Assembly: GCF_001659605.2 (NCBI RefSeq)
Contig: NC_035178.2
Coordinates: 6,831,213-6,895,212 of the forward strand
Source of the DNA: Manihot esculenta
Taxonomy: Eukaryota; Streptophyta; Magnoliopsida; Malpighiales; Euphorbiaceae
Length of the DNA: 64,000 bases
Direction: 5' to 3'
Part shown: positions 1 through 64,000 of the stretch, piece by piece
Position numbering within the stretch: the first letter of the stretch is position 1
Layout: every line of letters begins with the position of its first letter
Notes under the pieces: generated by a model
What the model was told of the DNA's origin: nothing
The model's database searches: none
What the model saw: the letters and a program-made list of their open reading frames with translations, nothing else
Position numbers and translations under genes: made by a program

Positions 1-301
1 TAAAAAAAAACTGCTATCAATTTTAATTTTTTAAATTAAAATTAATTTTTTAACGTGCATTTGCACTTATTGTATATACTATTTATTTATATATATTATT
101 AATTTTTTTATTATTTTAAATAACTGATTGAATTTAATTTTCTATTATTATAATATTAAATTATCATGGATGTACATCATTTATATCTAATTAAAGTTAG
201 TTACAAACGTTTTAATGAAATAAAATTAAGAAAATATATTACTTTGGTTAATTTTATAATTATAAATTAAATCGTATAAATATGATAGTATACGATAACC
301 G

Positions 302-720
302 TTAGGCTTTGCATCCTCTCTGAGCCGAGTCGAGACTCATAGGGACAGAACAGGTCTCTAGTCCGGAGCGCTCCTTGGCAAGCCTGTCTAACTGCTTCCG
401 CCCGGATTTCAGTAAAAGTAACAGGTCGGGTAGCCAAAAAGCCCAAATCCAGAAAGCGGAAATTTGGCTATGTGATTTGATAAGAGAAAATATAGCAGGT
501 CCAGTCACTTTGCAACCCTACTCATTTGGGCATCGGGGAGAATTAAATGGCCGCCTGACATGGAGAGGGTCTCTGTGTTATCCGTACGTACAGACCAATG
601 CGACAGGAAATGTGACTTTATAATAGAAAGACCGTTATACGTTACTGGCGGATAGAGGAAAAGGGCATAAAAAAGGAGGCACACCTTTTTCTAAAGACAA
701 ACTTATACACACTGAAAAAA
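302..720 (+). mobile_element. GC-richer island, probable LTR-type element remnant
   Basis: A block of ordinary complexity stands out from very AT-rich surroundings. It has no convincing reading frame, only short chance ORFs on both strands. Near its 3' side are the words attaaatggccgcctgac (about 543) and gaccgttatacgttactgg (about 630), followed by an AT-rich, TATA-like ataaaaaagg and a purine run. The same arrangement recurs near 54.3-54.7 kb, with differences that are mostly transitions (compare gacagttgtgcatcactag near 54635). I infer two decayed members of one repeat family, most like an LTR or TRIM/LARD end. No ends, target duplications or coding remnants were recognised. Confidence 0.4.
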
Positions 721-3700
721 TTATATTCTCTGAATCAGAATATCAGTATAATACATAAATTTTATTTTATTATATAATGTTTATTATTTAATAAAATTAC
801 TATTAACATATATTTTTAAAAAGTTATCATCGCCAATTATAATATAGATTTTAATAGAAATATACTTTATCCCAATGTAATAAAAATTCAAAATTAATAA
901 TTCTATATTTTTATTTTATTTAAAAGTATTGAATTTCAATAATAAATTTTAAAATTGTTGATTTTTAATAATATTTGCATACTATAATACATCATATATA
1001 GTGTTGATTAATTAAGTAGTTATTTTAAATGAGTTCATGTTAAATTATAATTTATCATTCGAATAATATTAATTTTTTTTTAAATTTAAAATACTTTTAC
1101 CTTTGACATTATTATTATTATTATTAGTTTAATTGAAATTCTTAAATATTAATATTTATTTAATTTCAATAAATTACTGTTATAATAAATAATTAATAAA
1201 TTTAAAACCTAATAGCAACGGAAAATTATTTGAGTTTTATAATATTATAGATAATTTTGACTGTAAGTAAATATAAATAAAAATGAATTGAAATGTATAT
1301 TAAATAAATTAATTTTGTAAATATTCCATGTATATATTATAAAATTGTATCAACAAAAGCTTATGGAAATTGTTAATTATATGCTTAATTTTTATGGAAA
1401 TTGTTAATTATATTAATTTATATTTAAAATAGAATAATTAAAATATTTTTAAATAAAAAATTATGCTAAAAAGGAAAATCATGGATTATTCAATTGAATT
1501 TTTGTTTTTAAGTGGTTTTTCATTTATTAATTGAGAGATTATATTTGGTTCATTGGTCTCGGTAGTCAATAATTAAAAGGTTAAACCATTAATTTTTTTA
1601 ATATGAATTTCTTTTTCTCTTATTGAATATACCACTGTAACATCATTTACATAATTATGGCCGTAGCTTCTAATAATATTATCATTAAATATAACCAACT
1701 TCAGTTATTTTATCAATATTAATGAATTAGAAATAAAATAAAATTGTAATTAATTAATTTATAAAAGATAAATAACAAAATGGGTAATGTTTATGAACAG
1801 CTAACTGTTAAGTAAGTAACTTACGAAATGGGTGAATCTAATAAATTACTTTAAATTTAAAATGAATAGATAAAATATATATTTTAATTTCTATGTAGGT
1901 TTATTTTTATATTATAATTAAATAAAATTAATTATTAAATTTTTATTGATAACGATTAGTAAATAAGAAATCACTTGATTTTAAGTATAATAAAATTCAC
2001 TAAAATTATATATTCTGAACAGTAACTTTTTATAAATGCTCCACTTATTAAAGAGAGGATGAATTTTAGTGAAATAAGGAGTATTATGGTATTTTGATTT
2101 CTTTTTCTATTGGCGTTATTTTTGCCACTGCGTATTAAATTATTAAATTCTTATCACGTGATGCTAATAAAAGCTCAGTATATTATATCATACATAATAA
2201 TAATAATATTTAAATATATTTTTTAAAAAATATTTGGTATAATTTATCAAATAATTAATATATAGGAGTTAAAATTAATTACACAAAAAATTATCACTTA
2301 TATTTAATAATTAAATCAAACAGCGGCTGGTACCGATATTACAAACTACAAAATTTAATAATTTTTCAATATTTTTAACGTTTAGCATAACTCTGTAGTT
2401 CAAATAAATATAAATCATAACAAATAAAATATTCATACAAATTAATTCAAATTAATTGATATTTTAATATTTAAATTCATTTTAATTGTTTAAATATATT
2501 ATAAAATTAATTCTTACAAATAATAGTTGAATTCATTTAATTTTATATATTAATTTCTACTAGCAATTTATCTAAAATATATTTTATGGTACTTTATATT
2601 AAAAATTTTAATAACTTTTATAAATATTTTAATTTTATTTATTTGAAATATAATATATAGATATATAAATTTATTATAAAAACATTTTCTTTTATGTTAA
2701 ACAACATCAGCCAAAAATCATCCACCAAAAATAACCGACAATTGTCGTATGCATAATAAAATAACCGACAACTGTTACGACAACGCATAATCACGTGACT
2801 AGGGCTAATTATGTACAAAAGTTGGTCCATTCGAAAATAAAAGATTCGGACACGAATTCATGAGTTATCACTGAAAGACCGCCCTTCTCTCATAAAACTA
2901 GATTTAATATGAAATTTTCGTTGTTAAAGATAGTCTAATATATCTATATAAACCCCTGTAATTATAGAATTTATATTTATTAACCGATGATATCTCAAGC
3001 AGACCTTAATATTTTTATTTAAAAAAATATTATATTTATTTTTAATTTTGATAATATAAAAAAATAATATCACAAAAATAAAAATATATAATTTTTTTAT
3101 ATTAAAATTTTAAATCATGCATTATATTGACTCTGTTATCCAATATATTGATTTAAACATCTAAATGAACCGTCAACTAATTTTATTTTTTTAAATTTCG
3201 ACTATTGCGTTATAATTTTATTTCCACTACGTCATTATTTAAATTTAATTTTTATAAAATTAAATATATATTTAATTAATTATTAATATGTAAAATTCAA
3301 ATTTATGGATATTTTATAATAATTTTGTTTACGTTTTCAATAGCCACTGTTAGATTAATTGATAAAATGTGATCAATGATAAAAATGAACAAAGTACATA
3401 AAAATAAAAAATAAATTAACAACTGAAAAATCTCAAATTCAACTGATATAAATATTATATATATATATTTAAGAATAAATATTATTTTTAAATATAAATC
3501 GTGATCAAATCTTACTTAGAGTAACTCTAAAAAAAAATTTTAATTCTTTATAAGTGCTAAAATTTTATTTATTTTGTTGATATTTTTCTTTAACCTTTTT
3601 AAGAATTGAAAGCTATTTTTCATTTTAGTGTAATATTATTTTATTGAAAGTTTTTCATATTTACAATACAAATTTTTAATTTTAAATCAAACCATCTTTT

Positions 3701-5160
3701 TAACTTTTAACTTTTAAATTTATTATAATTATAGCAAATTTTTAAATTAATTTTAATAAAATTTAAGTTAACTTACACCACATCTACATATTGATTATTT
3801 TTAATATATAAATAACTTCATTAACTAGAATTAAACTAATTAAAATTCTAAATCTTTAATTATATAAAAATTTTAAATTATAAAATTGAAATACTTAATT
3901 CTCTCTTTTTTAAATAATAATATTAATTGAGAATTTTAGATAATTAAGAGTTTAAGACTTTAATTAAAATTTAATTTAAATTAATCAGAGTATAGTAAAA
4001 ATAATAAGCAGAGCTAATTTAAATCAAGATTAATTTAAAAATTATTATAATTATAATAAATTTAAAAATTGAGATTTATAAATATAAAAATTCATAAAAT
4101 TATGATTATTTTACCAATACACCTTATATTATTAATAAGTTAATAGTTAAACATATTCTTTAACATTATAAAATATTTTTTAAAGTAATTATTACTGCAT
4201 AAAATGTATCATTAATTATTAAACTCATTTTATTAACTACATGCTAAATTTATTATTCTAACAGTTAACAGCAAAAAAAAATAAATTTACTTTTGATTTT
4301 ATTATAATTATATTCTATATTTTTTTATTAATTAAAATTTGATCCTTTAAAATTGTTTTAATTGTATTCTGCTATTATTTATACTGTTAAAAACTAACAT
4401 AATTGTCACGTAACGCTAATACTACATCAGCCACATCAGTAAATTTCAGAATAAAATTGATAATAATTTAAAATTTTAGAATAAAATTACAACAAAACTA
4501 AAGTGTAGAGTTTTTTTAGTAATTACTTATTTTATTAATAATTTTTTTAAAAGATAGAGAAATGAAAATTGAATTTATAATTTTAAATAAATTATTTTTT
4601 TAACCGTTTAATCAAATCAGACTGTAGAATCAAATATTTAATTTATATATATATTTTTTGAAATTCACTCTAAATATTAATATAATTTAGAAAAAAGTGA
4701 TAGATTAGTATTATAATTGAGAACTAAAAAAATAATTTAAAAAATGCATCTTAAAAAATTATTTTATTATTTTTAATATTTTCAAATTGAATTATGTTAA
4801 ATATGATTTTAAATTATTTTTTAATAATATTTAATAAAATTATTTTTTTAATAATAATTTTTTAAATAATGCTAAATAGTAATCATATTAAATTGATTAA
4901 AAAATGTAGTTGATAATGATTTTAGTTAAAATAAAATCAAGATAAATTATTATTATTATAAAATTATTGATAAAATTAAAAAAATTAAATGATAATATAA
5001 ATAATAATTTTTAAATATATTTAAAAATGAAAAAAAGTAATTTGATAATTTTATAAATTTCCAAATATATTTAGTTAAACATTAAAAAAAAATTTAATTG
5101 ATAAAAAATAAAAAAAAATAAAATAAAATTGTAATAAAAATAAGGTATAAATTTGTTTTA
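721..5160. other. AT-rich intergenic DNA
   Basis: This is about 4.4 kb of very AT-rich sequence with many homopolymer and simple A/T runs. I see no supportable gene, RNA gene or intact mobile element. The only ORF over 60 codons (2639-2830, minus) is low-complexity and has no recognisable domain. Confidence 0.6.
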
Positions 5161-5205
5161 TAATTAATTCTGAATATTGTGGAGGTTGGAGGGTTACATG
5201 ACAGT

Positions 5206-5303
5206 CACGTGGCAATTTGGTTGGCTTGTCAGCGATACAAATAACACGTCAGTAGAGTAATTACACGCTTGTTTTTTTGCCCTTTTAACTCTTATTATAA
5301 ATA
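5206..5303 (+). promoter_or_regulatory. Putative promoter of the FLS-like gene: G-box and TATA
   Basis: A perfect G-box CACGTG lies at 5206-5211, followed by ttggttggc (the complement of an AC-rich MYB-type element) and an ACGT-core word aacacgtcag. A TATA box (tataaata) sits at 5296-5303, about 52 bp before the start codon at 5355. G-box plus MYB-type elements are common in flavonoid-pathway promoters. Function here is inferred from sequence and position only. Confidence 0.5.
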
Positions 5304-5354
5304 TGCAATTTGTTCCTCAAGGCATTATAGCTTATTCACCATATCTGCATAGCA

Positions 5355-6510
5355 ATGGAGATAGAGAGAGTGCAAATTCTATCCCATGGGGGGCTTGAGG
5401 AGCTACCTCCCCAATTTGTCCGCCCCGCCCACGAACAGCCGCAAAACACCAAAGCCATTGAAGGGGTCACTGTTCCTGTGATTTCATTGTCTCAGCCACA
5501 TGATGCTCTCGTTGATGAGGTCTTTAGGGCAAGTACTGAATGGGGTTTCTTCCTCATCACAGATCATGGCATGCCATCATCTTTAATCCAACGGTTACAA
5601 GAGGTAAGCCAGGAGTTCTTTGCTCTGCCACAGAAGGATAAGGAGGCCTATGCCAATGATCCTGCTAATGGAAAATTTGAAGGCTATGGGACAAAGATGA
5701 CCAAATCTCATGATGAAAAGCTTGAGTGGATTGATTATTTTTTTCATGTAATGTCTCCTCCTTCTAGAGTAAATTACGAGATCTGGCCCAGAAATCCTCC
5801 TTCTTATAGGTAAATCTGCCGTTTCTCTGTTAACCCATCTCGAGTTTTCAAGTTCAATGTTTCAGTTTTGTGTTCTGTACAGGGAAGTCTGTGAAAAGTA
5901 CAAGGAGGAAATCCTGAGACTTACAGATGAGCTACTAAAATTGCTGTCAGAAGGGCTAGGCTTGGAAGAAAAAGTACTGAAATCCCATCTGGGTAGTGAA
6001 GAAATAGAGCTGGAAATGAAAATCAACATGTACCCACCATGCCCACAGCCTCAACTGGCGTTGGGAGTTGAACCTCACACAGACATGTCCGCTCTCACCA
6101 TTCTTGTTCCAAACGATGTTCCAGGTCTTGAGGTGTGGAAAAATGGCAACTGGGTTTCTGTTCAATACCTTCCTGATGCGCTCTTCGTTCACTTAGGAGA
6201 TCAGCTTCAGGTTCTAAAGTGAATCTGTTTGTGATTTTCTGAGTCATTAGCTAATAGTTTTCGGCGTCTGAATATGAAATAATTTAAGTTTCAGGTGCTT
6301 AGCAATGGAAAATATGAGAGTGTTCTTCACAGAAGTCTGGTGAACAAAGAAAGAATGCGAATGTCATGGGCAGTGTTCATTGCACCTCCACATCAGGCAT
6401 TGATCGGACCTCTTCCAGAGCTCGTGGATGATGAGAAGAATCCTGCCAAATTTTCAACCAAAACGTTTGCGGAGTACCGTTACAGGAAATTCAATAAGCT
6501 TCCACAGTAA
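5355..6510 (+). CDS. Flavonol-synthase-like 2-oxoglutarate/Fe(II) dioxygenase
   Basis: Three exons (5355-5809, 5883-6210, 6295-6510) with GT/AG borders join in frame to 332 residues, close to the roughly 335 of flavonol synthases. The N-terminus carries an FLS-like motif (ELPPQFVRPAHEQP). The DIOX_N domain is followed by the Fe2OG core: iron ligands H217 and D219 (in PHTDMSALTIL) and H273, and the 2-oxoglutarate pair R283/S285 (RMS). FLS makes flavonols from dihydroflavonols and is normally cytosolic. Numbering runs four behind Arabidopsis FLS1 as I remember it. Two FLS1 substrate-pocket positions differ: H132 corresponds to Y128 and E295 to A291, while the F134 and F293 equivalents (F130, F289) are kept. 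It could be a true FLS or an FLS-like paralogue with another flavonoid substrate. I am confident of the family but not the substrate. Confidence 0.88.
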
Positions 6511-7715
6511 TTGCAATATTATATAAACTTACAAATGTAACTGTATTCTCAATGTGCTTTCTATGGAAAATTAATATTAACCATGGATTATGATGGAACT
6601 CGAACACACATGATCAATATTTATAGTAGAATCAATCATCCCCACCCACATATCTTATGGTTATGTTCTATGTCGTCTGTACTAAATTTCTTTAGTTTCC
6701 TGCTTCCTTGGAATTTTAAGCTTTGTCTGTACTTCGATTTAAATGAATTATCCAGTAGTGAATGTACTTTGTACTATGCTATTATTCAATATATATATAT
6801 ATATATGGTTAAAATCACATGTATTATATTTTCTTTTTCTAATTACACCCTCTATGTTTCATGCATATCACAGTGGATTGCCTAGCAAGCTCAGATAAAA
6901 AAGTGGATAAATTGAACTTCGAGTGCTGTAATTGTTTGGGACTCTATCACTTGTTGATCCCATCCTCATTTATTTTGGATTTATCTCTATTTTCGTAAGT
7001 TTTGTTATGTATGCTTTGGTAATTTAGTTATCGTGTCGCATAAATTAAACTCTTAATCTTGAGTGGTACATAAATATCTATTTAATTTAAAAAAATATTT
7101 ATTTAAATCGAATTTATATACACGCTAAATTATCAAAAATGATATGTTATTGGCTCTTCTCATAAATGAATAAATTAATAAAACAATGAGGTTAGAAAGC
7201 TTCCGGACCTAATGGATTTTCAAAGATTTTCTTTCAAAAGCATTGGGACTTAGTTGAAAATAATGTAATATAGTCAGAGATTTTTTTTATTCCTTTTTTC
7301 ATCAAAAGGAGTTAATAGGATCTATATGTCTTTTGTTAATACAAGTGTATATGCCATTGTCACATTAAAGAAATTAGTCTGATAAGCCTGTTTATAATGT
7401 GATTTCTAAATCAATTGTGAATAGGCTTAAACCTTCAAGCATGTTTTTTTTTTATATCTCATGAACATATCTTTTATTAAACAAAGAATTGTATAGGATA
7501 ATATTATCATAGCTCATGAGGTTTGATGTCTGAAATCTGAAAATTAGTCTAAATTTAAGTAAATTTTAGTAAGTTTGATCTCTCTTTTTTGATATTCTCC
7601 CTTATTCTCTTTTTATTTTGTATTTTTGGACCAATAACCGTCGTTTTGTGCCCATACTTCCCTGTCATATTCAAGCTAGTAGTGTGTATGGACCTTATTC
7701 TTTCCTTTCATTTTC
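6511..7715. other. Intergenic spacer downstream of the FLS-like gene
   Basis: This contains the 3' flank of the FLS-like gene and AT-rich DNA, with a short TA run near 6790-6806. ORFs at 6583-6885 and 7589-7795 are hydrophobic or low-complexity translations without domains. I see no gene. Confidence 0.55.
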
Positions 7716-9180
7716 AAACAATAGAACAATTTATAAAAGTCTTGCCTCAGTTATGGCAGAATAATAAATTTATCCTTAAAATATTTAAATTCTAAAAAAA
7801 ATTTAACCCTTTATATTAATTTGTTGTTCACCAACAGCTTCTAAAATAATATTATATTCTTAATAAATGAAATATAATTTATTAATATTTAAGTTATATC
7901 AAATATTAAAATATTTTAATTCTATACTTTCATATTTAGTCTAATAATAAATGCATTTGAATAATTCTGAAAAATCTTAAATTTTACTCTTTAAATCCTG
8001 ATTTTTATTTTTTAAAAAAATTTCGACTTTATTTCTAATACGTGTCAATTATATTAAAAAATAATATAATATTTATATCAAATCAAAAGCTAAAATTTAA
8101 TTTATCATTTTTTAATTGAATTCCAACTTATAAATTATTAATAAATTTAATTTATTCATTATTCTTATTATTTTTTAAATTAAATATTTATTCTTATAAA
8201 TTTTACATAATCTTTTATTATTAAAAACATAAAAATTATTATTTTTAAAATTAACAAAATAATATAATAAATTTATTAGTATTAATTATAAATGTATTAT
8301 GTATTAATAATCAATATTAAATTAAAATAATTTTTTGTAAATGGTAATTATTAAATAAAAATAAAAAAATAAAAATAAAAAAATAAAAAGAATTTTCGAA
8401 AGTTAATTAAGTAATTCTAATGTAAATAGTTTTATGTGAAATTATTTTTTATAAAATTCTAATAATTTTTATAATATTTATTTTTAATTTAAAATTAATT
8501 GTTATAAGAATTTAAGAAAAATTAAATTTTTATATTATTAATTTTATTAAATACAAAAAATTTTAAAAAAATAGTTTATTTATTTTGAATACTTTTAAAA
8601 TTATACATTTAAAGTAAGAGTTTAAAGTTTTTTCCAATTGCCAATAAATTTAAATTTAAATCTAAAAAAATAAAAAACAAGCAGAGTTTTTATGAATTAT
8701 GTCTTAAATATTTGACCAGCAACTCAATTGAGTTGCAATTTTAATTAGTTTTAGATTAAAAATAATAAAGATTAAAATTTAATAATTTTAATTAAATAAA
8801 TATATTTATAAATCAGTTCATAAATTTATTAAATAAATAAACTATTGATATTTAATAAATTGAATATCTATAAATTTCTCGGATTTATTAAATAAGCATA
8901 AAAATTAAATTTGTGTAATCAATCAAGTTAAATTTTAAATTTTTTATTTTTAAAATAAAAATTAAAAAAATAAAATTTAAAATCTCTCAAATTTATTTAA
9001 ATATATTTAACACCGAAATATACTCTAAATTTAGATATACTTATCAAGCCAGATCGACCTGATCTGAAAAGTTTTATTTTTTCAACAGTAAAAGGAATTA
9101 ATATGAGCCCTGCCAAGAAGTAATAAGAACTGATTTAAATATACTTGTGTTAGAGGTATACTAGAACTTTTGCAGGAATA

Positions 9181-9716
9181 GGGCAATGGTCACTTTCGGT
9201 GGAAAGGGTTAGATTTGGTTCTTCGCACACTATAATAACTGACTTTCTCATGGTGGTGGTTGGGATTGGTCACTAAAAATTGTTAGTGATTCTGGCAGTG
9301 TTTTAACGATTAATCAAAGCATAGACGTCATCTCTAGAAATGTAAGTTGCGGAGTTAGAGTTCATGTAAACCAAATTAACCAAAAAAGGAACAAAGAGGT
9401 GACAAGAGGTTGATGAAACGAAAAGGGATAAGGAACCAAGACTGCGACGCTGGGGTTAATAAGAAATTTTATCATACAACTGTAATTTTTATCGATTAAA
9501 AATATAAAAAAATATTATATAGGTTTATAACTTTTTCATTTTAATGTCTTCATAATCTATAAAAAATAAAGACGATTAACATGTATATACGAAATTCAGA
9601 AGGGTTATGTTTTGCTTGCTTGTTTACTTGTTTGTTTATGTATGATTGATGCTATGATTGAGATGCCTGTTTGTTTGTGGAACATTCGGGGACGAATGTT
9701 CTTAAGGGGGGAAAAA
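9181..9716 (+). mobile_element. Ty3/gypsy-type 3' internal tail with polypurine tract (left copy)
   Basis: The sequence directly before the LTR contains ggggacgaatgttcttaa followed by a purine tract (aaggggggaaaaa, about 9704-9716). This layout is typical of the 3' internal end of plant Ty3/gypsy elements, where the tract primes plus-strand synthesis next to the 3' LTR. No gag or pol domain is present in this block and no 5' LTR or primer-binding site was found, so the element is truncated. The part from 9181 to about 9480 is of ordinary complexity but not identified. Confidence 0.6.
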
Positions 9717-12371
9717 TGTAATACTCGGCTAGATTCCGGCATCGGAATCTCTACCTTCCGGCGGAATCTCCGTTGGAATCAGGAATTCTGAAGATGCCAG
9801 AGGCTTCTAGAGGGGTAAAATGTGTTTTTCTAAAATGTTTTTACTGATTTCATGGTTTTAAATGAAAAAGGATTTGAGTTTTGAAAAGAAAAGACCAAGG
9901 AGGCAATTGCCAGGTTCGGCCGCCGAAAGTGAAGTTCGGCCGCCGAACATGGAAAGGCTTCGGGAGTGCCTTTGGCCTCCGAAAGTCTTATTTGAACAAA
10001 CCAGGTTCGGCCGCCGAATCTCAAGTTCGGCTGCCGAACTTGCATGAGTTTAGGGGGCACGTTAGGCCGCCGAAGGAGGTTTAGCTGGCCGCCGAAGGAG
10101 GTTTAGCTGGCCGCCTATAAAAGGCTCTCAGACCGAAAATGGGTGAGTTTTCTCCCCATTCTCGTGCTCAGGTGTGTTCATGTCCTCCTTAAGTCGTTTT
10201 CATGCTTTTTCTTCAATCCTTCACGTTTTCATGAGTTTTATTCTTGGTTTTGAAGAGTTTTCAAGCTTAGATCGAAGTTTTGGGAGCTTGGAGCTTTTGG
10301 AGCTTGGATTCTCCACACCTCCGAGTTAGGGATCACACCACCCTCGATCTTCAAGAGGTAAGTGTAGATCTTTGCTTCCCTAGTGTTTTTATAAAGTTTT
10401 ATGAAGGTTTTAATGGTAGAGTATGGGTAGATATGCATGTTAGGATTTATGTGGGTTTTATGCCCAATGTATGTTATGTGATGTTTGTGTTGAGGAGTTT
10501 ATGTTAGTTTATGCTCCTTTATGCTTGTGGGAGTGAGTATGCATGATTGGGAGAGAGTATGTGAGGATTTGGGTTGTTTTGATGGTTTTGGCCTATGTGG
10601 GTTATAAGCTATCCATGTATGTTTTTGTTGTTGTTTTTGGAGTTTAATAAAGCTATTAAGCTCCTTTGTGCATGGTTAAGGGCTTGTGCATGTTTTGGTA
10701 AGGTTGGGTGTTTGTTTTGGGGTGTTGGAAGGTTTGGGAGGCTGTTGATGCATGAGAAGCTGAGTTCTGCCCTTCTGGGAAGAACTCAGATTCGGCCGCC
10801 GAAGGTGGTTTCGGCCGCCGAACCTGCCTTTGGATGCATGGTTTGGCCGCCTAATCTTGCCCCCGAAAGTTGAGTTTTGGCGTGAAAGCAGACTTTCAGC
10901 CGCCGAAGGAAGGATTCGGCCGCCGAAAGTGCCTGACTTTCGTCTCTGGAGTGGGACTTTCGGCCGCCGAAGGTGCCGCCGAAAGTGCCCGAGTTTCGTC
11001 TCTGGAGGAAGGGTTCGGCCGCCGAAGGTGCCGCCGAAAGTGCCCTGTCCAGCCTTTTCATGGGTGTTTTCTATGCATGTTTTAGTGATGTTTAAAGGGG
11101 TTTTTGGGGGTATGATTATGAGTTGTTTAGAGTATGTTTGGCACCTCATTCGAGTCCACCTGTGTAGGATCGGACCCGAGGGACCGAGGAGGCCAGTAGT
11201 GCTAGCAGTTGCAGAGTCAGTCAGCGTCTGCCAGGAGGTGAGTAGAACTAAACTTAATCTTTTATGTACGAAATCTAATGCCTAAAGCATGTTCATGCAT
11301 CATGATTACATGTAATAGGATTGATTGCACTAGTTTCACGAATATGACGCATTGCATTATTTGATGTTGATTCAGGAGGTTTGGACCAAGGCGACTTCAA
11401 TAGCCCATTTCTGTCATGGAGTCTTGGGTAAGTCCTCTGAGAGCCGGACAAGTACATATAGGAAAGTCACTGTGAGCTCTCTGTGGACTAGGTACCCCGT
11501 CATGTATGTGAAAGTCCTGTGTGAGCTCCTTTGGGGGAGCCGGGCACCGACAGAGGGAATTTTGAGGTCATTTCCGATCCTTGAGAGTAAAGGATGCTAG
11601 CAAAAATGAACTCTCAAAAACAATCCGTGGGGAATATTTATCTGCATGAGCCCCGAGACGGACCAGATACAGTTATGTGATTTCTTTGTGTTCTGACGCA
11701 TTTCATGAGAGCATGTAATTAATGAACTGTTTTCTATGTTTCTACTCACTGGGCTTTTTAGCTCACCCCTCTCCTCTAACCCCAGTGTTGTAGGTTTGAG
11801 GTTGATCGGGAAGTCTCAGAACAAGGGCTAAGTTTATGTAATAGTTTTAGATTAGCACTTTTAGTGTGGACATGTATTATAAATTGAGATAATGCTTTGT
11901 AAGAGAATGTAATGTAAAGTAGAGCAGAGTTATGTTTATGGATTAGTACTGTGCTTGGCCCTAAGACTTGGTTAGTCCCTGTTCAATACATGATGTATGT
12001 AATGTTTTAGATGTTGAGTTGTGTTGAACTAATCTTGTGGCATGTGTTGTTTACCACGTTATGTTATGGATGAGGACCCTAGTAGAGGTCTTATGTTTGT
12101 GGTTTGTTGGATGTATCCCAGCTTGATGTATGTTATGTTGACCCGGCTAGAGTTTTGAGGGCTCTAGAAAAAAGGGGTTTCTTTATGTTTCCAGTTATGT
12201 TGCATACAGGACAAGCTCGGTTTATACATCATATGTTTCAATTTTTATGTTAAAGTTTTGTTCATGTATGGGATTTGACCAGGTGATAGGAGGTATGTTT
12301 GGCTTGCTACGGGTCCCGGCGGCCTTAAGCCGATCTGGATCCTAGCGCCGGTGGCGGTTCGGGCCGTTACA
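9717..12371 (+). mobile_element. LTR of a gypsy-type retrotransposon (left copy)
   Basis: The element begins TGTAATACTCGGC and ends GGGCCGTTACA, giving canonical TG...CA ends over about 2655 bp. A TATA box (tataaaag, 10116-10123) marks the likely U3/R transition. Two clusters (about 9915-10110 and 10790-11045) carry repeated GC-rich words of the form TTCGGCCGCCGAA, very different in composition from the AT-rich flanks. A polypurine tract directly upstream identifies it as a 3' LTR. Many antisense and sense ORFs here are artefacts of the GC-rich repeats. It differs from the right copy mainly by a ~55-bp repeat unit near 10985-11040 that is absent there. Confidence 0.8.
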
Positions 12372-12398
12372 GAGGGGTATCGGTTTTCGGGCTGTTAC
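12372..12398 (+). repeat. Partial duplication of the LTR tip (left copy)
   Basis: The LTR end (gggccgttaca, ending 12371) is followed 27 bp later by a second near-copy (gggctgttaca, ending 12398), after which the PMD reading frame resumes. This could be a duplicated LTR terminus, the end of a second nested LTR, or the true LTR end. The mirror copy is at 17458-17485. Confidence 0.5.
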
Positions 12399-14679
12399 AA
12401 CCCGTGCCACAATGTCGTAGTCTCCTCTCATTAGAGCGTCTTGTGTTGTATCGACGCCCGTCAAATGATGGCTCCTGTTAAGCTTCTTCAGAATTTCAAC
12501 ATCATCGTCAGCCATAGATATATTTAAATCAGGAGGTTGAGATCGAGGTCTTGAACTCTCCCCAACAATTGGATCCTGAGTTGGAAAGCCGAAATCCCCT
12601 GAATAAGGGGTTGCAGAAAATAACTCAGGAAAATCCGAAGAAAACAAGCTAAGTCGGCTTGAGGGATCATCAAGTGATTGTCGAGGGAATGCTGGAAAAA
12701 CAGACTCTGATGGAGTATGTGGTTGCGCAGGGGAGAAGAAGTCAAACGACGTGCTAGCTTTCCCTTCCCCTCCAGTCTGATCGTAATTGGGAGGAGTTGG
12801 AGTAAATGACTGAAAAGGCATAGAAGAAGGCCCCGGTGTCCATCCTGTATACTGACTCTGAAAATCGTCTCCATAAGTGGGCATTTATGAAGATTGGCCC
12901 AATTCTGTGTATGAGCCGTATGGATGGAATGCAACTGGTGATGGTATTTGCATTACACCAGGGTTTGGCATAGGCCGTGGAATCTCCGTCTCCCTTGATG
13001 GCCTGGTAGTGTGGCGACGATATCGTGGGGGATTCCTGGAGGAGGAGGGTGCGTCGTCGTGTACATCATTTGGAAGCGGTTGGGAAGGTGGCGCCGGCTG
13101 TGGAGGTGGTATTTGGGAAATGCGATCGAACAAACGAAGTGCATGAAACATTGAATTGACCGCATTTCCAATCTTGTCTACTGTTGGGTGACGAACTTGA
13201 CTCGCCCATAAGCGGCAGTTCTCCAGACCATCCTCCTGTAAAATGTATTTATTAAGATTTCTATCCCCAAAGTTAAGTAATGTAAATATTTATATAATTA
13301 ATACATAAATCATAGTGAATCGCCCATTACCACAGCGTCGATTGATGCACCCCTTTGAGACACCCACCGACGTGCAATCATTCTGTACCATTCCATGTAC
13401 TGTGAATGGTAATATAATGGCTGGGTCAGAGTATTGCTGGCGACAATCCGTCGGTGCCTTGATTCCCAGAACGTAATCCAATGTTGGTTCTCGGTCATCC
13501 AGTTCGTAGCTAAAGAAGTTAATTTTATTGAATGCATATCAGCTGTTTGACGGGGTGGTTGTGGAATGGGCTGAGAAAATCCAAACTGCCTTAGCACCTT
13601 GTCAGGTCGATGCCACTCAACAATATGAAAACAAATAAGTGGAACAACTGATTTCCATATTTGTCTACCCTGTAGACAGTAATCTGACATACCGTCCACC
13701 ACAACATCAGAGTATGGCTCCCATATAAACTGTGTATATAAGATAATGTTAAAGGTTTAAATTGTATAATTTGAATTGACATGTAATTTAAAGGTATAGA
13801 ATGATGACCTCTTCGGCTTCCATTCGATCAAGTTGGTACCGAAGTTGCACAAGCACATGCGTTGTAACTTTAGTAATACTTTTAGCATTACTCCACCTAT
13901 AGAATTTATAGTTTGGAATTAGTAACAAGATGTTGGACTTGATAGTATAGTAGTACACAATTTATAGCACATACCGACTGCCAATCGGTGTATCTGGAAG
14001 GGGATTTATCTGGGAGATGGTAGGGGCAATTGTTTTATTCTGTCCCATGCACAAATTTGTAAAATATGCAGTGGCCCGCCAATTTGCTGCACTTGTGGTG
14101 ACGTTGCCCTGCAAAGCTCTTTATAAAGTCAAGCAAGGCAGGCTGCACCCCAGCTATATTGACCACAGGTGTTGAAATTAGCGAGTAGTGGCAAAAACAT
14201 TAGATTGACCCTATGAGCAGACTGATCAACAAATAGGGATCCACCTATTAGTCGTAAAAGGAAAGCCCGAGCATGCCTCTGAATAGTAACATCATCAGCG
14301 TACTCTGGAATTTGGTCAAAGTTATCTCTCAACCAGGTAAGTGCAACAGTATTTCCTTTCATAACTTCACGATCCGGGACTAACCCAAGCAAATCTTGAC
14401 ATATTAATTGCCAAGGCTATCCCGTAGTCCCAATAACAGCACTACCATCAACAGGCAATCCAGATATCAGTCCCATATCTTGAAGTGTAACAGTACACTT
14501 TCCATGGGGTAACATAAAAGTATGTGTTTCTGGTCTCCATCTCTCAACCAAAGCCGTTATGAGGTGGTGATCTAAGTAGAAGAAGCCTAAAATTTATATA
14601 TTTCTCTCCACATTTTTTTCACTCTATTTTTAGCTAATTTACCTCTTAAAATTTTTGGAACAACATAAATATAAGCCAT
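12399..14679 (-). pseudogene. Plant mobile domain (PMD, MAIN-like) pseudogene, left copy
   Basis: This is the mirror image of the right-arm copy described at 15178-17457, read on the minus strand from near 14679 towards the LTR. It has the same exon structure and the same lesions: in-frame stops at 14417-14419, 14129-14131 and 12885-12887, and the same frameshift in an A/T run near 14033. It differs from the right copy by only a few bases; in the C-terminal tail MPTYGDD replaces MPTYEDD and GDFGFP replaces GDFDFP. The 3' end is cut by the LTR. PMD (Aminotransferase-like mobile domain) proteins are known both as host silencing factors and as passengers of plant transposons. This copy cannot make a full-length protein. 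Confidence 0.85.
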
Positions 14680-14780
14680 AACTCAATTAAAACAGAAAAA
14701 AAAGAGAATAAGTGAGAATTAAGAAAAAGCTGAGGGAAAAAAGAAATATGAGAGGTAGAAAATCACTGGTGTTGGAGGGG

Positions 14781-15075
14781 TATTTATAGGAAAATGTTGG
14801 GATGGGTTGGCGCCTCTTTAAGAGACGCCAGGTGAATTTCCGAGGCAGGCTGGCGCTTCTTTAAGAAGCGCCAGACTGACCCTGGCGCTTCTTAAAAGAA
14901 GCGTCAGGCTGACCCTGACACCTCGGGAAGCTTGGACTGACGCTTTCCGAGACGCTTCTTTTAAGAAGAGCCAGGGTCAGTCTGGCGCTTCTTAAAGAAG
15001 CGCCAGCCTGCCTCGGAAATTCACCTGGCGTCTCTTAAAGAGGCGCCAACCCATCCCAACATTTTCCTATAAATA
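14781..15075. promoter_or_regulatory. Mirror-image bidirectional promoter at the palindrome centre
   Basis: Two TATA boxes face outwards: tatttata at 14781-14788 (minus) and tataaata at 15068-15075 (plus). Each lies about 105 bp before the start codon of its PMD copy. The roughly 280 bp between them contain the 45-bp asymmetric spacer (14906-14950), the only central sequence not duplicated. Because both sides are the same sequence, each PMD pseudogene has the same core promoter. Activity is inferred. Confidence 0.55.
14810..15048. repeat. Cluster of six short imperfect palindromes (ggcgcttctttaagaagcgcc type)
   Basis: Six units of 21-25 bp, three on each side of the centre, each fold on themselves. 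Examples are ggcgcctctttaagagacgcc near 14811, ggcgcttctttaagaagcgcc near 14853, and a variant with aaaag at 14884-14905. Mirror versions lie between 14951 and 15048. Units are separated by words such as agactgaccctgg. They could be transcription-factor sites, transposase sites, or hairpins in a transcript. No known motif was recognised. Confidence 0.75.
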
Positions 15076-15177
15076 CCCCTCCAACACCAGTGATTTTCTA
15101 CCTCTCATATTTCTTTTTTCCCTCAGCTTTTTCTTAATTCTCACTTATTCTCTTTTTTTTTCTGTTTTAATTGAGTT

Positions 15178-17457
15178 ATGGCTTATATTTATGTTGTTCC
15201 AAAAATTTTAAGAGGTAAATTAGCTAAAAATAGAGTGAAAAAAATGTGGAGAGAAATATATAAATTTTAGGCTTCTTCTACTTAGATCACCACCTCATAA
15301 CGGCTTTGGTTGAGAGATGGAGACCAGAAACACATACTTTTATGTTACCCCATGGAAAGTGTACTGTTACACTTCAAGATATGGGACTGATATCTGGATT
15401 GCCTGTTGATGGTAGTGCTGTTATTGGGACTACGGGATAGCCTTGGCAATTAATATGTCAAGATTTGCTTGGGTTAGTCCCGGATCGTGAAGTTATGAAA
15501 GGAAATACTGTTGCACTTACCTGGTTGAGAGATAACTTTGACCAAATTCCAGAGTACGCTGATGATGTTACTATTCAGAGGCATGCTCGGGCTTTCCTTT
15601 TACGACTAATAGGTGGATCCCTATTTGTTGATCAGTCTGCTCATAGGGTCAATCTAATGTTTTTGCCACTACTCGCTAATTTCAACACCTGTGGTCAATA
15701 TAGCTGGGGTGCAGCCTGCCTTGCTTGACTTTATAAAGAGCTTTGCAGGGCAACGTCACCACAAGTGCAGCAAATTGGCGGGCCACTGCATATTTTACAA
15801 ATTTGTGCATGGGACAGAATAAAACAATTGCCCCTACCATCTCCCAGATAAATCCCCTTCCAGATACACCGATTGGCAGTCGGTATGTGCTATAAATTGT
15901 GTACTACTATACTATCAAGTCCAACATCTTGTTACTAATTCCAAACTATAAATTCTATAGGTGGAGTAATGCTAAAAGTATTACTAAAGTTACAACGCAT
16001 GTGCTTGTGCAACTTCGGTACCAACTTGATCGAATGGAAGCCGAAGAGGTCATCATTCTATACCTTTAAATTACATGTCAATTCAAATTATACAATTTAA
16101 ACCTTTAACATTATCTTATATACACAGTTTATATGGGAGCCATACTCTGATGTTGTGGTGGACGGTATGTCAGATTACTGTCTACAGGGTAGACAAATAT
16201 GGAAATCAGTTGTTCCACTTATTTGTTTTCATATTGTTGAGTGGCATCGACCTGACAAGGTGCTAAGGCAGTTTGGATTTTCTCAGCCCATTCCACAACC
16301 ACCCCGTCAAACAGCTGATATGCATTCAATAAAATTAACTTCTTTAGCTACGAACTGGATGACCGAGAACCAACATTGGATTACGTTCTGGGAATCAAGG
16401 CACCGACGGATTGTCGCCAGCAATACTCTGACCCAGCCATTATATTACCATTCACAGTACATGGAATGGTACAGAATGATTGCACGTCGGTGGGTGTCTC
16501 AAAGGGGTGCATCAATCGACGCTGTGGTAATGGGCGATTCACTATGATTTATGTATTAATTATATAAATATTTACATTACTTAACTTTGGGGATAGAAAT
16601 CTTAATAAATACATTTTACAGGAGGATGGTCTGGAGAACTGCCGCTTATGGGCGAGTCAAGTTCGTCACCCAACAGTAGACAAGATTGGAAATGCGGTCA
16701 ATTCAATGTTTCATGCACTTCGTTTGTTCGATCGCATTTCCCAAATACCACCTCCACAGCCGGCGCCACCTTCCCAACCGCTTCCAAATGATGTACACGA
16801 CGACGCACCCTCCTCCTCCAGGAATCCCCCACGATATCGTCGCCACACTACCAGGCCATCAAGGGAGACGGAGATTCCACGGCCTATGCCAAACCCTGGT
16901 GTAATGCAAATACCATCACCAGTTGCATTCCATCCATACGGCTCATACACAGAATTGGGCCAATCTTCATAAATGCCCACTTATGAAGACGATTTTCAGA
17001 GTCAGTATACAGGATGGACACCGGGGCCTTCTTCTATGCCTTTTCAGTCATTTACTCCAACTCCTCCCAATTACGATCAGACTGGAGGGGAAGGGAAAGC
17101 TAGCACGTCGTTTGACTTCTTCTCCCCTGCGCAACCACATACTCCATCAGAGTCTGTTTTTCCAGCATTCCCTCGACAATCACTTGATGATCCCTCAAGC
17201 CGACTTAGCTTGTTTTCTTCGGATTTTCCTGAGTTATTTTCTGCAACCCCTTATTCAGGGGATTTCGACTTTCCAACTCAGGATCCAATTGTTGGGGAGA
17301 GTTCAAGACCTCGATCTCAACCTCCTGATTTAAATATATCTATGGCTGACGATGATGTTGAAATTCTGAAGAAGCTTAACAGGAGCCATCATTTGACGGG
17401 CGTCGATACAACACAAGACGCTCTAATGAGAGGAGACTACGACATTGTGGCACGGGT
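15178..17457 (+). pseudogene. Plant mobile domain (PMD, MAIN-like) pseudogene, right copy
   Basis: Manual exons: 15178-15214, 15271-15882, 15961-16048, 16128-16526, and 16622 into the LTR. The product is PMD-like: a TALVERWRPETHTF start, TLQDMGLISGLPVDG, then LVPDREVMKGNT, RHARAFLLRLIGGSLF, QIGGPLHILQICAWDRI, a W-rich DWQ/WMTENQHW region, then a Pro/Ser-rich tail. This matches the family annotated as MAIN-like or 'serine/threonine phosphatase 7 long form homologue'. It is broken: in-frame TAG (15438-15440), TGA (15726-15728) and TAA (16970-16972), plus a one-base shift in the A run near 15821-15826. Splice sites otherwise remain intact, so decay is fairly recent. The 3' end is cut by an LTR tip at about 17458. 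It is probably a transposon-borne or captured gene, now non-functional, although its promoter region survives. Confidence 0.87.
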
Positions 17458-17485
17458 TGTAACAGCCCGAAAACCGATACCCCTC
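17458..17485 (-). repeat. Partial duplication of the LTR tip (right copy)
   Basis: Two successive LTR-like tips occur: tgtaacagcccgaa at 17458 and tgtaacggcccgaa at 17486. This mirrors 12372-12398. Confidence 0.5.
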
Positions 17486-20085
17486 TGTAACGGCCCGAAC
17501 CGCCACCGGCGCTAGGATCCAGATCGGCTTAAGGCCGCCGGGACCCGTAGCAAGCCAAACATACCTCCTATCACCTGGTCAAATCCCATACATGAACAAA
17601 ACTTTAACATAAAAACTGAAACATATGATGTATAAACCGAGCTTGTCCTGTATGCAACATAACTGGAAACATAAAGAAACCCCTTTTTTCTAGAGCCCTC
17701 AAAACTCTAGCCGGGTCAACATAACATACATCAAGCTGGGATACATCCAACAAACCACAAACATAAGACCTCTACTAGGGTCCTCATCCATAACATAACG
17801 TGGTAAACAACACATGCCACAAGATTAGTTCAACACAACTCAACATCTAAAACATTACATACATCATGTATTGAACAGGGACTAACCAAGTCTTAGGGCC
17901 AAGCACAGTACTAATCCATAAACATAACTCTGCTCTACTTTACATTACATTCTCTTACAAAGCATTATCTCAATTTATAATACATGTCCACACTAAAAGT
18001 GCTAATCTAAAACTATTACATAAACTTAGCCCTTGTTCTGAGACTTCCCGATCAACCTCAAACCTGCAACACTGGGGTTAGAGGAGAGGGGTGAGCTAAA
18101 AAGCCCAGTGAGTAGAAACATAGAAAACAGTTCATTAATTACATGCTCTCATGAAATGCGTCAGAACACAAAGAAATCACATAACTGTATCTGGTCCGTC
18201 TCGGGGCTCATGCAGATAAATATTCCCCACGGATTGTTTTTGAGAGTTCATTTTTGCTAGCATCCTTTACTCTCAAGGATCGGAAATGACCTCAAAATTC
18301 CCTCTGTCGGTGCCCGGCTCCCCCAAAGGAGCTCACACAGGACTTTCACATACATGACGGGGTACCTAGTCCACAGAGAGCTCACAGTGACTTTCCTATA
18401 TGTACTTGTCCGGCTCTCAGAGGACTTACCCAAGACTCCATGACAGAAATGGGCTATTGAAGTCGCCTTGGTCCAAACCTCCTGAATCAACATCAAATAA
18501 TGCAATGCGCCATATTCGTGAAACTAGTGCAATCAATCCTATTACATGTAATCATGATGCATGAACATGCTTTAGGCATTAGATTTCGTACATAAAAGAT
18601 TAAGTTTAGTTCTACTCACCTCCTGGCAGACGCTGACTGACTCTGCAACTGCTAGCACTACTGGCCTCCTCGGTCCCTCGGGTCCGATCCTACACAGGTG
18701 GACTCGAATGAGGTGCCAAACATACTCTAAATAACTCATAATCATACCCCCAAAAACCCCTCTAAACATCACTAAAACATGCATAGAAAACACCCATGAA
18801 AAGGCTGGACAGGGCACTTTCGGCGGCACCTTCGGCGGCCGAAAGTCCCACTCCAGAGACGAAAGTCAGGCACTTTCGGCGGCCGAATCCTTCCTTCGGC
18901 GGCCGAAAGTCTGCTTTCACGCCAAAACTCAACTTTCGGGGGCAAGATTAGGCGGCCAAACCATGCATCCAAAGGCAGGTTCGGCGGCCGAAACCACCTT
19001 CGGCGGCCGAACCTGAGTTCTTCCCAGAAGGGCAGAACTCAGCTTCTCATGCATCAACAGCCTCCCAAACCTTCCAACACCCCAAAACAAACACCCAACC
19101 TTACCAAAACATGCACAAACCCTTAACCATGCACAAAGGAGCTTAATAGCTTTATTAAACTCCAAAAACAACAACAAAAACATACATGGATAGCTTATAA
19201 CCCACATAGGCCAAAACCATTAAAACAACCCAAATCCTCACATACTCTCTCCCAATCATGCATACTCACTCCCACAAGCATAAAGGAGCATAAACTAACA
19301 TGAACTCCTCAACACAAACATCACATAACATACATTGGGCATAAAACCCACATAAATCCTAACATGCATATCTACCCATACTCTACCATTAAAACCTTCA
19401 TAAAACTTTATAAAAACACTAGGGAAGCAAAGATCTACACTTACCTCTTGAAGATCGAGGGTGGTGTGATCCCTAACTCGGAGGTGTGGAGAATCCAAGC
19501 TCCAAAAGCTCCAAGCTCCCAAAACTTCGATCTAAGCTTGAAAACTCTTCAAAACCAAGAATAAAACTCATGAAAACGTGAAGGATTGAAGAAAAAGCAT
19601 GAAAACGACTTAAGGAGGACATGAACACACCTGAGCACGAGAATGGGGAGAAAACTCACCCATTTTCGGTCTGAGAGCCTTTTATAGGCGGCCAGCTAAA
19701 CCTCCTTCGGCGGCCAGCTAAACCTCCTTCGGCGGCCTAACGTGCCCCCTAAACTCATGCAAGTTCGGCAGCCGAACTTGAGATTCGGCGGCCGAACCTG
19801 GTTTGTTCAAATAAGACTTTCGGAGGCCAAAGGCACTCCCGAAGCCTTTCCATGTTCGGCGGCCGAACTTCACTTTCGGCGGCCGAACCTGGCAATTGCC
19901 TCCTTGGTCTTTTCTTTTCAAAACTCAAATCCTTTTTCATTTAAAACCATGAAATCAGTAAAAACATTTTAGAAAAACACATTTTACCCCTCTAGAAGCC
20001 TCTGGCATCTTCAGAATTCCTGATTCCAACGGAGATTCCGCCGGAAGGTAGAGATTCCGATGCCGGAATCTAGCCGAGTATTACA
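17486..20085 (-). mobile_element. LTR of a gypsy-type retrotransposon (right copy, inverted)
   Basis: TGTAACGGCCC...GAGTATTACA ends with TG/CA termini over about 2600 bp, antisense to the left-arm copy. It carries the same TATA region and GC-rich TTCGGCGGCCGAA-type clusters (about 18810-19010 and 19690-19880). It lacks one ~55-bp repeat unit present on the left. Only a handful of substitutions distinguish the two copies by eye. ORFs within it are GC-repeat artefacts. Confidence 0.8.
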
Positions 20086-20640
20086 TTTTTCCCCCCTTAA
20101 GAACATTCGTCCCCGAATGTTCCACAAACAAACAGGCATCTCAATCATAGCATCAATCATACATAAACAAACAAGTAAACAAGCAAGCAAAACATAACCC
20201 TTCTGAATTTCGTATATACGTATTAATCGTCTTTATTTTTTATAGATTATCAAGACATTAAAATGAAAAAGTTATAAACCTATATAATATTTTTTTTATA
20301 TTTTTAATCGATAAAAATTAGGGTTGTATGATAAAATTTCTTATTAACCCCAGCGTCGCAGTCTTGGTTCCTTATCCCTTTTCGTTTCATCAACCTCTTG
20401 TCACCTCTTTGTTCCTTTTTTGGTTAATTTGGTTTACATGAACTCTAACTCCGCAACTTACATTTCTAGAGATGACGTCTATGCTTTGATTAATCGTTAA
20501 AACACTGCCAGAATCACTAACAATTTTTAGTGACCAATCCCAACCACCACCATGAGAAAGTCAGTTATTATAGTGTGCGAAGAACCAAATCTAACCCTTT
20601 CCACCGAAAGTGACCATTGCCCTATTCCTGCAAAAGTTCT
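20086..20640 (-). mobile_element. Ty3/gypsy-type 3' internal tail with polypurine tract (right copy)
   Basis: This mirrors 9181-9716. The polypyrimidine run tttttccccccttaa at 20086-20100 is the complement of the polypurine tract. The sequence is largely identical to the left copy, with several substitutions near 20220-20330 (left 9480-9590). No pol domains were seen. Confidence 0.6.
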
Positions 20641-21599
20641 AGTAGACCTCTAACACAAGTATATTTAAATCAGTTCTTATTACTTCTTGGCAGGGCTCAT
20701 ATTAATTCCCTTTACTGTTTGAAAAAAAAAAAACCTTCCAAATTAGGTCGACCGGCTCGGTAAGTATATCTAAATTTAGAGGATATTTCGATCGTACGTA
20801 TATTTAAATAAATTTGAGAGATTTTAAATTTTATTTTTTTAATTTCTATTTAAAAAAAATTTAAAATTTAACTTGGTAAAGACTTGTATTGATTACACAA
20901 ATTTAATTTTTATACTTATTTAATAAATCACAGAAATTTATAGATATTTAATTTATTAAATATCAATAGTTTATTTATTTAATAAATTTATGAACTGACT
21001 TATAAATATATTTATTTAATTAAAATTATTAAATTTTAATCTTTATTATTTTTAATCTAAAACTAATTAAAATTGCAACTCAATTGAGTTGCTGGTCAAA
21101 TATTTAAGACATAATTCATAAAAACTCTGCTTGTTTTTTATTTTTTTAGATTTAAATTTAAATTTATTGGCAATTGGAAAAAACTTTAAACTCTTACTTT
21201 AAATGTATAATTTTAAAAGTATTCAAAATAAATAAACTATTTTTTTAAAATTTTTGTATTTAATAAAATTAATAATATAAAAATTTAATTTTTCTTAAAT
21301 TCTTATAAAAATTAATTTTAAATTAAAAATAAATATTATAAAAATTATTAGAATTTTATAAAAAATAATTTCACATAAAACTATTTACATTAGAATTACT
21401 TAATTAACTTTCGAAAATTCTTTTTATTTTTTTATTTTTATTTAATAATTACCATTTACAAAAAATATTTTAATTTAATATTGATTATTAATACATAATA
21501 CATTTATAATTAATACTAATAAATTTATTATATTATTTTGTTAATTTTAAAAATAATAATTTTTATGTTTTTAATAATAAAAGATTATGTAAAATTTAT

Positions 21600-21865
21600 A
21601 TTTTAAATGTTATAAAAATATTGATAATGATTTTTTAATGAATGTGATCAAAATGACTATCATTTATAAGAATAAATATTTAATTTAAAAAATAATAAGA
21701 ATAATGAATAAATTAAATTTATTAATAATTTATATAATATAAAATAGTTCAATAATTCTATTATATTTAATTTGATTTTAAATAAATAAATTTTTTATAA
21801 ATAAAAATAAATCTAATTTTATTATAGAATTTAATTTTTTTCTTAAAAAATTAAATAAATTAAAG
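21600..21865. other. Arm-specific AT-rich segments in the outer right arm
   Basis: Aligned by eye to left positions about 8080-8215, the right arm has extra AT-rich stretches near 21605-21670 and 21735-21860. Either the right arm gained them or the left arm lost them. They have no recognisable element ends. Together with the SINE they explain why the paired-coordinate sum rises from about 29802 to 30101. Confidence 0.55.
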
Positions 21866-22130
21866 TTGGAATTCAGTTAAAAAATGATAAATTAAATTTT
21901 CGCTTTTGATTTGATATAAATATTATATTATTTTTTTAATATAATTGACACTTATTAGAAATAAAGTCTGAATTTTTTTAAAAAAGTAAAAATTAGGGGT
22001 AGAGAGTAAAATTTGAGATTTTTCAGAATTATTTAAATTTATTTATTATGAGACTAAATCTGTAAATTTAAAGTTAAAATGTTTTAACACTCGATATAAT
22101 TTAAATATTAATAAATTACATTTCATTATT

Positions 22131-22256
22131 AAGAATATAATATTATTACATTCCAAGGCTTAGTCTGGTGGAAAGTGCATTCTGTAGCCTTTAAAGATCT
22201 AAGATTCGACTCCCCAACCCTTTATTTAAAAAAAAAAAAAAGAATATAATATTATT
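22131..22256 (+). mobile_element. tRNA-type SINE insertion with 17-bp target-site duplication
   Basis: A 92-bp insert (22148-22239) contains a box-A-like cttagtctggtgg, the word agtgcattctgtagcctt, and a box-B-like agattcgactcccc, and ends in an oligo-A tail. It is flanked by perfect 17-bp direct repeats aagaatataatattatt at 22131-22147 and 22240-22256. The mirror position in the left arm (7845-7861) holds exactly one copy of this 17-mer and no insert, a clean empty site. This is strong evidence for retroposition into the right arm after the inverted duplication formed. It is shorter than many plant SINEs and may be a short or truncated family member. Confidence 0.85.
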
Positions 22257-22385
22257 TTAGAAGCTGTTGGTGAACATCTCATTAATATAAAGGGTTAAAT
22301 TGTTTTTAGAATTTAAATATTTTAAGGAGAAATTTATTATTCTGCCATAACTGAGGCAAGACTTTTATAAATTGTTCTATTGTTT

Positions 22386-23325
22386 TTTTTTTTTTAATTG
22401 TTGAGAAATTGCCCTATTGATATTTGGTAGAAAGTAGGACAAATAAAGAAAAGAAATGCGAGAATAAAATTAAAAAAATCAATAAATACATAATATATAA
22501 TTTATATATACAATTTTTTACTAAAAAGAAAGAAGATAATCGGTGTTTTTGGAATTCTTTACACCCCACCGTCCATACGACTTTTTATCAGACGTACAGA
22601 CGACGGAGACTTAAAAATTTCACCCACTTTATCGTTTCTCCAGTTTAGCCTACGCCCCACGGCGCAAGTTAGCGTCCAGCAATCCCAACGAGGACACGTG
22701 TCGCGAGATCTAAAGCCCCATCCCTTCTCCCTCCCACCAAAGAAAAGGAAAAACTACATCCGAAAAGGGGAGGGAAAGCAAAAGAAAGTGAAAGAAAAAG
22801 GAAAGTAGAAAAGAAGAGAAGGAAAACTGGGTGCTGGGTTGAGAGGAAGATAATATAGTAGAAAAAGGAATCGATAGTCGGCGCCTCCTTGTCATCGCCG
22901 ACCATTCATCACGTCGCTTTCCTTTTTTTTTTTGTTTACTTCCACTTCCCACCACCCACTTTCTTTCTCTATAGCCCCCTTTTAATTATTATTAAATTCT
23001 TGCTTCTTTTTTTTTTTTTTTTTCCGCTGCTTTCTCTTCTTATAAACCCTATCGCCTCGTCTCCTTCCTCTTCTTGTTGTTGATTCTTTTTCTTCCTTTT
23101 TTCTTTTTGTTTTTTGGTTTTTTACCCCTTTTTTCAATTTTCGGTTCTTCCGGATAATTTTTTTGGCAAATCGGAAGACGCCTTTGTTTTGATTTTATTT
23201 TGTTTTTGTTTTCTGATCTAGGGTTTTATTATCCCTTCTCTATTTTTTATGTTGATTTGTTTTTTCCGCTAAATTATTATTATTATTATTATTATTATTT
23301 AACTATCGAGTATTTTCGTGGGATC
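22386..23325 (+). promoter_or_regulatory. Promoter and long pyrimidine-rich 5' leader of the DIS3L2-like gene
   Basis: A less AT-rich block with a G-box CACGTG at 22695-22700 precedes a strongly T/C-rich leader (about 22920-23230) and an ATT microsatellite (about 23274-23299). No clear TATA box was seen, which is common for housekeeping plant genes. Minus-strand ORFs here (22669-22955) are translations of the pyrimidine-rich DNA and are not supported as genes. Confidence 0.5.
23249..23272 (+). promoter_or_regulatory. Possible 7-codon uORF in the DIS3L2-like leader
   Basis: An ATG at 23249 opens a 7-residue frame (MLICFFR) closed by TAA at 23270-23272, 53 bp before the main start. It would matter only if transcription starts upstream of it, which the pyrimidine-rich leader suggests. 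Confidence 0.35.
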
Positions 23326-26300
23326 ATGAGGGGTGCTACTGAGCAATCGTCGGCTGTAGTGGCTGAGAGGATTGAGGACGGTGGAGATAAGGATAAGGAG
23401 AAGAAGAAGAATAAGCGCCGATCTAATCGTCGATCTAAGCAGAATTCTCCTAATCCAGGTTTTTCTTTTTCTTTTTACCTTTTAAATATTTGTTATTGAT
23501 TTACTGGATTGTATAGCTTGTAGAGTAATTCTTGCTATACTCTTATTCTATCAGTTACAGTTGTCTCTGAAGTGGCCAAATATTGATTAATTGTTATGAA
23601 GTTATATCGTGGATGATGATGATGTGAATGTGAATTTTTTTGCTTGTCCTTTCTTCCTTTTGTCGTTTGTTTGGCTTCCTGTTGATCATATGTCCTGTTA
23701 ATTCTTTTTGGGAATTTTGGTGGCTGGCCATTTGTTTCCTTGAATATTATTATGAATTTTAGAAGTTAGAATGATTGTTCCCACCACTAAGTTGCTTAAA
23801 TTTTACAATTATTTGGGCTATGATGATGCATTTGACTTTTCTCGTTCTCGTTCCTGTGATGGCTTCTAAACTTATGTATTTGAGTCCCCTATTTGAATGC
23901 ATGGGTAACATCCAGTCAATGATTTTTGCTTTTATTTTCTTGAACTTGATTATCATGAGAGCAGCTTCTAATTTAGTAAACGGAACATGCGGGGAGTTGT
24001 CACATTCATGTGGTAATGGTGTCCAAACGAAAAATTTTGTATCCTCCTTGAATTGTTCTTCATCAAGGGAGCCAGAATTAGGTGTTCACTTTTTGAGTGA
24101 ACCTGGGCTGACCTCTGCATCAAATGTAGCCTTCAATTCGATGCCTACTATGCATATAATTGAGGAAGTGGAACACGCATTACAATCTGATCTTGAGGGT
24201 GAACCATTGTCCAACTCATGTCCTGAGCCAATTGTTGGTGGAGTTCCCCACCGAAGATGTTCGAACAAGGATGTGTTTCCTTTTGATCAGTTTGGTGGTG
24301 GTGCTCAAGGTAAAATTTTTGCTCCCCACTGGTCTGTGGAGGCAATTAATGAGGCACTAGAGGTTAGTCTGATACCTGATTCATTGACAATGTTGTTGCT
24401 GCATGTAGCTTTCTGGTTATGTTGGTTGAACCAGTTTTTCATTTTTTTTTCCTCCAAATATTTGGCAGAAAGGTAATGCATTCAAAGCACTATTTCATGT
24501 GAATGCTCACAATCGATTTGAGGTAAGTACAAGTTGCTTTGTCATACTCATAATGTTCTCAAGTAATAAGTTTATTCACGCTCTGTATTTTTTGGTTATT
24601 GATGGGCAGTTTGCATATGCTGTTTCTGATGACAGGCATACTGCAGAATTGAGGGAGTTACGACAGATGTTCTCATAAGCGGAATTTCTGCACAGAACAG
24701 AGCTGTAAGTCTGGAGTTTAACTGTTCTCAGTAATTTTCGAATTGGTGATGTTTATGTCATTTTTTTTTACCATAGTAAGAAGTTAGCTAGATAATGACT
24801 AGGAATTGTATTTGAAATTCGATGCTTGATTGATTTGTCTATTGTTAGCAAGGAATGCTATGTTTGATTATCTGTGTAGTATTAATAGACAAACTCACCA
24901 TATACACCTCTGATCACTTATGGAGGGATTGTGTTTCTGATGGTTTGATATTACTTCTTTTTTCCCCACCTGTAGGTGGAAGGGGACAGAGTGGTCATTA
25001 AAGTTGATCCATTGGCATTCTGGACTAAGATGAAAGGTCCAAATGGGCAATCAGCCAATGTTTCTTTGGCTGAAGAGCGCAATTTTGTTGTAGAAGCTGG
25101 TGAGACATCTGGGGGTAGCTGCAAGGGTAAAAGTAAAGTGGATGTGGATTATGAACATTCTGATCCTGGAAGTTCCAGCCTTCCTCAAAAGGGAATATAT
25201 TATGAGGATTCTTCTTGTTCTGGTGAGGGTGTTCACCACGAAGTGAATGGTCCAGTGGGTTGTAATTCTGTTAATGGGTATAACCTACCTTATTCAGATT
25301 CTTTACAATTTGGTCATTCTACTGGAAAGGATGAAGATATGAATGGTGTGGACATGCTATGCAAAATTATTAGTTCATACCCATCAAAACGCCCAACTGG
25401 TAAAGTTGTTGGCATTGTTGAGAAATCCCTTCGGCGTGATGCTGTTGTTGGTTTTCTAAATGTTAAGCAGTGGTTTTGTTATAGAGAAGGTTTTACAAAA
25501 GACACAAAGAAGAAGAAAAATTCACCATCTATGTCTGCCCATGAGTACATTCATCTTACACCTACTGATCCAAAATTTCCCAAAATGATGGTACTTGTGA
25601 GAAGCTTGCCTGACTCCATCAAGAAAAGATTGGAGGAAGGAGATACTACAGTGGAGATGGAGCTGGTAGCTGCACAGATTGATAACTGGGATGAAGAATT
25701 CCCATTGCCATATGCCCATGTCTCGCACATATTTGGACGGGGTAGTGAAATGGAGCCACAACTTAGAGCAATTTTATATGAAAATGCAATTTGTTCTTCG
25801 GATTTTTCTTCAGAATCTCTTTCTTGCGTACCATGCAATGCTTGGGAGGTGCCAGCAGAGGAGCTTAAAATTAGAAGAGACATTAGAAATTTGTGCATAT
25901 TTACCATCGACCCTTCCACTGCCACTGACTTAGATGATGCTCTCTCTGTGGAAAGGTTGCCTAATGGCATTTTCAGGGTGGGTGTTCACATCGCTGATGT
26001 CTCATATTTTGTTTTACCTGACACAGCCTTGGATAAAGAAGCTCAGAGTCGATCAACAAGTGTCTACATGTTGAGACGCAAATTACCAATGTTGCCTGCA
26101 CTTCTTTCTGAGAATCTTGGTTCACTTAACCCTGGAGTAGATAGACTTGCATTTTCTATTTTCTGGGACTTCAACAGTGCCGGAGATGTCATGGATCATT
26201 GGATTGGTCGCACTGTGATACGTTCTTGTTGCAAGCTTTCGTATGAAGATGCTCAGGCTATGATTGATGGGATGACCAGTGAGGAGACCACTGACTCATT

Positions 26301-28026
26301 TGGAAACCGCTTGCCTCTGTTGCATGGCCCTTTCAAATGGCCAGATGTCATTAGATCTGTCAAGACTCTGAATGTAATTTCAAAAAGTTTAAGAGAGAAG
26401 AGGTTTAATGATGGGGCTCTGGAGCTTGAAAGTTCCAAAGTTGTTTTTCTATTTGATGAAGATGGAATTCCATATGATAGCATGCTTTCTGAGCAAAAAG
26501 ACTCCAATTTTCTTGTTGAGGAGTTTATGCTTTTGGCAAATAGGACAGCTGCGGAAGTTATATCTAGAGTTTTCCCAGATAGTGCACTATTGCGAAGGCA
26601 TCCTGAACCTAATATGCGGAAGCTAAGAGAGTTTGAAGCTTTTTGTTGCAAGCATGGTCTAGAATTGGATACTTCTTCTTCTGGCCACTTTCATCAGTCA
26701 TTGCAAAACATCAGAGAAAAGCTGAAGGACGACACTGTGTTGTTTGATATCTTGATGTCTTATGCTTCAAGACCGATGCAGTTGGCTACCTATTTTTGCA
26801 CCGGTGTTATGAAAGATAATATGAATGATTGGGGTCATTATGCACTGGCTGTTCCTCTCTACACACATTTTACTTCACCATTGCGTCGATATCCTGATAT
26901 AGTCGTACATCGAACGTTGGCCGCAGCTATAGAGGCAGAGAATTTGTATATGAGAAGTAGAAGAATGTCCCATGATATGATATCGGGTGAAGAAGTGACA
27001 AGGTGCTTCACTGGTGTTTACTTTGATAAAGATGCAGCAGAGTCCTTAGAAGGCAGGGAAGCATTAACAGCTGCAGCAATCAAACATGGTGTTCCCTGTG
27101 CTGAATTACTTGCGGTTGTTGCTTCTTACTGCAATGACAGAAAGCTGGCTAGTAGGCATGTCAAAGATGCCTGTGATAAGCTGTACATGTGGGTCATGCT
27201 GAAGAAGAAAGAGGTTTTTTTTTTCCTCCATTCATGCCTTTGACAATTCTGTACTTGCTATTTCTGTTTGATTATCAGAATCGTCTATAAATGTATTCAG
27301 GGCTTCATGATTTGCATTTCATATTTTGTACAGATTTTATTGTCTGAAGCGAGAGTTTTGGGTCTTGGACCAAAGTTTATGTCCATTTATATCCAAAAAC
27401 TAGCTGTAAGTTGCTTTATACTTCTGCATATTATTTGGCCGTATTAGATTGTATAATGTTGTTTACCAATTCTCATGTATGTAAGCTTTCAGGTCGAGCG
27501 AAGGATATATTATGAGGATGTTGAAGGCTTGACAGTGGAATGGCTTGAGGCAACATCAACACTGGTGCTAAATTCATGTGCCTACAAGCGCACATTTAGA
27601 AGGGCTGGCCCTGGTACTTACAGGGTGCTTAATGAAATTGCATGGGTTGTAAATCCATGCAACCTGAATATGGAGCTTGGCACAGTTGGAAAGATTGCAA
27701 ATAAGTGCAGTGCCACACATTTAGACAAGAATGGATTTGCATCCCAACATGAGCCTGTTTCAGCGTGGGAGATTGACCCTGTAGTTTTCCCCCTCACTGT
27801 GCGTCTTCTTTCAACAATTCCTGTAGCTCTTCATGCTGTTGGTGGGGATGATGGACCTATTGATATTGGGGTGAGGCTATTTGTGAGCTCATATTTTAGC
27901 TAAGTTATGATACAAGTGTTTGCATTTGGAACTTGACAGACAAGTCTTGCAAGTGAACGAACTCACAGGCAGAAGGTAACGGAGCTGGTAAAGGAAAAGG
28001 ATAAAAACAAGCTCTGTTGTAGATAA
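23326..28026 (+). CDS. DIS3-like exonuclease 2 (SOV-type RNB 3'-5' exoribonuclease)
   Basis: Eight exons: 23326-23458, 23965-24362, 24469-24522, 24636-24704, 24976-27213, 27334-27405, 27493-27870, 27940-28026. All have GT/AG borders and join in frame to 1142 residues. The N-terminus is basic and Lys/Arg-rich (KEKKKNKRRSNRRSK). Cold-shock-type RNA-binding segments follow (FAPHWSVEAINEALEKGNAF around residues 165-185, and RPTGKVVGIVEKSLRRDAVV). The RNB catalytic domain shows the acidic motif IDPSTATDLDDALSV near residues 529-543 and TSPLRRYPDIVVHR near 850. An S1-like C-terminal part follows. DIS3L2/SOV degrades RNA 3' to 5' in the cytoplasm without the exosome and acts in mRNA decay. The acidic metal ligands look intact. 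Family assignment is firm. Orthology to Arabidopsis SOV (At1g77680, from memory) is supported by the neighbouring genes. Confidence 0.93.
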
Positions 28027-29658
28027 GAATTTTAGTGTATAGTTGAAATAGTTAGATGAAGGAATCTAAGGTTTAGAATGGCTGATAATTTCCAAAATCT
28101 GTTTTACGATTGGTGGTGAAATATCTCGTGGGAGATGTTGATATTGGCAGGCTTTTTGTTGTGGCCTTAAGTTTTGGTGGCCGTTTCTAACAAAATCTGC
28201 ATGACGGGATTGGCCCTTGTTTTTGTAAGGCTAGTTCCATTTTCATCAAATTCGGCAGAGATTGGAGCGAATATTACTGGTTTTTGTTTGGAATTTGGAT
28301 TGGTGCAGCCCAATAACTTTTAATTTTGGGTGGCTATGTTCAAGTGTTTTTTAATTTTTTTCAATTTAAATACACATGCACCGGACATAATTCTCCCGTG
28401 AGATAACAAGGTTTTCTTTTGGGAGGGGAAGTTATATCCAGGAGATGTAACATTTTCTGCACGATACTGTTATAAAATAAGACAAACGCATATGGGGATG
28501 TAATATTATTGACACTGAAGAAAACCCTAAATAATCTTGTATTTGAATTTATTTTCAGATGATGCCAGTAGCACGCATAGCTGACATGTTTGCTTGATGG
28601 ATGTGTATCTGATACACATTTAAACCCAGCAAGTGGGAAATTTTATTATTATGATGATTATGGAAGAGCTTTGTAAGTAGTGTATTCTCCTATTGTTGCT
28701 TGATTCTTAATGCTTTGCAATTGTTATTTTAAGATGGTATTGAATATCAAAAGAAAGCAGAAGTTGGGCAGTTTTGAGCTTAGGTTGTTGCCAACTTTGA
28801 TGAAAAATATTGTGCTGTTAATGAAAGTTGTTGTAGACTCTTGTGCACTTTGTGAAATGTTTTTCCGCCTATCACCTGGAGAGCACTTGGCGATTCCAAG
28901 AAGGAAAAGATGGTCTCCCAGAAAGCTTGAATCATCTTCACGTTATCAGCTCTATAAAATAGATCCTTTGAGCTATAAATTGCTTGAGCGCATTTGACTA
29001 ACATAGTTAAGTTAGGAAAGATGTTTTTATTTTTCAATGAAGTGCATTAGAAACAGAGTCGTCATGTTGAAGTCTAAATCATTTTTAAAATATAGAAATT
29101 CATGTGTTTTTTCCACCATATATATATATATGTATATATATACATATTTAGGAATTTGAAAAGATAGGGATAACCGTCCAATCTTTAGCAAGCACGAAAT
29201 TGAATGGATAAAAAAAAGGATGATTTTCCTCTGTTGGAAAGAGAGAGGCTCCTTGCACTGCAAATTGTTTACAGAAAATAGTAATCCAGTCCATTCCTAC
29301 TTGTGCTTCAAAAGAAACAAAGAAACAAACACAAATGAGAATTATAATAGCTTCTTCAAAGACGATTGAACACGCTTTCAGCCCCATAAATCCACTTCCA
29401 TTAGGAACTCAAAAAGGGTAAAAAAATTCAATGAAAGTAGCTTCTAAGCAGACCCCATTTTTTTATTACATCATGATAGGTCTTTAGCTGATCACAGTAT
29501 GAGGTTGCATAGAAATTAAATAACCTTAGAAAGATGGTATATGTTGCAAAAAAGGTGGACAATGAATCTCCACAAAGTATATCAAAAAGAGATCTGTTTC
29601 TCATGCAAGCAAAATGAAAAGCTAATTAGCATGAGCCCATGCCTATACCAGTTTGGAA
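28027..29658. other. Intergenic, 3' flank of the DIS3L2-like gene
   Basis: It holds no gene I can support. A TA dinucleotide tract lies near 29118-29145. The 95-codon ORF at 28710-28997 and its antisense partners lack recognisable domains. The right end probably contains the 3' UTR of the minus-strand gene that ends at 29659. Confidence 0.5.
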
Positions 29659-30923
29659 TCAAGACTCAGATCCTGTTGCTGAAAAAGATGGTTCGCCTAC
29701 AGAATTTTGGGCTTCTAGTAACTTTGCTTGACGTTCAGCATGTTCTCTTTCACATTGACTGATTCCCATGATAATATCAAGCATTGTGCCAGTTGTGCCA
29801 AAGAACACAAGTGGTGCTAAAGACTTCCTTTTTATCCCTACTGGAATTGCTACCAAAGCCCCAGCCACCGAGAAGAACCATGTGCCTAATGCACTGCAAA
29901 GCATCAACATTGATCAGCTCTCACATCTAATATCAAAATACATCAAGTGTGGAATAGGAATGCAAGGAGGAAAAAAACTGTAATGCTGACAATTGGTTTC
30001 ATGCCCAAGTACGATTTGAGGGATGAGACTTTCTGAAAAGACAACGCAGTAAACTTATTTACAATTGAGATGTGTTAAATTAAAAGGTACCCAGCATAAT
30101 TAGAAACCAGATACACTTCTATGCATGAGTACAATGATTTTATACAGTAAGACAGAGGATCGGGTTATTAGAGAACATAGGAATTGCATGGAGAAGAAGT
30201 TAGCAGTTTGTAGCTAAGTAGTATTATCTCTCACTTTTCTTCTTGTATTCTCTCTTATCTCTTTCTCTGAGATTCTTCTCCCCTCCTCTGTCATTTCTCT
30301 CCTGTTTGTCAGCTACGAACACATGCTTGCTCTTAACTTGAGCTCGTTATTTTTTAGATAAGCTGAAAAATTCTACTAAAATGGTTTGAAATAACCAAAA
30401 AGCCCAAAAATTTCCACTGGCAAGCAACAAAGTTACTGCAACTACTCTGAAAACCTTGTAATATCAATTCAGCAGTTGCAAAACTAGCAAAGTTGAGCCG
30501 TTCAGCTAAAGGCTTGGCTATTGGTAACAACTATTGCTCGCAAAACTTTAAAAATGGAGATGCTAATCAAGATTATATGACCTAAAATACAAGCAAATAT
30601 AAAATGATTGTAAAGTGACACCATCATCTAATACAAACCACAAGATCAACCAAGCATTAAAAAGAACTAGAAAAGCTATCAGGATTTGGCAGATATGTCG
30701 GCACAAACAAGTTTTGCTTGTACATCCAAGAATGATCTTATTCCAACATTCCTGTGATCGCCATAACATGGCAATTAAGGTTTCAAATGCCTAAAAGATT
30801 ACAGTAAGATCATAGCAGAGGCGAACTCAATTCACAAAATTCTACAGAAACAAAGGGGAAAAAAGAAACTGACTTGGCAACCGAGCAGTCCTCAAGGTGC
30901 TTAGCTTGATCTTGTCCTGCCAT
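29659..30923 (-). CDS. Small conserved-looking plant membrane protein, function unknown
   Basis: Two coding exons on the minus strand, 30923-30874 and 29893-29659, join in frame (GCC AA|T GCA) to 94 residues. The start is MAGQDQAKHLEDCSVAN and the second exon continues ALGTWFFSVAGALVAIPVGIKR. The middle has one or two hydrophobic segments (about residues 18-36 and 43-62) and the C-terminus is charged (QCEREHAERQAKLLEAQN). The 63-bp exon with the ATG begins at 30936 after an acceptor. A separate 5' UTR exon with donor CATCAG/gtgag ends at 31119. I skip a tempting open stretch near 29985-30040 because it does not join in frame. The function and symbol are not known to me. The clean splice join and coherent membrane protein argue that it is real. 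Confidence 0.7.
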
Positions 30924-31118
30924 TACTCCTGTTCTCCTGATAAAAACTAGAAGGACACTTTAACCCGGAACAGCTTTTGGCCAATTAAGTGAAAAACTTG
31001 ATCAGCATGGATAGTGTAGAAAACCCTAATAACTAGAGGCCAAGATGAAAAGGAACGAAAGAGAAAAAAAAAAAAAGAAGCAATCCCATTAAAAAATTAG
31101 AGCTGTTTCGAAGCTCAC

Positions 31119-31230
31119 CTGATGAGAAGAAGCCTCCCAGAAGAGGAATCCGCGAGAAAATTTGAACAAAGGGCTCTGCTTTTCTCTGTGTTCACTGGCC
31201 TGAGTCTCAGACTCTCAGCTGCCTGTAATA
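31119..31230 (-). promoter_or_regulatory. Non-coding 5' UTR exon of the small membrane-protein gene
   Basis: The minus strand reads ...CTTCTCATCAG/gtgagctt, a strong donor at 31119, about 180 bp before the acceptor at 30937. The sequence has no in-frame start for the 94-residue protein. The upstream limit is a guess. The gene is arranged head-to-head with the plus-strand gene at 31727. Confidence 0.45.
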
Positions 31231-31662
31231 ACCAGTCCGCCCGGTTTACTGATTTCCCCTTTTTTTTAGGTAAAATACGCCGTGTTAAACGATTTGCCGT
31301 TTGGAGTAAAAGATGAAAAGATAAATTATTCTTTTTAGTCCTTTAACTATTCAAAAATAATATATATTTCTTTATTTTAAAAATCAATTTAATTTTTATA
31401 TTTTAACTCTACTGCCCTGTTTTTTTTTGTATTTTTCATTAATTTTCTCAAAATTCTTAAAGTACCTTTGAGGATATAATTTTTTTTAAAAAAAATTGTG
31501 TCATTACTTTAATTTTATTTAGTATATATATATAATTATGATGGAGTAATTTTTGAAGGATTAAACTATTGAATTTTGAAGAAAGAGAGAGATATACGTT
31601 AATTGTTATATAATTTAGGTATTAAAAAGTAATTTGGACAAACAAAAACGCCGTGCTCAGAA

Positions 31663-31665
<3 letters not shown>

Positions 31666-31693
<28 letters not shown>

Positions 31694-31719
31694 CGGAGAC
31701 GGAGACGGAGACGGAGACA
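31666..31719 (+). repeat. GA and GGAGAC microsatellite in a 5' leader
   Basis: A (GA)n run (31666-31692) is followed by GGAGAC/ACGGAG hexamer repeats up to 31719, ending 7 bp before the ATG of the next gene. Translation of it in an upstream frame gives only an R/E-rich artefact. It may act as a GAGA-type leader or promoter element. Confidence 0.8.
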
Positions 31720-31726
31720 GGGAGAG

Positions 31727-33296
31727 ATGAAAGGAGTTGGAGGGCCATTGTTGTGCATAGGGGATTTGCTAAGCGATCTTGGAGAGAAAGAAGATGATGT
31801 TGTTAGAGCAAGCGATCATCACCCATCCCACAAAGAAGCAGGTTCACCTTCTTCATCTTCAATTCCTGATTCTGGCGATACCCTTCAATCCTCCTTGGAT
31901 CTTACCAAGCTTTTTCAGGTTCTTTTCTTTCTTCTCTCTTCAATTGTATGCATTCGTCCAACGAATCCCAAATGTAATCACAGTTTCCTGATTTTATCAT
32001 TCGTTGTTCCTGTTCTTATTTAGCCTTTATTCTTGAATTTTAGCTTTTCTTGGTAGTTTTTCATTAAATTGCAGCTTGTCTGTGCCACTCCCGCAAGAAT
32101 TGGCCCTAACAATCTCTTTATTTTACTTAATAAAAGATTTGCTTCAATTGGTAGTATGACTATTACGTGATGTTTCCTCCAATAGCTCCTGATGTAAAAT
32201 TGAGGTCTTTGTTCATTGTGATTATTCTCTCGATGGATATTCAAATTCAAACGATTGACATACGAGGAGATGACGGTAAGTACTCATTGCGCAGTTAGTC
32301 CTTCCAGCCCAGCATTTGGTTTCAGAATCCAGAGCATAGGGATTAATAATTTGTCACTTCCAGTGCAATGCCTTCTTGGGCTTGCAAATACTAGAGTGCA
32401 TAATTGGGTCTTGACTTGAAACAGTCTCTATCTGCTTGATGAAATGCTAGAGAATGGGGCTAACTCCAATTTTTCCCTTCCAAGACTGTGGTTTGGTTGA
32501 TGGTCTGGGTAATGACCTCTTTGGGTCTAGGTAATCTGCCGTGTGTGTGTGTCAAGTCATCTTCAGTTATCATGTTATATATAATAAACCACAACATGAT
32601 AACTTGAACTCAATGATAATGCTGTTTTGTGAAGTGCTTCATCTCAAAATTTTCATGTTTAAGTTAATTCAGGTTTGCTTGCGATTGTATCAGCCTAGGG
32701 GCATCTATTCTATTCAAAGATCAGCAAAATAAGATTTTCTATCTTGCTCCAGGAAAACTATAGCCACTTGAATAAGGCACTTGCTGGAACAGATCACTCC
32801 TGGACAACTCCAACTCTAAAGGTATTTCTGATCAATATTTACGAGTATGTATGATATGTAAGTAGCTCTACAACAATATTTAGCGCGTTAAACATTTTCC
32901 CAGACGTTGTATTTGCATGTCTTACTGGCATCTCTAATGAAGTATATAATGCGAATATTCGATGGTCTTGAATATATCTGTGACTAGAGCAAAGACAGTA
33001 TGTGTTTCCCTATGCAAGCCTAAATTCTTAAAAATTTTGCATGGTATTTATCTGATAATGCTAAATCTATAACTGTGTTAATCTGTATTGTTGGAATACT
33101 CCAGTTATGCACGGCTCTGGAAACTGCAAACGAGTTGGTCCAGTCCACCAACTCAAACGTCAGACTGCTGTCTGAGAAAGTTGGAGAGCTTGAGAAAATA
33201 GTCAAGAGGGGAGATTCTGCTGTTGCAGCAGCCAAGGCAATTCATGTTTCTTTGAACCAGAAGGGAAGTCCATTTGTGGGCAGTAAAAATGTCTAG
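31727..33296 (+). CDS. Small coiled-coil plant protein, function unknown
   Basis: Three exons (31727-31918, 32753-32821, 33105-33296) join in frame to 150 residues. The N-terminus is MKGVGGPLLCIGDLLSDLGE followed by a Ser/Asp-rich disordered stretch. The C-terminal half is helical and heptad-like: LTKLFQENYSHLNKAL, then LETANELVQSTNSNVRLLSE and KVGELEKIVKRGDSAV. I chose ATG 31727 over the upstream ATG at 31634 because the intervening translation is only the GA-repeat artefact. The size and helical pattern resemble small subunits of BLOC/BORC-like coiled-coil assemblies, but I cannot assign it. Reading-frame continuity over two introns makes the gene credible. Confidence 0.75.
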
Positions 33297-36200
33297 TAGT
33301 TTAGATTTCCTATGAACCTGGTCGGTACTGTGCATTTATTGGAATTCTTTTTCCTGTTTCAATTTTTTTTCTCTCCTTATATATGTATTTGTTCTTCTTT
33401 TCTCACTGGTAAATTAGCTACAACAATCTAGAATCTTCATTTGAATAGAAATTACAGATGCAGAGTAAAGTATTAGATTGAGTGGATTATGCTTCAGTTT
33501 TATTTAAACTACCTTGATAATATATTGTGAAAGACTTAACTCATGGTAAGTCTGCTTGAATTCTGTCATCATGTAAGAATGCATATAACTCTATAAGCTT
33601 ATGGAGTTTAAATAAGGAAAGAGTCTGAAGCTGTGGCCCTTATGTACAAGACAGTTTTAAGCCCGGATAAATGTTTTTCAGAGAAAACATCATTAAAAAC
33701 TGTTTTATTATTTTGATATTCTTAGGACCAAGTTATCTCAAAAATAATTTTTAAATCAATTTTTATAGTATTTTGTAACCAGTATGTTTAAGGGTATTAC
33801 TCCCAATGACAGTTTTAAGCTATGGTTAATCAACCAAGGTGACCAGCTGCTTGTGATCTGCTGAATGTGAAATGAAAAGAAAATCTCTTTATCTACCAAA
33901 AAAGGCTTCTGCACCATTTGCAGGAAAGTGAGAGTGTTGGGTTATTGGTATTCAACTTCATCTGTAATCACTTCTCTATGATATTAAAAAAAAAAAAAAA
34001 AACAAGAAAAAGGGTTTGAAAATTTATTTATAAAGATCATATTGCAAAACATGATGCATGTAATTGCCAGTGTTGCCTAATACAACAACTCCTTTGCTAT
34101 TAAATCAGAAACAAACAACTAAACGAAAATTATTGCAATCACTTCCCAAAATAAAACCCATCATGCAAGAGGAAGAAGACAACCAATCAACAACCTTCTC
34201 TGTGGTCTCCATGCTTAAATCCTCCAATTTGCATCTTGTTTAACAATAACGTCACCATCTTATAACAAAAACTATGAGTTGATTCTCTTCTAACAAGACA
34301 ATCCTTTAGCTATCATAGGTTTCTTAATTTTTTTTCTTACTAATTAAAATTATAACTAATGTCACTCTTGCTGTGATGGATCTGAAAGAACTGACATCAT
34401 CAGCCTTCAATTCTAACTTTTATATATACACTTGCTTATAAATATATATTCAAAAGTTGATGATTGTATGGAATGAAGAACACAAACGAGATGGTTAGTA
34501 GGCTAAAAAGGGACAGAAAGACTTGAAATTATCGATCCACTTGGAATTCAATCAGACTATCTATTACATTGTACTTGCACTTCAAGAACCCTATGAAAAG
34601 TGTAAGAATTTCATTCCAACCCACAGTAATTGTTTACGATATTTTTTATGTGAAATTATTATATAAAAATTTTGTTAAAATTATGATATTATTAAATATA
34701 AAATAATTCATTTATTAAACTATTTTATTGCATAAAATAAAAAACTAAATTTTTTTTATGAAGAAAAGAAAAGACATTACTAATGGCCATAAAACATATT
34801 ACCTTAATATAAGGTTTGTATTATTATTACAACCCGAAAAGGATGGAACCCCCAAGCAACAGCAACAGCAACAGCAACAGCAACCTTTTAACAACTTTAA
34901 ACCTTAATTAAAAAAAAAAAGTGACTAATTAATATTTTTTCATTAATTGAAGACTATGATGCATGTAAATTTATGGAGGAATGATTGCAAGTCAATCGCA
35001 GACAAGGAGAAAAACAAACCTAGTAATGCAAGTTCCCAAATATTTATTGTTTAAGATTTTATGGAAGTGGGTGTTTTCCTGTATGCCGGTTGGTACTTGA
35101 GCAGTACTCTCAGTGAATCATTCTCAAGTAATTACTCTGCTACTGCATACATTATCTTTGTAGCCTACATCTTGATTTTGCTATTTTTTACTATAAAAAA
35201 AATTTAGTAATCAACTATATTAACTATAATTTTAAAATATGTATGAAAATAACTATATGTTATTTTTTATAAAAACAGAATGAATATTATATTAGAAAAG
35301 CCAAATAAAAATAAAATAAGTAGTGCTGATTAGGGATATTCTTTCTATTTAATTTATATTTGAAGTATTTACCTTTGTTATTAGAAATGGACCAATGATA
35401 GAGTGCTTTGACTTTAGTTATTAATGTTTAATGGTAGTGCGCTCATCACCATCCATTCATTATGATCGGCAATTTGATGATCCAAGTATTTGTATAATAT
35501 TTGTCAAAGTTCTACACAAAATAATAATAATAATTTATTATATAATTTATATAATAGGAAAAAAAATTATTAATTAATTTTGTATTTTAAAAAATATATT
35601 AAGATATTTTTAATATTTTAAAAAATTTACTGGTCAATTTTTTTATTAATTTTAATTATAAATATAATAAAAAAGTTTAAAATATATTTAATTTAAAAAA
35701 ATTAATTAATAAATTTTTTAAAAATTTAAGAGATTAATTAATAAACTTTTTAAAAATCTGACTAATTAGTTAATAAAATTTTTAAAATTATAAAAATTAA
35801 ATAATAAAATATTTAACAGTTAAAAGTTAAAATTATTGAATGAATTAATTAATAGATTTTTTAAAATATTAAAAGTATTTTAATATATTTTTAAAATTAA
35901 TAAATTAAATAATAAAATTTTTTGAATTAAATAATAATTTTTTTAATAATAATAATAATTAATTCGTTGATTAAAAATATTCATAAAATGCTTTATTTTT
36001 TGAAGAAGTATTGATAAATGATAATTGGTTGAGATTGTGTCCTATGAATACAAAACTTTTGAATTTGATTATTTATAAACGTCCTGACGTTAGCCAAAAA
36101 GTGCATATAGCGACCTTGATGTAGATGTTATTATTAATTATATTTAATTTAATCACTTTTTTTTTATTTTATTGACTTTTTAATTAAATAATTTAAGATC

Positions 36201-36395
36201 TTCAAATTTTTCGAGATCAACTTTAAATTTGAATTTGTTAAATTCTCTTTTTAGTAAATTTAAATTGTTGAATTAGAGTTTTTTTAAAAAAAAATTGACA
36301 TAAATAGATTAATTAGATTTATTAAAATTTCAAATACTAAATTCTAACACTTGAAATTAATTAAAATTTATTTTAATATATGATATATATTGACT
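33297..36395. other. AT-rich intergenic DNA
   Basis: No gene is visible. It contains a 3' flank, poly-A and poly-T tracts, and from about 34600 extremely AT-rich sequence. One hexamer microsatellite is listed separately. Confidence 0.55.
34855..34884 (+). repeat. AGCAAC hexamer microsatellite
   Basis: Five perfect tandem copies of agcaac lie in non-coding DNA. There is no ORF context. Confidence 0.9.
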
Positions 36396-36600
36396 AAAAA
36401 GTTATTTGCATCGCCGATTAAATGGCCGCCAAAGAGCCTAACGATTCCGGAGCTATGAGGGGCTACGTCCCCAGCAGGATATCATAACTATTCATGGCGT
36501 GCCGGCCGTTGGCTTAGTTAAAACAAAAACATTTGTGATTCTATCAAGCGACAGTATGCAGCCACGTCCTAGGTCACAATTAGCTCGTTATTCTTCACTC
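36396..36600. other. GC-richer island in AT-rich DNA, unidentified
   Basis: About 200 bp of ordinary complexity containing attaaatggccgcc, ggagctatgaggggctacg and gcgtgccggccgttggc. It shares the word attaaatggccgcc with the 302-720 island, so it may be another degraded repeat fragment. No ORF or RNA structure was recognised. Confidence 0.35.
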
Positions 36601-38129
36601 CATCCTATTCCAGTCACACTTTATATTTTAAAAAATATAATAATTAATAATTAATTAAAAAAATAATATTTATCTAATAGAATGAGAGTATTAAATAATT
36701 AATAATAAAAAATAATTATTTAGATTTTTTTATTTAAATTAAATTTCTAAGAAATCGTAATATAAAATAAGAGGGACACTTATCTATCACCTTATATATT
36801 TACACTATTATTTATGTATATTTTGTTTTGATAAAATTAATTTTTATATTTTTAAAATTAAATTTTAAAATTTTTTTATATTTAATCCATTTAAAATTAC
36901 AATTCTTTTATCTATTATAGTTATTAATTCATAACTAGTGGATAGTCAAAATTTTTTCTAAATATAATTTTTTTTTTAAATATGTTTTATAAAAGTTTAT
37001 AATCTATTTAAAAATTATTTAATATCACTTAAAAATAATTAAAATTGTAAATATTTTTTAAAAATTTTAAAATTATAAGTATTGAAATATTTTAACAAAT
37101 AGAAATTAAAAAATTAAAAGTATTAAAAATTAGCTAAATGAGATATTATAAATAAAAGTTAATGGAGATTTAAGTTATCTTTCAAATAAATAGTGAAGGA
37201 TCAAAATATTTAAATTTAATAAATAAAAATAAACTTATTATAAAATAATTTAAGTGGACAATTTAAAAATATAAAGATCGATCTATTAATTATCCTAAAA
37301 TTTAAAAATTTAAATTTAATTAATTTATTTAAATAAGATAATAAAGACAATTTCATACTTTTAATCGTAAAAATAAACGGTGAGACTTGTAATTAGACTT
37401 GTAATTTGGATGTATGGATTATAGAGAAATTTAATATTTGATTTTAAAAATATATAAATATTAAATATTAATCTATTAATATAAACTGATTTTTTTAGTA
37501 AATATCAATGGTCAAATTAATAAAATATTAGATGTCAAGAAACCAAAACATTACAATTAAAGTTATAAAGAATGAGTCTACAATTATTTTTTTTTTCTAA
37601 AAAAAAGAAAGAAATATTACAATTTTACCAAGTCCATAAATCTTGTATTATATACTCGTTCTATTTCCAAATATGATCATTATATAAAACACGTAGACCA
37701 ACCAAAATTTTTTGGACTGCATCATAAATACTCATCCATTGTCTTCTACATTTACAAAATGCCATTAAAAAATATTAAATAAAAAAAAATTCCAAATTTT
37801 ACCTATTGTCTCACCCTGTAAATCAAGTATCAACTCCCACTTATCCGGCCATTACAACTCCTTATTATAATATATATCAATATGAAAAAAATAGGGAAAT
37901 AATGAGATTTTTAATTAATTTTTTTTTATTTTTTTATATTAATTAAAATATATTAAAATTAATTTGTTTTAAATATATTATAGTTAATTAATTTATTAAC
38001 ACTGTAATAGTGTACATTTCTCCGGTATTGTTCATTTTTATATTATTTTAATATATTTAGATAAATAATTATAAAATTAAAAAAATCAAAGTAAACGAAA
38101 CCAATGAAGTACATGTATTTGGATTTGAC

Positions 38130-38430
38130 TTGGAAGATTTTTGGGGTGGAGCCCTCGACGGAGACCATCCTTGGGAATAACCAAATATTCTCAGGGCACT
38201 GAAAGCGAACTTAGTAGGGAAAGAAGGAAGATGCTAGAGAGCCGAGACGGTGGAGCCGGCAACCGCTGACGTGGCTTCACTAGCTGACGTGGTCACAAAA
38301 AGGCAGCCTAGTCAACGAGCCATGTGTACAGTAATATTAGAGGGGTAACTGAATCGTAACTGCCATTGAGGTATGTATTATTTCGGTTTGTATCCTACGT
38401 GGGTTGAGGTGAAATTTTTTGTCTGAAATC
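38130..38430 (+). promoter_or_regulatory. GC-richer island with paired GCTGACGTGG words
   Basis: Two copies of gctgacgtgg lie at about 38266 and 38284, 8 bp apart, each with an ACGT core of the bZIP/ABRE type. A further cctacgtggg lies near 38395, followed by a CT-rich stretch. This resembles a plant core-promoter neighbourhood, yet it is about 1.1 kb before the GRAS start and no ORF follows. It could be a distal NSP2 promoter or the promoter of an unrecognised non-coding transcript. Confidence 0.4.
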
Positions 38431-39308
38431 TTTTCGCTTCTCTCAACTGAGCTTTCGTTTTGATGACTTTTACGCTTATAATAAATCGTCACTTTCTTTC
38501 TGCCGTTTTGGTTACACTAGTTCTTTTTCACAATTTTGCTATTTCACCCCTCATTTCTTCCTTATTTAATATGCTTACTAGATTTTTTATGATTTTCTCT
38601 CTTTTACCCAGTTTCTCTTTAAATCCTTTCAATTTCTTTTGAAACAATAAATTTATAATAACACAATTCAATTGATTTCTTTCTTTTTTGGTTAGTTTCA
38701 TGTTTACAAACATAATTATATATATAAATATGGAAAACTTACATAAACTTAATTAGCGATGGGCTAAAAAATAATAATACAATAAAATTAAAATTAAAAT
38801 TAAATAAAATGTATTTACGTCTTAGATTATGTGTGTATATATATATAGAGAATGTGTACTCCCATAATGCAGGGGCATCCATGTAAAATTTCCCTAGTCA
38901 TTATTGATCAGTTTTTTAAAATTTAATTGATACTACCAACTACATAATTCATCATAAAATAATTAATCTCAAAATAAACAAATAACTCTAATTTGAGGCT
39001 TAACTCACCTGATACATTTTTAAAATACTGGTGATTAACAAACCAAGCTATTTCCTTATAAGCTCATTACTAATCACTTTAATTGTGATTTTTTTAATAT
39101 AATGTTTGAAATGATAAAAAAATTAATAATTCTTTTTAGGAATTTAATTTAATTTTTTTTGTAATGAGGAATTTAAATTTTATTAAATAAATAATTTTAA
39201 TATATATTTTATGATTCTGAAATTTTTAAATAAATATTTTTTATTATTATTATTTAATTGTGGTTTTGGGATGTACATGAAATAACCCAAGCTGGTGAAT
39301 GGTGATGT

Positions 39309-39316
39309 CTATAAAA
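39309..39316 (+). promoter_or_regulatory. TATA box of the NSP2-like GRAS gene
   Basis: ctataaaa lies 219 bp upstream of the chosen ATG, a plausible distance for a leader of about 190 nt. Confidence 0.5.
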
Positions 39317-39534
39317 CCAAAACTAGTCTCATGGATCAGCAGCAAGCTAGTCCATCTTACTCCATAATTAATTGATTAATTAAATCCTTAATCCCAATTA
39401 CTTGCATTATTCATTGTCTCTTGCCTTACCTCTTTCCTCTCTTTCTTGTAATTCCCTCTTCTATATACATAAAACCCCCATCTCTGTACTCCTCCGCCAA
39501 CCTTGCAAGCTTTTCAGCCACCTTGCAGCAAGCC

Positions 39535-41031
39535 ATGGCTATTGCTATCGATGGTGCTTTTGATGAGCTTGACTTTTCCGGCTATGGCTCCATCTCAACT
39601 ACTACTACCCCCACCACTTCAGCTGAAAATGATCACCATGCCTGTAACTGGAATGATTTTTCTCCAGTTGTGGATTGGGAAGCCTTGTCTTGCCACCATG
39701 ATGACTTCCATGATCTTATTGAGTCCATGATGGAAGATGGAGGATTCAGTCAGCCCATCTGTAACTCTAACTCCAACTCTTTCTCCTCTGACACCATGCT
39801 AGTCGACGAGGAAACCAACGGTGAAGATTTCAAAGGATTGAGGCTTGTTCATCTTTTGATGGCTGCAGCTGAGGCACTTACTGGAGTAAACAAAAGCCGT
39901 GATCTGGCTCGGGTGATATTGATTCGGCTCAAGGAGTTGGTGTCACACAACGATGGAACCAACATGGAGAGATTGGCGGCATATTTCACTGACGCCTTGC
40001 AAGGTTTGCTAGAAGGAGCCGGAGGTGGTAGCCATGGAAAGCATTTAATAAATAATGGTCCATATCACCATCACCACCGTGACGACCACCATCATCAAGC
40101 GGACGTTCTTGCAGCATTTCAATTGCTGCAAGACATGTCTCCCTATGTAAAGTTTGGACATTTCACAGCTAATCAAGCAATTCTTGAAGCCGTAGCCCAA
40201 GATAAAAGAATCCACATAGTTGATTACGATATCATGGAGGGTATCCAGTGGGCATCATTGATGCAATCGCTGGCATCCAGGAAGGATGGCCCACCAACTC
40301 CACACCTCAGGATCACAGCTTTATCAAGAAGTGGCAGCGGCAGAAGATCAATCGGAACTGTCCAGGAGACTGGACGGCGGCTGGTGGCTTTCGCCGCCTC
40401 TATTGGCCAACCATTTTCTTTCCACCAGTGCAGATTAGACTCTGACGAAACTTTTAGACCATCTGCTTTGAAGTTGGTCAGAGGTGAGGCATTGGTAATC
40501 AATTGCATGCTACACCTCCCTCATTTCAGTTACCGGGCACCCGATTCAGTTGCTTCATTTCTATCCGGATCCAAAACTCTTAACCCGAGACTACTCACCC
40601 TTGTCGAAGAGGAAGTGGGACCTATTGGGGATGGAGGGTTTGTAGGCCGGTTTATGGATTCATTGCATCATTACTCCGCCGTGTACGACTCGCTGGAGGC
40701 GGGGTTTCCGATGCAAGGTCGGGCACGGGCATTAGTAGAAAGAGTATTCTTGGGGCCCCGTATAGCGGGATCGCTGGCTCGGATTTACCGGGCACGTGGA
40801 GACAAGGAGGGGTGTTGTTGGGTGGAGTGGTTGGGTGCAACGGGGTTTAAAGAAGTTAATATAAGCTTCGCCAATCATTGTCAAGCAAAGCTTTTGTTAG
40901 GACTTTTTAATGACGGGTATAGGGTGGAAGAGATGGGTTGCAATAGGCTTGTGCTGGGATGGAAATCCAGACGATTACTGTCTGCCTCTATTTGGACTTC
41001 ACCTTCTGACTCTGATTTACAAATTATTTAA
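39535..41031 (+). CDS. NSP2: NSP2-like GRAS transcription regulator
   Basis: A single exon encodes 498 residues, close to legume NSP2 (about 510). The acidic, Thr/Asn-rich N-terminus is variable. The GRAS domain runs from about residue 103 to the end: a leucine-rich start (GLRLVHLLMAAAEALTG), VHIID-type RIHIVDYDIMEGIQW near 224-238, and a C-terminal SAW-like block (WVEWLGATGFKEVNISF ... RLVLGWKSRRLLSASIWT). A His/Asp-rich loop (YHHHHRDDHHHQ) interrupts the first leucine-rich region. The frame is open upstream to 39421 without an ATG, so 39535 is the start. NSP2 acts in the nucleus with NSP1 in symbiosis signalling; in non-nodulating plants it is linked to mycorrhiza and strigolactone synthesis. 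A miR171h-type site at 39911 supports NSP2 over other GRAS clades. Confidence 0.88.
   Translation: MAIAIDGAFDELDFSGYGSISTTTTPTTSAENDHHACNWNDFSPVVDWEALSCHHDDFHDLIESMMEDGGFSQPICNSNSNSFSSDTMLVDEETNGEDFKGLRLVHLLMAAAEALTGVNKSRDLARVILIRLKELVSHNDGTNMERLAAYFTDALQGLLEGAGGGSHGKHLINNGPYHHHHRDDHHHQADVLAAFQLLQDMSPYVKFGHFTANQAILEAVAQDKRIHIVDYDIMEGIQWASLMQSLASRKDGPPTPHLRITALSRSGSGRRSIGTVQETGRRLVAFAASIGQPFSFHQCRLDSDETFRPSALKLVRGEALVINCMLHLPHFSYRAPDSVASFLSGSKTLNPRLLTLVEEEVGPIGDGGFVGRFMDSLHHYSAVYDSLEAGFPMQGRARALVERVFLGPRIAGSLARIYRARGDKEGCCWVEWLGATGFKEVNISFANHCQAKLLLGLFNDGYRVEEMGCNRLVLGWKSRRLLSASIWTSPSDSDLQII
39911..39930 (+). promoter_or_regulatory. Putative miR171h target site in the NSP2-like coding region
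   Basis: The 20-mer GGGTGATATTGATTCGGCTC matches, with one difference at its second base, the expected complement of miR171h (GAGCCGAAUCAAUAUCACUC, from memory). It lies in the codons for the RVILIRLKE segment of the first leucine-rich region. NSP2 mRNAs of several plants are known miR171h targets. Confidence 0.75.
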
Positions 41032-44000
41032 TTGATTAAGCATCTTTTTTCATTTTATTTTTTCTATTTATCTTTTTTTTCCCTTTATTTTCACTTATGA
41101 TTAAGCATCTTTTTATTTGGATTGTATATCCTACGTATATCATCCTTCAAGTTTTGATAATGAGTGTAGATCTAAACTTTTGTTTGTTTTATAGCATAAT
41201 ATTTTTGCAAAAAATAAAAAATTACTTTTTAACTATTGACACGCTTAAAAAAATTACATGAAGTTAATTTATACATTCAGAATTCTATTAATTTTTTTAT
41301 TTTTTAAATTATAATAAAAATAAATAATAAGTTACTATTTCAAAACATATTTTTAATGTGATCGAAAAATATTTGAATATGATCTGTAATATGAAAATAT
41401 GAAGTGGTTGGTATCTATAATCAGCCGCTCTGATTCTCAAATAAATAAATTTATCAAGAAGAATGAGTGTAGATAAATAATTTAAATTTTAGAAAAGTAT
41501 ATAAAAATATATATTTTAAACTTTATATCGTAATAAAATAAAGGTTAGTTAGTGAATAATTTTAAAAATTTTACTAATACTAACTAATGGATAAAAGATC
41601 ATAATCGTAAGTGTAATGAGAATTTATTATATAATATCATTTAATAGTACCTAAATACTACGACACGGTCGATCATTCACACAACGCGAATATTCATCAT
41701 TCGGTTAATCGAGTCTTTTTTGATACGTGAAATTTGAGCGATTAAAAATTACAGTTTATTAAAATTTTATCACGTGATCTTATTATAGGGTGATAACACA
41801 TAATATATTTTGAAGAATTATTATGTCATATTAATTTTTTTTAAAAAAATATTTTTATAAAAAATATTCATTTAACAATTTATTTTCTATAAATAAACAA
41901 CACCTAATTAGAAAATTATTTAACAAATAATTTTTATCTACATTTCTACTCTCATTTTATTAGTAAACTTACTAATTTATTTATTGGTGAGATGAAGATG
42001 TTGGGGTGTTGGTGGTTGGCAAATCCCTCTCTTTCTCATGTGTAAACCATGTCTTAATTACACAAGTATTGCCACAATAGTGGAAGATTCCACAGAATGT
42101 TCCAATCACAGCAAACACTTTTTTTTTTCCATAAAATAAAAATCAAAGACAATTAAATTCCCGACTTTTGATTTTGGTTGTTAAACATGGTTAGAATTCA
42201 CACGTCACCCAAAAATAAATATCCTCTTCCACTTCCAATCCCCACTTTCTCATACATAATTAATTATCTCAACTCTTAAATAATCAACTTAATTAATTAT
42301 ATTTTACTTACCTGTATGTCCTCCACGTCATCAGATTGTTCTTCAATTTTTAATCCTGCTGATTTAATATTAACTAACATATAATTAATTAATTAATTAA
42401 TTTAATATTTTGCTCCCTATATTTCTGTCTTGCTCTTGCAATGACGGGCTAAATGACGTTTTTCGCATCAAGTTGGTGCCTTCATAATTTCATATATATC
42501 AGAAATACTTGGCATTGGCAAGCCAAGACGGAAGAAAAACCATTTAAAAATAAAATAATAAATAAACAAAAATTTAAAGAACTTTAATAATAAATAATAA
42601 TTAATTTAAATTTGTCAAAATAAATATAAATGAATTAAATTCTAAATTTAATGACTTAATTGTTATTTAAGAACTTTAATTTAACAATAATAAAATTATT
42701 TTAAAAATTACGAAGTATCATAATTGAGTTTCAAATACATTTAAATAAATAATAATAATAACAACTACTTAATCTTTATTATCATAATAATATTTTTTTT
42801 ACTTTCTTAGTTCTAAAATAATTTAATTACTTTTAATTTTTATCTGCCTATAACTTATAAAATAATACTTTATTTATTAATTTATCAATATTTTAATTAA
42901 AAAAAAAGTGAATGGCCAAATCGTATGGATTTAGAAAAAAACAAACAAAAGATGGGCTGCAATTTGCACAAGTCCGGGCTATAAACTTGAATGGCAATGA
43001 CCATTGGGGTTTTCTCTCTGAGTATTTGTACACTAAACCTCTTCTTGAGTCTCCTTCATAAATGGATTACTTATGGTTATGGGTAGACTCCATGAGGCTC
43101 AACCCACTTGAGAATGGAAAATAATATCAAACAGAATTTCAAATTAAATATAAATATAATTAAAATAAATTATATTTTAGTTGAATTTTAATATAATAAA
43201 CGGATCCAACCAAACATTTAAAGTACATCAAAATTAGAAATTCTTCCATTTATTTTTGTCATTAAAATTATAAAAATATCTTTATTATTATTTTTAAATA
43301 AATAAATTATATTTAAATTTTTAAAATTTAGCATAATTAATAGATTAATTTTTATAATTTTAAAATCATATATTTAAATCTCTCTGTATCAGTTTATCCT
43401 CATCTATTATAATTAAATATTTTAATTAATTATTTTTTATTTTAAAAAATACTTAAATTCTCGTTAACTTTTATTTATAATATCTTATTTAATTAATTTT
43501 TAATATTTTTATTTATTAAAATATTTCAATATTTATAATTTTAAAACTTTTAAAAAATACTTATAATTATAAGTATTTTAAAATAGTATCAAAAACTTTT
43601 AAATGAATTGTAAACTTTTATAAAACATATTTTAAAAAAAATTATAATTTTATAAAAAATTTGACTATCTACTAATGTTTTGAACTGATATTTATAATCG
43701 ATGAAAAAATTATAATTTTAGATAGATTAAATATAGTTAAATTTAAAAATTTGATTTTAAAAATACAATAACTGATAAAGTGTAGTTTATCCAATATAAA
43801 ATTTTTATTTATATTAAAAATATTTAAATTTTTATAAAAATATTTTAAATATTTTAAATAATTATTTTTTTAACCAATTGATTAACAAAATTATATATAA
43901 AAATAACTTCAATTTAGATAAAATAATTATATAAAAATTTAAATGTTTAATTTTAAAATATAGAAAATAATCCGTTAATTATTTTAAAATTTAAAAATTA

Positions 44001-44280
44001 AAATATAATTAATTATTGAGCGAGTGAAAATATGTTATTCATAATTGTTAGAAATTTATCTATTTGCGCACATTATTGTTATTTTTATTCAAAAAAATAT
44101 TTTTAATAAATATTTGTAATAGTGTTACATGAAAAATAAAAATATTGCTTCAAAATGTTTTTTTTTTTTATATAGAAAAAAAATAATCTGGTAAAAGGAA
44201 TCTTGTACTGACTTCTACAGTTGAAATCTGAGAGTAGGCTCCAATCTGCGTTTCTTTGAAGTTTTACTTTCCAAATTCTA
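41032..44280. other. AT-rich intergenic DNA
   Basis: This holds the 3' flank of the GRAS gene, then AT-rich DNA without a supportable gene. A moderately mixed stretch near 42000-42540 shows no ORF or domain. Confidence 0.55.
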
Positions 44281-44290
44281 TAAACCCCAA

Positions 44291-44296
44291 ATGTGA
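44291..44296 (+). promoter_or_regulatory. Minimal start-stop uORF (ATGTGA) before the aminotransferase
   Basis: An ATG directly followed by TGA lies 30 bp before the main ATG at 44326. Start-stop uORFs can stall ribosomes and control mRNA stability in plants; AUGUAA in boron transport genes is the known case. It is relevant only if it is in the transcript. Confidence 0.35.
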
Positions 44297-44325
44297 AGAC
44301 TCAGTGTACCTGGACACAATCTGGA

Positions 44326-46590
44326 ATGCCTAGATCACTCTGCTTTAGACCCTCTATCTTCTTGACCTTTTCAATTCCAGAGCATTTTCTCGCCAAAACC
44401 TTTAGAAGGGCAATTTCTCATTACCCTTCTCCCATGGCCACCTTATCGACCACAGAGAAAGATGCCGTTTCCGGTCAGAGCCAGTCGACGCAGAAGACTC
44501 AGCAGCCATTGCAAGTAAACCCAGTTTTTGTTTTCTCGCTTTTTTCCCCCCCTCCCCTAATTTTTAAGCTAATTTTGCGTGGAAATTGGATTTTTTTTTT
44601 CTTCCGATATGGGTATAGGTTGATTTGCCTAACTGGTAGTGCATATTGTTTAGCTCGAGATCCTTTGTGTTATTATTATTAGGGGAATACGTTTTTGCTG
44701 AAACGAGTTTGTGATTCTATCTTATTTGTATAATTATGGGTCCTGGCTTAAATCTTAGGTATAATTGGTTTGTTTAGCTTCAAATTCCAATCCCATTACC
44801 CACCTGAATGGTGATTGTTTGTTTGACGCATAAGCAAGTGAACGAGAGATTTACTTGATTGTTAAGTGAGAAAATAACTGGTGCTGATTATATGAAACGT
44901 TTGTCATAAGTGAAAGTTTGGACTAGATTATGAGCTGCTTTTTTTTTATTAGCAGGATATGCCATTTTGATTATTGTGATTGTTTGAAGGAAAAATATAG
45001 GCTTTTCAATGTCAACGTGTCTCTGCTGTAGACGAAGTTCTAATTGTTTAGGTTATAATGAATGATGCATCCTAAAACAGATGGCAAGTTGTTTGCATGT
45101 CCGCCATGCTTCCTCTTAATTGGATTGAGTTTTAAGAATTTTAATTAGGGATAATAAGTTTTCTCTTTTTGTTAAGTTATTTATGTTTGTATCAGTTTCT
45201 TAATCGTTGGTTGAGTGCAAAGATGAAAGCAATAATATTCAAGGAGTTTTAATGTCTTGTTCCTGTTTCAGCATCAGTATTTAGTCAAGCACCAACTTTC
45301 AGCTCAGCTTGTTCAAATATTGATGCTATGACTTCATTCTCTGCCATCTTGAATACTTTTCCCAAGTGAAATGACAAAATTGCATCTTTTGGTTCTCTTG
45401 CATTCCTTTATTCACATACGTTGTCCTTATTTTGTCAGGTGGCAAAACGTCTGGAGAAGTTCAAAACTACAATTTTCACGCAAATGAGTTCACTTGCCAT
45501 CAAACACGGTGCAATAAATCTTGGTCAAGGCTTTCCCAATTTTGATGGTCCAGATTTTGTTAAAGAAGCAGCTATTCAAGCCATAAGGGATGCAAAGAAT
45601 CAATATGCTCGTGGATATGGGGTTCCAGATTTCAACTCTGCAATTGCTGCCCGGTTCAAGAAAGATACTGGGCTTGTGGTGGATCCTGAGAAAGAAGTTA
45701 CTGTCACCTCTGGGTGTACTGAAGCCATTGCTGCAACTATGCTAGGCTTGATAAATCCTGGTGAAGAAGTGATCCTATTTGCTCCGTTCTATGATTCGTA
45801 TGAAGCCACGCTATCTATGGCTGGTGCCAAAATCAAATGCATTACTTTGCAGCCCCCAGATTTTGCTGTTCCCATTGAGGAGCTTAAGTCCATCATATCA
45901 AAGAATACTCGTGCAATTCTTATCAACACACCACACAATCCCACTGGGAAGATGTTTACTAGGGAGGAGCTGAGCACTATTGCATCACTTTGCATTGAGA
46001 ATGATGTTCTGGTTTTTGCTGATGAAGTTTATGATAAGTTGGCCTTTGAAATGGATCACATATCTATGGCCTCTCTGCCTGGAATGTATGAGCGGACAGT
46101 AACTATGAATTCATTAGGGAAGACATTCTCGTTAACTGGGTGGAAGATTGGCTGGGCAATTGCTCCTCCACACCTGACATGGGGAGTGCGGCAGGCACAC
46201 TCGTTCTTAACTTTTGCTACCTCCACTCCAATGCAGTGGGCAGCTGCAGTGGCCCTTAGAGCTCCAGATTCTTACTATGTAGAGCTAAAAAGGGACTATA
46301 TGGAAAAGAAGGCAATTTTAGTGGAGGGATTGAAGGCTGTTGGTTTCAAAGTTTTCCCATCAAGTGGGACTTACTTCGTTATTGTTGATCACACCCCATT
46401 TGGCCAGGAAAACGATATTGCATTTTGCGAATATCTGATCAAGGAAGTTGGAGTGGTAGCAATCCCAACCAGTGTATTTTATTTAAACCCAGAAGATGGG
46501 AAGAATTTGGTGAGATTCACCTTCTGCAAAGACGAAGAAACTTTGAGGGCTGCAGTAGAGAGGATGAAAGAGAAACTGAAGAGAAATTGA
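44326..46590 (+). CDS. Class I/II PLP aminotransferase (kynurenine aminotransferase-like)
   Basis: Two exons (44326-44514, 45439-46590) join in frame to 446 residues. The first about 50 residues are Ser/Arg/Phe-rich with few acids (MPRSLCFRPSIFLTFSIPEH), which suggests an organelle transit peptide; an internal ATG at residue 37 (MATLSTTEKD) could give a cytosolic form. The fold-type I domain shows NLGQGFPNFDGP, the ARGYGVPDF block, NTPHNPTGKMF, VFADEVYDKL, the PLP Schiff-base lysine K291 in SLGKTFSLTGWKIGW, and a substrate-binding arginine region NLVRFTFCK near the C-terminus. Related enzymes use kynurenine, glutamine or methionine as amino donors, and some are annotated as N-succinyldiaminopimelate aminotransferases. 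The exact substrate cannot be read from sequence. It is probably the orthologue of Arabidopsis At1g77670 (from memory). Confidence 0.9.
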
Positions 46591-49480
46591 TCCTGTTTAT
46601 ATGCGTCAATTTCTAAGAACTCAAACAGGCATGGAATATATCGGTATTGTAATATAAACATCTCCTTTAGAAGGTAAATTGTATCCTTCTGCAATAATTG
46701 GAAGGCTAATTGCTTGTTTATTACAGCATTTAGTGGAATAAACATCAAATTGCTCTATTCATTCCTGTGAAAAGTGATGTCTAGGTCCATAGAGCCCTGT
46801 TTATGAAAATCGGTTAACTCGACAATTTGGTAATTGTTTCTTATGGAGTGGTTCAGTTTTTGGGTAGTTTGTGATACCCTTTAGCTCCCAAGGTTTTTGA
46901 ACATTGTCTCAGAGGTCTGATTTGGATTATTTAAAGGATTAGAAGTGGTCTATGGTCTATGTTTTTTGCATGTGTATAGTCAGAAGAATGCATTGGTGTT
47001 CCTTATGCTCAGTAATTGTTTCAAATGCTTAACAATTTTCATCTTTTTGTAATATATGCTAATATCACACTGAAAATTACTACATAAATATAAAACTTGA
47101 AGCAAACTATTTCCCTATTCAACCAAGCAGACAGCATATTCCTCTTCTCACGCATTCCTATTCAGGCTTCCCTTGATTCTCTTTTCGGTCCTGTATACTT
47201 TCTGGACTTTTATCAAACAGGGAAAGCTCAAGAGCAAGTGATGATTCCATCTTTGATGTCACCCATTTCCAATCAGACACCAAGAATCTCAAACTTATTG
47301 CGCAGTGCAACCATCTCCGTTATGGTCTTAATTGCCTAGTACTTCTCCAAAGAATTCTTGCAAATTCTTGTCTACCCAAGTTGCTCTAGCTTTCTCTTCT
47401 TTTTCAATGGATTCGTTGTGCCTAAACTCCTTGGAAAGGAAGTTCAGAGTTTAATTAAAACTAGACAAAATGATTAGCCTAAAAACGCTAAGTTAATATA
47501 ACAAAAATCCCATAAATGTGAAAATTAAACTTCAAAGCCTAAATATAAGATTTGGCAATTGATTTTTTTTTTTAAAAAAAAAATCAGTTGATATATCTCA
47601 AAATTTTTGTAACTATTAAATTTTATAAAATTATAACAAAAAGTTATAGTATATGCAGTTTATATATATATATAAGTTAAATAATTTGTAATTTTATATT
47701 AAATATTAAATTTAATAATGATAATTTTAAAATTCAAAAAATAGGATTTACAGGATTTACAGTGATGAATAAATTTGATCAGGAGAAATCACTCGTTCTC
47801 TTTTATCCTTTTTTCTTTTATTTGCTAATGACGTATACTACAATGTCATACATTTCTGTCAGTTAGACTGAACGTACGGACGAATCAAAGTATATTTTCA
47901 CATCAGATGACCATTTAATTTTTCGGCGTACAGGTTTGTAGGACTGCGAAATGATTAAGCCAGCTATTCTGCCCCACGTCATTTTACTGTGCTAAAATAT
48001 CTCTAATTCGACTTGTTTCAAGTGATATTAAGACTTGCAATATTGAATCGGTTTATGTGAGAATGTCTTGATAGATTTTAAGTCTATTAAAATCACTAAA
48101 TATAAAAAATTTAACGATCATCACACCTATTTTTATAGATGCAATATTTAATAGAAATTTAAATTTATCAATTGCAAGGCCTCAACCTTAGTGTCAAAAC
48201 AAGATAAATGCGTAATTGATATGTGACTCATGGCATGTGAGTTGAAATATCACAAATTGAAACTCTGGTAAGGATAGAAGATTTATTTATTTATTTCCCC
48301 GAAAAGTGAAAAAGAAAATAAAATGAAAATAAGGAAGAAAGAAATATATTTATGTTAAATGAAAAACACAATTATGTCATAGTAATGATGGCATGTGAAT
48401 GTGGACAAGAAACAATCCTGCAATAACCATAAATATAAGACACAATTATTTCTGGAAATCAAACAAGCCTACAACTATGAATTCCTTTTAGCACAACCTT
48501 CATCACTAAGATTTACAAAAACTTTACACTATCTATAGATTTTTTTTACTAATGCTGGATTCAAGCATATGAGATGATAATAAGGTTACTTCATGGGTTC
48601 AAGTGGCAGAGACGAACAATGGAGCGTCTACACTTTAATTATTAATTATTTTTTATAATGATTAATCAAAAGTTAAAAAGAAACAAATTTTTATTTTTAT
48701 TTTTATATAAGAATGAATATAATAGTAATAATTTTTTTTTATACAATTAGTTATTGAAGAGAGAGGAAAAGGGAGAAGATGATAATTGAAGTAATAAATG
48801 GTTGTGATGCAAATGCAGATGATTGTGGTTCCTTTTTGGCCCAACATAAAATTTAAAGTAATTATTGTTGATTGGTGGCTTCTGTGAAAACTACAACACT
48901 CTTCTCTCTGCTTATTATCTTAAACTTTCATTTTCCATATCATTCCAAATTCCATTTATTCTTCCAATGCCTTTTTTTTTTTTAAAAAAAAAATTATTTT
49001 TCTGTGAACGGGATGCTTCAATTTCTACACTTAGGTAGATAAGGTAATGCATGTGATTAAAATTTCCTCAAAGTTTTAAAATATTAATTAATTCAGCAAA
49101 GTTTTATAGTTATATTTTATCACTAAGATTTTATTTTATTTTTTATTTTTATTTTTATCAATTTAGCAATGTCATATTTGACAAATTGCTGATATGATAG
49201 TTTCTTATTTTAACTCATGCCAGCATTTTCGTTATTGTATACAATCTGAATATGATAATATAGACACGTAGGACATGCATCACGTTCAACTACTAGGATT
49301 ATTTAATAATAAATACATGTTATTAAAAATGAAATTTTATTAATTAAAGAAATAATTATAAATATATGAGTAGACATGAGAGAGTTAGACTTACATTCAA
49401 AATTTTATAATTTAACAAATGATAAATTAATAAAAAAATAAATATTAAAAAAATTATAAAATTGTTAATTACTAATTAAG
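46591..49480. other. Intergenic, no confident gene
   Basis: This holds the 3' UTR and flank of the aminotransferase, then mostly AT-rich DNA. A more complex patch at 47095-47460 is listed separately. Near 48170-48290 and 48560-48600 are short stretches with loosely SINE-like words (for example gggttcaagtgg), not convincing enough to call. Confidence 0.5.
47095..47460 (-). pseudogene. Possible degraded coding fragment, unidentified
   Basis: The minus strand contains an open patch reading EFRHNESIEKEEKARATWVDKNLQEFF (split here from a longer frame) before a stop at about 47336. The ARATWVDKNLQEFF pattern loosely resembles Myb/SANT-like domains of plant Harbinger-associated proteins. Downstream it is closed by several stops. 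It could be a transposon-gene relic or chance. Confidence 0.25.
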
Positions 49481-50034
49481 GTTTCATCCGCCGCCCCAGT
49501 GGACTGTGATCATTACACCAAGGAAACGCAGTATCCTTCGCCTCGCTTGACATCCCATCGTAAGCCCCACGTACTCGATCACCTTCATCATAGCCGTTAA
49601 AATTATATCGACGGTGATTATACCATCAAGTTAACCTACTGCAAGTACACGATAAACATGCTCTTCCAAATAGATCTGGCCCTTTGGATTCTGGAGTACC
49701 AGAGTGGGACAAGACATGGCCCACAGTTTTCAACGGTGATGAGGGCATGAGGAAAGTGAAAAAAGAAGTAAAAAATTTGAAATGGGTGGCACGTGCGGGC
49801 CTGCCACAGGAAAGCAAAAAGGGTAGAATCTAGATCCGACGACCACATCATATATCTCCGTCCAGACCGGGACCCACTTTAGATTAAATAGAACGGCTGA
49901 ACATTGAACCATTAGTTTCACCGTTAGATACTCATCAGGCGTCCCAGATTGAATCTCCCTCCCTCGTCCCCTCGCACCATAAATACATACTGAAACGCGC
50001 TCCGAAAGACTTTCTATTCTCTCCTTCAAAAAAC
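49481..50034 (+). promoter_or_regulatory. Promoter region of the MORN-repeat gene
   Basis: A GC-richer block ends in a TATA-like ccataaatacata near 49978-49990. This places transcription start near 50010-50030, about 200 bp before the ATG. An ACGT-core word gcacgtgc lies near 49790. Minus-strand ORFs at 49626-50029 overlap this block and show no domains. Confidence 0.45.
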
Positions 50035-50168
50035 ATGGAACTTTCTTTATAGTTTTTGTGTTTTTTGGAGTGTGCTAAGGTGCCCGGTGCGCCACCTGAG
50101 ATATGTCGACGGTGGGAACAGTTACATCAACGGTTATCAGAATCTCGAGGTACAGGACGGACAACTAG
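50035..50168 (+). promoter_or_regulatory. Two uORFs in the MORN gene leader
   Basis: uORF1 at 50035-50052 encodes MELSL. uORF2 at 50103-50168 encodes 21 residues (MSTVGTVTSTVIRISRYRTDN). Both close before the main ATG at 50233. If the leader starts near 50010, ribosomes must pass both, which predicts reduced or conditional translation. Confidence 0.45.
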
Positions 50169-50232
50169 GAGGTTTAAGGTGGGGGAATTTTAGACGGTGG
50201 AGATTGGATATCCTTCGGACCCACGCCTAGAA

Positions 50233-52468
50233 ATGGACGGCCAAAAAAGTCAAGCCAAGCTCACTAGAAATCATTCGTCTCTTCTCCGTTCATTACCCAC
50301 TGTCCGATCGTCCATCCACAGCCTAACTTCCGTAGCACAGAAGGACCTTATCAAACCGGAGCTGCAGCAGCTACAGCCGCAAAAGCAAGAATTAGACTGG
50401 AAAATAGGAGAAGAGAAAAGAAAGCCACACCGGTCAGGTTCAACTCCGAGAAGGACCAGTTCGGTCCGGTTCACACCTGTTCTCACTGTGGTTTCAATTT
50501 CTTTCTTTAGTCTCTTTTCAGTCTCCTTATTTTTCTTCTTTTATTTGAGAAGAGAAGAGATACCCACGTCAGAGAATCTTTTATTAGGTCTGATTTTCAT
50601 TGCTATAATCCTTTTCTTTGCAAGCAAGAACAAGAACTTAATCAACCAGAATTTGACCGTAATCAAGCAATTGTGGGAAGAAAACACGAAAAAACTCGGT
50701 GTTTCCACTTCAAGAACCAAATCGAAGCCGGTTCAATGGTTTATTGGTGAGTCAAATGCTGATAGCAGCAGCAAAATCGAGAAGGAGAAGAGGATAATAA
50801 GAGAAGGAGTGGAGTTCTATAGCAATGGGGATTTCTATGAAGGGGAATTTCACAAAGGGAAATGCAATGGCAGTGGGGTTTATAACTACTTTGTCAATGG
50901 GAGATATGAGGGTGATTGGATTGATGGGAGATATGATGGGTACGGGATAGAGAGCTGGGCAAGAGGGAGTAGATATAAAGGGCATTATAGACAAGGTCAA
51001 AGGCATGGATATGGGGTTTATAAGTTTTACACACGGGATTCTTATGCTGGCGAATGGTGCAATGGCCAGAGCCATGGTGTTGGCTTGCAGACTTGTTCCG
51101 ATGGAAGCTGCTACTTGGGTGAATTCAAGCGTGGCGTCAAGCATGGACTTGGGGTTTACCATTTCAGGTGATTTTCTTGCCATGCTCTTTTTTTTATTAT
51201 TCTATTATTATTTTTTAAATTTTATTTTGGATAACGTTAATTGCCTCTACTGTTTCAGAACTTCCCATGACTGACCAAACAGTCGAATTTGTCTTTGTAC
51301 TTCTGAAGATTATTTTTCATTGGTTGCTTGTGGGGTTTGCCATTTCAGGCTAAATAACTGATTTCTGTTTTATTATTAAAAAAAAATTAAAATTTTTGGG
51401 TACTATCATGTTGGATATGGGCGTACTGTTTAGACTGTTCATAATTAGTAAAGCTGTAAGAATTGTAGTTTTACGAATTACTTTTACAAATCCCTTGGAT
51501 ATGCAAATGAAAGTTGTTAATTAATTTCAGATGATCTATTGATAAAAGGGAGTTACCTTGTTTTTGCTTTTTCCGGTTGTTTATTTCACTTTTCAGTTTG
51601 GATCTCTTAGTGGTTTGCTTTCAAGGGTGTGATTAACAAAAGCGTAGACAATGGTGTATGTGATGAATTTCATGTTATATTTTGTTCTCTGCTATTATGT
51701 TTATAGTTTGATTAATGATTGTTTTGAATATTATAGTTGGAGTTAATAATTTTTTAACCGGTTAATATCTGAATGGATGTTGATGATCATTATTCGATCA
51801 GTTGGATATACAGTTATGGATGAAATTTAATTGTGCAAGTCCATTTTCTTTATGTATTTTACCGATTGTTATTTTGCAACTCAATGCTATTGCATTTTGA
51901 TGTGGTGGTGAACCAATGAACTTGTTGATTTTTTTTTATATGATCGGAAGTAATGAGGAAATTGATTGCATTGCAGAAATGGAGATAGATATGCTGGTGA
52001 ATATTTTGGAGACAAAATCCATGGCTTTGGTGTTTATCACTTTGCCAATGGCCACTGCTACGAAGGGTCATGGCATGAAGGCCGGAAGCAAGGTTATGGC
52101 ATGTATACTTTCAGAAATGGTGATGCAAAATGTGGTGAATGGGATCATGGCATCCTTAAGACCCCTATGCCTCTACTGACTGATTGTGTCCTCAGAGCTG
52201 TTCAGGTATTTGATCTAAACCCTCAATTTCACTTGTGAATACTCAGCCACAAATTATTGAATTCTTATCATGAACTTGATCATTTCATGTTTCTAAACTT
52301 CAGGCTGCTAGAAAAACAGCTGAAAGTGCGATTGTCCTTCGACGGGTGGATGAACTAGTTAACACGGCAGTTGAGGCTGCAAATAGAGCTGCCACTGCTG
52401 CTAGAGTTGTTGCTGTAAAAGCTGTTCAAAACCGAATGGATGGCAAATTTTGTGATACAAATGTGTAA
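50233..52468 (+). CDS. Membrane-anchored MORN-repeat protein
   Basis: Three exons (50233-51167, 51977-52205, 52304-52468) join in frame to 442 residues. The Ser/Arg/Gln-rich N-terminus (1-80) is followed by two hydrophobic segments (about 82-105 and 114-130), then a charged linker. At least seven tandem MORN repeats (about 195-365) follow, for example YSNGDFYEGEFHKGKCNGSG and RNGDRYAGEYFGDKIHGFGV, plus a degenerate eighth. The tail is Ala-rich and helical (ARKTAESAIVLRR ... AVEAANRAATAARVVAV). MORN repeats bind membranes or lipids or act as protein scaffolds. Plant members are often annotated as 'SET7/9 family' because of these repeats, but there is no SET domain here, so methyltransferase activity is not expected. 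ATG 50233 is the first in-frame ATG; the frame upstream is open but lacks one. It is probably the orthologue of At1g77660 (from memory). Confidence 0.88.
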
Positions 52469-54187
52469 GAGATTTCAGCTTTTCTCTGGAAAGTGTAAAT
52501 TTTTCTTCTTTTACTAATTTTTATGTACTTGGATGACAGTGGCCCGATGAGCAAAAGCTCGTCAGAGGTCTGAGAGTGTTTGAGGCCTCATTTATCACAC
52601 TGTAACTTGTAAATACACCCTTGTATATCAATGGAAGAGGCTACTTTGTCAAGCCGCTGCAGCCTGCATGTGTTTTAGACGGCTCTATTATTGTGCGTGG
52701 CACTAAATAATACCAATATGGTAGGGCTGATCTTAGCTTGTCTCTTATGGGTTGTAAGCGTTATCCACTGAGAACAAACAATATGAGAGAGCCGTGCTCG
52801 TGCTGTGCATGTCTAAGAGCTTGGATGGCTACGAAGTTGGAAAGAAAAAGACACAAGCCAATCAAATAATGGTTTTGGAGTGGGCTGATTTGCTGGTTCT
52901 CTAAACGCTCGCCAGATATGATCATGAATGGATTTTATTTTCAGATCCTTTTTCTAATTAAACAGAAACCCAAAAAGAAAGAAAAAAGGAAAACACACTT
53001 CTTCCTTTCAAATTTAACTGAGATTGGCAAAGAATTCTTCTTAAAATGGATATGTGATTGTGAAGGAAGAGTTTGAATTTTAATCAAAAGGCTGAGATAA
53101 ATCAACCAAAGGTGTTGGTGCCTACTTGATGCTTTCTAATTTTTTATATTTTAGAAAAAAAATGAAAGAAATTATCAGCAGATCCAACAGTCACAAGATA
53201 CCAATTGCTAGAAACCAGAAAAGATGGGAGAGATCTAGCTAGGCAATAGTCCCACTTGCATACATCTGCCATTCAATGCACTATTGAAATGCAAGTATAA
53301 ACTAGTCCATTTTATGCTGAGAAAGCATGTGGGATAGTGTTGGGTGTTGATATGCAAAGCACATGATGATGATGATGTGGTGAGTGTGGGGTTAGGGTTC
53401 CTTTACTTGTGTCCAAAATCATATGTAGCTTTCATGCATGCTATGCTGGATCCACATTCTCTCTTTCCATGTATTTATTTTCTAGTTAATAGGTATTGTA
53501 CCAAAAAGAAAGTAAAATTTATTAATTTTAAATATAATTTTAATTACTTTAAGTATATTAATTATATTTTAAAACCATATGAAAATAAAAAAATAACCTA
53601 TTTTTGTTGGACAGAGAAAATATATGATATAAGCTTATTTTAAGTAAATTAATTATTATTAAATATTTATATTAAAGATATATACAATTTAATAATTGTC
53701 TAACTTAATTTCATATAAATAGTATTGTGAAGTAGTCCAAACACTAATTACGACTAAACACTTCTTAGGTGAAGTAGTCCAAAAATACATTATTACTCAT
53801 TTAATTTAATTTTATTATTTTTTCTGATTAAAGAAAAATGAGTGAACGAGGGAGATGGAGAAAGGATGAAGTATTGATTACGTGGAATCATTAATTAGAT
53901 ATAATAATAATAATAATTTGTTAGTTATATAAATCTGGCAAACCCTATGATTCGGCTCAAATAGAGCAATATGGCAATTTTAAAATAAAAAACAGAATAT
54001 TTGAGAATACCAAGAAATATAGATTTACTTAAAAAAGAAATTGAAAGTTGGGTTCATTGTGATTTTGAAATATTTTATGCAGAAGCAGCAGATGTTTGAT
54101 TCTTGCATTCATTACGATCACTATCTCTTGCCTTATCCTGTCCTTTTCCTATCAATCTAGATTTTCATTCTTTTTTTTTTTCTTTCA

Positions 54188-54226
<39 letters not shown>
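54188..54226 (+). repeat. ATT trinucleotide microsatellite
   Basis: About 13 perfect ATT units. Overlapping tyrosine- or leucine-rich ORFs are artefacts of the repeat. Confidence 0.9.
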
Positions 54227-54300
54227 TTCTCCATATTCATTTAGTTTTTTTTATCAACTATTTATTATACAAATTTATGAGTAATTTTTAATATGTGTGA

Positions 54301-54700
54301 TGAAAGCTGAATTTCTTACATTCGAATTAAAATCGAGATTGAAGAAGGAGAATGACTCAAAACCCATTAGAGCTCACCAATCAAACCGATCCATCAACAC
54401 ACCTTTTAATCCGCAATAGAAGTAAGCTAGATTGACCGAGATTCAGACTTGTGAAAAGAAAGTCTGACTCGTTTGATGTGACAGAAAGTAGAAGAGCATA
54501 TTTAATTATGCCGAGATCTTACCAACACACGCATTGAAGGAAAATTAAATGACCGTCTAACGAGAATGAACGGTTAAGTATGTTCATTCGTATAACTCTA
54601 CATGATAGAAATAAGTAGCAATGTATCAGGACGGGACAGTTGTGCATCACTAGAGAATATAAAAAAAATAAATAAAAAAGAGAGATGCAAATTTTTTAGA
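54301..54700 (+). mobile_element. Probable LTR-type element remnant related to the 302-720 island
   Basis: Non-coding, of ordinary complexity. It carries attaaatgaccgtctaac (about 54543), a stretch around gatagaaataagtag, and gacagttgtgcatcactag (54635-54653), followed by aatataaaaa. Order and spacing match the island at 302-720, with mostly C/T and A/G differences. I infer a decayed repeat-family member in the same orientation. Confidence 0.45.
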
Positions 54701-57700
54701 CTAAATTTACACATACTCAAAATCTTATTTTTTTCTCTAGATTAAATTTAAACGCACTCAAAATATTATTTTTTTTAATTTTAGAATATTAATATATTTA
54801 TTCAATTCTACAAATTAATAGCGACTATATATATAATTACTTGAATCACCAGAAAAAAAAAACTTTAACAATAAATTATCTTTAAAATTGTATTCCAACC
54901 TGTGATTAATTTTAGAAGAGAGAAGTAATAAATAAATAATAATTAATTAAGAGTATGAATAAAAGAATGGGCAGTGGTGAGTGTGATGTATTAATATAGA
55001 TATGTAGGGTAAAGCCCCACTCTCCAGTGTATGAGGTCTCTTTCTAACCAAGTAGATTTGCATGGGACTTTGGTTAAGTCACCTCATGGATCAGTCTGAA
55101 TTCATAAATGGCCTTCCTAAATCTCTGCTCCTCCCTTTCCACATCGAAAGGCTTTAGGGTTTACATCATCAAAAGCTTCCTTTGCTCTATCTACATTTAA
55201 AAATTAAAATATCAATATTTATGTATAAGTTTTAAATTTCAAGAGTTATAAAAATCAAATTACAATAAATAAAATTACAATTAAAATTATAATTGACAAA
55301 ATCAGTTGCTCGATCTAATATAAAAAATAAAAGAAAAATATTCACCTCTTAGTAGTTTTTTTTTATATATATCTTTACTAACTTTAAATTATTTAATATT
55401 AATATATAAAAAATGACGATTTAAAAAGTATTTTAAATAAATTATTATAAATTTTTCAAAAATTAAAGTTATTAATTACTCAAACCAAAGATGCCAGCAA
55501 CATGCAAATGTCTACCAAAACCAAAAAATAAGTTATTACAATATCAAACAAAAACGAACAACAAAGACGTCCAGTCCTGATAGCATAGTGAATTAAATAG
55601 TGGGCCTTCATTTTGCTGGCCGAGGATAGGAGACGCGACATGTCGTTTGCAAGTGTTGGTTTGGGTCATGAGTCCGTTAATCCTAGGTTTCTTAGGCATA
55701 GCGGGTCCGGCCCAAGTTTGAACCCAATTTTGATTTCTTTCCCTTGGGAATTAATATGCAAGGTGGATCGCTCATTGAGTTAACCTCCCATCAAATCAGA
55801 CTCTCCGTTAGCATGAGTGAACAAATTTCCAAATTCTATGCAGCAATCAAATTGATTTGAACCTTGTCATGAATGATCTTTCCATCAATTTGAGAGTTCA
55901 CTTCCAAGGACCACCTTGTATACGGCAACCTAGTTCGCATCCCAGTTTCCGACCGCAGCATAACCCATCGAGTTCCGGTTGCAAAGAAGTGCAAACCTAA
56001 ATTAAAATTGAAGGCTTCTAACCAATGGCCTAAGTAATCATATCATAGAGATGAGGAAGGCAGATCACCCGGGTGGAGTTAGTAAGAAATTTAATCATAT
56101 CACAAATATGTTGGTCATGGAAGCTTTGGCTTGTCATGAAGCAATTTTGTTGATAAAGCAGCAGGAATTGTAGGACTCTTTTCTGTGTATAAATATGTGT
56201 CCAGACAATCAAAGAGACTGCAAGAACCAGCTAGATTAAGGCTTCAAGAATCGGCTAATTTGATCTTGCCAAAAAAAAAAAAAAGCCTAGATCTCTTTCT
56301 TTGACACACGCAAGAGCTTTGAGAGATTGAGTATCAGAATTTCAATCATTTAAACTATGCACTTTTCTTTTCCATTATAAAGAAAAATAAAATTCCCATA
56401 ACTCCAATTATTAAAACTTGTATTTTCCTAATTATTATTATTTTTAAATCTATTTAATTAACGTGAAATTTTTTGTACTCTTCCACCTGAATTAATTCTA
56501 TCAAAACCAACAAGGCTACACATGGTGGCTGTTTGCAAAACACCCAATATGGGAATGAGATTGTTTCTTCAGAGAAACCATGTGATTAAAGTCCCTGTGA
56601 ATTCATGTATATAGACATATAAATGTAATATAATTAATTTTTTATCGTAATATTTTCAATTTATTGAATTAAAATTAAATTATATTCATATTAAATCGGT
56701 ATATATATTTGCTACTATATGAACAAAACAAGAGGTAGTGAATTATAGGATCGATTGAAGCTTTTTAGAACACATGATGTGTTGTGAATTTGTCATTTAG
56801 GTGCATATATGCAATGTTATTACACACTCAAAATCAGACAACAACAAACACTGGTGATGTGGGACCTTAACCCAAAAGTGGGTCCACTTGAATTCTATCC
56901 ACTCATGGCCCAAAATCCCACATTTCCAAATTCCAAGCAACCAAAAATCTAGCCAGTAATGTGGCCCTAGTGAAGGTCCTTAAAAAGGTCACATACAATG
57001 TAGAAACTGTGCAAGAAAACAAGCTGAGGAATGGGACACCATCACCATTCCCTTAACCCATTTGCACTAGAGGACATCTCATGTGCAATATTTTCTTGGC
57101 TTAAGCTACCCTTTGGACCATGCATTCAATTCTAAGTTTGGCTAAAAAGTAAATGTTTGTGTTCAATCCACGTAAAAAATTGATTAGACGTTACATATAT
57201 ACTTTTGTTATATCATAAGATTTCTGTTTAATTCTAAATTTATAATAATTTTGTTTTGAGATCAGACATAACTATTGATTTACCGACACTCATTGTTGTA
57301 ATAATACAATGTACGCACTACGAGGTATATGGAATTTATCGATTTCTGTTGTTATTTCGGTGTGTAAAGATGATGTACAATATGCAAGTTGACTCTCAGG
57401 TGAAGGTGATGAGTTCCAGATTGAAGGAAGGAACATGACATGTTCTAAACCCAACAGCTAATCTTTCTTGGATTTACATTTGAAAACTATAATCAAGATG
57501 TCCCTTTTTTTAACTGCAGAGATGGCTTCAAGTTTCCATAACCTCTGTGCTTAATTTGTTTGCTCATATAATCTTTAATACTTCACCTGGCAAATCTCTC
57601 TAAAGTCGCATGAAACTGTTGAAATTAAAAATAATTTTCCACCTTTAATCTTATTCAATTACAACACACTCTTGAATAATTTGATAGTACATAAAAATTT

Positions 57701-57937
57701 CAATATATATAAAATCCCACATGAGAGAGTCCAAAAAAATGTCTCCTGCCCCATGTGAGTCTCTCTTTCTCACCTAAATCAAACACTAGCATATGAACTT
57801 GTAGGTCACTTTGTCAGTAATGTCTTGAAGCAACAGCAGATGAAGATTGAACATTGAAGAATAATCAATATGTGAATTAATGGACAAAAAGAATGAAATG
57901 GATTGGCTTGAGAAATGAAAATCTCGTAACTACTATA

Positions 57938-58606
57938 CTATTCTGCAAAGCTCCATAGACGAATATCACCTTCATAAAAATCATCCATCATAGTCATTGG
58001 TGGATTCAACATTTGATCCAGAAATTTGGGTGATTGCAGTTCTTCAAAGTTGTACCATGAGTCGTCTAGCATTGGAATCGTCTCACTGTAGCTTCCAAGA
58101 GATTGCACTAGCGACACATCTTCATCAAGTTGATCAGAGAAAGTGGAAGATATTGATGATGAAGGTGAAGGAGATGAGGAAAAAGAAGAGGGAAGAGGTG
58201 GTGATGATACTGATGGGGTGGCAGGGGTGGGGGAGGAGGCAGTGGCGGCGGCGGCGGCATTGCCCATGAAACTATTAGCGGCAGCTGCAGCCACTTTTTG
58301 AATGGACTTAGGAGACATAACAGTGTCAGGAATATAATGAGAAGAAGTGATAGGGAAGTTGAGATTGGCTGAAGAGCCCTTAAGGCATAAAAGTGCAGCA
58401 TCGTAGGCTCTTGCAGCAGCTTCAGGAGTAGAATAAGAACCTAACCAAATTCTTACTTTCTGATTCGGTGCCCTTATCTCTGAAACCCATGAGCCCCAGC
58501 TTCTCATTCTCACTCCCTTGTACTTCTTCTTGTTTGCTGCTGCTGGTGAAGTTGCTGCCATTGCCTTTGACGTCCCCGACTGGATCTTGTTCTCAGGCTT
58601 CACCAT
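57938..58606 (-). CDS. AP2/ERF transcription factor, ERF013-like (DREB-type group II)
   Basis: An intronless minus-strand gene of 222 residues. A single AP2 domain spans about residues 29-86 ([20 protein letters not shown] ... [18 protein letters not shown]). The [20 protein letters not shown] sequence and the [13 protein letters not shown] ending are typical of the ERF012/013/014 branch. The middle is Ala-, Ser- and Pro-rich low complexity. The C-terminus is acidic with aromatic residues ([19 protein letters not shown]) and is a possible activation domain. The protein should bind GCC-box or DRE-like promoter elements in the nucleus. A basic KKK stretch before the AP2 domain may aid import. 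The position fits Arabidopsis At1g77640 (ERF013, from memory). Confidence 0.92.
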
Positions 58607-58822
58607 TTAGGAACTATCTAGCTAGCTAGAGATGAAAAACGTAGTAGGAAAAAAAAAAAAAAAGATCAAGGCTTTTTCTTAATGAAAAAAGGGCTCTTGA
58701 TCTCTTCTTCTTCTTCTTCTTCTGTGTTTTGATACTGTTTGGTTTAGCTTGAATTCTTGTTCTTTTGAAAGATGAGGAAGAAAAAATGAGATGCGAACTG
58801 AAAATGAGAGACAATGAATTGG

Positions 58823-58830
58823 TATATATA
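58823..58830 (-). promoter_or_regulatory. TATA box of the ERF gene
   Basis: On the minus strand tatatata lies about 220 bp upstream of the ATG at 58606. The leader between contains a CTT/GAA-type simple repeat (about 58703-58722) and an A/T homopolymer run near 58651-58664. Confidence 0.5.
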
Positions 58831-61800
58831 GATGGGTTGGAGTGAAGGGGCTGAATTTTATATTTATATAAGTTTATGGAAAATTTTCCTGGTAAACAAA
58901 CAGTACATGGTAGTTCCACACTCTCAATGTAAAATGGGTGACAGATATTTTGAAGCTCATATTCATAAACATGGAAAAGAATTCAAAATTTTATTTATTT
59001 ATTTATGTTCCTCAATAACTCGATGGATTTCTTTGAAATTGACTTGTCTGTCCTGGCATGGTCAAACCCATTAATGCCAGATAATTAAGTCACATCAGCA
59101 ATAAATAAATAAATATATAATAATGATTATGTGAAGAAAGAAATGCATGACTGCACTCAACCCACTTGCTAAAGCTTACTATTTTTCTTTCTGTAAAATG
59201 TATTAATTGTGGGTATTAATTTTCTCAAATAAAGAGTTTTAATTGTGTATCAGATTAGCTAGAGGACTTTGAAATAGTCAAGCAAATTATTTTAACCACA
59301 CAATGATCTTTACCACTTATGTCACAGGATTTTGGGAAGGTGGGCATGCTATGACTAATATTGTTTTTTGAATTTTCTTTTTATTGAGTGGAAAAACCTA
59401 GAAAGGGCATGATTTTCCGAAGACAGACATTGTAAACCAATAGGAGAAAAGGAATTGAATGATTATCAACTCACATGCACAAATGAAAAAAACCAGCACT
59501 ATTATTTCTAAAATGCCTTGCTTTTTTTCTGATAAAATTAATTCTCCAAAATAAAACAACAAAATGGCAAATGGGTATTTCCCAAAATCTCATTAATTTT
59601 GAAAAGTCAATTTATGTTGCAGTTTTTTTTTAAGTATTTCTATAAAAGAGAGAGAACATAGGATTCTGTTGAGTAGGCAACTTCCAGGAACTGCAGGGTG
59701 CATGATGCCTGGTTTTATAGGTTATGAAGTAGGAGTGAGGTACAGTTAATTAAATAATTAAAATTAATTAGAACAGTAAATGTATGGCGAAAGCATAATA
59801 CAGAAAGAGAGAAACAGCTGTTGCTGCTCTGTCATTCAATGCAATCTCCAAAACCGCGTCTTATGGAAATGGAAGTTTCGGATTTCATAAGAAAAAACTA
59901 TCTATCGCTATCAAGACAGACGCATTGCTCAACTGTCTCTTTCTTCTCTAAGATTTTACCTTACGCTGTATGTGAAAGATAATTAGCTTGACTATAACAA
60001 AATATTTTTTAATGATAAAATTATAATTTTTAAATTTAAAAAAAAATTAACAAAATGATTGAATGTAAAAATAAAAGTATGGAACTAATAAGTTTTAATA
60101 TATAATTTAGTATCTATCTCATATCTATAATAAAAAAAAATTAGAGCTTTAAATTCTAATAATTCTTCTCATTTATAGATATTTAATTTATTACAAAAAA
60201 TTATTAATAAAACCAACCAATATTAATATTATACTTTTAAAATTCTATCACATGAATACTTGAAAACCATATCAACTTCCTTTACCTTTAATTTAACCAT
60301 AGGAATAATAAAATCAATAAAAAACTCTCAAATTTAATTTAATTTAATTTAATAATAAATAAACCTAAATAAATCTAAAAATATCAGATTTTATTTCCCA
60401 TTCCTATTTGAAAAAATAAATCAATGAAGAATTGATTTCTTCAATGTGTGAAAAAGATTAGTGTCGTCAATCCGTACTATTTCTCTCCATTCTCCCCTCT
60501 TTCACCTGTTCCCTTCACATCTTCTATTTATGAACACAAACGTAAAAATCACAATTACAAGAAAACCCTTCTTCTTTAATGTGGTTATTTGTTATTATTT
60601 TTTTAATATTTAAGCTCTAAATATATATATACCCATTAAAATAATTTGATGAATATTTTTTATATAAAAGAATATTATATATAGATGTATTTTAATAACC
60701 TATAAAATCACCAGGTGGGCGGCAGTACCATTCACATTAATTTTTAATTAAAATAATTAATAAATACGTTGTCTATTCTTAATTTAAGCAAAACAGATCA
60801 CATGTTCATGCCACACTCCCTCCTAATCTTTGTTTATTATTAAGATTTGTCAGAAATTAAGGCATATGACAATGGATTTTGTTTGTTGGAAGTTATAAGG
60901 AAATTTCTATAGCATATATAATTTATTTTATTTTAAGGGTTTTTGCTAATACATAGCTCAATAGGCTTGACCTTTTGAGCTTTGACACAAAGGTTAATCA
61001 ACAATTGCCATCCATTTCACACTAGTTCACCATTGGTGTGCCAAATCAAAGGTTTATGTTTAGGACAGTGGAATGGAACTGGGAAGACTTGAAATTAGCA
61101 TTGTAATTTCCAAGGAATATAATTTAATTTCTAGACACAAGCAAGGTCAAATGAATTTTATATCTTCTTCCTTGCCAGTTTAAAAGTCTCATAATTGATG
61201 CAATTGATTCCCTGATATCTAATGAAAAGTCCCCACCAGAGAATTAAACAACAAGGATCATAAATGAAGATTCAAAGCTACTTCTCTTCCATTTACCAAA
61301 CTGGACAGATTGTATTTGTAATGTACTTGCAACTTGCAAGTTTCCTCGAGAATGTACCTCTGGCTCACCGTACCCATAATCCTTCCGTACCTCGCATATA
61401 TCGATAAAAGCAACATGTTACATTAATGGTGATGATACTCACTATGATTATAATAGTATTAGTATAGAATTAAAAGGGTTGAGGAGTCTTTGCAGCCAGC
61501 AGGAATTGTAGGACTAGATGGGTAGAAGCCAAAAGCCAGATGGCAAAATAGACCCTTGTCACTTCCTAATCAATGCAGGACACATGGAAGAAATGGGTAT
61601 GGGCGAATTAGGAAGGTGCAATGAAGGTTATTAAAGTGTTGGAGGATGAAGAGGCAAGATCCATCAGGGTAAGGTTTTCATCAGAGAAGAATCAAATCTC
61701 AAATCCTCTGTTTCTGATAGATATGGAGATAAAATGAAACTTCCAGGAAAAACTAGAAAAGGGTATCTTTCACAACCACCATATCCATAGTAATGGCTAA

Positions 61801-62650
61801 CGCAATGCTTTGATCAAAATAAATATATATTATCTTTGAGGGGGTGAACTTGTTGACCTAACTCTTTTAATTATCAGGTATGCTCATGGTTTTTAAAATC
61901 GTTTGCATTATGTTTTTGGACGGATTCTGGAGGAAATACGTCCTGGCATGGAATGGAATACCGACATTTCATAGATTTTGGACATGATATACAAGAATAA
62001 CAGATTCAGCAGTGAGGAGATGGAATTTTGTTCCAAGTACCTTTCACCACCAGTGCCACAGTCCTGGTCCTGGATCAAACAGACGGTGCTCTTATCTTAT
62101 CTTGTAATGGTGCATTGGCTTTGGATAGTCCAAGCTCAGCGTCAAACTGCTGTTGCAAGTTGCAAGTAGCTTCCAGAAGAAACATTATCTCCTATTCAGT
62201 AATTGCAAAGTGAACGGTGACCATGTGCATATCAATACCGGATATAGCTACAAGGTTTTCAAAATAAATACAAGCAAGACTATGTATCATACCGTCATTG
62301 CATCCATACACTGATACAATAGCTATATGAATCTAGGCATACACTAAATCACACAATCACAGTATAAATGAAAAAAGAAAAAAATATGTAAAATTTATGT
62401 AATTCGATCATAATGTCCACATTCACAAGCAAAACATTGGTAAAAGTTCCACTATAATAATATCCAAGAGTATTTCTTAAAATTTTCATAATACTATCAT
62501 AATAAATCTTATAAAATATTATTTGGAATTCTAACGAAGAACTTTTCATGTTGAAATACAATTCAGGCCATAAAAAATATATATTTGAAATTTAAGCCAT
62601 ATAAAGTAAGTACAATCTCTTATGGGTCCTTTCTCAATTATCTGCCATAT
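58831..62650. other. Intergenic AT-rich DNA
   Basis: No gene is supported. Two overlapping 60-codon ORFs at 61978-62213 on the plus strand lie in balanced-composition sequence but have no recognisable domain and no clear splice partners. Confidence 0.5.
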
Positions 62651-62656
62651 GCATAA

Positions 62657-63345
62657 TCATGTATCTTTCTCTAAATCGCTCTTTGGTTGCTGAGAAGTTA
62701 AACCAACCAAATAGGCAAAAAACTGCTTAATAGTCTTCCACTGAGAGAGAATAAAAACAAATGTCATGACAAAAAGCAGAATGGGGAAAACTGAAAATTG
62801 AAGAAACAAACAACCACAATCAAACAAGAGACGTGCAAGAATTGACACTCATGAGTGAAGCTGGACAGACCAGGCCAATTTCAGCGCAAAGTTCTTCTAT
62901 AATCCGTAAGCTCATTTATCAACGCTATTCTATAAAGAAACAAATAGACATTATCATATAATGCTTTAGTTATGAATACTCTGAATTAGTAAATTTAGGA
63001 GATAACTGTGGCCCCATGATTCCTAAATCCTTCCAAAACCATTCATCAGTAGCTCTATCATTAGGGAAATTGGACATCTAGTGCATAAAATGACAAAACC
63101 ATTGCTCTCTCCTTAGCTGGAGGTTATATGGGTCAGGTAAAATGTCAAATAGGATAGCGACAATTTATTGCTCTCCTTATCAGATTCTTTGGCAACAAGT
63201 TTAAACCAATTACTAACCAAAGAAACAATAAATGAATAAAGAAATAAATAAAAATAATAGAGAAAGAAAGAATCATGCAAATACAACGCGTTCAGAAGGC
63301 CATCCGCCTAATTGGCAAGGTCGGGGGCTCGCAAAACCTGAACTT
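62657..63345 (-). CDS. Possible 3' exons of an unidentified minus-strand gene
   Basis: Three minus-strand patches look exon-like. (1) After an acceptor near 63340, the frame reads FASPRPCQLGGWPSER and reaches a possible donor (cgc/gttgta, about 63283). (2) After tgcactag near 63081 it reads MSNFPNDRATDEWFWKDLGI, in matching phase, with a possible donor after GGGCCACA. (3) After ttctctctcag near 62743 the next exon reads either WKTIKQFFAYLVGLTSQQ or, in the phase that fits patch 2, GRLLSSFLPIWLV then stop. Patches 1 and 2 join cleanly. The upstream part would lie beyond 63.4 kb, perhaps outside the window. I recognise no family. It may be a real gene end or a coincidence. Confidence 0.3.
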
Positions 63346-64000
63346 AGGAGATCATGTCGATTTGTCTATTTCTGCTTAAGGATTAAAACTGGGGTTTTGG
63401 AAGGTTTGAAACTCAATTGCAAAAAATGGTGGGTATAGGACATTGCAGGTGGTCACCCCTAATTCCACAAGCAAAAATTACCATAACAAATTTCAAAATC
63501 TAAACCCAACCCAAAAAAATTCACAGAGAATACCCTCCCAAACCAAATACGATGCTGACATTGGGAGAAAACAAAATTTCCATCTGCTGACTTAAAGGGG
63601 AGAAAGCTATCAGATTGGTATATACTCTGCGTTGTTTAGAGTAACCTTTGTAGTTTATCAACTGCGACCTTAGATAAAACAGAATTCAGTCGAGTACCTT
63701 GATTCATTCCACACGCACATCTTGATACGGATCCAATAGGGCAAATTTCTAACAATGGTGTGGAGCAAACTTATGTCATTCAAATGGATCTAAAAGAAGT
63801 TCAAAATCATTTTCATATGATCCATATATATTTGGGGCGTGTTTCAACTCATATGGGACAGATTTGGTGCAACACTAATCATAGGCTTAGAGAGTCTAAT
63901 CAAACCTATGGGCTAAAACTACACGAAGGGAAGAAGATTAAGTAAGATTTTGTGAAGATTCAGCTTTGTTTTGATGGGCTTGCTATATTTTTATTATTTA

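Follow-up and report, generated by a model that had tools for sequence, protein, structure and literature searches.

A 14.7-kb palindrome of cassava, its putative fold-back origin within an internally deleted PMD-MULE and its potential for hairpin RNA

Relationship to known silencing loci and palindromes

How plants first recognize a new transposon is an open question, and the textbook case of such recognition is Mu killer, which arose when a Mutator-like element (MULE) was accidentally duplicated as an inverted pair. It was reportedly described in maize by Slotkin et al. in 2005. Here we examine a larger natural candidate of this kind, a palindrome in cassava (Manihot esculenta) that lies in a window of 64,000 nucleotides (C18:6831213-6895212 of a 640-Mb genome in 86 contigs) and contains an internally deleted MULE with part of a plant mobile domain (PMD) gene. 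Mu killer is the closest known locus. In both cases (PMC3440606) an internally deleted MULE is inverted-duplicated beside an ordinary gene, the duplicated end is the one next to the transposase gene, and a hairpin or antisense RNA might be directed against active relatives. However, the centre of the cassava palindrome lies in the terminal array of the element, whereas that of Mu killer lies inside the gene, and the arms are 7.2-7.4 kb long, including 1.9 kb of other DNA in addition to a nested LTR, as opposed to about 1.3 kb of mudrA. In maize, the transcripts of Mu killer plants that silenced MuDR were short and antisense, and a long hairpin was not what they made (PMC3440606). Of the traits of a Mu killer-type locus, an internally deleted MULE as an inverted duplication is present and duplicated transposase coding sequence is absent from the palindrome; the terminal TIR is likewise absent, as a query of 110 TIR bases from L026 matched the window over no more than 12-13 bases (E at least 0.17), although the array and promoter region are there. 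Since it lacks both the transposase coding sequence and the terminal TIRs, we do not class the palindrome as a member of the Mu killer type.

The proposed mode of formation finds parallels in fold-back inverted duplications, whose published signature comes from human (PMC3907307) and yeast (PMC10622511). The likeness extends to a unique spacer, inverted edges and a spacer native to one arm: here, the spacer is single-copy and, as judged by eye, mostly colinear with one arm, and in relatives a short inverted repeat is native at its edges. The published cases are at chromosome ends or in Sae2/Mre11-deficient yeast; in contrast, the present one is interstitial, comes from a plant, would have involved the copying of about 7 kb and draws its inverted units from an array belonging to the transposon itself. 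Aberrantly duplicated end sequences are also known from MULEs with multiple long TIRs. These are mostly tandem TIRs in amplified elements, as opposed to one large inverted duplication including other DNA, and slippage on TIR-internal repeat motifs was considered for one family without clear support (PMC3310237). An earlier note on this DNA had called long plant palindromes rare outside organelles, to which the willow sex-chromosome palindromes are a published exception (PMC7023750). Like ours, the willow W-chromosome palindromes are large and nuclear, with stretches of high arm identity and evidence of gene conversion; however, they span about 200 kb and contain genes, whereas in cassava the 14.7 kb consist of AT-rich sequence and mobile elements, with conversion inferred from one sequence. 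Among the matches listed in a literature search (titles and abstract openings), we recognized no description of this locus or of a Mu killer-like locus in cassava.

Anatomy of the palindrome

The earlier note had proposed an imperfect palindrome of about 14.7 kb with a 45-bp spacer, in which paired positions sum to a constant within each segment and the whole arm is one inverted duplication. All of this is borne out: when the window is compared with itself, inverted matches extend over 7716-22385 (core self-match of 7944 columns, 99.1%, E = 0, with each arm pair counted twice), a script places the spacer at the same 45 bp between perfect inner arms of 18 bp, and the arms align with 83 substitutions in 7113 aligned bases (98.83% identity, gaps uncounted). 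Counting gaps of at least 4 bp within the arms, the right arm is longer at gaps of 108, 129, 68 and 12 bp and the left at gaps of 14, 5 and 55 bp. Divergence between the arms is patchy, from 0% to 13% by segment, for which conversion with dispersed copies could be an alternative source. The palindrome is confirmed as real in the sequence of this one assembly. We also considered an assembly artefact in which a hairpin adapter was missed or two haplotypes were set head to head. This we judge unlikely, indeed very improbable, given that the flanks are unlike each other, that the arms differ by the above substitutions and several indels, that a single arm has a SINE-like insertion, bordered by a separate target-site duplication, and that the range of segment divergence misfits a copied read. 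The 17-bp target of this insertion is single in the left arm (7845). The insertion has an 82% relative in another locus (L022).

Table 1. Features of the palindrome (positions in the window)
Feature	Position	Strand	Remarks	Basis
Left arm	7716-14905	+	7190 bp; read as copied arm	self-comparison, arm alignment
AT-rich outer part, left arm	7716-9590	.	patchily diverged from right arm	
Retrotransposon internal-region end	9591-9716	+	polypurine tract immediately before LTR; remainder of retrotransposon missing	
LTR, left arm	9717-12399	+	taken as 2683 bp, TGTAA...TTACA; adjoins MULE; TATA-like motif 10116 (+), inward	
PMD-MULE internal part, left arm	12400-14590	-	C-terminal part of PMD gene	
PMD-MULE promoter-side end, left arm	14591-14905	-	TATA-like motif 14782 (-); start of subterminal hairpin array; terminal TIR missing	
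Innermost 18 bp, left arm	14888-14905	+	part of MULE array unit; perfect until first arm-to-arm mismatch (14887/14969)	
Spacer, proposed fold-back loop	14906-14950	.	45 bp; contains hairpin cassette	
Right arm	14951-22385	-	7435 bp; read as parental arm	self-comparison, arm alignment, spacer orientation
Innermost 18 bp, right arm	14951-14968	-	partner of 14888-14905	
PMD-MULE promoter-side end, right arm	14951-15266	+	TATA-like motif 15068 (+), outward	
PMD-MULE internal part, right arm	15267-17457	+	outer edge from alignment	
Mirror LTR, right arm	17458-20085	-	one 55-bp unit shorter; edges from alignment; TATA-like motif 19680 (-), inward	
AT-rich outer part, right arm	20212-22385	.		base composition, arm alignment
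SINE-like insertion, right arm only	22131-22256	+	poly-A tail; 17-bp target-site duplications 22131-22147, 22240-22256	

The two arms share one mosaic structure, in which AT-rich DNA is combined with an LTR retrotransposon end and a PMD-MULE that has an internal deletion (Table 1). The GC fraction is 0.231 at 8001-10000 and 0.206 at 20001-22000, and 0.408-0.456 in the five intervening 2-kb bins. The edges of the left LTR were set by the usual LTR end rules, and the tract immediately before it reads as a polypurine tract. The LTR has relatives of only 72-88% identity among 16 other loci, and only 108 of its 2663 21-mers are present in the other fetched loci. The PMD was detected in the arms with E 2.1e-22, and the stretch 12400-14590 is 94-96% identical to five of six other copies, the sixth beginning at 12927 (94%); 1607 of its 2171 21-mers have an exact match in one or more of 16 other loci, and none in the window at 23001-64000. 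The internal deletion joins the MULE at 14590/14591 and amounts to 5477 bp relative to the copy on C11. An arm made up uniformly of a single transposon is rejected, as the high-identity matches in the 16 loci cover only the PMD-MULE stretch and end at 14590. The shape by itself would also suit a giant fold-back transposon, with terminal inverted repeats of 7.2 kb and mobile as a whole. However, no duplication is visible flanking 7716/22385, the arms hold partial elements, and the AT-rich outer part has only short weak matches in the 16 loci (60-147 columns, 75-81%); we reject it for now as the least credible of the readings. Scans of the window with Rfam (gathering threshold) and for tRNAs gave no matches.

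The parent element and a proposed fold-back origin

With relatives of the element still present elsewhere in this genome, the sequence allows a reading of how the palindrome formed. The PMD stretch matches at least 37 other loci (43 match rows; 38 loci including that of the window). In the one copy scanned for it (L010), a MULE transposase domain (PF10551, E 1.9e-06; score 28.6 bits, cut-off 27.6) is present together with the PMD, and in this C4 copy (L010/L027) the transposase-domain ORF falls in the segment that is deleted from the element of the window. In all four copies for which both ends were fetched and found, TIR ends are accompanied by flanking duplications, with 9/9 (C15), 10/10 (C11), 8/9 (C4) and 8/9 (C1) matching positions. 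The parent of the arm element is, in its other copies, a Mutator-like element with a transposase domain, TIRs and target-site duplications of about 9 bp. Its ends are rich in short hairpins: perfect 10-bp inverted repeats within 100 bp occur at 16.9-69.0 per kb in five MULE ends, compared with 0.02 per kb in the window at 23001-64000. Two loci considered as MULE right ends (L034, L041) had no match to 14591-14730.

The centre of the palindrome sits within this subterminal array of short hairpins. The complementarity of the innermost 18 bp would be true of any palindrome; the native units in relatives provide the independent evidence for fold-back. The hairpin cassette of the spacer is found near the corresponding MULE end in seven of 13 other ends examined and is absent from six, and in all seven that have it inverted array units border the cassette (13-29 columns), those on C4 spanning 29 columns with one mismatch. 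As to orientation, the relatives on C4, C11 and C5 fit the right-arm reading and that on C15 the left-arm reading; this was judged by eye on few bases of a cassette that is itself nearly palindromic, and L036, L038 and L040 are ambiguous. In most of the informative relatives, the spacer thus reads as native to the right arm.

In the course of events that we propose, a PMD-carrying MULE lost about 5.5 kb internally, its transposase included, and was the target of an LTR retrotransposon insertion. We infer that the MULE subsequently broke inside its subterminal hairpin array, and that the broken strand folded onto an inverted pair of array units, leaving a 45-bp loop. Extension of its 3' end would have produced a backward copy of about 7.2 kb of the locus, making the right arm parental and the left arm its copy; the new end would have become attached to the left flank, and the MULE terminus would have been lost. 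The palindrome is interstitial and needs this joining as an additional step, which counts against the reading. The one-sided indels and the SINE-like insertion would have come afterwards, while most of the arm length was kept near-identical, probably via arm-to-arm gene conversion. We consider such a fold-back origin likely. Other routes to a real inverted duplication, for example sister-chromatid fusion or the end-joining of an adjacent inverted copy, would do without intrastrand fold-back. The outer joins at 7716 and 22385, which have no clear common sequence, speak for them, as does the placement of the centre of a second palindrome outside the array. Yet the unique spacer, the native inverted units around it in relatives and its colinearity mostly with one arm argue against such routes, and PMC3907307 lists the lack of a spacer among the key features of the sister-chromatid (U-type) model; we hold these routes to be improbable.

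That second PMD-MULE palindrome, on C12, offers a comparison: it has 2305 columns at 99.1% and an 18-bp spacer, and its right-arm sequence is colinear for 8-12 bp beyond the left in all five copies compared. A further candidate on C4 (L035, 10161600-10162900), with arms of 233 columns at 88% and a MULE end between them, was set aside as two head-to-head elements.

Potential hairpin RNA and its implications

The earlier note held that RNA read through the palindrome would fold, and this stands together with the inverted duplication itself: folding of the 675 nt around the centre gives -583.6 kcal/mol, whereas 20 shuffled sequences average -162.8. What was duplicated, the route of origin and the second palindrome were absent from that reading. 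Transcription from putative centre-facing promoters of the LTRs would give a transcript antisense to the PMD and then sense past the centre, that is, a hairpin, which could feed small RNAs against related PMD-MULE copies. The basis for such promoters is motifs: 9717-22385 holds 37 TATA-like matches, of which the four named are a selection, and one outward and one further inward match lie in each LTR as well.

The same fold-back origin could have left an inert relic, with silent LTR and MULE promoters, no hairpin RNA, and an inner near-identity that reflects conversion or youth. All identified parts are mobile-element debris, and the transition excess in the inner arms (12 of 13 substitutions, compared with 36 of the 70 outer ones; Fisher p = 0.006) is expected under cytosine methylation. 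However, methylation is compatible with hairpin activity, and both LTRs have centre-facing TATA-like motifs while a plus-strand ORF with a DIOX_N domain lies to the left of the palindrome, so that read-through is possible. We give the relic somewhat less than an even chance, and regard an active hairpin or silencing locus as a tentative candidate, itself rather unlikely. The account as a whole, a fold-back palindrome in a deleted PMD-MULE with a putative LTR-driven hairpin RNA, we favour by a narrow margin over its negation.

If array-bearing transposons repeatedly turn into hairpin loci, silencing of a family by its own members would follow from how these elements are built and need not be seen as an unusual mishap. 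It is conceivable, if doubtful, that the PMD-MULE family seeds palindromes in this way, with breaks in or near the element, the array being one hotspot, leading to recurrent fold-back and to Mu killer-like hairpin loci that can silence in trans, here LTR-driven and kept by arm-to-arm conversion. Palindromes of this family were found at two of the 38 detected loci, and the centre of the one at C18 is in the array.

Anatomy of the palindrome and its parent element

The giant inverted duplication of ~14.7 kb claimed in the earlier note was borne out at its coordinates by self-comparison of the window (C18:6831213-6895212 in a genome of 640,357,471 bases and 86 contigs), with a left arm at 7716-14905 and a right arm at 14951-22385, separated by a 45-bp spacer. 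Aligned over 7113 bases, the two arms show 83 substitutions, along with several one-sided indels. The palindrome is real and interstitial, with a domain-bearing ORF on each side (table). The stretch at 9591-12399, which by the structural rules of LTR retrotransposons we take to be an internal-region end and an LTR, is all that the left arm holds of its element. Its LTR tandem repeat has one more 55-bp unit (10959-11013) than that of the right arm.

Features of the palindrome and its flanks, with arm-to-arm divergence (segment limits set after inspection of the arm differences)
Feature	Coordinates	Strand	Location or evidence	Divergence (%)
ORF with DIOX_N domain	5331-5813	+	left of palindrome; domain scan	
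AT-rich DNA	7716-9590		left arm	
Outer segment	7716-7860			3.45
Outer segment	7861-8128			13.06
Outer segment	8129-8811			0.15
Outer segment	8812-9110			7.85
Outer segment	9111-9480			0.27
Outer segment	9481-9590			4.55
End of LTR-retrotransposon internal region, finishing in polypurine tract	9591-9716		left arm; inner	0
LTR, begins TGTAA, finishes TTACA	9717-12399		left arm, directly after polypurine tract; inner	0.38
MULE piece coding C-terminal part of PMD	12400-14590	-	PF10536, E 2.1e-22 (ORF 13310-13756); inner	0.09
Promoter-side end of PMD-MULE	14591-14905		left arm; inner	0.32
ORF with RNB domain	24976-27243	+	right of palindrome; domain scan	

A genome search with 13310-14800, which lies within the Mutator-like element (MULE) portion of the arm with its plant mobile domain (PMD), returned 43 match rows at 85% to 97% identity (the window's own left out of this range). 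They represent at least 38 loci, the window's own included, a lower bound since scoring covered 40 of the 190 first-look candidates, and one in which a PMD match by itself does not establish a MULE. Nineteen of the 37 other loci (L009-L024, L030/L031, L032, L033) were read together with flanks of several kb. Five of six aligned copies match the window from 12397-12401 up to 14590 at 94-96% identity, and the sixth (L007) from 12927 on at 94%. In L010, the one related copy given a Pfam scan, a transposase (PF10551, E 1.9e-06) is followed on the same strand by the PMD (three ORFs, best E 4.5e-30). This order, the inverted terminal sequence at the ends of related copies, and the matching flank duplications in all four copies with both ends located (C15 9/9, C11 10/10, C4 8/9, C1 8/9) identify the parent of the arm's MULE piece as a PMD-carrying MULE, ~8.8 kb long in its C11 copy. 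Capture of PMDs by MULEs has been reported for several grasses and Amborella (PMC5418596).

The adjacent window positions 14590 and 14591 align to C11:6868485 and C11:6873963, and therefore 5477 bp of the C11 copy are absent from the window; judged on the C4 copy, the missing stretch includes the transposase ORF and the beginning of the PMD. Relatives of the window's LTR, at 72-88% identity, lie within or adjoining nine of the 19 PMD-MULE loci read. Inverted pairs that overlap matches to the window's LTR also adjoin PMD-MULE copies in L013 (6856-9250), L020 (6967-9899) and L032 (2242-3299), with LTR-match identities of 74-83% in the first two and 95% over 173 columns in the last.

The centre and a probable fold-back origin

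Beyond the equivalent of 14591, related copies carry an array of short hairpin units and then the terminal inverted repeat, and the palindrome's centre falls inside this array. Perfect 10-bp inverted repeats (partner within 100 bp, GC >=35%) start 16.9-69.0 times per kb in five MULE ends. Background rates are 0.02 per kb (window 23001-64000) and 0 (window 1-7715), with the GC filter depressing the background in AT-rich DNA. Complementarity of the arms over their innermost 18 bp is a property of any palindrome and no proof of fold-back. Independent evidence comes from relatives: in all seven that bear the cassette (the short hairpin of the spacer) but are not palindromic there, inverted array units of 13 to 29 columns lie on both sides, the longest in C4 (29 columns, one mismatch). 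Across 12872-14905 the arms differ by one single-base indel and one substitution (14887/14969), the latter immediately outside the innermost 18 bp; this mismatch would fit annealing of two unlike array units, and a later mutation would look alike. The MULE terminus is absent from the window, which is what resection of the broken end would leave. Most likely the palindrome was made by fold-back within the MULE's own hairpin array. It shares the published signature of a single-copy spacer edged by short inverted sequences, described for human fold-back inverted duplications (PMC3907307), and in yeast deficient in Sae2 or Mre11 natural inverted repeats close to a break are reported to drive inverted duplication at high frequency (PMC10622511).

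The cassette loop is asymmetric. Judged by eye, its orientation in the C4, C11 and C5 copies fits the right-arm reading and in C15 the left-arm reading, and in L036, L038 and L040 it is ambiguous; the other six of 13 MULE ends examined gave no cassette (L028, L029, L034, L035, L037, L041), two of them misplaced end guesses. In C4 (L027), the closest relative read across the MULE end, colinearity extends beyond the spacer into one further array unit. From these comparisons, we take the right arm with the spacer to be the parent and the left arm to be its copy.

Close opposite-strand pairs occur in two of the 38 loci detected. On C12, two such PMD match rows lie 507 bp apart in a second palindrome: the stretch L030 6499-8800 aligns with the complement of itself for 2305 columns (99.1%), and its arms are separated by 18 bp as judged by eye, with a script in agreement. 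In each of five other copies compared, colinearity with the right-arm sequence runs on for 8-12 bp more than with the left. Because the left arm stops at an LTR end and then ATACC, at the point where the mirror arm runs on, an LTR element was probably inserted there. The C12 centre lies in the element interior, outside the array, and thus represents a separate event; it speaks for recurrence, though not for the array as sole seed. In L035 (C4:10161600-10162900), two PMD-MULE ends stand head to head with a MULE terminus between them (arms 88% over 233 columns), an arrangement that reads as nested insertion.

Divergence and upkeep of the arms

Divergence between the arms is patchy: the longest substitution-free run measures 370 across the outer 1853 bases, and none of 5000 random placements of the 70 substitutions produced one as long. 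A single age would hardly yield divergences as far apart as 13% and 0.1%. Gene conversion between the arms is the simplest reading, with conversion with dispersed copies as a possible alternative source of the patches. Arm-to-arm conversion is also the process reported for willow palindromes (PMC7023750). The right arm holds a SINE-like insertion that has a poly-A tail and is bounded by 17-bp duplications (22131-22147 and 22240-22256), whereas the left arm carries the empty site; L022 has a relative at 82%. Of the arm-to-arm substitutions, 12 out of 13 within the inner arms (9591-14905) are transitions, compared with 36 out of 70 farther out, and the inner bias is compatible with methylated cytosines.

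Possible transcription and silencing

From 37 TATA-like motif matches within 9717-22385 we chose two in the LTRs that face inward (10116+, 19680-) and two in the MULE end that face outward (15068+, 14782-); each LTR has one more inward (11878+, 17973-) and one outward match (10387-, 19409+). A transcript started in an LTR would run antisense to the PMD, cross the centre and continue in sense orientation. For a 675-nt stretch spanning the centre, the predicted fold is -583.6 kcal/mol (mean of 20 shuffles, -162.8). Putative PMD small RNAs, if produced, would have targets, because 1607 of the 2171 21-mers of 12400-14590 have an exact match somewhere among 16 other loci, each of which holds 412-992 of them; for LTR 21-mers the figure is 108 of 2663 in the loci read. 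In the tea plant, PMD genes are reported among loci yielding phased small RNAs (PMC10673657), which is not informative on the palindrome. The palindrome resembles in form maize Mu killer, an inverted duplication of an internally deleted MULE, but unlike it has neither transposase content nor terminal TIRs, and any silencing role of the palindrome is putative. What is described in PMC3440606 for Mu killer plants silencing MuDR is short antisense transcripts and no long hairpin, and therefore caution is due in presuming a hairpin route here.

Elsewhere in the window, AT-rich repeats at 36841-37380 and 43246-43771, ~79% identical and in opposite orientation, lie either side of a GRAS-domain ORF (39376-41031). 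The minus-strand ORF 57938-58606 looks like an AP2/ERF transcription factor. An AT-rich quasi-palindrome at 35559-35923 matches its own complement at ~74.5%.
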